From Chondrosia reniformis (lineage: Eukaryota > Porifera > Demospongiae > Chondrillida > Chondrillidae), in NCBI GenBank assembly GCA_947172415.1, contig OX359189.1, positions 1,014,501 to 1,078,500 of the forward strand: a stretch of DNA of 64,000 bases, given 5' to 3'. Positions 1 through 64,000 of the stretch are shown here, piece by piece (the first letter of the stretch is position 1; the number at the start of each line of letters is the position of its first letter). The translations under genes were made by a program, and so were the position numbers. The notes beneath the pieces are model-generated. The model was not told the DNA's origin. It searched no databases and worked only from the letters and a program-made list of their open reading frames with translations.

Positions 1-660
1 AATGGAGAGATATGAAGCTAAATATTTGTGTAGGCATTCACAGACATCTATACAACATGTCCAATGGGTTTTTGAAATTTGGATGAAACTTAAAATTTGC
101 CCTATCTCTCACAATACTTTAACTTTGTATACCAGAATTTAATGTACATTGAAGGCTGTCACTCAATCAAATGGAGAGATATGAAGCTAAATATTTGTGT
201 AGGCATTCACAGACATCTATACAACATGTCCAATGGGTTTTTGAAATTTTGATGAAACTTAAAATTTGCCCTATCTCTCACAATACATTAACTTTGTATA
301 CCAGAATTTAATGTACATTGAAGGCTGTCACTCAATCAAATGGAGAGATATGAAGCTAAATCTTTGTGTCAGCATTCACAGACATCTATAGACCATCTCC
401 AATGGGTTTTTGAAATTTTGATGAAACTTAAAATTTGCCCTATCTCTCACAATACATTAACTTTGTATACCAGAATTTAATGTATATTGAAGGCTGTCAC
501 TCAATCAAATGGAGAGATATGAAGCTAAATCTTTGTGTCAGCATTCACAGACATCTATAGAACATGTCCAATGGGTTTTTAGAAATTTTGATGAAACTTA
601 AAATTTGCCCTATCTCTCACAATACATTAACTGTGTATACCAGAATTTAATGTACATCAA

Positions 661-3600
661 ATGAAGAGATATGAAGCTAAATCTTTGTGTAGGCATTCAC
701 AGACATCTATAGAACATCTCCAATGGGTTTTTGAAATTTTGATGAAACTTAAAATTTGCCCTATCTCTCACAATACATTAACTTCGTATATCAGAATTTA
801 ATGCACATTGAGGGGTGTCACTCTATCAAATGGAGAGATATGAAGCTAAATATTTGTGTAGGCATTCACAGACATCTATACAACATGTCCAATGGGTTTT
901 TGAAATTTGGATGAAACTTAAAATTTGCCCTATCTCTCACAATACTTTAACTTTGTATACCAGAATTTAATGTACATTGAAGGCTGTCACTCAATCAAAT
1001 GGAGAGATATGAAGCTAAATATTTGTGTAGGCATTCACAGACATCTATACAACATGTCCAATGGGTTTTTGAAATTTTGATGAAACTTAAAATTTGCCCT
1101 ATCTCTCACAATACATTAACTTTGTATACCAGAATTTAATGTACATTGAAGGCTGTCACTCAATCAAATGGAGAGATATGAAGCTAAATATTTGTGTAGG
1201 CATTTACAGACATCTATACTAAATGTCCAATGGGTTTTTGAAATTTTGATGAAACTTAAAATTTGCCCAATCTCTCACAATACATTAACTTCGTATATCA
1301 GAATTTAATGCACATTGAGGGGTGTCACTCTATCAAATGGAGAGATATGAAGCTAAATCTTTGTGTAGGCATTCACAGACATCTATAGAACATGTCCAAT
1401 GGGTTTTTAGAAATTTTGATGAAACTTAAAATTTGCCCTATCTCTCACAATACATTAACTGTGTATACCAGAATTTAATGTACATCAAATGGAGAGATAT
1501 GAAGCTAAATCTTTGCGTAGGCATTCACAGACATCTATAGAACATGTCAAATGGGTTTTTGAAATTTTGATGAAACTTAAAATTTGCCCTATCTCTCACC
1601 ATACATTAACTTTGTATACCAGAATTTAATGTTCATTGAGGGCTGTCGCGCCATCAAATGAAGAGATATGAAGCTAAACCTTTGTATAAACATTCACAGA
1701 CATCTATAGAACATGTCCAATGGGTTTTTGAAATTTTGATGAAACTTAAAATTTGCCCTATCTCTCACAATACTTTAACTTTGTATACCAGAATTTAATG
1801 TTCGTTGAGGGCTGTCGCGCCATCAAATGAAGAGATATGAAGCTAAACCTTTGTGTAAGCATTCACAGACATCTATAGAGCATGTCCAATGGGTTTTTAG
1901 AAATTTTGATGAAACTTAAAATTTGCCCTATTTCTCACAATATATTAACTGTGTATACCAGAATTTAATGTACATTGAAGGCTGTCACTCAATCAAATGG
2001 AGAGATATGAAGCTAAATCTTTGTGTCAGCATTCACAGACATCTATAGAACATCTCCAATGGGTTTTTGAAATTTTGATGAAACTTAAAATTTGTCCTAT
2101 CTCTGACAATACATTAACTGTGTATACCAGAATTTAATGTACATTGAAGGCTGTCACTCAATCAAATGGAGAGATATGAAGCTAAATCTTTGTGTCAGCA
2201 TTCACAGACATCTATAGAACATCTCCAATGGGTTTTTGAAATTTTGATGAAACTTAAAATTTGTCCTATCTCTCACAATACATTAACTGTGTATACCAGA
2301 ATTTAATGTACATTGAAGGCTGTCACTCAATCAAATGGAGAGATATGAAGCTAAATCTTTGTGTAGGCATTCACAGACATCTATAGAACATCTCCAATGG
2401 GTTTTTGAAATTTTGATGAAACTTAAAATTTGCCCTATCTCTCACAATACATTAACTTCGTATATCAGAATTTAATGCACATTGAGGGGTGTCACTCTAT
2501 CAAATGGAGAGATATGAAGCTAAATATTTGTGTAGGCATTCACAGACATCTATACAACATGTCCAATGGGTTTTTGAAATTTGGATGAAACTTAAAATTT
2601 GCCCTATCTCTCACAATACTTTAACTTTGTATACCAGAATTTAATGTACATTGAAGGCTGTCACTCAATCAAATGGAGAGATATGAAGCTAAATATTTGT
2701 GTAGGCATTCACAGACATCTATACAACATGTCCAATGGGTTTTTGAAATTTTGATGAAACTTAAAATTTGCCCTATCTCTCACAATACATTAACTTTGTA
2801 TACCAGAATTTAATGTACATTGAAGGCTGTCACTCAATCAAATGGAGAGATATGAAGCTAAATATTTGTGTAGGCATTTACAGACATCTATACTAAATGT
2901 CCAATGGGTTTTTGAAATTTTGATGAAACTTAAAATTTGCCCAATCTCTCACAATACATTAACTTCGTATATCAGAATTTAATGCACATTGAGGGGTGTC
3001 ACTCTATCAAATGGAGAGATATGAAGCTAAATCTTTGTGTAGGCATTCACAGACATCTATAGAACATGTCCAATGGGTTTTTAGAAATTTTGATGAAACT
3101 TAAAATTTGCCCTATCTCTCACAATACATTAACTGTGTATACCAGAATTTAATGTACATCAAATGGAGAGATATGAAGCTAAATCTTTGCGTAGGCATTC
3201 ACAGACATCTATAGAACATGTCAAATGGGTTTTTGAAATTTTGATGAAACTTAAAATTTGCCCTATCTCTCACCATACATTAACTTTGTATACCAGAATT
3301 TAATGTTCATTGAGGGCTGTCGCGCCATCAAATGAAGAGATATGAAGCTAAACCTTTGTATAAACATTCACAGACATCTATAGAACATGTCCAATGGGTT
3401 TTTGAAATTTTGATGAAACTTAAAATTTGCCCTATCTCTCACAATACTTTAACTTTGTATACCAGAATTTAATGTTCGTTGAGGGCTGTCGCGCCATCAA
3501 ATGAAGAGATATGAAGCTAAACCTTTGTGTAAGCATTCACAGACATCTATAGAGCATGTCCAATGGGTTTTTAGAAATTTTGATGAAACTTAAAATTTGC

Positions 3601-4008
3601 CCTATTTCTCACAATATATTAACTGTGTATACCAGAATTTAATGTACATTGAAGGCTGTCACTCAATCAAATGGAGAGATATGAAGCTAAATCTTTGTGT
3701 CAGCATTCACAGACATCTATAGAACATCTCCAATGGGTTTTTGAAATTTTGATGAAACTTAAAATTTGTCCTATCTCTGACAATACATTAACTGTGTATA
3801 CCAGAATTTAATGTACATTGAAGGCTGTCACTCAATCAAATGGAGAGATATGAAGCTAAATCTTTGTGTCAGCATTCACAGACATCTATAGAACATCTCC
3901 AATGGGTTTTTGAAATTTTGATGAAACTTAAAATTTGTCCTATCTCTCACAATACATTAACTGTGTATACCAGAATTTAATGTACATTGAAGGCTGTCAC
4001 TCAATCAA
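661..4008 (+). repeat. Higher-order repeat, 1674-base unit, two copies
   Basis: Bases 661-2334 are repeated at 2335-4008 with matching private variants at a constant offset of 1674. Examples are TTTGGATGAAAC (907 and 2581), CATTTACAGACATC (1201 and 2875) and AATGTTCGTTGAGG (1797 and 3471). The unit holds ten monomers of several types in fixed order. Confidence 0.9.
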
Positions 4009-4049
4009 ATGGAGAGATATGAAGCTAAATCTTTGTGTCAGCATTCACA

Positions 4050-5713
4050 GACATCTATAGAACATGTCCAATGGGTTTTTAGAAATTTTGATGAAACTTA
4101 AAATTTGCCCTATCTCTCACAATACATTAACTGTGCATACCAGAATTTAATGTACATCAAATGGAGAGATATGAAGCTAAATCTTTGTGTAGGCATTCAC
4201 AGACATCTATAGAACATGTCCAATGGGTTTTTGAAATTTTGATGAAACTTAAAATTTGCCCTATCTCTCACAATACATTAACTTTGTATCCCAGAATTTA
4301 ATGTATATTGAAGGCTGTCACTCAATCAAATGGAGAGATATGAAGCTAAATCTTTGTGTCAGCATTCACAGACATCTATAGAACATCTCCAATGGGTTTT
4401 TGAAATTTTGATGGAACTTAAAATTTGCCCTATATATCTCTCACAATACATTAACTTTGTATACCAGAATTTAATGTATATTGAAGGCTGTAACTCAATC
4501 AAATGGAGAGATATGAAGCTAAATATTTGTGTAGGCATTCACAGACATCTATACAACATGTCCAATGGGTTTTTGAAATTTTGATGAAACTTAAAATTTG
4601 CCCTATCTCTCACAATACTTTAACTTTGTATACCAGAATTTAATGTACATTGAAGGCTGTCACTCAATCAAATGGAGAGATATGAAGCTAAATATTTGTG
4701 TAGGCATTTACAGACATCTATACTAAATGTCCAATGGGTTTTTGAAATTTTGATGAAACTTAAAATTTGCCCTATCTCTCACAATACATTAACTTCGTAT
4801 ATCAGACTTTAATGCACATTGAGGGGTGTCACTCTATCAAATGGAGAGATATGAAGCTAAATCTTTGTGTAGGCATTCACAGACATCTATAGAACATGTC
4901 CAATGGGTTTTTAGAAATTTTGATGAAACTTAAAATTTGCCCTATCTCTCACAATACATTAACTGTGCATACCAGAATTTAATGTACATCAAATGGAGAG
5001 ATATGAAGCTAAATCTTTGTGTAGGCATTCACAGACATCTATAGAACATGTCCAATGGGTTTTTGAAATTTTGATGAAACTTAAAATTTGCCCTATCTCT
5101 CACAATACATTAACTTTGTATCCCAGAATTTAATGTATATTGAAGGCTGTCACTCAATCAAATGGAGAGATATGAAGCTAAATCTTTGTGTCAGCATTCA
5201 CAGACATCTATAGAACATCTCCAATGGGTTTTTGAAATTTTGATGGAACTTAAAATTTGCCCTATATATCTCTCACAATACTTTAACTTTGTATACCAGA
5301 ATTTAATGTATATTGAAGGCTGTCACTCAATCAAATGGAGAGATATGAAGCTAAATATTTGTGTAGGCATTCACAGACATCTATACAACATGTCCAATGG
5401 GTTTTTGAAATTTTGATGAAACTTAAAATTTGCCCTATCTCTCACAATACTTTAACTTTGTATACCAGAATTTAATGTACATTGAAGGCTGTCACTCAAT
5501 CAAATGGAGAGATATGAAGCTAAATATTTGTGTAGGCATTTACAGACATCTATACTAAATGTCCAATGGGTTTTTGAAATTTTGATGAAACTTAAAATTT
5601 GCCCTATCTCTCACAATACATTAACTTCGTATATCAGAATTTAATGTACATTGAGGGGTGTCACTCTATCAAATGGAGAGATATGAAGCTAAATCTTTGT
5701 GTAGGCATTCACA
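4050..5713 (+). repeat. Higher-order repeat, 832-base unit, two copies
   Basis: The private variants GTGCATACC (4133 and 4965) and the 4-base TATA insertion monomer (about 4430 and 5262) recur at an offset of 832, about five monomers. Unit edges are approximate. Confidence 0.8.
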
Positions 5714-6718
5714 GACATCTATAGAACATGTCCAATGGGTTTTTAGAAATTTTGATGAAACTTAAAATTTGCCCTATCTCTCACAATACATTAACTGTGT
5801 ATACCAGAATTTAATGTACATTGAGGGCTGTCACTCTATCAAATTGAGAGATATGAAGCTACATTTTTGTGTCAGCATTCACAGACATCTATAGAACATC
5901 TCCAATGGGTTTTTGAAATTTTGATGAAACTTAAAATTTGCCCTATCTCTCACAATACATTAACTTCGTATATCAGAATTTAATGTACATTGAGGGGTGT
6001 CACTCTATCAAATGGAGAGATATGAAGCTAAATCTTTGTGTAGGCATTCACAGACATCTATAGAACATGTCCAATGGGTTTTTAGAAATTTTGATGAAAC
6101 TTAAAATTTGCCCTATCTCTCACAATACATTAACTGTGTATACCAGAATTTAATGTACATTGAGGGCTGTCACTCTATCAAATTGAGAGATATGAAGCTA
6201 CATTTTTGTGTCAGCATTCACAGACATCTATAGAACATCTCCAATGGGTTTTTGAAATTTTGATGAAACTTAAAATTTGCCCTATCTCTCACAATACATT
6301 AACTGTGTATACCAGAATTTAATGTACATCAAATGGAGAGATATGAAGCTAAATCTTTGTGTAGGCATTCACAGACATCTATACAAAATGTCCAATGGGT
6401 TTTTGAAATTTTGATGAAACTTAAAATTTGCCCTATCTCTCACAATACATTAACTTTGTATACCAGAATTTAATGTTCATTGAGGGCTGTCGCGCCATCA
6501 AATGAAGAGATATGAAGCTAAACCTTTGTATAAACATTCACAGACATCTATAGAACATGTCCAATGGGTTTTTGAAATTTTGATGAAACTTAAAATTTGC
6601 CCTATCTCTCACAATACATTAACTGTGTATACCAGAATTTAATCTACATTGAAGGCTGTCACGCCATCAAATGGAGAGATATGAAGCTACATCTTTGTGT
6701 CAGCATTCACAGACATCT

Positions 6719-7777
6719 AATATAACCGGCCTAGTTGAAATATCGATCATAGACATTAATATCGTACAGGCGATAAATATCGGACCTCTCACTATTTCTA
6801 GTTTTCTGTATCATGAAAAGTCGCTCTCCTCCCTCCACCAAGACACATACAGGCTTTTATCCATTTGCCACAGTTTTGAGATGTATTGGAAATACTGCGT
6901 ATGTGTGTAAAATTGCTTGGAACGATTCACTGGTCTGGAATTAAAGTGGAATAAATTGACGATTTCTCGAAAATAATTGGGATCAGAAATGTCGTTCTCC
7001 TCGGCCCATCAAGACACTTAAAGGATTTTATTCGATTTTCCCAGTTTTCAGGTGAACCACTAATACTGCCTATGTCTTTAAACTTGCTTGAAACAATTCA
7101 CTGATCTGGAAATAACGAGAAATATATTAAAAAAGGTCCCAACCACAACCGTTTTCTTTGGACAAAACTTCGTATAAATAGAAGCGAAAAACCTTATATA
7201 GTAGGCCTACCTGGACACATCTCTATGGTGGTTGCGGTTCCCATAGAGGTTGGTAGCGCTTAGACTCTGAAGCTGTCTCCTAATCGGTTGGTGCCATAGA
7301 GACGTGCTCACCAATAATCCGGATTTCGGGGGGGTTCCACGTAATGTGGGATTGGCATCTGATATCTTAGGATTCATATGAGTCGGCCATATCGAGAAGA
7401 ACTGGTTCTTCTCACGCAAGTGACACCCAAAGCTCAACTCGGCAGAGCGTTACCACCGATCCCGGCCTATGAGCGTCGTGGATGGTAGCGTTCGGTATGG
7501 TCCAACATTTTTTCTTTGGAGTTTCGTTGGCTGTCGATTGACGAAATTTCACTTTAACGAGATCCATATAAAATATATGGATAGATAGTACTTCAATAAC
7601 AATCAAGTACTACACAGTGCATATCCCTATGTATAAAAAATTGGAAAGTATTCTAGATTTTCAGATATAGTATGGATTTTTATCTTTATTATAATATTAT
7701 ACCTTCTAACGGTCGGCCATATATAGCATTACGCAATTTTCTCTAACAACAACAGTACATTAGCTGTACTTCTGTAA
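6719..7777 (+). repeat. Embedded 1059-base element, copy 1
   Basis: Non-satellite sequence starting AATATAACCGGCC and ending TTCTGTAA. It joins the satellite after CAGACATCT and before CTCTATCAAATGGCG, so about 112 bases of a monomer are missing and no target-site duplication is visible. Inside are a diverged 171-base tandem pair (6821 and 6992), a GC-richer hairpin-rich part (7201-7480) and short minus-strand open frames (7207-7437 and 7412-7606) that match nothing I know. Strand is arbitrary. Confidence 0.92.
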
Positions 7778-10534
7778 CTCTATCAAATGGCGAGATATGA
7801 AGCTAAATCTTTGTGTCAGCATTCACAGACATCCTATAGAGAATGTCCAATGGGTTTTTGAAATTTTGATGAAACTTAAAATTTGCCCTATCTCTCACAA
7901 TACATTAACTTCGTATATCAGAATTTAATGCACATTGAGGGCTGTCACTCTATCAAATGGAGAGATATATATGAAGCTAAATCTTTGTAGGCATTCACAG
8001 ACACCTATAGAACATGTCCAATGGGTTTTTAGAAATTTTGATGAAACTTAAAATTTGCCCTATCTCTCACCATACATTAACTGTGTATACCAGAATTTAA
8101 TATACATTGAAGGCTGTCACTCAATCAAATGGAGAGATATGAAGCTAAATCTTTGTGTCAGCATTCACAGACATCTATAGAACATCTCCAATGGGTTTTT
8201 GAAATTTTGATGAAACTTAAAATTTGCCCTATCTCTCACAATACATTAACTTCGTATATCAGAATTTAATGCACATTGAGGGCTGTCACTTTATCAAATG
8301 GAGAGATATATATGAAGCTAAATCTTTGTAGGCATTCACAGACATCTATAGAACATGTCCAATGGGTTTTTAGAAATTTTGATGAAACTTAAAATTTGCC
8401 CTATCTCTCACAATATATTATATATAACTGTGTATACCAGAATTTAATGTACATTGAAGGCTGTCACTCAATCAAATGGAGAGATATGAAGCTAAATCTT
8501 TGTGTCAGCATTCACAGACATCTATAGAACATCTCCAATGGGTTTTTGAAATTTTGATGAAACTTAAAATTTGTCCTATCTCTCACAATACATTAACTGT
8601 GTATACCAGAATTTAATGTACACTGAAGGCTGTCACTCAATCAAATGGAGAGATATGAAGCTAAATCTTTGTGTCAGCATTCACAGACATCTATAGAACA
8701 TCTCCAATGGGTTTTTGAAATTTTGATGAAACTTAAAATTTGTCCTATCTCTCACAATACATTAACTGTGTATACCAGAATTTAATGTACACTGAAGGCT
8801 GTCACTCAATCAAATGGAGAGATATGAAGCTAAATCTTTGTGTCAGCATTCACAGACATCTATAGAACATCTCCAATGGGTTTTTGAAATTTTGATGAAA
8901 CTTAAAATTTGCCCTATCTCTCACAATACATTAACTGTGTATACCAGAATTTAATGCACATTGAGGGCTGTCACTCTATCAAATTGAGAGATATGAAGCT
9001 ACATTTTTGTGTCAGCATTCACAGACATCTATACAACATGTCCAATGGGTTTTTGAAATTTTGATGAAACTTAAAATTTGCCCTATCTCTCACAATACTT
9101 TAACTTTGTATATCAGAATTTAATGTACATTGAAGGCTGTCACTCAATCAAATGGAGAGATATGAAGCTAAATATTTGTGTAGGCATTCACAGACATCTA
9201 TAGAACATCTCCAATGGGTTTTTGAAATTTTGATGAAACTTAAAATTTGCCCTATCTCTCACAATACATTAACTTTGCATACCAGAATTTAATGTTCGTT
9301 GAGGGCTGTCACGCCATCAAATGAAGAGATATGAAGCTAAACCTTTGTGTAAGCATTCACAGACATCTATAGAGCATGTCCAATGGGTTTTTAGAAATTT
9401 TGATGAAACTTAAAATTTGCCCTATCTCTCACAATATATTAACTGTGTATACCAGAATTTAATGTACATTGAAGGCTGTCACTCAATCAAATGGAGAGAT
9501 ATGAAGCTAAATCTTTGTGTCAGCATTCACAGACATCTATAGAACTTCTCCAATGGGTTTTTGAAATTTTGATGAAACTTAAAATTTGTCCTATCTCTCA
9601 CAATACATTAACTGTGTATACCAGAATTTAATGTACATTGAAGGCTGTCTCTCAATCAAATGGAGAGATATGAAGCTAAATCTTTGTGTCAGCATTCACA
9701 GACATCTATAGAACATCCCCAATGGGTTTTTGAAATTTTGATGAAACTTAAAATTTGTCCTATCTCTCACAATACATTAACTGTGTATACCAGAATTTAA
9801 TGTACATTGAGGGCTGTCACTCTATCAAATTGAGAGATATGAAGCTACATTTTTGTGTCAGCATTCACAGACATCTATAGAACATCTCCAATGGGTTTTT
9901 GAAATTTTGATGAAACTTAAAATTTGTCCTATCTCTCACAATACATTAACTGTGTATACCAGAATTTAATGTACATTGAGGGCTGTCACTCTATCAAATT
10001 GAGAGATATGAAGCTACATTTTTGTGTCAGCATTCACAGACATCTATAGAACATCTCCAATGGGTTTTTGAAATTTTGATGAAACTTAAAATTTGCCCTA
10101 TCTCTCACAATACATTAACTGTGTATACCAGAATTTAATGTACATCAAATGGAGAGATATGAAGCTAAATCTTTGTGTAGGCATTCACAGACATCTATAC
10201 AAAATGTCCAATGGGTTTTTGAAATTTTGATGAAACTTAAAATTTGCCCTATCTCTCACAATACATTAACTTTGTATACCAGAATTTAATGTTCATTGAG
10301 GGCTGTCGCGCCATCAAATGAAGAGATATGAAGCTAAACCTTTGTATAAACATTCACAGACATCTATAGAACATGTCCAATGGGTTTTTGAAATTTTGAT
10401 GAAACTTAAAATTTGCCCTATCTCTCACAATACATTAACTGTGTATACCAGAATTTAATCTACATTGAAGGCTGTCACGCCATCAAATGGAGAGATATGA
10501 AGCTACATCTTTGTGTCAGCATTCACAGACATCT
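7778..10534 (+). repeat. Satellite array, segment 2
   Basis: 2757 bases of the same monomer between element copies 1 and 2. The first monomer has the private ATGGCGAG start and ATCCTATAGAGAATG; the second has GAGAGATATATATGAAG and TTTGTAGGC. A local TATATATA expansion is at about 8414-8424. Confidence 0.95.
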
Positions 10535-11593
10535 AATATAACCGGCCTAGTTGAAATATCGATCATAGACATTAATATCGTACAGGCGATAAATATCGGA
10601 CCTCTCACTATTTCTAGTTTTCTGTATCATGAAAAGTCGCTCTCCTCCCTCCACCAAGACACATACAGGCTTTTATCCATTTGCCACAGTTTTGAGATGT
10701 ATTGGAAATACTGCGTATGTGTGTAAAATTGCTTGGAACGATTCACTGGTCTGGAATTAAAGTGGAATAAATTGACGATTTCTCGAAAATAATTGGGATC
10801 AGAAATGTCGTTCTCCTCGGCCCATCAAGACACTTAAAGGATTTTATTCGATTTTCCCAGTTTTCAGGTGAACCACTAATACTGCCTATGTCTTTAAACT
10901 TGCTTGAAACAATTCACTGATCTGGAAATAACGAGAAATATATTAAAAAAGGTCCCAACCACAACCGTTTTCTTTGGACAAAACTTCGTATAAATAGAAG
11001 CGAAAAACCTTATATAGTAGGCCTACCTGGACACATCTCTATGGTGGTTGCGGTTCCCATAGAGGTTGGTAGCGCTTAGACTCTGAAGCTGTCTCCTAAT
11101 CGGTTGGTGCCATAGAGACGTGCTCACCAATAATCCGGATTTCGGGGGGGTTCCACGTAATGTGGGATTGGCATCTGATATCTTAGGATTCATATGAGTC
11201 GGCCATATCGAGAAGAACTGGTTCTTCTCACGCAAGTGACACCCAAAGCTCAACTCGGCAGAGCGTTACCACCGATCCCGGCCTATGAGCGTCGTGGATG
11301 GTAGCGTTCGGTATGGTCCAACATTTTTTCTTTGGAGTTTCGTTGGCTGTCGATTGACGAAATTTCACTTTAACGAGATCCATATAAAATATATGGATAG
11401 ATAGTACTTCAATAACAATCAAGTACTACACAGTGCATATCCCTATGTATAAAAAATTGGAAAGTATTCTAGATTTTCAGATATAGTATGGATTTTTATC
11501 TTTATTATAATATTATACCTTCTAACGGTCGGCCATATATAGCATTACGCAATTTTCTCTAACAACAACAGTACATTAGCTGTACTTCTGTAA
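10535..11593 (+). repeat. Embedded 1059-base element, copy 2
   Basis: Appears identical by eye to copy 1 at an offset of 3816, including the flanking satellite for several hundred bases on both sides. Confidence 0.92.
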
Positions 11594-14500
11594 CTCTATC
11601 AAATGGCGAGATATGAAGCTAAATCTTTGTGTCAGCATTCACAGACATCCTATAGAGAATGTCCAATGGGTTTTTGAAATTTTGATGAAACTTAAAATTT
11701 GCCCTATCTCTCACAATACATTAACTTCGTATATCAGAATTTAATGCACATTGAGGGCTGTCACTCTATCAAATGGAGAGATATATATGAAGCTAAATCT
11801 TTGTAGGCATTCACAGACACCTATAGAACATGTCCAATGGGTTTTTAGAAATTTTGATGAAACTTAAAATTTGCCCTATCTCTCACCATACATTAACTGT
11901 GTATACCAGAATTTAATATACATTGAAGGCTGTCACTCAATCAAATGGAGAGATATGAAGCTAAATCTTTGTGTCAGCATTCACAGACATCTATAGAACA
12001 TCTCCAATGGGTTTTTGAAATTTTGATGAAACTTAAAATTTGCCCTATCTCTCACAATACATTAACTTTGTATACCAGAATTTAATGTTCGTTGAGGGCT
12101 GTCACGCCATCAAATGAAGAGATATGAAGCTAAACCTTTGTGCAAGCATTCACAGACATCTATACAAAATGTCCAATGGGTTTTTAGAAATTTTGATGAA
12201 ACTTACAATTTGCCCTATCTCTCACAATACATTAACTGTGTATACCAGAGTTTAATGTACACTGAAGGCTGTCACTCAATCAAATGGAGAGATATGAAGC
12301 TAAATCTTTGTGTCAGCATTCACAGACATCTATAGAACATCTCCAATGGGTTTTTGAAATTTTGATGAAACTTAAAATTTGTCCTATCTCTCACAATACA
12401 TTAACTGTGTATACCAGAATTTAATGTACACTGAAGGCTGTCACTCAATCAAATGGAGAGATATGAAGCTAAATCTTTGTGTCAGCATTCACAGACATCT
12501 ATAGAACTTCTCCAATGGGTTTTTGAAATTTTGATGAAACTTAAAATTTGCCCTATCTCTCACAATACATTAACTGTGTATACCAGAATTTAATGTACAT
12601 TGAGGGCTGTCACTCTATCAAATGGAGAGATATGAAGCTACATTTTTGTGTCAGCATTCACAGACATCTATACAACATCTCCAATGGGTTTTTGAAATTT
12701 TGATGAAACTTAAAATTTGCCTTATCTCTCACAATACATTAACTTTGTATACCAGAATTTAATGTATATTGAAGGCTGTCACTCAATCAAATGGAGAGAT
12801 ATGAAGCTAAATATTTGTGTAGGCATTCACAGACATCTATAGAACATGTCCAATGGGTTTTTGAAATTTTGATGAAACTTAAAATTTGCCCTATATATCT
12901 CTCACAATACTTTAACTTTGTATACCAGAATTTAATGTACATTGAAGGCTGTCACTCAATCAAATGGAGAGATATGAAGCCAAATATTTGTATAGGCATT
13001 TACAGACATCTATACAAAATGTCCAATGGGTTTTTGAAATTTTGATGAAACTTAAAATTTGCCCTATCTCTCACAATACATTAACTGTGTATATCAGAAT
13101 TTAATGTACACTGAAGGCTGTCACTCAATCAAATGGAGAGATATGAAGCTAAATCTTTGTGTCAGCATTCACAGACATCTATAGAACTTCTCCAATGGGT
13201 TTTTGAAATTTTGATGAAACTTAAAATTTGCCCTATCTCTCACAATACATTAACTTTGTATACCAGAATTTAATGTTCGTTGAGGGCTGTCACGCCATCA
13301 AATGAAGAGATATGAAGCTAAACCTTTGTGCAAGCATTCACAGACATCTATACAAAATGTCCAATGGGTTTTTAGAAATTTTGATGAAACTTACAATTTG
13401 CCCTATCTCTCACAATACATTAACTGTGTATACCAGAGTTTAATGTACACTGAAGGCTGTCACTCAATCAAATGGAGAGATATGAAGCTAAATCTTTGTG
13501 TCAGCATTCACAGACATCTATAGAACATCTCCAATGGGTTTTTGAAATTTTGATGAAACTTAAAATTTGTCCTATCTCTCACAATACATTAACTGTGTAT
13601 ACCAGAATTTAATGTACACTGAAGGCTGTCACTCAATCAAATGGAGAGATATGAAGCTAAATCTTTGTGTCAGCATTCACAGACATCTATAGAACTTCTC
13701 CAATGGGTTTTTGAAATTTTGATGAAACTTAAAATTTGCCCTATCTCTCACAATACATTAACTGTGTATACCAGAATTTAATGTACATTGAGGGCTGTCA
13801 CTCTATCAAATGGAGAGATATGAAGCTACATTTTTGTGTCAGCATTCACAGACATCTATACAACATCTCCAATGGGTTTTTGAAATTTTGATGAAACTTA
13901 AAATTTGCCTTATCTCTCACAATACATTAACTTTGTATACCAGAATTTAATGTATATTGAAGGCTGTCACTCAATCAAATGGAGAGATATGAAGCTAAAT
14001 ATTTGTGTAGGCATTCACAGACATCTATAGAACATGTCCAATGGGTTTTTGAAATTTTGATGAAACTTAAAATTTGCCCTATATATCTCTCACAATACTT
14101 TAACTTTGTATACCAGAATTTAATGTACATTGAAGGCTGTCACTCAATCAAATGGAGAGATATGAAGCCAAATATTTGTATAGGCATTTACAGACATCTA
14201 TACAAAATGTCCAATGGGTTTTTGAAATTTTGATGAAACTTAAAATTTGCCCTATCTCTCACAATACATTAACTGTGTATATCAGAATTTAATGTACACT
14301 GAAGGCTGTCACTCAATCAAATGGAGAGATATGAAGCTAAATCTTTGTGTCAGCATTCACAGACATCTATAGAACTTCTCCAATGGGTTTTTGAAATTTT
14401 GATGAAACTTAAAATTTGCCCTATCTCTCACAATACATTAACTTTGTATACCAGAATTTAATGTATATTGAAGGCTGTCACTCAATCAAATGGAGAGATA

Positions 14501-16747
14501 TGAAGCTAAATATTTGTGTAGGCATTCACAGACATCTATACAACATGTCCAATGGGTTTTTGAAATTTTGATGAAACTTAAAATTTGCCCTATATATCTC
14601 TCACAATACTTTAACTTTGTATACCAGAATTTAATGTACATTGAAGGCTGTCACTCAATCAAATGGAGAGATATGAAGCTAAATATTTGTGTAGGCATTC
14701 ACAGACATCTATACAACATGTCCAATGGGTTTTTGAAATTTTGATGAAACTTAAAATTTGCACTATCTCTCACAATACATTAACTTTGTATACCAGACTT
14801 TAATGTACATTGAAGGCTGTCACTCAATCAAATGGAGAGATATGAAGCCAAATATTTGTATAGGCATTTACAGACATCTATACAAAATGTCCAATGGGTT
14901 TTTGAAATTTTGATGAAACTTAAAATTTGCCCAATCTCTCACAATACATTAACTGTGTATATCAGAATTTAATGTACACTGAAGGCTGTCACTCTATCAA
15001 ATGGAGAGATATGAAGCTAAATATTTGTGTCAGCATTCACAGACATCTATAGAACATCTCCAATGGGTTTTTGAAATTTTGATGAAACTTAAAATTTGTC
15101 CTATCTCTCACAATACATTAACTGTGTATACCAGAATTTAATGTACACTGAAGGCTGTCACTCAATCAAATGGAGAGATATGAAGCTAAATCTTTGTGTC
15201 AGCATTCACAGACATCTATAGAACTTCTCCAATGGGTTTTTGAAATTTTGATGAAACTTAAAATTTGCCCTATCTCTCACAATACATTAACTTTGTATAC
15301 CAGAATTTAATGTATATTGAAGGCTGTCACTCAATCAAATGGAGAGATATGAAGCTAAATATTTGTGTAGGCATTCACAGACATCTATACAACATGTCCA
15401 ATGGGTTTTTGAAATTTTGATGAAACTTAAAATTTGCCCTATATATCTCTCACAATACTTTAACTTTGTATACCAGAGTTTAATGTACATTGAAGGCTGT
15501 CACTCTATCAAATTGAGAGATATGAAGCTAAATATTTGTGTAGGCATTCACAGACATCTATACAACATGTCCAATGGGTTTTTGAAATTTTGATGAAACT
15601 TAAAATTTGCCCTATATATCTCTCACAATACTTTAACTTTGTATACCAGAATTTAATGTACATTGAAGGCTGTCACTCAATCAAATGGAGAGATATGAAG
15701 CTAAATATTTGTGTAGGCATTCACAGACATCTATACAACATGTCCAATGGGTTTTTGAAATTTTGATGAAACTTAAAATTTGCACTATCTCTCACAATAC
15801 ATTAACTTTGTATACCAGAATTTAATGTACATTGAAGGCTGTCACTCAATCAAATGGAGAGATATGAAGCCAAATATTTGTATAGGCATTTACAGACATC
15901 TATACAAAATGTCCAATGGGTTTTTGAAATTTTGATGAAACTTAAAATTTGCCCTATCTCTCACAATACATTAACTGTGTATATCAGAATTTAATGTACA
16001 CTGAAGGCTGTCACTCTATCAAATGGAGAGATATGAAGCTAAATATTTGTGTCAGCATTCACAGACATCTATAGAACATCTCCAATGGGTTTTTGAAATT
16101 TTGATGAAACTTAAAATTTGTCCTATCTCTCACAATACATTAACTGTGTATACCAGAATTTAATGTACATTGAGGGCTGTCACTCTATCAAATGGAGAGA
16201 TATGAAGCTAAATATTTGTGTAGGCATTCACAGACATCTATACAACATGTCCAATGGGTTTTTGAAATTTTGATGAAACTTAAAATTTGCCCTATCTCTC
16301 ACAATACATTAACTTCGTATATCAGAATTTAATGCACATTGAGGGGTGTCACTCTATCAAATGGAGAGATATGAAGCTAAATCTTTGTGTAGGCATTCAC
16401 AGACATCTATAGAACATGTCCAATGGGTTTTTAGAAATTTTGATGAAACTTAAAATTTGCCCTATCTCTCACAATACATTAACTTTGTATACCAGAATTT
16501 AATGTTCATTGAGGGCTGTCGCGCCATCAAATGAAGAGATATGAAGCTAAACCTTTGTATAAACATTCACAGACATCTATAGAACATGTCCAATGGGTTT
16601 TTGAAATTTTGATGAAACTTAAAATTTGCCCTATCTCTCACAATACATTAACTGTGTATACCAGAATTTAATGTACATTGAAGGCTGTCACGCCATCAAA
16701 TGGAGAGATATGAAGCTACATCTTTTTGTCAGCATTCACAGACATCT
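11594..16747 (+). repeat. Satellite array, segment 3
   Basis: 5154 bases of monomers between element copies 2 and 3, the longest uninterrupted run after segment 1. The first 440 bases match the start of segment 2 including the rare ACACCTATAG variant. It contains the 1188-base units and an 849-base offset between 14490 and 15339. Confidence 0.95.
12015..14463 (+). repeat. Higher-order repeat, 1188-base unit, two copies
   Basis: The stretch from about 12015 is repeated from about 13203 at an offset of 1188 (seven monomers), including CCTTTGTGCAAGC (12136 and 13324) and the TATA-insertion monomer. The copies separate near 14463. Confidence 0.85.
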
Positions 16748-17806
16748 AATATAACCGGCCTAGTTGAAATATCGATCATAGACATTAATATCGTACAGGC
16801 GATAAATATCGGACCTCTCACTATTTCTAGTTTTCTGTATCATGAAAAGTCGCTCTCCTCCCTCCACCAAGACACATACAGGCTTTTATCCATTTGCCAC
16901 AGTTTTGAGATGTATTGGAAATACTGCGTATGTGTGTAAAATTGCTTGGAACGATTCACTGGTCTGGAATTAAAGTGGAATAAATTGACGATTTCTCGAA
17001 AATAATTGGGATCAGAAATGTCGTTCTCCTCGGCCCATCAAGACACTTAAAGGATCTTTTTCGATTTTCCCAGTTTTCAGGTGAACCACTAATACTGCCT
17101 ATGTCTTTAAACTTGCTTGAAACAATTCACTGATCTGGAAATAACGAGAAATATATTAAAAAAGGTCCCAACCACAACCGTTTTCTTTGGACAAAACTTC
17201 GTATAAATAGAAGCGAAAAACCTTATATAGTAGGCCTACCTGGACACATCTCTATGGTGGTTGCGGTTCCCATAGAGGTTGGTAGCGCTTAGACTCTGAA
17301 GCTGTCTCCTAATCGGTTGGTGCCATAGAGACGTGCTCACCAATAATCCGGATTTCGGGGGGGTTCCACGTAATGTGGGATTGGCATCTGATATCTTAGG
17401 ATTCATATGAGTCGGCCATATCGAGAAGAACTGGTTCTTCTCACGCAAGTGACACCCAAAGCTCAACTCGGCAGAGCGTTACCACCGATCCCGGCCTATG
17501 AGCGTCGTGGATGGTAGCGTTCGGTATGGTCCAACATTTTTTCTTTGGAGTTTCGTTGGCTGTCGATTGACGAAATTTCACTTTAACGAGATCCATATAA
17601 AATATATGGATAGATAGTACTTCAATAACAATCAAGTACTACACAGTGCATATCCCTATGTATAAAAAATTGGAAAGTATTCTAGATTTTCAGATATAGT
17701 ATGGATTTTTATCTTTATTATAATATTATACCTTCTAACGGTCGGCCATATATAGCATTACGCAATTTTCTCTAACAACAACAGTACATTAGCTGTACTT
17801 CTGTAA
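16748..17806 (+). repeat. Embedded 1059-base element, copy 3
   Basis: Same element. It differs from the others at about 17054-17061 (GGATCTTTTTCG for GGATTTTATTCG). The flanking monomer has TCTTTTTGTCAGC, as at copy 7. Confidence 0.92.
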
Positions 17807-19371
17807 CTCTATCAAATGGCGAGATATGAAGCTAAATCTTTGTGTCAGCATTCACAGACATCCTATAGAGAATGTCCAATGGGTTTTTGAAATTTTGATG
17901 AAACTTAAAATTTGCCCTATCTCTCACAATACATTAACTTCGTATATCAGAATTTAATGCACATTGAGGGCTGTCACTCTATCAAATGGAGAGATATATA
18001 TGAAGCTAAATCTTTGTAGGCATTCACAGACATCTATAGAACATGTCCAATGGGTTTTTAGAAATTTTGATGAAACTTAAAATTTGCCCTATCTCTCACA
18101 ATACATTAACTGTGTATACCAGAATTTAATATACATTGAAGGCTGTCACTCAATCAAATGGAGAGATATGAAGCTAAATCTTTGTGTCAGCATTCACAGA
18201 CATCTATAGAACATCTCCAATGGGTTTTTGAAATTTTGATGAAACTTAAAATTTGCCCTATCTCTCACAATACATTAACTTTGTATACCAGAATTTAATG
18301 TTCGTTGAGGGCTGTCACGCCATTAAATGAAGAGATATGAAGCTAAACCTTTGTGTAAGCATTCACAGACATCTATAGAACATGTCCAATGGGTTTTTAG
18401 AAATTTTGATGAAACTTAAAATTTGCCCTATCTCTCACAATATATTAACTGTGTATACCAGAATTTAATGTACATTGAAGGCTGTCACTCAATCAAATGG
18501 AGAGATATGAAGCTAAATCTTTGTGTCAGCATTCACAGACATCTATAGAACATCTCCAATGGGTTTTTGAAATTTTGATGAAACTTAAAATTTGTCCTAT
18601 CTCTCACAATACATTAACTGTGTATACCAGAATTTAATGTACATTGAAGGCTGTCACTCAATCAAATGGAGAGATATGAAGTTAAATCTTTGTGTCAGCA
18701 TTCACAGACATCTATAGAACATCTCCAATGGGTTTTTGAAATTTTGATGAAACTTAAAATTTGCCCTATCTCTCACAATACATTAACTGTGTATACCAGA
18801 ATTTAATGTACATTGAGGGCTGTCACTCTATCAAATTGAGAGATATGAAGCTACATTTTTATGTCAGCATTCACAGACATCTATAGAACATCTCCAATGG
18901 GTTTTTGAAATTTTGATGAAACTTAAAATTTGTCCTATCTCTCACAATACATTAACTGTGTATACCAGAATTTAATGTACATCAAATGGAGAGATATGAA
19001 GCTAAATCTTTGTGTAGGCATTCACAGACATCTATAGAACATGTCCAATGGGTTTTTGAAATTTTGATGAAACTTAAAATTTGCCCTATCTCTCACAATA
19101 CATTAACTTTGTATACCAGAATTTAATGTTCATTGAGGGCTGTCGCGCCATCAAATGAAGAGATATGAAGCTAAACCTTTGTATAAACATTCACAGACAT
19201 CTATAGAACATCTCCAATGGGTTTTTGAAATTTTGATGAAACTTAAAATTTGCCCTATCTCTCACAATACATTAACTTTGTATACCAGAATTTAATGTAT
19301 ATTGAAGGCTGTCACTCAATCAAATGGAGAGATATGAAGCTACATCTTTGTGTCAGCATTCACAGACATCT
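17807..19371 (+). repeat. Satellite array, segment 4
   Basis: 1565 bases of monomers, opening with the same ATGGCGAG and TATATATGAAG monomers that follow the other element copies. Confidence 0.95.
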
Positions 19372-20430
19372 AATATAACCGGCCTAGTTGAAATATCGAT
19401 CATAGACATTAATATCGTACAGGCGATAAATATCGGACCTCTCACTATTTCTAGTTTTCTGTATCATGAAAAGTCGCTCTCCTCCCTCCACCAAGACACA
19501 TACAGGCTTTTATCCATTTGCCACAGTTTTGAGATGTATTGGAAATACTGCGTATGTGTGTAAAATTGCTTGGAACGATTCACTGGTCTGGAATTAAAGT
19601 GGAATAAATTGACGATTTCTCGAAAATAATTGGGATCAGAAATGTCGTTCTCCTCGGCCCATCAAGACACTTAAAGGATTTTATTCGATTTTCCCAGTTT
19701 TCAGGTGAACCACTAATACTGCCTATGTCTTTAAACTTGCTTGAAACAATTCACTGATCTGGAAATAACGAGAAATATATTAAAAAAGGTCCCAACCACA
19801 ACCGTTTTCTTTGGACAAAACTTCGTATAAATAGAAGCGAAAAACCTTATATAGTAGGCCTACCTGGACACATCTCTATGGTGGTTGCGGTTCCCATAGA
19901 GGTTGGTAGCGCTTAGACTCTGAAGCTGTCTCCTAATCGGTTGGTGCCATAGAGACGTGCTCACCAATAATCCGGATTTCGGGGGGGTTCCACGTAATGT
20001 GGGATTGGCATCTGATATCTTAGGATTCATATGAGTCGGCCATATCGAGAAGAACTGGTTCTTCTCACGCAAGTGACACCCAAAGCTCAACTCGGCAGAG
20101 CGTTACCACCGATCCCGGCCTATGAGCGTCGTGGATGGTAGCGTTCGGTATGGTCCAACATTTTTTCTTTGGAGTTTCGTTGGCTGTCGATTGACGAAAT
20201 TTCACTTTAACGAGATCCATATAAAATATATGGATAGATAGTACTTCAATAACAATCAAGTACTACACAGTGCATATCCCTATGTATAAAAAATTGGAAA
20301 GTATTCTAGATTTTCAGATATAGTATGGATTTTTATCTTTATTATAATATTATACCTTCTAACGGTCGGCCATATATAGCATTACGCAATTTTCTCTAAC
20401 AACAACAGTACATTAGCTGTACTTCTGTAA
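19372..20430 (+). repeat. Embedded 1059-base element, copy 4
   Basis: Same element and junctions, with no difference from copy 1 seen by eye. It is the first member of a 2472-base tandem pair with copy 5. Confidence 0.92.
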
Positions 20431-21843
20431 CTCTATCAAATGGCGAGATATGAAGCTAAATCTTTGTGTCAGCATTCACAGACATCCTATAGAGAATGTC
20501 CAATGGGTTTTTGAAATTTTGATGAAACTTAAAATTTGCCCTATCTCTCACAATACATTAACTTCGTATATCAGAATTTAATGCACATTGAGGGCTGTCA
20601 CTCTATCAAATGGAGAGATATATATGAAGCTAAATCTTTGTAGGCATTCACAGACATCTATAGAACATGTCCAATGGGTTTTTAGAAATTTTGATGAAAC
20701 TTAAAATTTGCCCTATCTCTCACAATATATTAACTGTGTATACCAGAATTTAATGTACATTGAAGGCTGTCACTCAATCAAATGGAGAGATATGAAGCTA
20801 AATCTTTGTGTCAGCATTCACAGACATCTATAGAACATCTCCAATGGGTTTTTGAAATTTTGATGAAACTTAAAATTTGTCCTATCTCTCACAATACATT
20901 AACTGTGTATACCAGAATTTAATGTACACTGAAGGCTGTCACTCAATCAAATGGAGAGATATGAAGCTAAATCTTTGTGTCAGCATTCACAGACATCTAT
21001 AGAACATCTCCAATGGGTTTTTGAAATTTTGATGAAACTTAAAATTTGTTCTATCTCTCACAATACATTAACTGTGTATACCAGAATTTAATGTACATTG
21101 AAGGCTGTCACTCAATCAAATGGAGAGATATGAAGCTAAATCTTTGTGTCAGCATTCACAGACATCTATAGAACATCTCCAATGGGTTTTTGAAATTTTG
21201 ATGAAACTTAAAATTTGTTCTATCTCTCACAATACATTAACTGTGTATACCAGAATTTAATGTACATTGAAGGCTGTCACTCAATCAAATGGAGAGATAT
21301 GAAGCTACATTTTTGTGTCAGCATTCACAGACATCTATAGAACATCTCCAATGGGTTTTTGAAATTTTGATGAAACTTAAAATTTGCCCTATCTCTCACA
21401 ATACATTAACTGTGTATATCAGAATTTAATGCACATTGAGGGCTGTCACTCTATCAAATTGAGAGATATGAAGCTACATTTTTGTGTCAGCATTCACAGA
21501 CATCTATAGAACATCTCCAATGGGTTTTTGAAATTTTGATGAAACTTAAAATTTGCCCTATCTCTCACAATACATTAACTTTGTATACCAGAATTTAATG
21601 TATATTGAAGGCTGTCACTCAATCAAATGGAGAGATATGAAGCTAAATATTTGTGTAGGCATTCACAGACATCTATACAACATGTCCAATGGGTTTTTGA
21701 AATTTTGATGAAACTTAAAATTTGCCCTATCTCTCACAATACTTTAACTTTGTATATCAGAATTTAATGTACATTGAAGGCTGTCACTCAATCAAATGGA
21801 GAGATATGAAGCTACATCTTTGTGTCAGCATTCACAGACATCT
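20431..21843 (+). repeat. Satellite array, segment 5
   Basis: 1413 bases. Together with element copy 4 it forms a 2472-base block repeated as element copy 5 plus the first part of segment 6; the private variant TTGTTCTATC is at 21048 and 23520. Confidence 0.95.
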
Positions 21844-22902
21844 AATATAACCGGCCTAGTTGAAATATCGATCATAGACATTAATATCGTACAGGCGATA
21901 AATATCGGACCTCTCACTATTTCTAGTTTTCTGTATCATGAAAAGTCGCTCTCCTCCCTCCACCAAGACACATACAGGCTTTTATCCATTTGCCACAGTT
22001 TTGAGATGTATTGGAAATACTGCGTATGTGTGTAAAATTGCTTGGAACGATTCACTGGTCTGGAATTAAAGTGGAATAAATTGACGATTTCTCGAAAATA
22101 ATTGGGATCAGAAATGTCGTTCTCCTCGGCCCATCAAGACACTTAAAGGATTTTATTCGATTTTCCCAGTTTTCAGGTGAACCACTAATACTGCCTATGT
22201 CTTTAAACTTGCTTGAAACAATTCACTGATCTGGAAATAACGAGAAATATATTAAAAAAGGTCCCAACCACAACCGTTTTCTTTGGACAAAACTTCGTAT
22301 AAATAGAAGCGAAAAACCTTATATAGTAGGCCTACCTGGACACATCTCTATGGTGGTTGCGGTTCCCATAGAGGTTGGTAGCGCTTAGACTCTGAAGCTG
22401 TCTCCTAATCGGTTGGTGCCATAGAGACGTGCTCACCAATAATCCGGATTTCGGGGGGGTTCCACGTAATGTGGGATTGGCATCTGATATCTTAGGATTC
22501 ATATGAGTCGGCCATATCGAGAAGAACTGGTTCTTCTCACGCAAGTGACACCCAAAGCTCAACTCGGCAGAGCGTTACCACCGATCCCGGCCTATGAGCG
22601 TCGTGGATGGTAGCGTTCGGTATGGTCCAACATTTTTTCTTTGGAGTTTCGTTGGCTGTCGATTGACGAAATTTCACTTTAACGAGATCCATATAAAATA
22701 TATGGATAGATAGTACTTCAATAACAATCAAGTACTACACAGTGCATATCCCTATGTATAAAAAATTGGAAAGTATTCTAGATTTTCAGATATAGTATGG
22801 ATTTTTATCTTTATTATAATATTATACCTTCTAACGGTCGGCCATATATAGCATTACGCAATTTTCTCTAACAACAACAGTACATTAGCTGTACTTCTGT
22901 AA
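21844..22902 (+). repeat. Embedded 1059-base element, copy 5
   Basis: Same element, 2472 bases after copy 4, with the following satellite duplicated as well. Confidence 0.92.
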
Positions 22903-25481
22903 CTCTATCAAATGGCGAGATATGAAGCTAAATCTTTGTGTCAGCATTCACAGACATCCTATAGAGAATGTCCAATGGGTTTTTGAAATTTTGATGAAAC
23001 TTAAAATTTGCCCTATCTCTCACAATACATTAACTTCGTATATCAGAATTTAATGCACATTGAGGGCTGTCACTCTATCAAATGGAGAGATATATATGAA
23101 GCTAAATCTTTGTAGGCATTCACAGACATCTATAGAACATGTCCAATGGGTTTTTAGAAATTTTGATGAAACTTAAAATTTGCCCTATCTCTCACAATAT
23201 ATTAACTGTGTATACCAGAATTTAATGTACATTGAAGGCTGTCACTCAATCAAATGGAGAGATATGAAGCTAAATCTTTGTGTCAGCATTCACAGACATC
23301 TATAGAACATCTCCAATGGGTTTTTGAAATTTTGATGAAACTTAAAATTTGTCCTATCTCTCACAATACATTAACTGTGTATACCAGAATTTAATGTACA
23401 CTGAAGGCTGTCACTCAATCAAATGGAGAGATATGAAGCTAAATCTTTGTGTCAGCATTCACAGACATCTATAGAACATCTCCAATGGGTTTTTGAAATT
23501 TTGATGAAACTTAAAATTTGTTCTATCTCTCACAATACATTAACTGTGTATACCAGAATTTAATGTACATTGAAGGCTGTCACTCAATCAAATGGAGAGA
23601 TATGAAGCTAAATCTTTGTGTCAGCATTCACAGACATCTATAGAACATCTCCAATGGGTTTTTGAAATTTTGATGAAACTTAAAATTTGTTCTATCTCTC
23701 ACAATACATTAACTGTGTATACCAGAATTTAATGTACATTGAAGGCTGTCACTCAATCAAATGGAGAGATATGAAGCTAAATCTTTGTGTCAGCATTCAC
23801 AGACATCTATAGAACATCTCCAATGGGTTTTTGAAATTTTGATGAAACTTAAAATTTGCCCTATCTCTCACAATACTTTAACTGTGTATACCAGAATTTA
23901 ATGTACATTGAGGGCTGTCACTCTATCAAATTGAGAGATATGAAGCTACATTTTTGTGTCAGCATTCACAGACATCTATAGAACATCTCCAATGGGTTTT
24001 TGAAATTTTGATGAAACTTAAAATTTGCCCTATCTCTCACAATACATTAACTGTGTATATCAGAATTTAATGCACATTGAGGGCTGTCACTCTATCAAAT
24101 TGAGAGATATGAAGCTACATTTTTGTGTCAGCATTCACAGACATCTATAGAACATCTCCAATGGGTTTTTGAAATTTTGATGAAACTTAAAATTTGCCCT
24201 ATCTCTCACAATACATTAACTTTGTATACCAGAATTTAATGTATATTGAAGGCTGTCACTCAATCAAATGGAGAGATATGAAGCTAAATATTTGTGTAGG
24301 CATTCACAGACATCTATACAACATGTCCAATGGGTTTTTGAAATTTTGATGAAACTTAAAATTTGCCCTATCTCTCACAATACTTTAACTTTGTATATCA
24401 GAATTTAATGTACATTGAAGGCTGTCACTCAATCAAATGGAGAGATATGAAGCTAAATCTTTGTGTCAGCATTCACAGACATCTATAGAACATCTCCAAT
24501 GGGTTTTTGAAATTTTGATGAAACTTAAAATTTGTCCTATCTCTCACCATACATTAACTGTGTATACCAGAATTTAATGTACATTGAAGGCTGTCACTCA
24601 ATCAAATGGAGAGATATGAAGCTAAATATTTGTGTAGGCATTCACAGACATCTATACAACATGTCCAATGGGTTTTTGAAATTTTGATGAAACTTAAAAT
24701 TTGCCCTATCTCTCACAATACATTAACTTTGTATACCAGAATTTAATGTACATTGAAGGCTGTCACTCAATCAAATGGAGAGATATGAAGCTAAATATTT
24801 GTGTAGGCATTCACAGACATCTATACAACATGTCCAATGGGTTTTTGAAATTTTGATGAAACTTAAAATTTGCACTATCTCTCACAATACATTAACTTTG
24901 TATACCAGAATTTAATGTACATTGAAGGCTGTCACTCAATCAAATGGAGAGATATGAAGCTAAATATTTGTGTAGGCATTCACAGACATCTATAGAACAT
25001 GTCCAATGGGTTTTTGAAATTTTGATGAAACTTAAAATTTGCCCTATCTCTCACAATACATTAACTTCGTATATCAGAATTTAATGCACATTGAGGGGTG
25101 TCACTCTATCAAATGGAGAGATATGAAGCTAAATCTTTGTGTAGGCATTCACAGACATCTATAGAACATGTCCAATGGGTTTTTAGAAATTTTGATGAAA
25201 CTTAAAATTTGCCCTATCTCTCACAATACATTAACTGTGTATACCAGAATTTAATGTACATCAAATGGAGAGATATGAAGCTAAATCTTTGTGTAGGCAT
25301 TCACAGACATCTATAGAACATGTCCAATGGGTTTTTGAAATTTTGATGAAACTTAAAATTTGCCCTATCTCTCACAATACATTAACTGTGTATACCAGAA
25401 TTTAATGTACATTGAGGGCTGTCACTCTATCAAATTGAGAGATATGAAGCTACATTTTTGTGTCAGCATTCACAGACATCT
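22903..25481 (+). repeat. Satellite array, segment 6
   Basis: 2579 bases of monomers. The first about 1400 bases duplicate segment 5 at an offset of 2472. Confidence 0.95.
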
Positions 25482-26540
25482 AATATAACCGGCCTAGTTG
25501 AAATATCGATCATAGACATTAATATCGTACAGGCGATAAATATCGGACCTCTCACTATTTCTAGTTTTCTGTATCATGAAAAGTCGCTCTCCTCCCTCCA
25601 CCAAGACACATACAGGCTTTTATCCATTTGCCACAGTTTTGAGATGTATTGGAAATACTGCGTATGTGTGTAAAATTGCTTGGAACGATTCACTGGTCTG
25701 GAATTAAAGTGGAATAAATTGACGATTTCTCGAAAATAATTGGGATCAGAAATGTCGTTCTCCTCGGCCCATCAAGACACTTAAAGGATTTTATTCGATT
25801 TTCCCAGTTTTCAGGTGAACCACTAATACTGCCTATGTCTTTAAACTTGCTTGAAACAATTCACTGATCTGGAAATAACGAGAAATATATTAAAAAAGGT
25901 CCCAACCACAACCGTTTTCTTTGGACAAAACTTCGTATAAATAGAAGCGAAAAACCTTATATAGTAGGCCTACCTGGACACATCTCTATGGTGGTTGCGG
26001 TTCCCATAGAGGTTGGTAGCGCTTAGACTCTGAAGCTGTCTCCTAATCGGTTGGTGCCATAGAGACGTGCTCACCAATAATCCGGATTTCGGGGGGGTTC
26101 CACGTAATGTGGGATTGGCATCTGATATCTTAGGATTCATATGAGTCGGCCATATCGAGAAGAACTGGTTCTTCTCACGCAAGTGACACCCAAAGCTCAA
26201 CTCGGCAGAGCGTTACCACCGATCCCGGCCTATGAGCGTCGTGGATGGTAGCGTTCGGTATGGTCCAACATTTTTTCTTTGGAGTTTCGTTGGCTGTCGA
26301 TTGACGAAATTTCACTTTAACGAGATCCATATAAAATATATGGATAGATAGTACTTCAATAACAATCAAGTACTACACAGTGCATATCCCTATGTATAAA
26401 AAATTGGAAAGTATTCTAGATTTTCAGATATAGTATGGATTTTTATCTTTATTATAATATTATACCTTCTAACGGTCGGCCATATATAGCATTACGCAAT
26501 TTTCTCTAACAACAACAGTACATTAGCTGTACTTCTGTAA
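25482..26540 (+). repeat. Embedded 1059-base element, copy 6
   Basis: Same element. The left-flanking monomer is of the CAAATTGAGAG / CTACATTTTTGTG type, unlike at the other copies, yet the junction base is the same. Confidence 0.92.
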
Positions 26541-27936
26541 CTCTATCAAATGGCGAGATATGAAGCTAAATCTTTGTGTCAGCATTCACAGACATCCTAT
26601 AGAGAATGTCCAATGGGTTTTTGAAATTTTGATGAAACTTAAAATTTGCCCTATCTCTCACAATACATTAACTTCGTATATCAGAATTTAATGCACATTG
26701 AGGGCTGTCACTCTATCAAATGGAGAGATATATATGAAGCTAAATCTTTGTAGGCATTCACAGACATCTATAGAACATGTCCAATGGGTTTTTAGAAATT
26801 TTGATGAAACTTAAAATTTGCCCTATCTCTCACCATACATTAACTGTGTATACCAGAATTTAATATACATTGAAGGCTGTCACTCAATCAAATGGAGAGA
26901 TATGAAGCTAAATCTTTGTGTCAGCATTCACAGACATCTATAGAACATCTCCAATGGGTTTTTGAAATTTTGATGAAACTTAAAATTTGCCCTATCTCTC
27001 ACAATACATTAACTGTGTATACCAGAATTTAATGTACATTGAAGGCTGTCACGCCATCAAATGAAGAGATATGAAGCTAAACCTTTGTGTAAGCATTCAC
27101 AGACATCTATAGAGCATGTCCAATGGGTTTTTGAAATTTTGATGAAACTTAAAATTTGCCCTATCTCTCATAATACATTAACTGTGTATACCAGAATTTA
27201 ATGTACATTGAGGGCTGTCACTCAATCAAATGGAGAGATATGAAGCTAAATCTTTGTGTCAGCATTCACAGACATCTATAGAACATCTCCAATGGGTTTT
27301 TGAAATTTTGATGAAACTTAAAATTTGCCCTATCTCTCACAATACATTAACTTCGTATATCAGAATTTAATGCACATTGAGGGGTGTCACTCTATCAAAT
27401 GGAGAGATATGAAGCTAAATCTTTGTGTAGGCATTCACAGACATCTATAGAACATGTCCAATGGGTTTTTGAAATTTTGATGAAACTTAAAATTTGCCCT
27501 ATCTCTCACAATACATTAACTTCGTATATCAGAATTTAATGCACATTGAGGGGTGTCACTCTATCAAATGGAGAGATATGAAGCTAAATCTTTGTGTAGG
27601 CATTCACAGACATCTATAGAACATGTCCAATGGGTTTTTAGAAATTTTGATGAAACTTAAAATTTGCCCTATCTCTCACAATACATTAACTGTGTATACC
27701 AGAATTTAATGTACATCAAATGGAGAGATATGAAGCTAAATCTTTGTGTAGGCATTCACAGACATCTATAGAACATGTCCAATGGGTTTTTGAAATTTTG
27801 ATGAAACTTAAAATTTGCCCTATCTCTCACAATACATTAACTGTGTATACCAGAATTTAATCTACATTGAAGGCTGTCACGCCATCAAATGGAGAGATAT
27901 GAAGCTACATCTTTTTGTCAGCATTCACAGACATCT
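26541..27936 (+). repeat. Satellite array, segment 7
   Basis: 1396 bases of monomers between element copies 6 and 7, with the same opening monomers as segments 2-6. Confidence 0.95.
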
Positions 27937-28995
27937 AATATAACCGGCCTAGTTGAAATATCGATCATAGACATTAATATCGTACAGGCGATAAATATCG
28001 GACCTCTCACTATTTCTAGTTTTCTGTATCATGAAAAGTCGCTCTCCTCCCTCCACCAAGACACATACAGGCTTTTATCCATTTGCCACAGTTTTGAGAT
28101 GTATTGGAAATACTGCGTATGTGTGTAAAATTGCTTGGAACGATTCACTGGTCTGGAATTAAAGTGGAATAAATTGACGATTTCTCGAAAATAATTGGGA
28201 TCAGAAATGTCGTTCTCCTCGGCCCATCAAGACACTTAAAGGATTTTATTCGATTTTCCCAGTTTTCAGGTGAACCACTAATACTGCCTATGTCTTTAAA
28301 CTTGCTTGAAACAATTCACTGATCTGGAAATAACGAGAAATATATTAAAAAAGGTCCCAACCACAACCGTTTTCTTTGGACAAAACTTCGTATAAATAGA
28401 AGCGAAAAACCTTATATAGTAGGCCTACCTGGACACATCTCTATGGTGGTTGCGGTTCCCATAGAGGTTGGTAGCGCTTAGACTCTGAAGCTGTCTCCTA
28501 ATCGGTTGGTGCCATAGAGACGTGCTCACCAATAATCCGGATTTCGGGGGGGTTCCACGTAATGTGGGATTGGCATCTGATATCTTAGGATTCATATGAG
28601 TCGGCCATATCGAGAAGAACTGGTTCTTCTCACGCAAGTGACACCCAAAGCTCAACTCGGCAGAGCGTTACCACCGATCCCGGCCTATGAGCGTCGTGGA
28701 TGGTAGCGTTCGGTATGGTCCAACATTTTTTCTTTGGAGTTTCGTTGGCTGTCGATTGACGAAATTTCACTTTAACGAGATCCATATAAAATATATGGAT
28801 AGATAGTACTTCAATAACAATCAAGTACTACACAGTGCATATCCCTATGTATAAAAAATTGGAAAGTATTCTAGATTTTCAGATATAGTATGGATTTTTA
28901 TCTTTATTATAATATTATACCTTCTAACGGTCGGCCATATATAGCATTACGCAATTTTCTCTAACAACAACAGTACATTAGCTGTACTTCTGTAA
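27937..28995 (+). repeat. Embedded 1059-base element, copy 7
   Basis: Same element, nearest to the gene. The monomer after it has GTGTAAGCATTC in place of GTGTCAGCATTC, and the usual second monomer is absent. Confidence 0.92.
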
Positions 28996-30452
28996 CTCTA
29001 TCAAATGGCGAGATATGAAGCTAAATCTTTGTGTAAGCATTCACAGACATCCTATAGAGAATGTCCAATGGGTTTTTGAAATTTTGATGAAACTTAAAAT
29101 TTGCCCTATCTCTCACCATACATTAACTGTGTATACCAGAATTTAATATACATTGAAGGCTGTCACTCAATCAAATGGAGAGATATGAAGCTAAATCTTT
29201 GTGTCAGCATTCACAGACATCTATAGAACATCTCCAATGGGTTTTTGAAATTTTGATGAAACTTAAAATTTGCCCTATCTCTCACAATACATTAACTGTG
29301 TATACCAGAATTTAATGTACATTGAAGGCTGTCACGCCATCAAATGAAGAGATATGAAGCTAAACCTTTGTGTAAGCATTCACAGACATCTATAGAGCAT
29401 GTCCAATGGGTTTTTGAAATTTTGATGAAACTTAAAATTTGCCCTATCTCTCATAATACATTAACTGTGTATACCAGAATTTAATGTACATTGAGGGCTG
29501 TCACTCAATCAAATGGAGAGATATGAAGCTAAATCTTTGTGTCAGCATTCACAGACATCTATAGAACATCTCCAATGGGTTTTTGAAATTTTGATGAAAC
29601 TTAAAATTTGCCCTATCTCTCACAATACATTAACTGTGTATACCAGAATTTAATGTACATTGAAGGCTGTCACGCCATCAAATGAAGAGATATGAAGCTA
29701 AACCTTTGTGTAAGCATTCACAGACATCTATAGAGCATGTCCAATGGGTTTTTGAAATTTTGATGAAACTTAAAATTTGCCCTATCTCTCATAATACATT
29801 AACTGTGTATACCAGAATTTAATGTACATTGAGGGCTGTCACTCAATCAAATGGAGAGATATGAAGCTAAATCTTTGTGTCAGCATTCACAGACATCTAT
29901 AGAACATCTCCAATGGGTTTTTGAAATTTTGATGAAACTTAAAATTTGCCCTATCTCTCACAATACATTAACTTTGTATACCAGAATTTAATGTATATTG
30001 AAGGCTGTCACTCAATCAAATGGAGAGATATGAAGCTACATTTTTGTGTCAGCATTCACAGACATCTATAGAACATCTCCAATGGGTTTTTGAAATTTTG
30101 ATGAAACTTAAAATTTGCCCTATCTCTCACAATACTTTAACTGTGTATACCAGAATTTAATGTACATTGAGGGCTGTCACGCCATCAAATGAAGAGATAT
30201 GAAGCTAAACCTTTGTGTAAGCATTCACAGACATCTATAGAGCATGTCCAATGGGTTTTTGAAATTTTGATGAAACTTAAAATTTGCCCTATCTCTCACA
30301 ATACATTAACTTCGTATACCAGAATTTAATGCACATTGAAGGCTGTCACTCAATAAAATGGAGAGATATGAAGCTAAATCTTTGTGTCAGCATTCACAGA
30401 CATGTACATCTATAGAGCTTGTCCAATGGGTTTTTGAAATTTTGATGGAACT
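28996..30452 (+). repeat. Satellite array, segment 8, ending at the gene-proximal edge
   Basis: About 1457 bases. It lacks the TATATATGAAG monomer that follows the other element copies. An internal two-monomer unit (about 338 bases) recurs near 29190, 29530 and 29870. The last monomer has an extra GTACATC after CAGACAT and breaks off at GATGGAACTTT. Confidence 0.93.
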
Positions 30453-30943
30453 TTATACATATATATACATATATACGTACACGGTCTTATTTTAAACATG
30501 GGTAAGGAGTATATATGTATACTGTATGGTGAACTGTATTGAAAATCACCATTGGTATATATCTTTTTTAAATCAGTTGTATGGCTGGTGCTTTTTTAAC
30601 AATTTATACAATAATAGACTTATAGTTTATATATTAATCCTGTTCTAATGCTAATGGTGATTTAGCACTTTGTATACAAGTTAATACCTGTACATATGTA
30701 GGATCATATGTACTGTAGAATATATATGTACATACTGTATAACGGAAAGCAGCAGTTGGATAAGAAAATTATTTTAATAACATAAAATTACATCAAAGCA
30801 ATATCAAACTTTTTAACTATGTCAAAAACTTACTAGTGACGTGCATGTTTGTGCATATATTACATTCAGATCCTAATCAGCATATAGGTGTGAGATGAAA
30901 TATGAAAGAGTTATGAAAAGGTGGAAAAATAGTTGTTCTTGGC
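30453..30943. other. 3' flank of the gene; boundary of the satellite
   Basis: This is AT-rich sequence with TA/GTAC runs (30454-30480) and no open frame worth calling. A possible poly(A) signal ATTAAA lies at 30773-30778 on the minus strand, about 165 bases after the stop codon; no better AATAAA was seen nearer. The satellite begins abruptly at about 30452. Confidence 0.4.
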
Positions 30944-31374
30944 CTAAAAATGCGTATCTACATTTTTGAGTAGTGTGGAATCATTGTTGTCATCAACATC
31001 CAAAACAAGTTGTGCAGGCCCACCAAAATCATCCAGTTCTACAACCTCTGAGCTTTCCTGACCCTCAGAGGCAAGTGGGTTAGTAAAGTCCACATTGTAG
31101 TCACCTTCTGCATAGAGACGGCTGTTATCAACATCTGTCATGAGGGACCCAATTGCTGTCTGCTTCTTCTTTTTGGGTGATTTCACTTTCCCAGCTTCTT
31201 TGGGACTTCCCCGTCCAAGCCAACCAGTTTTAGTTGTGACTTGCTTCACCTTTTTCTTTTGAAACATTTCTTCCTCTGGTTCCTCAAACTTGACTATAGT
31301 TTCTTGCTGATAAAGAAGGAGACCCTTATCTCTGTCCACTATTCCACCCATCTCTTTCAATTCTCTTTCCCCAA
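30944..31374 (-). CDS. Exon 16: C-terminal cytoplasmic tail and stop
   Basis: This 431-base exon has the acceptor TATACAG (31375-31381) and ends at TAG (30944-30946). It encodes 142 residues: GERELKEMGG, an acidic FEEPEEEMF, two basic clusters (QKKKVKQ and SPKKKKQ), a tyrosine-containing stretch RLYAEGDYNVDFTNPLAS, an acidic patch (VVELDDFGG, LDVDD) and the C-terminus NVDTHF. The last residues T-H-F fit a class I PDZ ligand. I see no juxtamembrane p120-type or DxxxxLxxExGGGE-type catenin-binding motif, so this is not a classical cadherin tail. Confidence 0.92.
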
Positions 31375-34300
31375 CTGTATACAAGCCAAACAAAAATTTA
31401 ATAATTTTATATCAACACAAAATGGCTAAATTGAATACTTAGAATTAAGCTAATATACAATATATATTAAGCTGAAGGAATTAAAATCACTTAAAATTTG
31501 TGACTAATGCAAGACTGAAACGCATGGCCAGAACAATTCTTACTTCCAGTATCAAATGACTCTAGTGTACGTAGATTAAGTTCCCTTTGTCTCTCTCTAG
31601 TCTTCTTCTCCTGGTCCCTACAGATGGCATAAGAATAGAGACAAGTTTTAGAATAAGCAAGGTACGTATTTAAGACGTAGGTACAATATGTATATGTAAT
31701 ACATAGTCTTCCAGCATGACTTGTAGTCCTAAGTGGGTTTACCTGCCGAATATCAGACTGTTGGGATGGAATAGGACTCTGGTATATCAGTTTTCTTATT
31801 TTAGTGTCGTAACTTGCATACCATACCCACATATTTCTGGGACAAGGTCATGACATACAGGGGATCTTGCATCCAAACAATTTTCAAACCAACCTTTCTA
31901 GGGCATATATATATATATATAAAGTATGCTAACCTCAAGTGTCTTCTCCAACAGCAAGCACACATGATAATCAACAGAAAGAGTAGGAAAACAGCTGCCA
32001 CCACTATGATGACAATAATGGCCCAAAGTGGGAATGGCGTTGGAAGAGCAGGCAGTTCTCTGTTACTAATAACACTCTGAGGATACAAACAAACCCACAA
32101 GGTATTAATCACTGATATTCCTCAGAATACATGAAGTACATATATCATTGAATCTCATTAAGAGGATCTCTTAATGAGATTCAATGGTATACTTCACAAG
32201 TTCAGGAACTAAAGTTACTGTATGTACATAGGCATGCTAATTGCAGTACAGAAGGATAGTCCAATATTTAATAGTCACTAGGATCCAGTTCTAGAATTAC
32301 CTGAAAACAGTAAGAACCAAGGTATCTTCCTATATATGTCGACAGCTTAGCATATATGATGTCTGGATCCACAAACTCATTACTGTCACTGAGACCATAA
32401 AGTTCCACAGTTATTGTACTGAAATAGAAAAGAGAAGGATGCAGTTTACTTCCAGTTTTCCTTCAGGTTAATTTAAAAATAATAGTGTACATATATGTTA
32501 ACATATATATTTAATACTCTTGATAAATACAATATATTTCTCCAATTCAAAATTCATTGAAAAGGAATTATACAAACTTGACATACGTATTCTGTCATGA
32601 CTAAGCTAACCTATTGTCTAGTTGCTGAGTCCTAGCAATAAAGATGTCTACCATGACCTCACTCTCCAGCGAGGCTTCAAATCCTTCAATCTTTGCAAGG
32701 AATGCTTCTTGTGTGGTGTTACACAAAGTGATGGTGATGGTGTCAGTGAAGGCATAAAGGTCAACCACCACTGGACACCTTGTAGTAAGGCCCACATTCG
32801 TAGCTCCACCATCAGAGACTAAAACATCAAATTGCAGAGTAATGGCGCGCTGGGAGAGAGTTGTAGTGGTTGTAATGAGGCCACTTTCCCCATCTATTTG
32901 GAAGGACTGCCTGTCAACTTGTCTGCCATCAAGTGAATACCATAAATCTCTAAACGAGGCTGAAAGATCCAAATCTTGGGCAGTCAAAGTGAGCACTTCT
33001 GTGCCAACTTTAGCATTGGTTGCCAAGGAAACTTCTGTCCTATTTCCAGATGGGCATTTGGGAGGAATGTCATTAACATCTCTTACAGAAATGGTCAGCT
33101 AAATGATAGAAAGTGAAGAAATGTAAATAAGACATACGTAGTGTGCAATGCATCACATGCATGCGTATAACTACTCACTTCAAAGGTGTCAATGATGTAT
33201 AGGAAGTGATCTTTGCTTGGGACTTTTAGATTGCTGGCCACATTATCTCTATGGTTACGCTGAGCAAAATCTGTTGCTTCAAATGTTAGAGTATACATTT
33301 GATTGGACTCTGCATCTAATGGCTTTATAATACTAAGTTGACCTGTTTTGGAGTCAACTACAAAAATATCATCATAGTCACTGTTTATAATTCTGTACTC
33401 TACTTCCGCATTCAAAGGAGCATCTTCATCAATAGCTGAAAGTATATAACCAATAAAGCCTAAAGCTTGATCCTCATCCAAGTTAAAAGAATCGGTTTTG
33501 CTCAAAAAGATTGGTCTGTTGAGGTTTAATTCTACCTCAAAATTTACTGTAGTTGTTATGGCAATGTTGGAGCACATTTGCCAAGTAATAGTTAAAAGGT
33601 CTCCATTACCAATAGCTTGACCAGTAGCAATTCCATTTTGAACTGTTACTAGGGATTCATTGAGCGATGTAATTGTAAGGCTACTGGCATTGGTAATATA
33701 TACCCTTGTACTGTCATCCATTACTGCACTGACAATGATTGGAACAGCCGCACTCTCAAGGCCATATATGCCAGGGATAACGTCCAATAAGACTGGAGCA
33801 GGTTGCGTGTGAGGCAGAGCAACACTGGACTTCATTCTTAGAGTGGCAACTATTGGATCAAGGTAAAGGACCTCTCTTGATTGGCCGCCAACTTGGATGG
33901 TTATTGACTCCGAAAATCCATCAACAAAAATTTTTGACTGTCCGACAGATTTGCCAACTAAGGTTCCAGATTGTTGTATAACCTCAACAACATTTGGATC
34001 TTCAGATATTATCTACATATATATAAAGTAATTAAGTATAGTATCAGGAATAGAAGTCCTTAATTGACAGGTGATATACATTTATCTATACTAATAGGTA
34101 TAAATTATTATCATTATTGCCCACGTAATGTTTTTTGAAAATTTACAACTACGTACTATGACCATCCCCTGAATATGTACATTTATGTACAAGATAAACA
34201 TATCTATTGCTATGATACTTTTATACATGTACATAGGCTTACCTTATCAGAAACAAGATGGAATATATCCAATTCAATGACATCTTCAGTTCTCACGTTT

Positions 34301-37300
34301 CTGAAGCTAGCTGAGACATCAATGCTGACAGTCTCAAAAGTTATTTCTCCTGATTCATCACATATTTGGCCATCATATAAACTAATAACACCTAGGTTAT
34401 TGTGAGAGGTTGTTAAAGCTATGCCCTCAAAGTTCCACGTGAAGAATGGAAGGGGAGAGCCGTATACAGTTACTCCATTAATGCCAGCATTACATGTTAC
34501 CTGTACAAATCGATCATCCGTATCAACAAGTCTCAATACTTCGTTATCTAAAGAGAGTAGAAAGTGTACATCAGACAGTATGCATCATAACCTGAACGAA
34601 ATGTCAACCTAATTATTGTAATAGTTTTTTCCACTTAAAATTGAACAATATCTATAACACACATATATACGTATGTATTGTAATTGTGTGTCTAACGTAA
34701 TAAGACATATATTTTTAATAATATTGTAAAAAGGAGTTTGACTGTATGTATCATATAGTGTGCACATTAAATCTACTTCATGCATATACGTACATACGTA
34801 TGTATCAAAATACAAACCTATGATAATGGATGGAGAGTCTGATTCACAGTTAATACCAACTGAAGATAGGGAGTCCAGAGCATTGCCAACAGGTGCATTG
34901 ACTGATGCTGAAACAGAAAATGGCAGGGAGATTGTTACAACTCTTGCATCAATGACTGTTGTTGTTTCTTCGCCAGTAATAAGTTGCATATCCAGGAGAT
35001 CTGGCTTGGCTGATGACACAATATATAGCAGGGGATCCGTGGCAACACCATAAGGAGCCTAACAGTATGTATCATGTTGGACATATAAAGGTTTGAAACT
35101 ATACAAATTTAGCTAATTGTCTTCTTACTTACAGAAATAGATGTTTCTCCAAAGCCAGCAGAGGGACTGAAAAAGGTTTGTTGACTAGAACTACGTACAT
35201 ACATATGTGAGAATGTTGAAAGCACATATTATACAGTACATTTAACACTCAACAAGCTAGTATCGTATATACCTGGAGAAGGTAATTCTCATGTTTTTGA
35301 CAAGTTCACTAATTACTGGATCTTCCAGTCTTATTTTCACTATAGCCAATCGAATGAGATCATCAGATGGCACACTACTGACAATTTCACACTGGAGTTG
35401 GTCTGCAGTGGTAACTGAAAAACAAACAAACAAATACATAATATTACAACACAGACTTGTGGACAAAATGCAACTTACCACAACCAAATCCTGGACCACC
35501 TTTTACCTCTTCAAGTTCAATGCCTGAGGGGAGGCCCAGAGTTGTGCTATATCCTGAACTTGCAAGGTCTGAGGTGATATATAAGAATATGCTGACAACG
35601 GTGCCAGCATAGACGGGATGGTTTGGCCCGACTATATAGACCCCACTCCTCGGACTGAGATCATATTCGTCAAATGAGGTGCTGGCCTCCACTTCCACTT
35701 CTTCTGTGCTACCATCACTGTTAAGAGGTGACAAAGACACCTTGTCAGCAAGATTCGTGACCTTCTCAAACCAGACATTAGGAAGAGGACCAAGATATAC
35801 TAAGCAGGCAGAAGTAGTAGCTGCTGTTAAGCAGGAACCTGTCACATTCTGGTATGGTTCAAGGGATGCCGATGGTGTAAGCATAACTGTGAGTTCAGAA
35901 GCAGCAACTAAGGGTATTCCCCTATTATCGTAGCCTAGCAACAGGACTGGCAGGAATCTCAAATCATGATAGACTTTTTCTATCAATGGAACAATTTGGA
36001 TTGTCTTGAGTTGATCACCGGTTGACTGAATTGCAATTTCTGGTTGAGGGGAGGGCTGGTCAATGTCATCTTCAAGAGGTACCACAAACATTTGACTGGA
36101 GACTGTCAGACTGCTTCCAATATCAGTAGTGAAGGGATAACTGAATTCATGGGCATAGGTGATTGGCGACAATCTGCCCAGTGAATTAACAGGGAAATCC
36201 CCAAAGTATCTTATGAATTTACCTTCAATGACATGTATAGAAATTGTGGCAGTGTTAGTCCTCGGCACCAAACCCTTGTCGGAGACAGATATATCAATTG
36301 TTGTGACACCAGAAATGCTCAAGAGGCTCTTCTTCACATACACTTCACCAGACTGTGAATCTATGTCAAAGAAGTCGGATGTAACCAGGAGTGAATATTG
36401 TACTTCTCCACCTGCGCCAAGGTCTCTGTCTTCTGCAATTACTTGTGTTATCACAGTGCCAAGAGGTAGATCTCTTTCAGTGTAAACTAGAGTTTCAAGT
36501 ATAATAAATTGTGGCATCTCGTCATTCAAATCCAGCACGTTAACCAGTATGGTAACATAAGATGTTGTCGGACGATCACTTTTGTCAAACGCTTCAGCCA
36601 CAAGTACGTACTGAGGATTCAATTCTCTGTCTACCTCAGAATTTACTGTCAGTGTACCATCAGGAAGAATATCAAAAGGTGTGGAATCATTGACAAGACC
36701 ATAAATCAGATCGCCTGCAGGACCATCATCAGGATCAGTTGCATTGAGCTGGATACCTGGAACTATAGTATCAGCAGCATACATACCTTCAGTGATGTTG
36801 ACAAAGTATGTGTCACGATCAAATACAGCAGGCCGGTCATTAATATCCATTATCCTGATCTTGAAGGGGATCTCTGAGTAGAGATTACCAATGTCAGTTG
36901 CTCTTATTTTCAAATCATAACTGACTGTTGTTTCAAAATCCAGAAAATTGTTGACATAGATGTATCCATTCTTTGGATCAATCCACCACACTTTTCCAAT
37001 GTTGCCATCATAAATAGAGAGGATATATTCAGAGTTTTCACCAGTATCGTCATCAATCACTTCAAATCCTTCACTGAAAACCAGTGTACCATTTTCCACA
37101 TCCTCAGGTACTTCCATAATCAACTCTGTAGCTGGATTGACAAATCTTGGTGGATTATCATTAACATCTTCAACTGTTACATATACTTGCTTGACCCCAA
37201 TAGTGGTACCAGCTAACATCACAGTGACATCAAAATCATGGCTATCGTCAACCTCCCTGTCTAATGTAAGTGCTGACAGTGTTCTTGAGCTACCAGTACC

Positions 37301-40300
37301 TAGGAAATAGAATCGGTCATTACTAGACACAAAGGTGAAGGTTCCTGAGAGAGATGGGAAGAAAGGATCAATCGGAGAGAGTGTTGCAATACCGTGGGGA
37401 GGTTCTTCCTCAGTAACAGCAAGGTTTAGTATTTCAGAACTGAACAAGCACAAGTCTGAACGTTGTGTGTTATCAAATTGAGTCAAATTTGCTGTTGCCA
37501 AAACTAAGTTTTCCAACTCCACTCTACTGTCACGAGAGGAGGAGATGGAGCCAAACTGTAGAGTTGCAGGTCCAGCCTTAGTGAAGATAGTATATCCATT
37601 GTCATCTATTTCACCATTACTACTAGAGGTTAGTACTATTACTGAAGTAAGCTGGATTGATGTTTCACGGAATGCTGTATAGAATGAAACTTTGTACTGT
37701 TCTCCATTCGTATCTGGGACAGGCCATGCTTCAAATATGTAATTATTGCTGTCCAGACTCCTCACAAAACTACCAGATGTTAAACTGGAGAGATCTAGAA
37801 GAGAAGCAATGGATGGATGTGAGAGCTGAAAAAACACAAAAGTAGTCTCGCTTGGAATGAAGCCTTGCGTTGTTCCATCCACCAAATCCACGGTAACATC
37901 AAGTGTGCAAGACTGTGTATTGCTCTGGATATTATCTCCACTATACAGTACCACTAATGGAGTTAAGCCTCCACGTGCTCTTACCATATAATCAACATCT
38001 AAGAGGTCAACTATGCCATCTATGTTGGGATCAACACTCCTTGATGGTTGTAGCACTTCCTGCCAGAGGTTTAGCGGGTCTTGAACATCAAATGAACCAT
38101 CCTCATTATAGTCACCAGCTTGAATGGACAGCCTTCTCTGTTTGGTAGAATAGTGGGGGGCTTCTACTTCTCTTTTCTTCCTGCTATCTTCTTCAATCAC
38201 TTCAATAGTAATTTCATGACTTGATGTGAAGTCTGAATTTGTGCTATCAATTATACTGGTTTCCATAGAGATGCCAGTGATGCCAGGTTGCAGTGCAGTA
38301 AATCTGATGCTGGCAAATGTGATGGTACCAGTGCTCTGCTGTCTCCCTATACCACTGACATGTACCACTCCATCCACAGGATTGCTAGCAACATACATGC
38401 CATCAAGGGTGACAGAGATATCTGCGACAGAAAGAACGAGAGGATTGAACAAGATTGTGGCTTCTAGTGCCAAGATATTGTTAGGCCCTCCATTGACTCT
38501 AAACTGGACATCAGTGCTTCCTCCGGTGGGGATTGGTGCCACTGCGGGGCCAGATGGAAATCCAGCATCTACACCTCCGACTGTCTTATCATTCTCTGGA
38601 TTGGCAGCAAACACGTAACTTGCTGTAATGCTAGAGGAGTACTTAGCTACTACTTCTAGTGTGGCCTCGGGAGTGTATCTCAAAATATTTAGAACATTTC
38701 CTGTGATTTCTGCCACTTCAGGTGGAATAACAGTAAAGTTCAAAGCTCCCATTAATCCATCACCACTTTCTCCTGTACTGTATACTGTGTCACCATCATA
38801 AAGAAGAGCTCCTGTGATTGCATATAGAGTTTCTGTGCTAGACTGAAGTGGAGTAAGATTGATAAGAATCTCGTCAAAGTCTAAACTCTGAGCATGGGGT
38901 GCATAAACAGTGATACTGATGGTAGATGTCAGCCTACTGCTTATAATACCTCTCAGCTGGGTTGTTCCTGGTATTCTAGCACTAACACGTACTCTATCCT
39001 CACTCTCCATCAGAGTTACTACAGTTGTATCTACACTTGGTGCAAAGGCAACCATATCATTGTCAGGTGGGTAGTAATATGCAATGCTGTCATCTGAAAG
39101 TGAAATTTGGAACAGAACTTCAGTGACCTGATACAGGTTATCGGTACCAGAAACTGCTCTAAATTCAGTCAATGAATCCATTTCATCACTGCCAATTGGT
39201 ATGAGTTTGACTTCAAGGGAGAGGGGTTCCACCACCCAGACAAATTGATTGGCTAGGTAGACGTGGTCCTGATAGTCATAAATTGCTATCAACTCATCTC
39301 TTCCCACATTTAGCAGAGAAGGCACAAGAATAGTAGCATCATCAGTGGGTTCAAGAAGGCCGTACAAGCTGTATATTTGTACATCAGATGTTACATCAAG
39401 AGGAGTAGATCCATCTGAGAATCTTAAAGTAACAGTCAGATCTAATGATGAGGGGATGATATTTTCAGGTAAATTGTGCGATGGATGGGTGACTCTTGGA
39501 GATGACAAAGTAATTACCAAGTCAGAAACTACTGCTGTTTCTACAAATACAAAGGCCAGACTTTGAGGTGGATTGGTTATGCAAGATGGTGCAAAGGTTG
39601 CATTAAGCAGATTGCCACTGATTCCAGATAGGATTTCTACCCTGTTGTTTTCAATAAGAAGAGCATCAGTGTCCAAAGACGTAACATTGAGGTTACTTTC
39701 CCTTGACACATACAGACTATGTTCATCATCAAAGATAATTAATCCAAACACCTCTCCAGTGTTCTTCTCCCGGGTGAAATATTGAGTCAGTGTCACACTT
39801 GCCTTTGAGCTAGGTGTTACTAGCTGTGAATCGGGAAGGGTTCCCAGTATGCTAAACTCTGTAAATAATGTGGTCACTGTGGCAACCACTTGCACTCTCT
39901 CCAGACTAAGAGTTACAACTCTATTGGCCCATTCAAATCCATCTACCACAACACTAGTACTTGTGGAGGCACTGTGATCAGCACTGGCATAAACATGGCC
40001 GTCTGCATCAAGTGTCAGGATTGAGGTATCAAGAACTCTTATCTTTCCATAATATAGGAGTAAATCAGTCAAATCCAGGATGGGTGTTTCCATGGTTCCA
40101 GAAACAAAAGTTCCTTGAACATAGATTCTAGCTTTCTGAAAGTAGTCAGAACTACAATCAGGGCCTTGCTTCCATTCGCTGATTCTCTCAAGGACTTCAT
40201 CACTGGCAATCACCTTCAAGGCAGTAGAATCTGGTCCTACTGCTGTCAAATCGGTGACAAACTTGGGCTGCCATATGCGGATAGGAAGAATGAACGAAAA

Positions 40301-43300
40301 GGATTGGTACTGCACTACAACTCCCATACGCATTCTATCCTGAGTATGTTGGTCAGTCAAGGTCATTTGAGAGCAGTCTGGCTCTATTCTAATGGCTGTA
40401 CTGTCACTGCATGTTAAGGAGTTGGTTACTGGACGCATTCTACTGCTGTCCATCGTGTTATACAAGCCATAGACTGTAATTGATGAAGTGACATCAGCAT
40501 TTGTAAGAATAGCAGTATTGGCCATTTCACTGGAATTTGTTGAGGCAAAAATACCAATCATTTCCACATCCATTGAATACAGTCGTCCACTGCCAACTGA
40601 TAGACCTCTTCTATCTACAAATAACCCAGCAACTGGATCATTAAGAATAAATGGACCTTTTACAGTCTGTAGGATTGATACTAAAGATGAAAAGAGGGTA
40701 AAACCACTGCTATGATGAGATGTCACTCGATATCTGATGCCAAATATAGATTGCCTCTGTGTATTTTCTGGTGTGTCTGCCTTGCTCTGCAGAAGACAGG
40801 CTAATGAGAGGATTTCAGAGTTTGTGCCAGCAGAAAGCTCCTGTTGACACATCCACGCTCCTGTATCCTCCAGCTCTATGAACCTTACTTCACTATTAAT
40901 AGATGTTATGGTCATTTGGAAGGCGTTTACTGTGTAAGGAGCTGATGCTGTTAGTACGACAGTAAATTCTTGGCCAACCACTACTGGATGATTAGGTATG
41001 GTAGATACTATATTGTAGTCAGTGACTGCAATTGTTGCTTCATTATCTGAATTGATGGTAACCAATGAACCAATGACAGTGGATCCGGAACCAGAGCCCC
41101 AAGTTATTGATACTCTAACACTGCCATCTGATTCAAACCATTCTTCTGGCAAATCAATGCTCATCCAACATATTCCATTGAAATAGTCATTCTGACAGAT
41201 ATCATCAGAAGTAATTGTGGAAGACCCCAGTAGTTCAACCTGTAAAATGACTCCACTTCCATCAACTGCTACAGTGCTCAGTGAGCGGTCCCTTAGCTGC
41301 AATGCAACCATCAAAGCATTGTCACTCTTCCAGTAAGCAGTTTTCTGAAGGTAGCCATTCACTTCAAACACTGGTTGAGGAGGTTTAGAAAAAATTGCAG
41401 TCTTCTTCAAGCCACCAATATCAGCCGTCATTTCAACTGGATCTCCTAAATCTCCTATAAAGACAACATCTTGTGTGACACCAGAGAAATCATAAGTGGA
41501 ACGTAGTCTTTCTTGTCCAGCAACTAAGAAACCAGGTCCTTTAATGTGAAGGTCAAAAGGTTGGATTTCTACAACTGTGATGTTAACAGTGAGAGTACAG
41601 AATAGCCCACTAGAAATACTGGTGGCACTGATGGGCAGCGAAATCTGGTCATTGTTGTAAGAATGGACATTTGTAGTCAATGTGAATGCATTAGGTGCTA
41701 TTTTAACCAAGTTAAACATCTCTCTAATGTTTCTTTCCATCAGTATAGTAAATTCCATGTCTCTGTGATCAATGAATAAATCATCATCCTTGATAGTCAC
41801 ACTGATGATTTCATCACCAATAGGAGCACCTCTAAAAAGAACAGCAGCATAAGCTTCGGGATCACAAAGAGGAGCAAACTCATCAACTGGATCCACAAAG
41901 ATTGTAACTCTAGCAGAACTACTCAAAGAAGGTGTACCACCATCCCTAGCAACAACAGCGAAAGGAATTTCAAATATTTTCTCATAATCTACTGGTTTTT
42001 CAAGGATAACTACTCCATTTCTGTCAATAGTAAAGTAATCAGCTGGTCCTTCTATATCAAAAGCAAGTTGTCCATTTTCATTAGCATCCAAGTCATAGAC
42101 ACTGAGGGAGAGAACAGAAGTACCCGTGGGCTGATCTTCTTTAACTCTTCCTACAAAGTTGTTAGAACTGAATGTCGGTTTGTTGTCATTTATATCATCA
42201 ATGATGACCCTTATTGTTACAGTTCCAGTTTTTTCTGCTATTCCACCATCTACTGCTATGACATTGAACTCTATTTCTGATCCATATTCTCCTTCACGAT
42301 CTAGAGGATTGATTAAAGTGACTATACCATTTACTTCATCAATTGCAAAGAATTCCTTCACAACATCAAGTTCAAAAGAGTATTGCTCCACGGCTCCACC
42401 TCTGCCAGTATCGTTATCTCTTGCTGTTAAATTGAGTTTGAAAGATGCATCTAAAGTTTCCTCAATTAAATAAATTTCTATGTAAGATGGATCAAACACA
42501 GGAGGCGAATTATTGATGCAGTCGCTGGTAGACAAATCAGAAAAGATATTAAGGAATGGGTTAAATCCTAGTGGAAGTGTAACCCCCTCTGATCCTTGGT
42601 TGCTTGGTAACACAGAGAGAGTTGTAGCCTCTGGGAAACGTTGAGGGATAGCATCATCTCCAAATAAGGAAAGTGTTCCCCATTCTCCTGAAATAATGAG
42701 GAATGAAACTCCCATTTGACCTACTGTTAAGGCTGAATTCAATTGAGTCACAAACATTCCACTTCCACTGTGGCTCAAAACCACTCCTCCAAAAGATATA
42801 CCTTCCGATATACTTCCACTGACTATAGTCTTTCTACCAGCTAGATCATGTATCACTGACTCATCAAACTGCTCCTGGAACAATGCATCTTGATGGCTCA
42901 AAAGCATCACCGAGGTTACATCACTGTCTGCCACAGGTCTTTGTCCCCTGTATGCCAACTCCAATCCAACCGCAAGGTAGCAGTCACTCAGAGCTACACC
43001 ACTGGAGCTGCTGGAAACAACTAATGGGAATCTGAAGAATGCCGCATCAAGGTAGTAAAGGAAGTCCTTCTGGTTGCAAGGGGAAGCTTGGCTCATGTCT
43101 GATTCCCTGTCACACATGCCTAGTACATCTAAAACATCAAATACACAGTCGTTATTGAAGTCTCCTAGCTCCTTTCCATCAACACAGAAGCACAGAGAGA
43201 AAGGAGTACACCTCCTCTTGGTGGGAATGAAGGTGGACAGTCTTACATAAGGAATATTAGAAACTTCAAGCATAGTGCCAGATCCTTCAATAATTACTCC

Positions 43301-46300
43301 AATAGCCTCCACAGGATAATCATCTTCTGTTGATACCAGCTGTCCCCTAGAATTCCCCATCACCATCACTTGAGCTGCTATGACAGCTGGAGAAGTGGTG
43401 GTTGTCTGGGTGGCCTTGAATGTAACCATAGCAACCTCAGTAAGTCCGCTAAAGGTTCTACCACTAATGCCACCAAGCAGAACAGAACCTATATACTTGT
43501 GGCCACTGTGTCTGAAGTACTCCCCCGTCCAATCACTTCCCTCCTCCACCGATGAGAGAGTCAAATAATCACTGTCAAAAGCTAGAACAATCTCAACTGC
43601 ACTGATTTCATTCTCCCCAAAATTAACTCTAACTGGTACTGAAAATGTCTCATCTACTGCCTTGGGTGAAATGGGCACATCTTCTAATGAACCCAAATCA
43701 ACAGCACCTTCGTCAGTTGGGAAAAGGTTGACTACAAAAGAGGTCGAGTCAAATCCATTTGAGGTACCGTCATCAAAGATTGCTGTGAGCTTTATAGAGT
43801 CAGCTACATTTCCAAGCACAGATATCTCCCCTGAAGTATTGCTCACTTTCAATGCATTATCAACTGGAACTTGCAGGGTAACAAAATCCAGGTAAACAGC
43901 TCTCGCAGTCTTGTAAAAGTCACATACTTCGGTCCCATCATTGAATTTCCAATCTAGTACGACTCTTTCATTTGATGAATTTGGTGACTTGGAGAAGCCA
44001 ATAGATGCTTCTTCAACCCAAACAGGGCTGTCAAATACAGTTAAATCAAAGGTGTAGAATATTGAACCAACCGTTGCAGTAAGAGATGTCTGACCTTCTA
44101 AGAAAGTAGTGACGCTGCCGTTCTCCTCAATGTTAGCAACAGAGTCATTAGAGCTTGCAAACCTGGCTTCATTAGTTATGGTCTGATAGCTCACTATTCC
44201 CAAAGCATCCTGGAACTTCCAAAGCACTTGCAAGTTAGCTGGTTGGTAGTAACCAGTGTTTCTGACTTGGTGAATCTCTGAGAGAGCTGCATCTTCTTCA
44301 CCAGGACAAACAGGGAAGGGTCTTAGGTTAACTTCAATTTCAAGCAAACTTACCAGTACCTTAATTTGACCTGTGGCCTGGACATCCAGGCCTTTGAATG
44401 AGGCTGTTAGAATAATATCAACTGGATCAGTAACATTAGGTGGAACTTCCACCAAATACATTCCATTGCTGTAAGAAATATCTAGCACTGGTGGATCACT
44501 GTTAAGAGAAAGGAACTGACTTTCAGTAACATCTAGTGGCATCTCTTCATCATATTTCAGGTAAACTTGTATCAAAGTTGATGATGGCAGCCCAATGCTA
44601 TATTTCAAGGAATAGTCATTCTGTGGTACTAACACCTCAGTGAAGTCACCAAAGTACAAAGTACGAGTTGCAGGAGCTAGTGGTACTGGAACCTTTTCAT
44701 TTGAAATGGTACCACTGCACGATGTAGACCAAGTGGCATTAAGTGGGTAATTGTTGGGAATTCCTACTAGAGACACTGTAGATGCATTCAGAAGTACAGA
44801 GTCATCAAGTCTGGTGTAGGATAAACCTTCCTTCTCAGTTAGGAGGGAAATACAGCCATCATCTGTGACCATAAATGTCTTCAAAATTCCTTCATCACCA
44901 ATTCCAGTGAGCTGAGGGTTGATAGAAGCAGTAAGGTCTGTTGCTTCTGGAGAAACATTTCCATCCATTGGGGTCAAAGTCAAACCAGAAGAAAGATAGG
45001 AAACTAACCCTAAAACATTAACTTTGTCAGCAAGGGTCACTCTAACCGAAATAGTAACAGAGTCAAACCGAGGATGGATAAATGATATACTAGCATCACC
45101 CTGACTTATTCCTGCAACTCTCAGACCATCTAAGGAAATGAATCCTGGATTGTTATTACGAAGCCTGTCCATAACCAGGTTGTTGACAAGGATTGTGGAT
45201 TGAAGAGATGGCTGTGCTGTTATAGTAGCTCTTGCATGGATGTTAGTCCACTGGTAAGTAGGAACACAACTTATGATACCTCTCATTGAAACACCTTCTA
45301 TGGCACTCAATGTATCATCTTCAATAGATATACTTACACTTGATAGTGGATACCAGACTGTAAATACAAAGCTTTCATTACCAATTGCAACACCTTGCCT
45401 GTTGTTTTCAACATTAATGTAAGCTTCACTTGCTCCACTGGTTTCTGTGCCATCCACTAACACTCCCTTACATCCATCCTGGATTTTCAGAATGTCTGTG
45501 TTCAAACTTGTACAGGTGAGGGAATCACCGTCAGCAACCTGGATGACCGATGGATTACCTGTCCAGGCTCCGCTGATGGTGAAATCTAACTGTACTGGGC
45601 TCCCGGTGAAAGGAACTATATTGACCAAACTCCTAAAACCAGTGGACAAGAAGGTCTTTTTTAACTCTGGAGATAGTAGCCAAATGCAGCCAATGGATTC
45701 TTGAAGTAGGTTTCTGTCATTTAGGGTCACATTAAAGTCAGAATCATTCCTAAGATAAGGAGAAGACCTCACCGCAAGGTGACCTGTACATCTGATTTGA
45801 ATGGATGATGGTGGATTCTCAAGACTACGGACAGTGAATGGAACACTCATCTTTGCAGTCGAATCAGAAGCAGCATTCATCTGTCTGCTAGCGGTGATGT
45901 AGACACCGTCATTAGCCACGCTGCTGGCTGCCTCCCACCCATCATTCACGTCCTCCAGTACACCAGAGCCAAACTGGATCCAATTCTCGTTGCACTGGCA
46001 GAAGATTGTAAAAGTAGTGATGGGATTTTCTTCTTCTTTGGTGGATATGGTTATTGTAGACATGTCTCCAGGATAGTGGTTTCTCTCAGGTAGTTCGATA
46101 AAAATGGAGGTTAGTATGGAGCTGGAATTGACTGGAGATGGTATAATCATTCTTACCTCATACATTTCAGTCAAAACACCAGTTGTTATGGTAACAGCAA
46201 CAGTGTGAATGCCAGGAGTTCTCCAATCATCCAAAACTGGTATTGTGAGAATTGTAAGAGGGCTTTCACTAGAAATGGTAGTTTCTGTTTGTGTTGGAAT

Positions 46301-49300
46301 CCCAAATAGAGAAGCTACTGCCACAACTGTTGTATCTAAAATGAGGGTGCCTCTCCATCTATTCAGGCCTTGAATAGCTATTTCAATTGCATCATCTTCT
46401 AGTCTGATTTCAGGAGTAAGAAGTGATGTTATCAAGAATTCTGTTTGTTGTGGTTCAACTGAGAATTGGGCAGTTTCTGTGTTGGTATCAAAGCTGGTTG
46501 TAAAGCTGTAGTTTGATAAAGGCAAAGAAGTATAAAAGTGGCCAAATGACTGAGAGAAGGTGACTCCAGTGGGTGAGGACTGTGGTCCCTCTAGGGGATA
46601 TCCGAGAGAGGTCTCAAAGTCAACCACATCCACTGAGCCAATTACGACTACAAGTTCTCCTGTGCTCATTCTGATTGGTGAACTTATAGCACCATCCCTC
46701 ACTTGAAGGGAGTAGATAAAGGTGGTTTTCACAGAATCTGTGATGATTCTACGAGTTGTAACTATGCCATTGCTGTCTATACTAACAGGCCCATCAGAAG
46801 GTCCAGACAAAACTGTAAAAGTTAGTGTATGAGAACATAGGTCACCATCAGATGCTTGTAATGTCATAATGTATTCATCTCTGGCTGTACTGGGAGGTAC
46901 TATTGCAATGAACCGTGAGCGATCAAATAGAGGTGGATATAGATTTTCATCAGAAACCCGAACAGTCACTATTTTAGTTGTTGTCAAATTATCAGGCCTT
47001 CCAGGTCGATCCACGGCCTCCACTATTACCTGATGGGTTAATTCACCCGGGGTAGGGTTGATACATAGGCTCCCAGCAACAGAAAGTACACCAGTTTCTT
47101 CATTAATTTCAAACACATCCATTTCGCTTCGTAGAAAATAACGAAGTGTTTCATTGTCTCCCAGATCTTCATCAATAGTTCTTACAGTAAGTAAAGATGT
47201 ACCTGGAGGAGTGTTCTCTGAAATCGCCTCATTATAATCGCCCAAAAACTGAGGAGGGTTGTCGTTAATATCATCCACAAACACAATCACTCTAGCACTG
47301 GATGTAAGTCCCAGTGAGTCAGTAGCTCTTATGGAAAAGATGTAGAAAGGAACTTCTTCTCTATTCAGTGGAGTTTGGAGAAGTAAAGCAATTCTTGAAT
47401 CAGAAGGATGAGCAGTAACCCTAAAGGTTCCATCTCCATCCAAGATGTCAGCTGTAAACATTCCTCCTAAACCAGTATCTGGATCATGTACTTCAAAGGA
47501 GTAAATAGGAACAGTTAGTGAAGTAGAAGTGTTTTCTAGAATGCTCAATTCATATGTGTCGTTAGAGAAAATTGGTGCCAAATCATTCACATCTGTGACC
47601 ATCACAATGACAGAGGTGGTTCCAGTCTGTGCTGGCTTTCCTCCATCTACTGCTATTACTTTGATGTTATGCATTTGGTGACGCTCAAAGTCTAGTCTAT
47701 CGCTAATTGTTATGACACCAGTTTCCTCATCAATCACAAATGGACCTCCATCTGTGTCTACTATTGTGTATCGGGAAATCACACCGTTTTCATTTTCTGA
47801 TGGATTGTCGTCTCTGCAATATGAGCCACGATCATCATCTTCAGCCATGACCGTTTGCACAGTTGTACCAGGACTTGCGTTCTCACTGAGAGTACTTGTG
47901 GTGGTCGGGCTGAAATACGGCTGATTGTCATTCTCCTCGCAAACACTGATGATGACTGTTTGAACAACATCTGGTTGACCAGACTGGCGTGCCACAAAAT
48001 GAGCTCTGAACACTCCAGTTAGGTTTACAATTGACTGAACAAGTTCACGATCTAATTCCCTTTTGAGTGAAAGATTTCTAGTTAGTGGATCAAAGTTAAA
48101 GAAAACATTCTTAAGATTAGATTCAAAGAAGGCTGTTCCAGAAGGAAGGGCTGAGAAAGCAAAGTCGAATATCACCTCCACTTTAGCTGCTTCTCCTTCA
48201 TCTAAATCTGTGACCACAAAGGTATGAAAGGGAACAAAAGGAGGGATTGACTCTGAAATGAATATTTGTTCATTATCTTCAAATCTGTTGAAATATTTAA
48301 ACACTGGCGGGTTGTCATTTACATCTAAAACAGTCACAATTACTGTAAATATTGAGCTCAAAGGTTTAGGCACCATGACAACATTTTCAACAAGTACTGT
48401 GAGGTTGAATTCTGGCACTTCCTCTCTGTCAAGTGGTCGCAACAAAATAAGTTCAGCAGCTGTGCTATTGATGGACATAAAAGTAAAATATGTAGAATTT
48501 TCATCATCACCATCAATTATGGTGTAGGTAGAGTTCTGAAAGTCAATATTAATATCTTCATCATTTGAGTTTACTATAAAACCAGTGCCTCCAATGTCTG
48601 GCCCCTCTTCTCGATAGAAGTTGTAAACTGGTGTTTCAGGGATGGGGGAGCCATCGTTGACATCAGTGATCTCCACAAAATAGCCAATAGTGTTGCTTCT
48701 TCTGAGTTGCTCATAAGGGGCTTGATCTGTTGCCTGTAGCACCATGTCTACCCTTACAAAACTTTCATAGTCAAGGGATCGGAGAAGGATGATCTTACCA
48801 GTGTTTTCATCAATATCAAATAGGCCGTCCTCTGAAGAGCTGACAATGGAATACTTTATCTCACCAGATGGACCAATATCCTGATCATTTGCCCTGACAC
48901 TGACAAAGATATCGTTGTCTACAGGAATATCTTCGGATATACGCTGACTATAAGGCCCCAAAATGACCCATTCAGGAGTGTAATTGTTGAAACAGTTTAT
49001 GGATGGATAGAGAACATCAAACTCTATCCAGGCATTAAATCCCACTGAGACAAAGATATCCGCTGATGCAAGTGTAGCATTCAGAGATCCATGTTTAGCA
49101 GAGGTAGAAAATGGTCCAGTTATGAAGGCTACATGTTCCTGTGAAGCTATGAGGATGGCAAGGGAGATGTTTTCCCCATTCAGATTTCCTGGGGCTGTCT
49201 TGATAGCGTATTCACCATAGCCAAAGTACTCTGCCTCCCACCAACCACCTGAAGCATTGCGAGGCAGCTCAGCAGTTACCAGTGCACCTGTGTCCAATCC

Positions 49301-52300
49301 ATTATCATCAAATCCTGTTTGGAAGTCTGGATCCAAATGGAATACACCAAAGAAAACTTGAGTTGAACTGACATTGTAGAATTGGGAAAGAGTAATATTG
49401 ACTGTTGCCGGGCAACTATTCTCAGCCACAACATTCACAAGACTGTAACTGACTAAAATGGGAATCTGATTGAAGCTTGATCTTTCAAGAATCCTCACAT
49501 CCCTTAAATCATTGACAGTGTTCAAATCTGCATCAATAGCAGCAACTTGTGGTTTGGTGTTATTAACTGAACAGAGGATGTCAGGGTCAGTAAGGAATCT
49601 CCTAGCACAGAAAGCATCTTGCAAATCAAATTTACAGTCATTATTAACATCTCCTGGTATGTTGTCACTGCAGTTAATGTTTGTTGGTATTTTAGCTGGG
49701 GCTGGATAGTAACCATTAGTGCCCAAACCATCAGAAAATTCTATGCTAGCTGCAGCACTATTCTGCAAAGATGGAGAGAAGCCTAATGGAGCATTTCTCA
49801 CTTCCAATAGCTCATTAACAAAGTCAACTGCATAGGTAGCTCCAGTGAGCAGTAGCTTGAACTCAACTGTTCCCAGATACAAGCGTTCATTTCCAATAGT
49901 TTCTTCTGTGATAATCCACCCAATACTCAGAATACCTTCCTCAGCGTTGTCGGTCCAGTAGTTATGTCCAGAGAAGCTCACATTATCAGTTTCTACTGTC
50001 AGAATCTCCATGGCACTGGAGTTGTATAGGACACTAAAAACACAACTCATCACCTCCAGGTTGTCAGCATTCAAGTAAACGGGCAATTTAATTATGTCAG
50101 TAAAAACTTCAGCTGGTAAGCCTGTTTCGTTGCCAACATCCAAATCCCCCAAGACAGGCTGAAGGTTAGCATAGAATGAGATATTGTCACTCACAGGGTC
50201 CCTCCTTATCACAATTCTAACCAATTCAGTTACATTGACCAATACAAATCCATTCTCCTCCATCTCCTCTTTAGTCATGTTCACACTGCCAATATCTGTC
50301 CCATTGATTGTGGCATTGTCATATACAGTCATATTGTCCATGCTACCATCCACTGTCACCATCACTGTTCTTGTTACATTTTCATATCTGATCATTACAG
50401 GATACAACAAAACCAACTCCAACTCCACAGCCTCTCTTGAGTTTCCCTGAAGTACAAAACTGCTGTTAATGTTACTTTTGTCAATAATACCAACAGCAGA
50501 AGAGGAGGCTGCCCATGTATAATTGACTGCAGTTAGCAATTCCAATGTAGACATGGCATCAAGGAGGATGTTTCCATCCGACAACGCAGCGGACACAGTC
50601 TCCAAGGTAGTTGGAGTCCCCAAAATACCAGAAAAAGTATCGTTGTCAATATTTTCAAATTCGAGAAGGATCAAATCTGTGACATACAGTAACTCATCAG
50701 AAACAGTTAAATTAAATTCAGCTTGGAAGCTATTGTAGCTGGCAAGTAGAGTTACTGATCCAGATTGGAGAGGTATAATGATAATTATATCTGATCCACC
50801 AGTATCCACTGAAAGATCAAAGGAGGTATTGGAAGCAATTTCCACAAAAGTTCCTGAAACATTATTACCATCAGAAAGTAGAGCTCTGGCTACTAGACTA
50901 ACTGACTGGTAAGTTGGGGTAGATGTACCAGCAAATCTCCTCAGAGTTGCCACTTCTCCGTGCATGTATTCTGGATACAATTGCATTGTGAGCTCCAGGT
51001 CAACAACTCTAACAATCTGAAGTACAAGTGAGGTTGTAAAGTTCCAATCCGAATGTTCATATGTAGCAGAGACCACTACATTCCCAGGAGAAGCATTATC
51101 AGGTACCATAATTAGAGAATTTGACACAACTGTCAATTGACTAGAGTTACTGGTAGAGATGGAAACATAGGAGTACATTGTGACATCCCTGATAGTGTTA
51201 CCATCAACAACCAGGAGTATTTGGATGGTTGCCGTCCTTTGTAGTCCAGTCAAAGTAGTGTCTTCATCAGTGGTCAGGACAAGGGTGGAGGAGTTTAATT
51301 CAACACGTAGAGGTGATGCAAGATTGTCTGTGTTAACGTACCAGCTGTTTCGTATGTTTTCCTCCACACAGGTGTCTCCATCCCATTCCACTTGAAGTGC
51401 TCGACTGCTGCTCCTTCTGTATACAGTTATGTGACTTTTATCATCCACCCTTACAGTATCAGCATCTAAAGATGTCAATTCTATTTCTGCCTCATCTATT
51501 CTCAAAGCACTACTATCAGTCATTAGTATTTCACTATAGACATATCCCTGTTGATAGGCTCGGGAGAATCCGGTAGCGAGATCCAAGTATAAGGTAGTGG
51601 TGTGACTCATGCCTGCAAATCCACCATCTAAGTCATCTCTGGCGTATCCTTCAGGTATGATTGTAAGGTGGAGATCAGAAAGGTAAACTTTGTCATCTGT
51701 AACACCTACTGAAGGTGAATAAACTACCCCTCCACCAGTTAGATCCAATCGTACAAATGTGAAGCCAGTTGATTTTCCAATGACATATGGCAATTCTTGG
51801 CTAGTATCTAGGACAGCTATATCTTCATCAATGATGTACAGAAGGTCCTTTACTAGGTGGGTTATATCTGCTGATCTGTGTTCAAAACGAAGTCTGAAAT
51901 TGGACTCAGCAAACACAGCTGTTTCCTGATAGCGAAGATCTGAACAGTTCTCAATCTTGTTCAAAGTGCTGTCTGCAAATCTTATAGTGGTTGAAATTGG
52001 GAACCAGACATTTATGTACACTTCAAACTCTCTTACAGATCCTGGAATAGCAGCCAGGAGGATGGCACGTTCCTCACTTCTCTCTTCTGTGCCATTCAAA
52101 TATGCAAAATTGCAGTCACTCTTGACATTGAGGACAGTTTGATCTCTGCTAAAGCAATAGGCCCCTTTGTAGTCATAGTCTATCGAACCACTTTTATATA
52201 TGGCAAACAAAGTTAATTCACTTTGAACAGGTTCTCCATTCAGTCTTGCAGTGTTCAGAAGGGTGCCACTTCTGCTGTGCCCAATCAATTCATTTGGTTC

Positions 52301-55300
52301 ATCCCTAGCAACATAGATATAACCTGTATCACCAAATCTCATCCTGCCTACGTTGATTGGAGGACTGGAGGCCCAGAGAACCCCCAAGTTGACGTCAGCC
52401 AAGTAATCAATGAAGCAGTAGACAGGAAGCTCGACTTCAGACTGATTTGAAAGTTGTCCCATCCAATCAGATCTCAGGGTAAGAGTAAGGAAGGAAGCAC
52501 TGGGCAACGGCATTGCATTGCTGGTAGACGAATCTGTGTATGTTATGCTGAGTGTGCCGTTGTTAAGGGAAGTATACACAACACTATCGCTAGATGATGA
52601 CTTGTAGTCCTCATACACGATATCAGTAGGAAGGTCACACTTTGCAGCAAAATATCCGATCCTATAGTCCCATGTTGTGGAGAAGTCAATAGTGAATGTT
52701 TGCCCTCTGTAGACTGGACTGGATGGATAGGTTGCTATGAGAGAGCCTGTTGTTTCCATGGCAATGGGCTTTGGTTGCAAAGTTAGTATAATTGGAGTAA
52801 TCACGTTGTCAACTGTTGACATTCCTGGATCCTCAATACCATATCCTCCAGACACTCTCTGTACACTATCCTGAAACCACTGGCTGGGCAGAGAAACAGA
52901 CATGGTACAAGCTGAGTTTAAGGATGATGTTGTGCAAGTTTCTCTGACAGCTTCACCTGTGCCATTTAGCTGAAAGGTAACAAAAACAGTGGTCTCCTCG
53001 ATATTCTCCACTTGATTACCATCTCCAAACACTTGCAGTAAGAGTTTTACATCTGGCTTGTCATAGAAGATTACTTCATCTGAAACTGCAGCCTTAACAT
53101 AAGCAGCTGGAGCCTGCTCTGACTGAATGGTGTACGTAGCAATGTCTTCTCCTCTTACCTGTAGACTGACTTCAGTTGAAGTGGATGCAGGCACTCCATT
53201 GGGGAACCATACGTCCTGCCTGTAGAAGGTCTGAGATGAGCGGACCAGTGGAGGAACTGCAAATCCCCCAGGAACAGATACTTGTATGGGTAATATGCTT
53301 CCAACTGTGATGTAAGCATTTATGATATCAAACCTCACTGGCTGCCTGAAATGACCAGAATCTGAGACTTTAATGTTTAGCAGGTAGTCGAAGATATTTG
53401 GTTCTGTGATGTCCCTCAGCAAGACAATTTCTCCATTCCTTGAGTTAATTCTAAAAACTTCATCTTCATTTCCATAGAGGATTTCATAATAAAATCTTTC
53501 AGTACAATAATCATCGTCCAACACAGGAAGAGAGGCGAATACAACAGTTCCTGCCGGACTATCTGAATTCAGTCTGGCCACATGGGAAGGCGCCAAAAAC
53601 ATGGGAGTGTAGAGGTTGACATCTTGAACTGCTATAGTAATAGTTGTCTGGTCTTTTAATGATGAATCATATACATTGTAAGCTTCAACCACAATTGTGT
53701 GAAAGACGTGTTCTGTACTGTTGATGCATAGTGGACTGGAAACTACAATGTATCCATCATCAGTCACATTAAAAGCATCACTTCCGCTTACAAAGACATA
53801 CTTTGTGATGGCATTGTCACCCTCATCTGAGTCCTCCGCACTTACTTGGAAGAGTGGAGTTCCTGGTGGAGTATTTTCTGTAATGCTTTCATAATACTCT
53901 GTCTCCAGGAAGGACGGAGGGGAGTCATTCTCATCTAAAATCTCAATCAAGACAACAACTGTGTCATTTAAGCCATCGGAATCAGCTGCTTCAACTGCTA
54001 CAGTTATGAAAGGGGTTTCCTCTCTATCAATAAGTACCATTTCGGATGTTCGTATTTCTCCTGTTTGAGAATTGATTGTGAATCTGTCAGGATCTGAGGG
54101 GTCAACCAGCGTGTATGTGAGTACATCATTGTCTGGGTCCGACGCCTGTACTATTGCTACTCTCATATCTCTAGCATTTTCTACAACCCGAGCATGTAGG
54201 AAGCCTCCTGGTGATACGCCAAAAGATGGAGCACTATCAAACACATCAACCACAACTATTGTGATGTTAAGTGTATCAGACATGGGTGGGACCCCTGAAT
54301 CTGTGACTTCAACAATTATGATATATGTAGCTCTGTCTTCCCTATCAAGAGGAGGAATGGAGGTGACTCTACCAGTGATCCTGTTGATTTTAAACTGTTC
54401 ACTATCTCCACCCACTATGGAATAGATAAGCTGGCTGTTGTTTCCAGAATCTCTGTCCATGGCAACCACATTTGTCACAAAAACAGGGACATCCTCGTTC
54501 TCTTGGACTTGCACAACACCAGGTGGTGTAATCACTGGTTTATTATCATTAACATCCAATAGTTCTATGGTCAGGATAGCACTGATCTGAAGTCCATTAT
54601 CAGAGGGTAGGGAAGGTCCCCTCCTATCCCTGACAGTTATGTTAAGCCGATACCGTCTTAGACCATCTTCATAATCAAATCCTTCTTTTGAGACAAAGAC
54701 CTGCCCAGTTGACTGGTTGACGTAAAACATCCCGTAAGGATCTTCCAAGCTATACTCCAGAAAGGCATTATGACCCACATCAAAGTCGGTGGCATTGACA
54801 TCATATACAAATTCACCTACAGTAGCATTCTCTAACAGATAAGTTGTGGCTGGGAGATTAGTAAACACTGGGTGTTCATTAGAATCAATCACATTTACAA
54901 CTACTTCACCAAATGTGGTAAAGAGGCCATCTGTCACAGAGACATTCAACGTGTAAGTCCTCAGTCCCAAGTGGTAATCAAATTGTTGAATGAGATACAC
55001 CTCGCCATTGTTTGTGATTCTAAATGTGTCATTAAAGGTATCACCATCTTCATTTGGCACAATTGAGTAAACAAGTTGATTGTTTGGGTAAACATCATCA
55101 TCAAATGCTTGCACTATGAAGATTGGCCCATCCAGCAAAGATACCAACTCTGTGATATTTCTAATTAAGGGATCATACTCAAAATATGGCATCTCGTCAT
55201 TTTCATCTTCAATCTTTATATAGACTGTTGTCGTACTAGTACGCTTTGGTACTGTGTCATCAACTGCTATTACTTGAAAGGTGTAGGTAGAATTCATTTC

Positions 55301-58300
55301 TCTGTCTATATCACCTGCTACAGTGATAGTACCATCCTCTGGATCGAGTGAAAATGGAATGCTAGAGTCATAATTTGGTGCAAAGTAGTAGTTAACCTCT
55401 TGATCATCATCTTCATCTGTGGCAAGAATGCTCACAACGTATGTTCCATTGGCAGAATTCTCACTCACGATTCCATTAAACAGATCTGGGGAACTGAACT
55501 CAGGATCATTCAGATTTGGTGATACCACGGTGATGTAGAACCCAGCTGATGTGTTCCTTGACTGTGGAATTCCAGCATCACTTACATGGACAATTAAGAA
55601 GCAGTTGTAAATGTCTGTAATCGTACGATTCAGATCAGCAGTTATGTTGAAGTTTCCAGTGTAAGGGTCCAACCTAGCCAAATCAAAACACTCATCAGGG
55701 TACAAATATGTAACACTGTACATCAAAGTGCTGTTGACACCAAAGTCACGATCTTCTGCTACTATACTAAAGCCAACTTCACCAATGGGCAAATTTTCTG
55801 GAACTTTGAAGCTTGACTCTGTGACAAAGATGGGAGAATTGTCATTTTCATCTGTAATATTTACTGTTAGCTTGACAGAAGAATTCAAATTCTGTGGCCC
55901 ATCATCTGTTGCTATCACATAAATGGAAATGGTCTCGGTTTCTTCTCTGTCTACACGTTGAGCTAAAGTAATCTCACCGGTGGTAGAGTTTATACTAAAT
56001 GGTTGGTAACCATCATCAACTAGAGGTTGTAGTTCATAAGAAATTGTACCGTTTTCACTCAAATCAGCATCAAAGGCATAGACTGTAAATACATACGAGT
56101 TAAGGCCATCACCTTCATAGAAAGTAGCTTCATAAGTGAAATTTCCTTCTTCTGTGTCATTCCCAGTGACTTTAACAAAGACTGGACTGTTGTCATTTAT
56201 GTCAAGAAGATCTATTCTTAAGAAGGCACACCCTACAGCTCCTGTACTGCCAGTGGCTAGAAGAGTTAGATGATAGAAAGGAACAGATTCTCTGTCTAAT
56301 GGTCCAGACACATTAACCTCTCCCGTGAAGTTGTCAATTATGAATGGAATATTTGTCTGTAGGAAGGAGTAAGTGGTTCCATCGTCCCACCACTGAGAAT
56401 AATCAAATTCTGAATCTGGTGAGTTGTCATTATTGTCTGACATATTCCCTTGGGCGGACATGTTGAAGCTGGCTTCAATATCTCTGGCAAAGACTGTCAG
56501 CAGGTATGTCCCAGATTCAGCGTCTTCAGGAACAGACACATTATAGTTGTACTGTTCGAACTGTGGTCCATCGTTTGCATCATAGGTTGTTATGACAAGA
56601 ACAATTTCATCAGTGTACAGGCCATCTGATACTTGAACTGTTATGAAAAATATTGGTACCATTTCAAAGTCTAATTTCCGAGAGATTCTCAACTGTCCTG
56701 TACTTGTGTTAACTTCAACAAAGGTAATGCTGCTAGAGTCCTCTGTAATGGTGTATCTGAGGCTGTTCTGACTAACCTCATCAACATCTGACACATTCAG
56801 ACTAAAATCCCAAATAATAGATCCAAGGGGCATGCTCTCAGAGAGGTACAACTCATAAAGTGTGTCATTGTCTTTATCAAAATTTGGAGGATTATCATTC
56901 ACGTCAGCAACACTCAGGATGACATCTGCAATAGTAAAGATGTTTGGTTCATCTGGGTCCTCAGCAACAATCATAAATTCATATGTTCTCTCGTTAGTCT
57001 CGTAATCAAAGATCTCAAAAAGATTCAGAGTGCCATTTTCTTCGTCAAGGTAGATAAAATCTAGTACTGGATCGTCAACCTCTGAACTATTTCCTGTGTT
57101 ATTGCTTTGAGGTGAAGTGTCACTGGTTGAATTCTCAGAAAAGACAAGTCTAAATTGAACCTTTCTGTTTGCAAGAATGTCATTGCCATGGGAGACACTA
57201 AAGGAATATGTCCACATTGTAGTGTTTTCCAGAACAGAGAGATTATAAGCAGTTTGGTTGAGAGTTGGAGGATCATTAACATCAGCAATTCTAATAGTAA
57301 GGTTTGCGTTGGCTTGGCGATTTGGAGAGACATATTCTGTTGACTGCACAAAGAACATAAATTCTGGAATGTCTTCAGTGAGTCGATCTGGCAGGAAGTT
57401 CACAGTGACTACTCCAGTTTCATTGTGAATGGAGAAGTAGGTAGTGTTCTCTGGGTCTACCGCAGTCATAGTATAGGTGACAGTACCATTGCTGCCTTCA
57501 TCAGGATCTATCCCATACAGAATGGTTGCTTCAGAGCCATTGAGAGTGTACTCAGGCACATCAACTACATACTGGGTGGAATTGAAGTTAGGCCCATTAT
57601 CATTCAAATCAAGAATTCGAATTTCTACTGGTACGGTAGAATTTTGAAATCCATCACTGGCTTGCATGGTAAGATAGTAATATTGTATTTCCTCACGGTC
57701 AAGTGGTTTGACATTGACTATAAGTCCTGTTCTACCATTCAGTGCCAGTTCAAAAGTTTCATCAATATTTCCACCAATAATCTCATACAAGATATCCCTT
57801 GAGCCATCAGGATCAGAGGCTGTTACTATGCCAACAATAATATCTGTTTGCTGTGTCTCTGTGATATTAAAGAAGTATGCATCAAGGTCAAATTGTGGGT
57901 TCTCATCATCAAAATTGTCAATAGTGATGACCACATCAACAGAAGAGAAGGTTACAAAACTATCAAAGCTGGCCTGAACCTTAAAAACATACTTGACAAC
58001 CATGTTGCTATTTTCTCTATCCAATGTCATGGTGGTAGTTATGTTACCACTGTTTGAATCAATTTCAAATGGAATGGTCTCATTGGCCACAATCCTATAG
58101 CTCAACAAGGAGCTGTTTTCGCCTGTTGCTCTTACGATTCCAACAAGTGTACCATTAGGTTCGCCCTCAGTGACAGAAAACTTCAAAGGGTCAGCTTCAA
58201 ATCCAGGAAGAGTATCAACACGGTTTACAATTCGTACAGTAACCTCTGCTGGAGAAGAAGCGAGACCACTTAAATCTTCTGCATAAACGATGAAGGAGAA

Positions 58301-61300
58301 CGACATCTCTGTCTCGTAGTTTATTGTCATGGTGGAGGTGATTATTCCAGATGTTTCATTAACTTGGAATGGAACATTGTTTGCAAAGAGTCGATACCTA
58401 ACCAGGCTGTTAGTACCGGCATCGTCATCAGTTGCATAGAGAGTGAGTGCTGCAGTGGTACCTTCTTGTAATACTTCAGAGCCTGCTGCAGAATTCTCAT
58501 ATAGATAGCCAAAATACTCTGATTGGTTGAACTGTGGTGCCTTATCGTTGATATCAATAATGTTAACTGTTACTTGTGTGGTCCCCGTGTTAGGAACAGA
58601 CCCTCCATCTGTTGCTATAATTTGAAGAATAAATTGTGCTCCAGATAAAATTTCTCTATCAATTGTTCCATTTACTGAGATTGCTCCAGAGGATGGATCA
58701 ACTCTAAATGCCCCTTCAACATTTCCACTCTCAATACTGTAACTGACAGTACCATTCTCACCATTATCGGGGTCTGAAGCATTTACCGTACCAACGACAA
58801 ACCCCACAGAAGCATATTCACGTACGCTTAGTGTCTGTGATACGGGAGAAAACACTGGAGTGTTGTCATTCTCATCAAGTACAGTGATATTGACTGTAGC
58901 AGTGTCTGCTGCATCAGCAGAATCACTTGCGGTCACAGTTAGCTGGTAAAATGGGTGTGTCTCACGGTCTATTGTGACAGCAGCTGACAGAATACCATTC
59001 AACTCCAGCAGCTCAAAATCATCAAAATTTGGGATACCAGCAACTATTCTGTATCGCAGTTGAATATCACAGTCATCATCGTCTGCTGCAAGTCTGATAA
59101 TGGATTGACTTATGGGGATGTTTTCGACCACGCTGATCTCGTAGACATTTCTAAGGAAAGCCGGTGGCTTATCATCTACATCCTTAACAGTGAGTGTACC
59201 CTGCTTTCTAATTGATGAACTACTATCACTGGCTGTCACAAGAAAGGAAAGAGTTGAATTGCCAGACGAATCTGGTGGGCAGGTGAAAGCTGGGTTCTCC
59301 CTGTCAATGGACCTAGCAACGTAGATGGATCCATTTGAGTAGATATCAAGGTATCTTCCAATAATGGAAAGACGGTAGGTGAGGTCACTGTGTACTGGGC
59401 TGCCATCTCTATCTTCAGCACTCCACCGTCCTATGATTTCACCAACAGAAACATCCTCCATTACAAAAAGATCATCAGAGAGAACAAACTGTGGGGAGTG
59501 GTCATTGGTATCGGTGACAGATACAGTGACTTCAGCTTGATCAGTAATGTTGTATGGGCGGTTTTCAAGAAACAAGACAGCACAGAAACTGAACATTTGA
59601 AGAACAATTGGATCCTCAAAGTTAAAGCTTCCTTCAAGAAGTGTGATAATTCCGGAGAATTCATCAATTTGAAATGTGTTGTTAGAAACAGTAACAGAAT
59701 CATTGTAGCCATGACTACAGAGTGAACAGTTAGCCTGGTCACATAGTCCAAAACCAAACGTGTGATTGTGAGGAGAGCGATCTGGATCAATAGCAGTAAT
59801 TCTACCAACTTCCATTCCAGATTCCAAAGTTTCTGGAACTTGAAAGGAAAACTCATTTGCTGTAAACACAGGTTCATGGTCATTGACTCCTATTACCTTG
59901 ATGGTTATATTAATGCTGGCAGACATTGGATCATCCCCATTATCTGTGGCTGTTACTGTGACCACTAATTCTGTTAGGTTCTCGTAGGTGAGTCTATTTG
60001 AGTTTACGAGATAGATTATGCCATTATCAGGACGGATATCAAAGATTCCCAGCTCATCAGAAAGACTGTACCTAACTTCACTATTGCTACCAATGTCATC
60101 ATCCACAGCACGAACAGGCGAGTTACTGAAGGAAAATACAGTCTCATTCTCATAGATTCTTAGTTCTAGATACTGAGTAGTGTTGACAAAGCGTGGAGGA
60201 TTATCATTAATGTCATCTATTACTATGGTAACTGTTACCGTGGTGTTCAGTCTGGGAGTAGCTTGATGATTGATTGCTGCAACTTCTACATAATAGACAG
60301 GTGTGTCTTCTCTGTCAATGGACTCTATTGTGTATACGTCACCACTTTGACCAAGGCTGAATATAGAGGTGCCATTTAAGAGTGAGAATAACACCTATTG
60401 AAATAGAACATAATTAGAGTGTATAATGCAGTTTTATGGAGAACAAACTAAGAACGGTATAAGTATATAATGTGCTCATACGTAGTAATTAATATACAGA
60501 AAAGGAGGTGTAATTAGACATCCATCCATTGAGGGTGTGGCTAGACATCAGTGTACAAAAAGGGGTGTGATTGGACATTGATTTACAGAAAGGTAGCCAT
60601 GCCAGACGTACTGCGTTATTAGGAGGCTGGTCTCCGTCTGTCACATTCAGTGTTCCCACAAACTCTGGCCCAGCTTCCTCAGACAAATTGAAAGTAAGAT
60701 CTCCCTGAAACACAGGATAGAGGTCGTTGCCATCAGTGACACTGATAGTAACATTCGTTGTGCTGGAATTCACTCCATCAGAGACTTCAACAAGGAGCTG
60801 ATATGTATTTCTGTACAAAGTAAATGAGAGTAATTATTCACTTTTCTTTATAGCCATTGTACAGGTTTAGTGCATTTACTTCCTTTAGTTCAATATGAAC
60901 CATGGTTTAATTAATTCACAAACAACTGACACAAAGATTAACATCATAGCCTTGTTTAAAATGGCCAGTTTTCATCTTGAACTCACAGTGATTCAAAATC
61001 CAGGTTACCAGACACATAGATCCGTCCACTGGCATCAACTGCAAAGGGAACATCAGTTGGCCTCATTATGGAGTATGTCAACAGGCTACCATCTGCATCT
61101 GATGCTGTAACCGTGGTAACAGTTGTTCCATTTTCAGCCAGCTCTGAAACACTACCATCTGAAATAAAGTCATGAGGAGTATATCAGTTGAAGAACGGAA
61201 TCTAGAGTCCATTCAATCTTAGAACCTTATTGTACAAAATGTTATAGTAGCTACTTACTTGATGAATTTCTGTTGAAGATTGGCGGGTTGTCATTGACAT

Positions 61301-64000
61301 TATTAATTTGTATGATAATAGTGGAAGGTTCACTGAAGAGGGCTGCTCCACTGCCGCCATCATTAGCATAGACATGAAGACTATCATACACACTGTTCTC
61401 TTCAAAATCAAAAACAGCACTGGATGGGAAAAAAATGGTACTGTTATTAAGACACATTCATACTCATGCAAAACCTTCAAGTGAATTTCAGTGTGGACTC
61501 AAGATTGGAGTCATGATAGAACTGAGACCACATGGTCAGTTTGGCATAATATCCACTGTCAATCTTACATACAGTCATTTTTATCAAGAAGGATGTACAT
61601 ATCTTTTAGAGTATTCATCTTTTGATCTCTTTTGAGCATCTAGAGACAAGACAAGAAGTTCAAACCAAAAACTGTGTCTTTAGATGCTAAAACGAGATAC
61701 AAACTGAAAGGGGAACCCTTTCAAGGTAAGTTTGATGTAGTTTGAAGAACCTGCATATCAAGAAGGACATACTTTGTTAAAAGTGTTGCAACATATCCAT
61801 TTGGTGTCTCCCTTATGCTAGAAATGCTAAAGAAATCAGCTTCTACTCCATTGAGGGTGATGTTACTAATCTGTCCTGCAGGTGTTACACGTCCATCATC
61901 ATCAGTAATGGTAAATTCCAGCACAGAGGTACCAATTGGCAAGCCTTCATCAACTGAAGCCATATATGTCCGCTGGTCAAACTCGGGAGGAAATTCATTC
62001 TCAGGGGAGTATACGACAACTCTAGCCTCTATGTATTGTGTTCGATTATTGGGTCTGCCATTATCAGTTGCAGTTATGTTGAATGTATAAGTGGTTACAT
62101 TAGCCATTTCTGGTACAGCATCCCTTGTTCTAATAACTCCAGAATTAGGATCAATTTCTAGGAAATTCAAAATATCATCTGAAGCAGAGAGGCCATATGT
62201 AATTACATTATCAGCACCGTCTCCATCTGTGGCAGAGGCTTGAAATAGTCTAGTACCAATAACGGCTGTGTAAATTGTTTCTCCTTGATACGTATCAGCA
62301 TCAAATTCAGGAGTGAATTCATTGACGTCATCAACATTGATGGTTATATTGATAGATGTAGCCAGTGGTGGTATTCCACCATCTTGAGCAGTGATAGATA
62401 TAACATGAACACTAGTATTTTCATAGTCTAGTGGCTGGATCACAAATAGAGTGCCGTTGATAATTGAAAACCTTCCACTTGAATCATTAAGAGATAAAAC
62501 AACATCGCCACTAGCTCCAGTGTCAAGATCCTCTACATAAATGGTTGAAATTTCTTCATTAGCTGGTCCATTTTCTTCAATAACAATGTCACTGATAATA
62601 TTATTGAATTCTTCGGTAAAAACTGGAGAATGGTCATTTACTTCTACTATTAAAATTGTGATCATCAGCGTGTCATTTGACATAAGCCCTGCAGCATCAG
62701 CAATGGTTACATTGAATGTATATTCATCCTGTCTGCTTCTTCTCAAAGTATTGTTTACTGTCAAGTTTCCACTCACTGAATCCAATTCAAAGTCCACGCT
62801 TTCAGGAGAGAGAGAAAACTGTATTTCACCATTGACTCCAATGTCACTGTCATCAGCTTGAATTGTAACTACTACATCTCCTCTCTGAGCATCTTCTTGC
62901 ACATAATAGCGTTCCATAAGTATGTCTGCAATAAAGTATGGCGTGTTATCATTTACATCCTCAACGGTAAAAGTTATGTTGGAAGTTGATGTTCTGTAAA
63001 ATTCAGGTTCACCATCATCTCTTGCTACAACTGAAAAGTAATATGTATCTCTTGTTTCTCGATCAAAAGAAGCATTAAGGTACAGATCTGAACCATTGAG
63101 GTAGAAGAATTCTGAGTCGGTACCCTCTAATCCAATCAAAATGGGACTCCCTTCATCACCTGTGTCATCATCTGTAACAGAAATGGACAAAACAGGATCC
63201 ACGGGAACAGAATTTTCAGGAGCAGTTGGAGTATATGGAAGCTCTTGAAACACTGGATCAAAGTCATTTCTAGGTGCAACGCGAATAAGAAAAGAACCAT
63301 TTCCTCTGTTGCTAGGGGTACCAAGATCATAAACTTCAACTTCTATTGTAACATTTTCAGGAGTCAAGTCATCATTCACAGTAATGCTACCATTGATTGC
63401 ATCAATTGCAAAGGGAACAGTATTTACAATTTCATAACGAATTTCAGAATTAACTGTTCCTGGTTCATCAAGGTCAACACCAATTGCCTGCAATACAAAG
63501 GTTCCACTAGTGTAAGATGCACTAATGAGCTCAGAGTCCCTAAAGAAAACCAAATATGTCATATATATATATATATGTATATATACAAGTATTACAAGTA
63601 CGTACGTACATTATCTTATACATAAATATATGGAAAATATACTTTTACAAATACCATTTAAGATAAAGATTACAAAGAGACAAAACATGACAGGTAACAC
63701 ATTTAGGGGCTTAATCTAGACCATTTTACTTCTGATTTACTGCTACTGATAGTCAGTTGTATTGATTATTTAAATCATTTTACGAGTGATCTTGGACATA
63801 TGGTTGACATGTGCATGGAGAATGGAACAGCATTACCTAAGACTCTCTATCTAGTCATTTGTAAGCGTAGGAATTGTATTTTATACTCCACTAGGCCAGG
63901 TAATGTATACACTGATATATAACTCACCCTGAGTTGTCCAAATAAGGTGATTGATCATTAAAATCTAGTAGGCAGATAATGACTTGAGTGGAGTCAATAT
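30944..64000 (-). CDS. Giant cadherin / TMEM132-like / cohesin-dockerin transmembrane receptor (5' partial, 16 exons)
   Basis: Exons, in coding order on the minus strand: 63928-64000 (partial), 61773-63539, 61259-61419, 60987-61158, 60612-60810, 35479-60394, 35273-35414, 35133-35166, 34818-35058, 34243-34547, 33179-34012, 32611-33098, 32301-32418, 31934-32076, 31544-31617, 30944-31374. Every junction is GT-AG, phases agree at all 15 joins, and the joined frame gives 10,031 residues with one stop. Order of domains: about 29 cadherin repeats (DxND, LDRE and DxD motifs), TMEM132-like 1, cohesin-like 1, dockerin-like 1, post-dockerin domain 1; 7 cadherins and a second such cassette; 3 cadherins and a third; 4 cadherins, TMEM132-like 4, 2 cadherins, membrane-adjacent region, transmembrane helix, 173-residue tail. 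It is expected to be a single-pass surface adhesion receptor binding calcium at cadherin linkers and dockerin loops. It resembles the coherin cadherins known from choanoflagellates and sponges; orthology is an inference. The signal peptide and N-terminus lie outside the window. Confidence 0.9.
31544..31617 (-). CDS. Exon 15: juxtamembrane cytoplasmic segment
   Basis: This 74-base exon has the acceptor CTGTAG (31618-31623) and the donor GTAAGA ending 31543. It encodes 24 residues, DQEKKTRERQRELNLRTLES then FDTG: a charged, probably helical start followed by LESFDT (31548-31565). That hexapeptide fits the WAVE-complex interacting receptor consensus (hydrophobic, any, Ser/Thr, Phe, any, any). 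Phases fit exon 14 (completes Arg) and exon 16 (makes Ile). Confidence 0.85.
31618..31933 (-). other. Intron 14 with a TA microsatellite
   Basis: This 316-base intron lies between the transmembrane exon and the first tail exon. It contains an uninterrupted TA run at about 31914-31931. I see nothing else in it. Confidence 0.7.
31934..32076 (-). CDS. Exon 14: transmembrane exon
   Basis: This 143-base exon has the acceptor CAG (32077-32079) and the donor GTTAGC ending 31933. After SVISNRELPALPTPFP comes an uninterrupted hydrophobic stretch of 26 residues (31951-32028), rich in Ile, Val and Leu and ending CACC. A basic stop-transfer WRRHLR follows. The topology is N-terminus outside. The cysteines at the inner face are possible palmitoylation sites (inference). 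Confidence 0.93.
31951..32028 (-). other. Transmembrane helix
   Basis: Twenty-six residues without a charge, starting LWAIIVIIVV and ending CACC, are followed by WRRHLR. It is the only such segment in the joined protein inside the window, and it separates the ectodomain from the 173-residue tail. Confidence 0.95.
32146..32186. repeat. Perfect 19-base inverted repeat in intron 13
   Basis: Arms 32146-32164 and 32168-32186 are exact reverse complements (cattgaatctcattaagag and its complement) with a 3-base spacer GAT. It lies inside the 224-base intron before the transmembrane exon and would form a long hairpin in the pre-mRNA or cruciform DNA. Confidence 0.9.
32301..32418 (-). CDS. Exon 13: membrane-adjacent region
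   Basis: This 118-base exon lies between TTTCAG (32419-32424) and GTAATT (ending 32300). It encodes ITVELYGLSDSNEF and IIYAKLSTYIGRYLGSYCFQ. With the end of exon 12 it forms about 85 residues between the last cadherin repeat and the membrane. The strand-helix pattern recalls the membrane-adjacent ferredoxin-like domains of cadherin-23 and protocadherin-15, but that is a pattern judgement only. Confidence 0.85.
32611..33098 (-). CDS. Exon 12: last cadherin repeat and start of the membrane-adjacent region
   Basis: This 488-base exon has the acceptor TTTAG (33099-33103) and the donor GTTAGC ending 32610. It opens with LTISVRDVNDIPPKC, the linker of the penultimate cadherin repeat, followed by the last repeat (AQDLDLSASF, DGESGLITTT, VSDGGA). 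After VVVDLYAF it changes to a membrane-adjacent stretch of alternating strand and helix, with ITITLCNTT and FEASLESEVMVDIFIAR. The next exon completes a Ser codon and creates an NST sequon. Confidence 0.9.
33179..34012 (-). CDS. Exon 11: end of TMEM132-like module 4, an Ig-like strand set and a cadherin repeat
   Basis: This 834-base exon (278 codons, phase 0 at both ends) has the acceptor GTAG (34013-34016) and the donor GTGAGT (33173-33178). It begins with EDPNVVEV and GTLVGKSVGQSKIFV, the Ig-like fold that closes the TMEM132 core in all four modules. A second Ig-like, BIG2-type stretch follows (VTVQNGIATGQAIG). From about 33514 a cadherin repeat starts: LNRPIF, LDEDQALGF, AIDEDAPLNAE, DSKTGQLSIIKPLD and ATDF. 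The linker of that repeat is in exon 12. Confidence 0.9.
34243..34547 (-). CDS. Exon 10: TMEM132-like module 4, part 4
   Basis: This 305-base exon has the acceptor TTTAG (34548-34552) and the donor GTAAGC ending 34242. It encodes DNEVLRLVDTDDRF, CNAGINGVTVYG, and GQICDESGEITFETVSIDVSASF followed by IELDIFHLVSDK. The last motif is the counterpart of DITHLVKDLL in module 1, of ILDLTDLLLYYG in module 3, and of a conserved DITxLV stretch I know from vertebrate TMEM132 proteins. It ends in phase 0. The first codon after the partial Asp is Asn; the apparent TTG start is not a real start. Confidence 0.85.
34818..35058 (-). CDS. Exon 9: TMEM132-like module 4, part 3
   Basis: This 241-base exon has an acceptor TTAG (35059-35062) and donor GTTTGT ending 34817. 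It encodes APYGVATDPLLYIVSS and, further on, SVGINCESDSPSIII. The cysteine-containing end corresponds to the stretch in modules 1-3 where a Cys follows an Ig-like strand and precedes an acidic, serine-rich turn (for example YCFSRDQTVLNV in module 1). It leaves one base that makes Asp with exon 10. Confidence 0.8.
35133..35166 (-). CDS. Exon 8: 34-base micro-exon
   Basis: This is a very short exon between CAG (35167-35169) and GTAAGTAAG (ending 35132). It encodes one completing base and eleven codons reading PSAGFGETSIS. Both flanking splice sites are strong and the phases fit exons 7 and 9. Skipping it would shift the frame, since 34 is not a multiple of three, so it should be constitutive. 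Confidence 0.75.
35273..35414 (-). CDS. Exon 7: TMEM132-like module 4, part 2
   Basis: This 142-base exon is flanked by CAG (35415-35417) and GTATAT (ending 35272). With the G from exon 6 it reads VTTADQLQCEIV and continues to KNMRITFS. The region matches the part of TMEM132-like module 3 around its MCQQEL and LACLLQS motifs: a two-cysteine, cohesin-like strand pair. The donor GTATAT is weak but the phase (two bases, completed by exon 8) is right. Confidence 0.8.
35479..60394 (-). CDS. Exon 6: giant 24,916-base coding exon (8305 residues)
   Basis: The frame is open from the acceptor TTTCAATAG (60395-60403) to the donor GTAAGT (35473-35478) with no stop in 8305 codons. Residues numbered within the exon: cadherin repeats 1-2365; TMEM132-like 1 from 2366; cohesin-like 1 from about 3411; dockerin-like 1 from 3581; post-dockerin domain 1 to about 3806; cadherins to 4583; TMEM132-like 2 from 4585; cohesin-like 2 from about 5564; dockerin-like 2 from 5744; post-dockerin domain 2 to about 5963; cadherins to 6277; TMEM132-like 3 from 6278; cohesin-like 3 from about 7274; an RKKR site at about 7406; dockerin-like 3 from 7427; post-dockerin domain 3 to about 7652; cadherins to 8056; TMEM132-like 4 from 8057, continuing in the next exons. 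The first codon is GTG inside the exon, so this is not a translation start. Opposite-strand open frames across it are shadows. Confidence 0.97.
36226..37439 (-). other. Cadherin repeat array IV (4 repeats)
   Basis: There are four cadherin repeats. The first is degenerate at its N-terminus but has LTLDREVDDS and DVNDNPPRF. The second has PEDVENGT, IDDDTGENSE, LDFET and DINDRPAVF. The third has DPDDGPAGD, VDREL and DLNDEMPQF. The fourth has ERDLPLGT and EDRDLGAGGE and no linker, passing directly into TMEM132-like module 4. Confidence 0.9.
37440..37969 (-). other. Post-dockerin domain 3 (unnamed)
   Basis: It starts LTPLVVLYSGDNI with a Cys 12 residues on (TQSCTLDVTVDL), as in domains 1 and 2. 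It then has TFVFFQLSHPSIASL, SNNYIFEAWPVPD and YTIFTKAGPATLQFG, and ends SDLCLFSSEI. No family recognised. Confidence 0.58.
37970..38120 (-). other. Dockerin-like domain 3 (two intact calcium loops)
   Basis: Loop one is GDYNEDGSFDVQDPLNLW (Gly at exon residue 7427). Loop two is DPNIDGIVDLLDVDYM. Both have D-N-D-x-D-D ligands with the spacing of type I dockerins and a helix after each. It is the most typical of the three. Confidence 0.82.
38171..38182 (-). other. Possible furin-type cleavage site RKKR
   Basis: Residues S-R-K-K-R-E-V lie in the linker between cohesin-like 3 and dockerin-like 3 (about exon residue 7406). R-K-K-R fits the R-x-K/R-R proprotein convertase consensus, and a second basic group, KQRR, follows about ten residues on. 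The equivalent linkers of blocks I and II have no such site. Cleavage is an inference. Confidence 0.4.
38186..38575 (-). other. Cohesin-like domain 3
   Basis: About 130 residues: STDVQFRVNGGPNNILALEA, then TILFNPLVLSVADISV, YVASNPVDGVVHVSGIG, GTITFASIRFTAL and a closing strand HEITIEVIEED. The order is that of cohesin-like 2. A basic cluster follows immediately. Confidence 0.72.
38576..41565 (-). other. TMEM132-like ectodomain module 3 with extra Ig-like domains
   Basis: About 996 residues. Anchors: GVILQVELLG; a Cys pair then SIDLPEEWFES; HPVVVGQEFTVVLTAS; AWMCQQEL and LACLLQS; MANTAILTNADV; LTCSDSTAIRIEPDCSQ; FILPIRIWQPKF; ASDEVLERISEW; a Cys with YFQKARIYVQG; ILDLTDLLLYYG; HVYASADHSASTS. 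ANTAIL and the W-F motif after the Cys pair are the strongest TMEM132 resemblances. RFSDGSTPLDV then gives a BIG2-like Ig domain much like a stretch of vertebrate TMEM132. Confidence 0.72.
41566..42507 (-). other. Cadherin repeat array III (3 repeats)
   Basis: There are three cadherin repeats. The first two are canonical (ARDNDTGRGG, LDREGEYG, DINDNKPTF; YDLDANENGQ, VDYEK, DPVDEFAPLC). The third is degenerate (KDDDLFIDHRD, no DRE, no linker) and corresponds in place to the last repeat of arrays I and II. Confidence 0.88.
42508..43029 (-). other. Post-dockerin domain 2 (unnamed)
   Basis: It begins FPLVVSSSSSGVALSDCYLA, parallel to domain 1 in its P-L-V start and its Cys. It has GVVLSHSGSGMFVTQL and GVSFLIISGEWGTLSLF in the middle and ends LPLGFNPFLNIFS and DCINNSPPVF. 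The last part runs into the first cadherin repeat of array III. Confidence 0.6.
43030..43168 (-). other. Dockerin-like domain 2 (second loop degenerate)
   Basis: The first loop is intact: GDFNNDCVFDVLDVLGMC, Gly at exon residue 5744, with the full set of ligands. The second half (SPCNQKDFLYYLDAAFFR) keeps the position and the final LDA but has lost the first, third and ninth ligands, so it should not bind calcium. Several cysteines flank the first loop. Confidence 0.65.
43265..43705 (-). other. Cohesin-like domain 2
   Basis: About 145 residues: TFSVPVRVNFGENEISAVEI, then VLAFDSDYLTLSSVEEG, a W-T-G turn, KYIGSVLLGGISG, LTEVAMVTFKA and VIAAQVMVMG. This is the clearest cohesin pattern of the three: V-x-V-x-I, A-x-E-x-x-L-x-F-D-x-x-x-L, and later V-A-x-x-x-F-x-A. 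It is followed by the second dockerin-like segment. Confidence 0.75.
43706..46644 (-). other. TMEM132-like ectodomain module 2 with extra Ig-like domains
   Basis: About 980 residues, the most diverged of the first three modules. Recognisable anchors in order: RNHYPGDMSTITIST (cohesin-like strand), a Cys pair FCQCNENW, LTCTSLNTDILKIQDGCKG then VDGTE, FTVWYPLSSVSISIEDDTLS, YQWTNIHARATI, ILVNNLVMD, VAGISQGDASISF, ADKVNVLGL. It continues with Ig-like stretches (WKFQDALGIV, WKFNDGTEVCDF, AIFDDGTSNGFD). The W-x-P-L motif and the D-K-V-x-V strand are shared with modules 1 and 3 or with TMEM132. Confidence 0.65.
46645..48975 (-). other. Cadherin repeat array II (7 repeats)
   Basis: There are seven cadherin repeats, with linkers DVNDGSPIP, DVNDNPPVF, CEENDNQPYF, DVNDLAPIF, DINDNPPQF, DENLYPPLF and a degenerate end. 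The sixth repeat carries SLCINPTPGE and the seventh DGDLCSHT. These are the counterparts of SLCINST and DDDYC at the end of array I, and show that the end of each array was copied together with its TMEM132-like module. Confidence 0.9.
48976..49479 (-). other. Post-dockerin domain 1 (unnamed)
   Basis: About 168 residues between dockerin-like 1 and the next cadherin array. It starts QIPILVSYSLV, has a Cys in ENSCPATVNITL, contains FGYGEYAIKTAPG, and ends VSVGFNAWIEF and NCFNNYTP. Domains at the same place in blocks II and III share the start (P-LV), the Cys about 15 residues later, and in block II the end (LGFNPFLNI, DCINNSPP). I do not recognise it. It looks like a beta-rich fold. Confidence 0.6.
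49480..49660 (-). other. Dockerin-like domain 1 (two calcium loops)
   Basis: The first loop is GDVNNDCKFDLQDAF, with ligands D-N-D-D-D at loop positions 1, 3, 5, 9 and 12. The second is DADLNTVNDLRDVRIL, with the same spacing. Two such half EF-hand loops separated by about 35 residues are the signature of type I dockerins. The first Gly is residue 3581 of the exon. Extra cysteines around it (NCSDN, LCSVNN) are unusual for bacterial dockerins and suit a secreted eukaryotic protein. Confidence 0.75.
49720..50165 (-). other. Cohesin-like domain 1
   Basis: About 145 residues with the cohesin strand order: IKLPVYLNADNLEVMSCVFS (first strands), LYNSSAMEILTVET, a Trp-containing turn, ILSIGWIITEE, LYLGTVEFKLLL and a closing AAASIEF. 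The pattern of a calcium-independent beta sandwich with LxVxxY/F and LxxxxF matches cohesin or carbohydrate-binding relatives. It is followed directly by the dockerin-like segment. Confidence rests on the repeated cohesin-then-dockerin order in three blocks. Confidence 0.65.
50166..53300 (-). other. TMEM132-like ectodomain module 1 with extra Ig-like (BIG2-type) domains
   Basis: About 1045 residues. Motifs in order, compared with what I know of vertebrate TMEM132 ectodomains: KPDVKLLLQVFG; a Cys pair then SLPSQWFQD; SPVYRGQTFTIDFS (cohesin-like strand); LLNTARLNGEPV; a Cys and VLNVKSDC then LNGTEE; INVWFPISTTIRFADSTLNK; a Cys with YQETAVFAE; ADITHLVKDLL; VIGKSTGFTFV; VTDDKVYLSDLHL. Each has a counterpart in the same order in TMEM132 proteins. 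After it come further Ig-like repeats (LQVEWDGDTC, ALLSDGNNVSG, AALSDGNILLD). Similarity is by eye; no profile search was done. Confidence 0.7.
53301..60394 (-). other. Cadherin repeat array I (about 21 repeats in exon 6)
   Basis: About 21 cadherin repeats follow those of exons 1-5. Linkers include DINDNPPRF, GVNDHEPVF, DTNDHSPQF, DENDNTPVF, DVNDNPPNF, DENDNSPIF and DENDSPPSF. LDRE or IDRE is present in many; in others it is replaced (LDFEM, FDYHL). Repeat 2 carries a cysteine-rich insert reading CDQANCSLC (about 59710-59745). The last two repeats have a Cys after strand E (SLCINST), a DVNLYTPMF linker and DDDYC, features that recur at the end of array II. N-glycosylation sequons are dense. 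Confidence 0.9.
60612..60810 (-). CDS. Exon 5: cadherin repeat junction
   Basis: This 199-base exon has the acceptor CAG at 60811-60813 and the donor GTACGT ending at 60611. It encodes the end of one cadherin repeat (YQLLVEVSDG and the weak linker DGNDLYPVF) and the start of the next (SEEAGPEF, then VTDGDQPPNNA). It ends in phase 0, so the repeat continues directly into the giant exon with the strand VLFSLLNG. Confidence 0.85.
60987..61158 (-). CDS. Exon 4: first part of a cadherin repeat
   Basis: This 172-base exon has the acceptor CAG at 61159-61161 and the donor GTGAGT at 60981-60986. It encodes the N-terminal two thirds of a cadherin repeat: the calcium-binding LAENG, TASDADGS and DASGRIYVSGNLDFES. 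The last two motifs are the usual region before the DRE/DFE site. It leaves two bases that complete a Leu with exon 5. Confidence 0.85.
61259..61419 (-). CDS. Exon 3: cadherin repeat end with DNDNPPIF-type linker
   Basis: This 161-base exon lies between CAG (61420-61422) and GTAAGT (ending 61258). It completes the cadherin repeat begun in exon 2 (AVFDFEENSVYDSL) and contains the canonical linker NNVNDNPPIF. It enters with one base and leaves with one base, in agreement with both neighbours. The join to exon 4 makes an NGS glycosylation sequon. Confidence 0.85.
61420..61772 (-). other. Intron 2
   Basis: A 353-base intron that interrupts a cadherin repeat. It starts GTATGT and ends CCATCCAG. 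No repeat or RNA gene seen. Confidence 0.75.
61773..63539 (-). CDS. Exon 2: five whole cadherin repeats and most of a sixth
   Basis: This 1767-base exon is open from an acceptor TTTAG at 63540-63544 to a donor GTATGT ending at 61772. It encodes six successive cadherin repeats; the linkers read PRNDFDPVF, DVNDNTPYF, VNDHSPVF, DVNEFTPEF and ENEFPPEF. DRE is clear in the second repeat only and is replaced elsewhere (for example LDYENT). An RGD tripeptide (62876-62884) sits at the start of the third repeat. Acidic calcium-binding motifs (DxD, xEN) are visible in most repeats. The sixth repeat is completed by exon 3. The acceptor removes the apparent upstream methionine, which lies in the intron. 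Confidence 0.9.
63540..63927 (-). other. Intron 1 with TA and GTAC runs
   Basis: A 388-base intron between the partial exon and exon 2. It holds a TA-rich run (about 63560-63586) and a GTACGTACGTAC-like run (about 63597-63609). Nothing else seen. Confidence 0.75.
63928..64000 (-). CDS. Exon 1 of window (partial): end of a cadherin repeat
   Basis: The exon runs off the right edge of the window. It encodes the end of a cadherin repeat with the calcium linker DFNDQSP, a variant of DxNDxxP. The donor is GTGAGT at 63922-63927. Two bases (GG) are left over and complete a Gly codon with the first base of the next exon. It is too short to be called alone and is supported by phase agreement with the next exon and by the linker motif sitting exactly where the next cadherin repeat begins. 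Confidence 0.75.

Follow-up and report, generated by a model that had tools for sequence, protein, structure and literature searches.

Three of four TMEM132-like blocks in a giant sponge cadherin end in a cohesin and a dockerin, a candidate same-chain calcium-dependent clasp

Background

What do TMEM132-like blocks bring to a giant cadherin of a sponge, and how does each of them end? Hearing loss and panic disorder have both been associated with the TMEM132 family. A sequence-only reading of the window, the 64,000-nucleotide stretch of Chondrosia reniformis DNA analysed here, had placed four such modules among dozens of cadherin repeats, knew of no TMEM132 protein fused to cadherins, and entertained an independent capture. 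Such fusions have already been published, as coherins, lefftyrins and hedglings (Sanchez-Pulido and Ponting 2017, PMC6030884); passages of that paper, citing Nichols et al. 2012, describe cadherin repeats, cohesin and the five-domain order of TMEM132 in sponges and choanoflagellates. In the sponge cadherin of the window, three of the four blocks end in a putative cohesin and dockerin, and we give roughly even odds (about 0.5) to the reading that this pair forms a same-chain, calcium-dependent clasp.

Results

The giant cadherin gene

The predicted product is a single-pass, cell-surface giant cadherin of about 10,000 aa. Its exon model was built by hand on the genomic DNA from consensus splice scores and comprises 13 exons and 9872 aa, excluding the first exon and the cytoplasmic tail. 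Upstream, the gene continues into exon 64226-63928 and a signal-peptide-like exon near 66099.

31934..64000, minus strand: giant cadherin gene, extending upstream beyond the window; splice sites hand-picked by consensus scores
35447..60394, minus strand: single open frame of 8316 aa with modules 1-3 and the beginning of module 4
about 50165..53302, minus strand: module 1 TMEM132-like core (ORF aa 2365-3410); Ig_TMEM132_4th 8.5e-16, 5th 0.011, 2nd 0.046
about 43730..46639, minus strand: module 2 TMEM132-like core; Ig_TMEM132_4th 3.1e-10, Big_2 8.8e-4
about 38609..41572, minus strand: module 3 TMEM132-like core; Ig_TMEM132_4th 2.8e-12, TMEM132_3rd 0.0014
33521..36232, minus strand: module 4, a truncated TMEM132-like block in five exons; Ig_TMEM132_5th 0.010; lacks the cohesin-dockerin end
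31934..32076, minus strand: exon with the single transmembrane helix, a hydrophobic run seen by eye in the translation

The modules sit among at least 38 cadherin stretches (Pfam profile search, E down to 1.6e-229), and the gene unites cadherin repeats with a cohesin match above cut-off (6.1e-6), the coherin-type combination. Modules 1-3 were placed within about 30 bases of the earlier coordinates, on the minus strand and in the one 8316-aa frame; the complete modules end at 48983, 42509 and 37430, about 1.2 kb past the limits first given.

TMEM132-like blocks

The HMM profile check that had been proposed against the TMEM132 families was significant in modules 1-3: Ig_TMEM132_4th (PF16070) exceeded its curated cut-off of 27 bits in all three complete modules (58.1, 40.3 and 46.9 bits). 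In module 4, the Pfam search did not find this domain above cut-off. The remaining domains matched under their curated cut-offs, namely the second (E 0.046) and fifth (0.011), in order, in module 1, the third, cohesin-like domain (E 0.0014) in module 3, and the fifth (E 0.010) as the sole Pfam TMEM132 match of module 4. The second, third and fifth domains follow the expected order but are spread over separate modules, all below Pfam cut-offs. With a limit of E 10, six units of the C. reniformis genome were compared: the fourth domain was found in five, the fifth in four (3.2e-6 in the best unit of the genome), the second in two and the third in one. The sixth, PF23487, had no match in the C. 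reniformis genome, searched exon by exon, or in 14 control genomes; it is among the precomputed domains of the related protein P0003. No solved structure was found to match the TMEM132 core profile (best 0.24).

Pfam and unit-profile matches support both the TMEM132 relationship and its repetition, and on the Pfam scores chance motif matches are rejected as the source of the likeness. The motif strings said to be shared among modules are real but mostly not identical: LNTARL (52258), DITHLV (51868) and DDKV (51697) are exact in no module but the first, which also has VWFP (52009), ANTAIL (40522) is exact in module 3 only, and the other modules carry variants in alignment. The count of four blocks stands, but module 4 is truncated and lacks the cohesin-dockerin end; it aligned clearly to the unit profile at positions 459-668 only (E 8.7e-20, six-protein search). 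This truncation, the closing cohesin, dockerin and further domain of each complete module, and the furin motifs were all absent from the sequence-only reading.

Cohesin, dockerin and closing beta domain

49715..50164, ends approximate, minus strand: module 1 second (canonical) cohesin; PF00963 5.3e-4, under cut-off; family profile matches solved cohesins
49445..49663, minus strand: dockerin of module 1, its two loops of the calcium type being DVNNDCKFDLQD and DADLNTVNDLRD; from alignments and a family profile that matches solved dockerins
48983..49444, minus strand: module 1 further beta domain past the dockerin; one conserved Cys close to each end; from alignments
43265..43729, ends approximate, minus strand: module 2 canonical cohesin; PF00963 2e-6, above curated cut-off
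42995..43177, minus strand: module 2 dockerin, first loop DFNNDCVFDVLD, second degenerate; from alignments; no furin motif
38189..38608, ends approximate, minus strand: module 3 canonical cohesin; from alignments and family profile
38171..38182, minus strand: furin-type motif RKKR in the cohesin-dockerin linker of module 3
37943..38125, minus strand: dockerin of module 3, both loops canonical (DYNEDGSFDVQD and DPNIDGIVDLLD); from alignments; Dockerin_1 alone weak, E 0.092

Every complete module closes with a cohesin, a dockerin and a further domain, and in all 15 aligned units the second cohesin is followed in its own chain, after some dozens of residues, by the dockerin. The cohesin was identified both by sequence profile (PF00963) and by the fold match of a predicted structure; for that of module 3 the Pfam search gave no cohesin match. 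Assignment of the putative dockerin rests on the family profile, which matched solved dockerins at 1.4e-8 and at which level two calcium-loop-helix repeats are recognised, with one good loop in module 2. With a limit of E 1, the Pfam dockerin (PF00404) was detected in 5 of 12 units, the strongest match reaching 1.5e-7. Searched alone, the dockerins of modules 1 and 2 matched no Pfam family; Dockerin_1 matched one of six C. reniformis ends, at 0.21, and nothing in the C. reniformis genome at 0.001. No dockerin fold appeared among the 50 fold matches listed, all of which were taken up by the cohesin.

Dockerin aspartates make up five of the nine invariant columns in a six-unit alignment, despite 17-22% identity to its first row. 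In the first loop, Cys replaces the Gly usual at that position of dockerins in 13 of the 15 units. The predicted structure of a relative's unit has strands in the beta domain after the dockerin, and that of the module 3 end, built from a three-row alignment, was useless (pLDDT 33.9).

Furin motifs in the linker

In 10 of 15 units the strict furin motif RX[KR]R occurs in the cohesin-dockerin linker (paired in eight, single in two), and 18 of the 20 strict motifs in these proteins lie there, a density far exceeding that expected from linker composition. Within the window the motif is confined to module 3; at the matching position, unit 3 of P0001, a co-linear relative of the window gene, has RRRR and RSRR, and the distribution of motifs in the window gene follows that in the P0001 units paired with its own. 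With none in modules 1 and 2, cleavage would spare the majority of this gene's units. The linker is predicted to be flexible in the P0003 model (pLDDT under 50). A disulphide across the cut is unlikely to start from the segment compared, cohesin start to furin motif, where none of the 10 motif-bearing units has a cysteine; cysteines of the TMEM132 core could still be partners in one. Module 1, which lacks the motif, has one cysteine within its cohesin.

Relatives with the same unit

The whole unit, with its block order, cohesin and dockerin, recurs in two other C. reniformis genes and in three proteins from elsewhere, as is established from sequence. Because of this recurrence, an independent capture is disfavoured. 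One of these genes, C1:555697-522897, combines a tyrosine phosphatase with cadherins, TMEM132 units and N-terminal exons that look laminin-like by eye, the domain set of lefftyrin. At E 0.01, two alignment-based searches of a large protein set matched none of the 7997 and none of the 7993 candidates scored; a search with the whole frame matched 3 of 589.

Discussion

We propose that furin or a related convertase would cut the cohesin-dockerin linker during secretion, as at Notch S1, and that the halves would then remain joined through cohesin and dockerin, since no cysteine lies between cohesin start and motif in the 10 motif-bearing units. Such a joint could resist or sense pulling between cells and give way under high force or once calcium is withdrawn. 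In the motif-free modules 1 and 2, the pair may instead keep hidden length in reserve by closing a loop that is not cut. The degenerate second calcium loop of module 2 counts against a clasp, as does the second lefftyrin unit, which has no strict motif while its two tree partners carry one. More tentatively, and below even odds, sponge cadherins may be non-covalent chains, cut by furin inside their TMEM132 blocks and rejoined by a pair that shares its toolkit with the bacterial cellulosome; the rejoined ectodomain may act as a calcium-gated mechanical fuse between cells, the TMEM132 of other animals being a shortened descendant without the second cohesin and the dockerin.

The pair might also act between cells, each cohesin binding the dockerin of a neighbouring cell's molecule and the furin cut freeing the units as adhesive sites. 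In its favour, these are cadherins that carry a transmembrane helix, avidity would come from having several units in each molecule, and bacterial cohesins do bind dockerins of other proteins (passages of PMC6030884). We find this doubtful, as cohesin adjoins dockerin in 15 of 15 units, where local concentration should favour binding in cis, and a cut between the two would free the distal part unless binding in cis held it. A reading in which the gene simply belongs, as one member among others, to the published family, its dockerin and basic linker having no special role, fits the TMEM132 domains already described in coherins, lefftyrins and hedglings and the coherin cohesin domains that part of PMC8164589 credits to King and colleagues; the concentration of furin motifs above linker composition and their tracking of the paired P0001 units make it unlikely. 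Lower still do we rate shedding, in which the distal cadherin ectodomain, once cut by furin, would pass into the matrix, with cohesin and dockerin left as non-binding structural remains. Paired or single strict motifs and the degenerate loop of one dockerin would suit it, but a relic is expected to decay, and the dockerin loop residues, five of the nine invariant columns among them, are conserved at 17-22% identity.

If the same-chain clasp works, early animal adhesion employed as a releasable joint a type of pair whose bacterial members are reported to have rupture forces among the highest, and the origin of TMEM132 becomes testable with two small recombinant domains.

Comparison with known systems

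By their descriptions, with which alone we compare it, coherin, lefftyrin and hedgling share the cadherin, cohesin and TMEM132 order of the window gene. The relevant passages of PMC6030884 mention neither a dockerin nor furin motifs in a linker nor a closing beta domain for them. A same-chain cohesin-furin-dockerin arrangement was likewise not found in parts of the literature including PMC11573180, PMC5097364 and PMC8164589; Nichols et al. 2012 or its supplements may mention a dockerin. The published TMEM132 architecture has one block and one cohesin (in passages of PMC6030884). With animal TMEM132 (PF16070, PF23039, PF23481, PF23486) the gene shares the fourth domain above cut-off; the second, third and fifth match more weakly, below their cut-offs but in order.

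Bacterial cellulosome pairs (PF00963, PF00404) have both domains in common by profile, and the cohesin also by fold; here, in contrast, both partners sit in one animal-type membrane protein, with linker furin motifs in 10 of 15 units. Notch is cut in its ectodomain at the furin-type S1 site, and the halves of the heterodimer stay joined non-covalently. The likeness lies in that site and in halves so held, cleavage here being predicted only; the domains differ, and in the sponge cadherin the cohesin-dockerin pair would do the holding.

Results

In a giant minus-strand cadherin gene of Chondrosia reniformis, each complete TMEM132-like module (1, 2 and 3) runs on through Ig-like stretches, a second cohesin, a linker and a dockerin to a further beta domain. 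The additional Ig-like stretches were recognized by eye, with Big_2 in module 2 at 8.8e-4. Module 4 is truncated and has no cohesin-dockerin end. The window spans C1:1014501-1078500. Genome-wide searches covered 117,379,552 bases on 15 contigs and located Ig_TMEM132_4th at two further places in addition to this gene. The relevant features are as follows:

60394-35447, minus strand: open frame of 8316 aa within a single gene; the frame holds modules 1-3 and the start of module 4
38182-38171, minus strand: furin-type motif RKKR of module 3, the sole linker motif among the window modules
Chromosome 1: 8974-aa open frame with cadherins and two units (TMEM132-like core plus cohesin-dockerin end), with a tyrosine phosphatase downstream (1.5e-29), here called lefftyrin-like
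Chromosome 14, C14:6021882-6031184 (loci L019 and L020): 3101-aa open frame of a cadherin-free, mucin-like membrane protein

Splicing by hand gave a window gene model of 13 exons and 9872 aa (64226 to 31934), which leaves out a signal-peptide-like first exon near 66099 and the cytoplasmic tail. It contains at least 38 cadherin stretches (Pfam; 30, 6 and 2 over three scans). The last cadherin repeat and pre-membrane stretch (33098-32301) resembles CELSR1 (E 3.5e-12), protocadherin-19 and cadherin-23 in a comparison with solved structures. Positions 1-30453 are taken up by a long satellite array with a 169-bp repeat, which stops some 0.5 kb short of the gene's presumed 3' end; its first 6.7 kb comprise 40 copies, and later blocks are separated by 1053-base spacers. 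A glycosyl hydrolase family 5 open frame (L001:2444-4162; Cellulase, PF00150, E 5.4e-13, the sole Pfam family matched at E 0.01) lies just upstream of the window on the gene's own strand, adjoining this cohesin- and dockerin-bearing gene.

The chromosome 14 protein has one complete unit, Ser/Thr-rich stalks and, by eye, a transmembrane helix; its frame gave no Pfam cadherin match and 0 cadherin linker motifs. It is possibly the nearest to a stand-alone TMEM132 in C. reniformis.

The TMEM132 relationship proposed by the sequence-only reading was borne out, as Ig_TMEM132_4th exceeded its curated Pfam cut-off in modules 1 (8.5e-16), 2 (3.1e-10) and 3 (2.8e-12). Below cut-off, Pfam placed the second (0.046) and fifth (0.011) TMEM132 domains in order in module 1, the third in module 3 (0.0014) and the fifth in module 4 (0.010). 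Across the six C. reniformis units at E up to 10, the fourth domain was matched in five, the fifth in four, the second in two and the third in one. Profile searches for the sixth domain gave no match in this genome, but none in any of the 14 control genomes either; the core profile found no relative among solved structures (best 0.24).

The cohesin and dockerin were identified at the family level. When a profile of six C. reniformis ends (three window, two lefftyrin-like, one of them joined by hand across an intron, and one cadherin-free) was run against all solved structures, its top match was a cellulosomal cohesin (2e-5, over positions 21-124), followed by a chain that bears a dockerin (2.7e-5, over positions 172-236). 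A profile from 12 of 15 aligned units, from the window and from outside proteins, had that same chain as its best match (1.4e-8); at E up to 1, Pfam recognized cohesin in 10 of these 12 (best 3.9e-8) and Dockerin_1 in five (best 1.5e-7). Counting against the dockerin identity, Dockerin_1 matched one of the six C. reniformis ends, at 0.21, and the module 3 dockerin alone gave a weak E of 0.092; those of modules 1 and 2 alone had no Pfam match, and a Dockerin_1 search of the genome returned none at 0.001. Glycine is usual at one position of the first dockerin calcium loop; here it is cysteine in 13/15 units, often with more cysteines just before (module 1 dockerin, 49663-49445). This substitution suggests a disulphide, of a kind we know of in no bacterial dockerin. 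Searching the genome with the cohesin-dockerin end recovered six places, the six known units, although a lone dockerin could escape such a query.

RX[KR]R occurred 20 times in six proteins (41,964 residues in total), 18 times within 60 residues before a dockerin. This linker count covers 14 units and 840 residues; the hand-joined lefftyrin-like unit, which has no motif, was left out of it. Shuffling predicted 2.0 linker motifs for whole proteins (maximum 8, 200 shuffles) and 1.06 for linkers (maximum 5, 2000 shuffles). The binomial figure of 5e-29 overstates the case because the units are related. The other two motifs lie in a window-gene cadherin repeat and in the closing beta domain of the third unit of outside relative P0003. 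Ten of 15 units carry the motif, doubled in eight. Modules 1 and 2 and their P0001 partners lack it, and the second lefftyrin-like unit has RQTR instead, though both of its tree partners have the motif. P_proprotein domains were matched at four places in the C. reniformis genome.

Module 1, within its whole frame, was searched against 5.8 billion proteins, and three of 589 scored candidates were relatives: P0001 (1.4e-105), P0002 and P0003. Precomputed domains include TMEM132_4th and cadherin in all three, cohesin in P0001 and P0002, and Dockerin_1 in P0001 and P0003. Each has three units by core and end profiles, and in 9/9 the core stops no more than two residues away from where the cohesin-dockerin end begins; the P0002 and P0003 sequences start within the first core. 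P0001 and the window gene align co-linearly across 8418 columns with 27% identity, and P0001 also has the beginning of a fourth block. In the tree, modules 1, 2 and 3 pair with P0001 units 1 (98/99), 2 (84/78) and 3 (98/99), with the caution that long branches meet at the module 2 and 3 joins; the chromosome 14 unit was left unplaced. Because of this pairing, the threefold arrangement likely arose before the two source species diverged.

Discussion

The sequences themselves show how the unit is ordered, that it recurs, where the motif sits and, at family level, which domains the cohesin and dockerin are. Beyond this, we hypothesize that furin cuts the linker and that the cohesin and dockerin of the same chain then bind in cis, joining the two halves. 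Binding would be calcium-dependent, judging from the dockerin loops, and the joint might release mechanically. A serious rival is a zipper in trans, in which the cohesin of one molecule binds the dockerin of a molecule on a neighboring cell. Binding within one chain would account for the position of a predicted cut site precisely between two domains that are binding partners in other systems, and for the fact that cohesin and dockerin were not found apart within the sequences searched.

The sequence-only reading knew of no TMEM132 fused to dozens of cadherins or repeated four times; that novelty does not stand as written, as PMC6030884 already describes the TMEM132 domain set as a recurrent building block of ancient cadherins. 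The dockerin may also have been noticed already, in the 2012 paper naming coherins or in the 2017 supplement. PMC8164589 credits to King and colleagues the idea that choanoflagellate and sponge coherins acquired bacterial cohesin domains. The closest known counterparts of the modules are lefftyrins, coherins and hedglings, which according to PMC6030884 carry the complete set of five TMEM132 domains in matching order.
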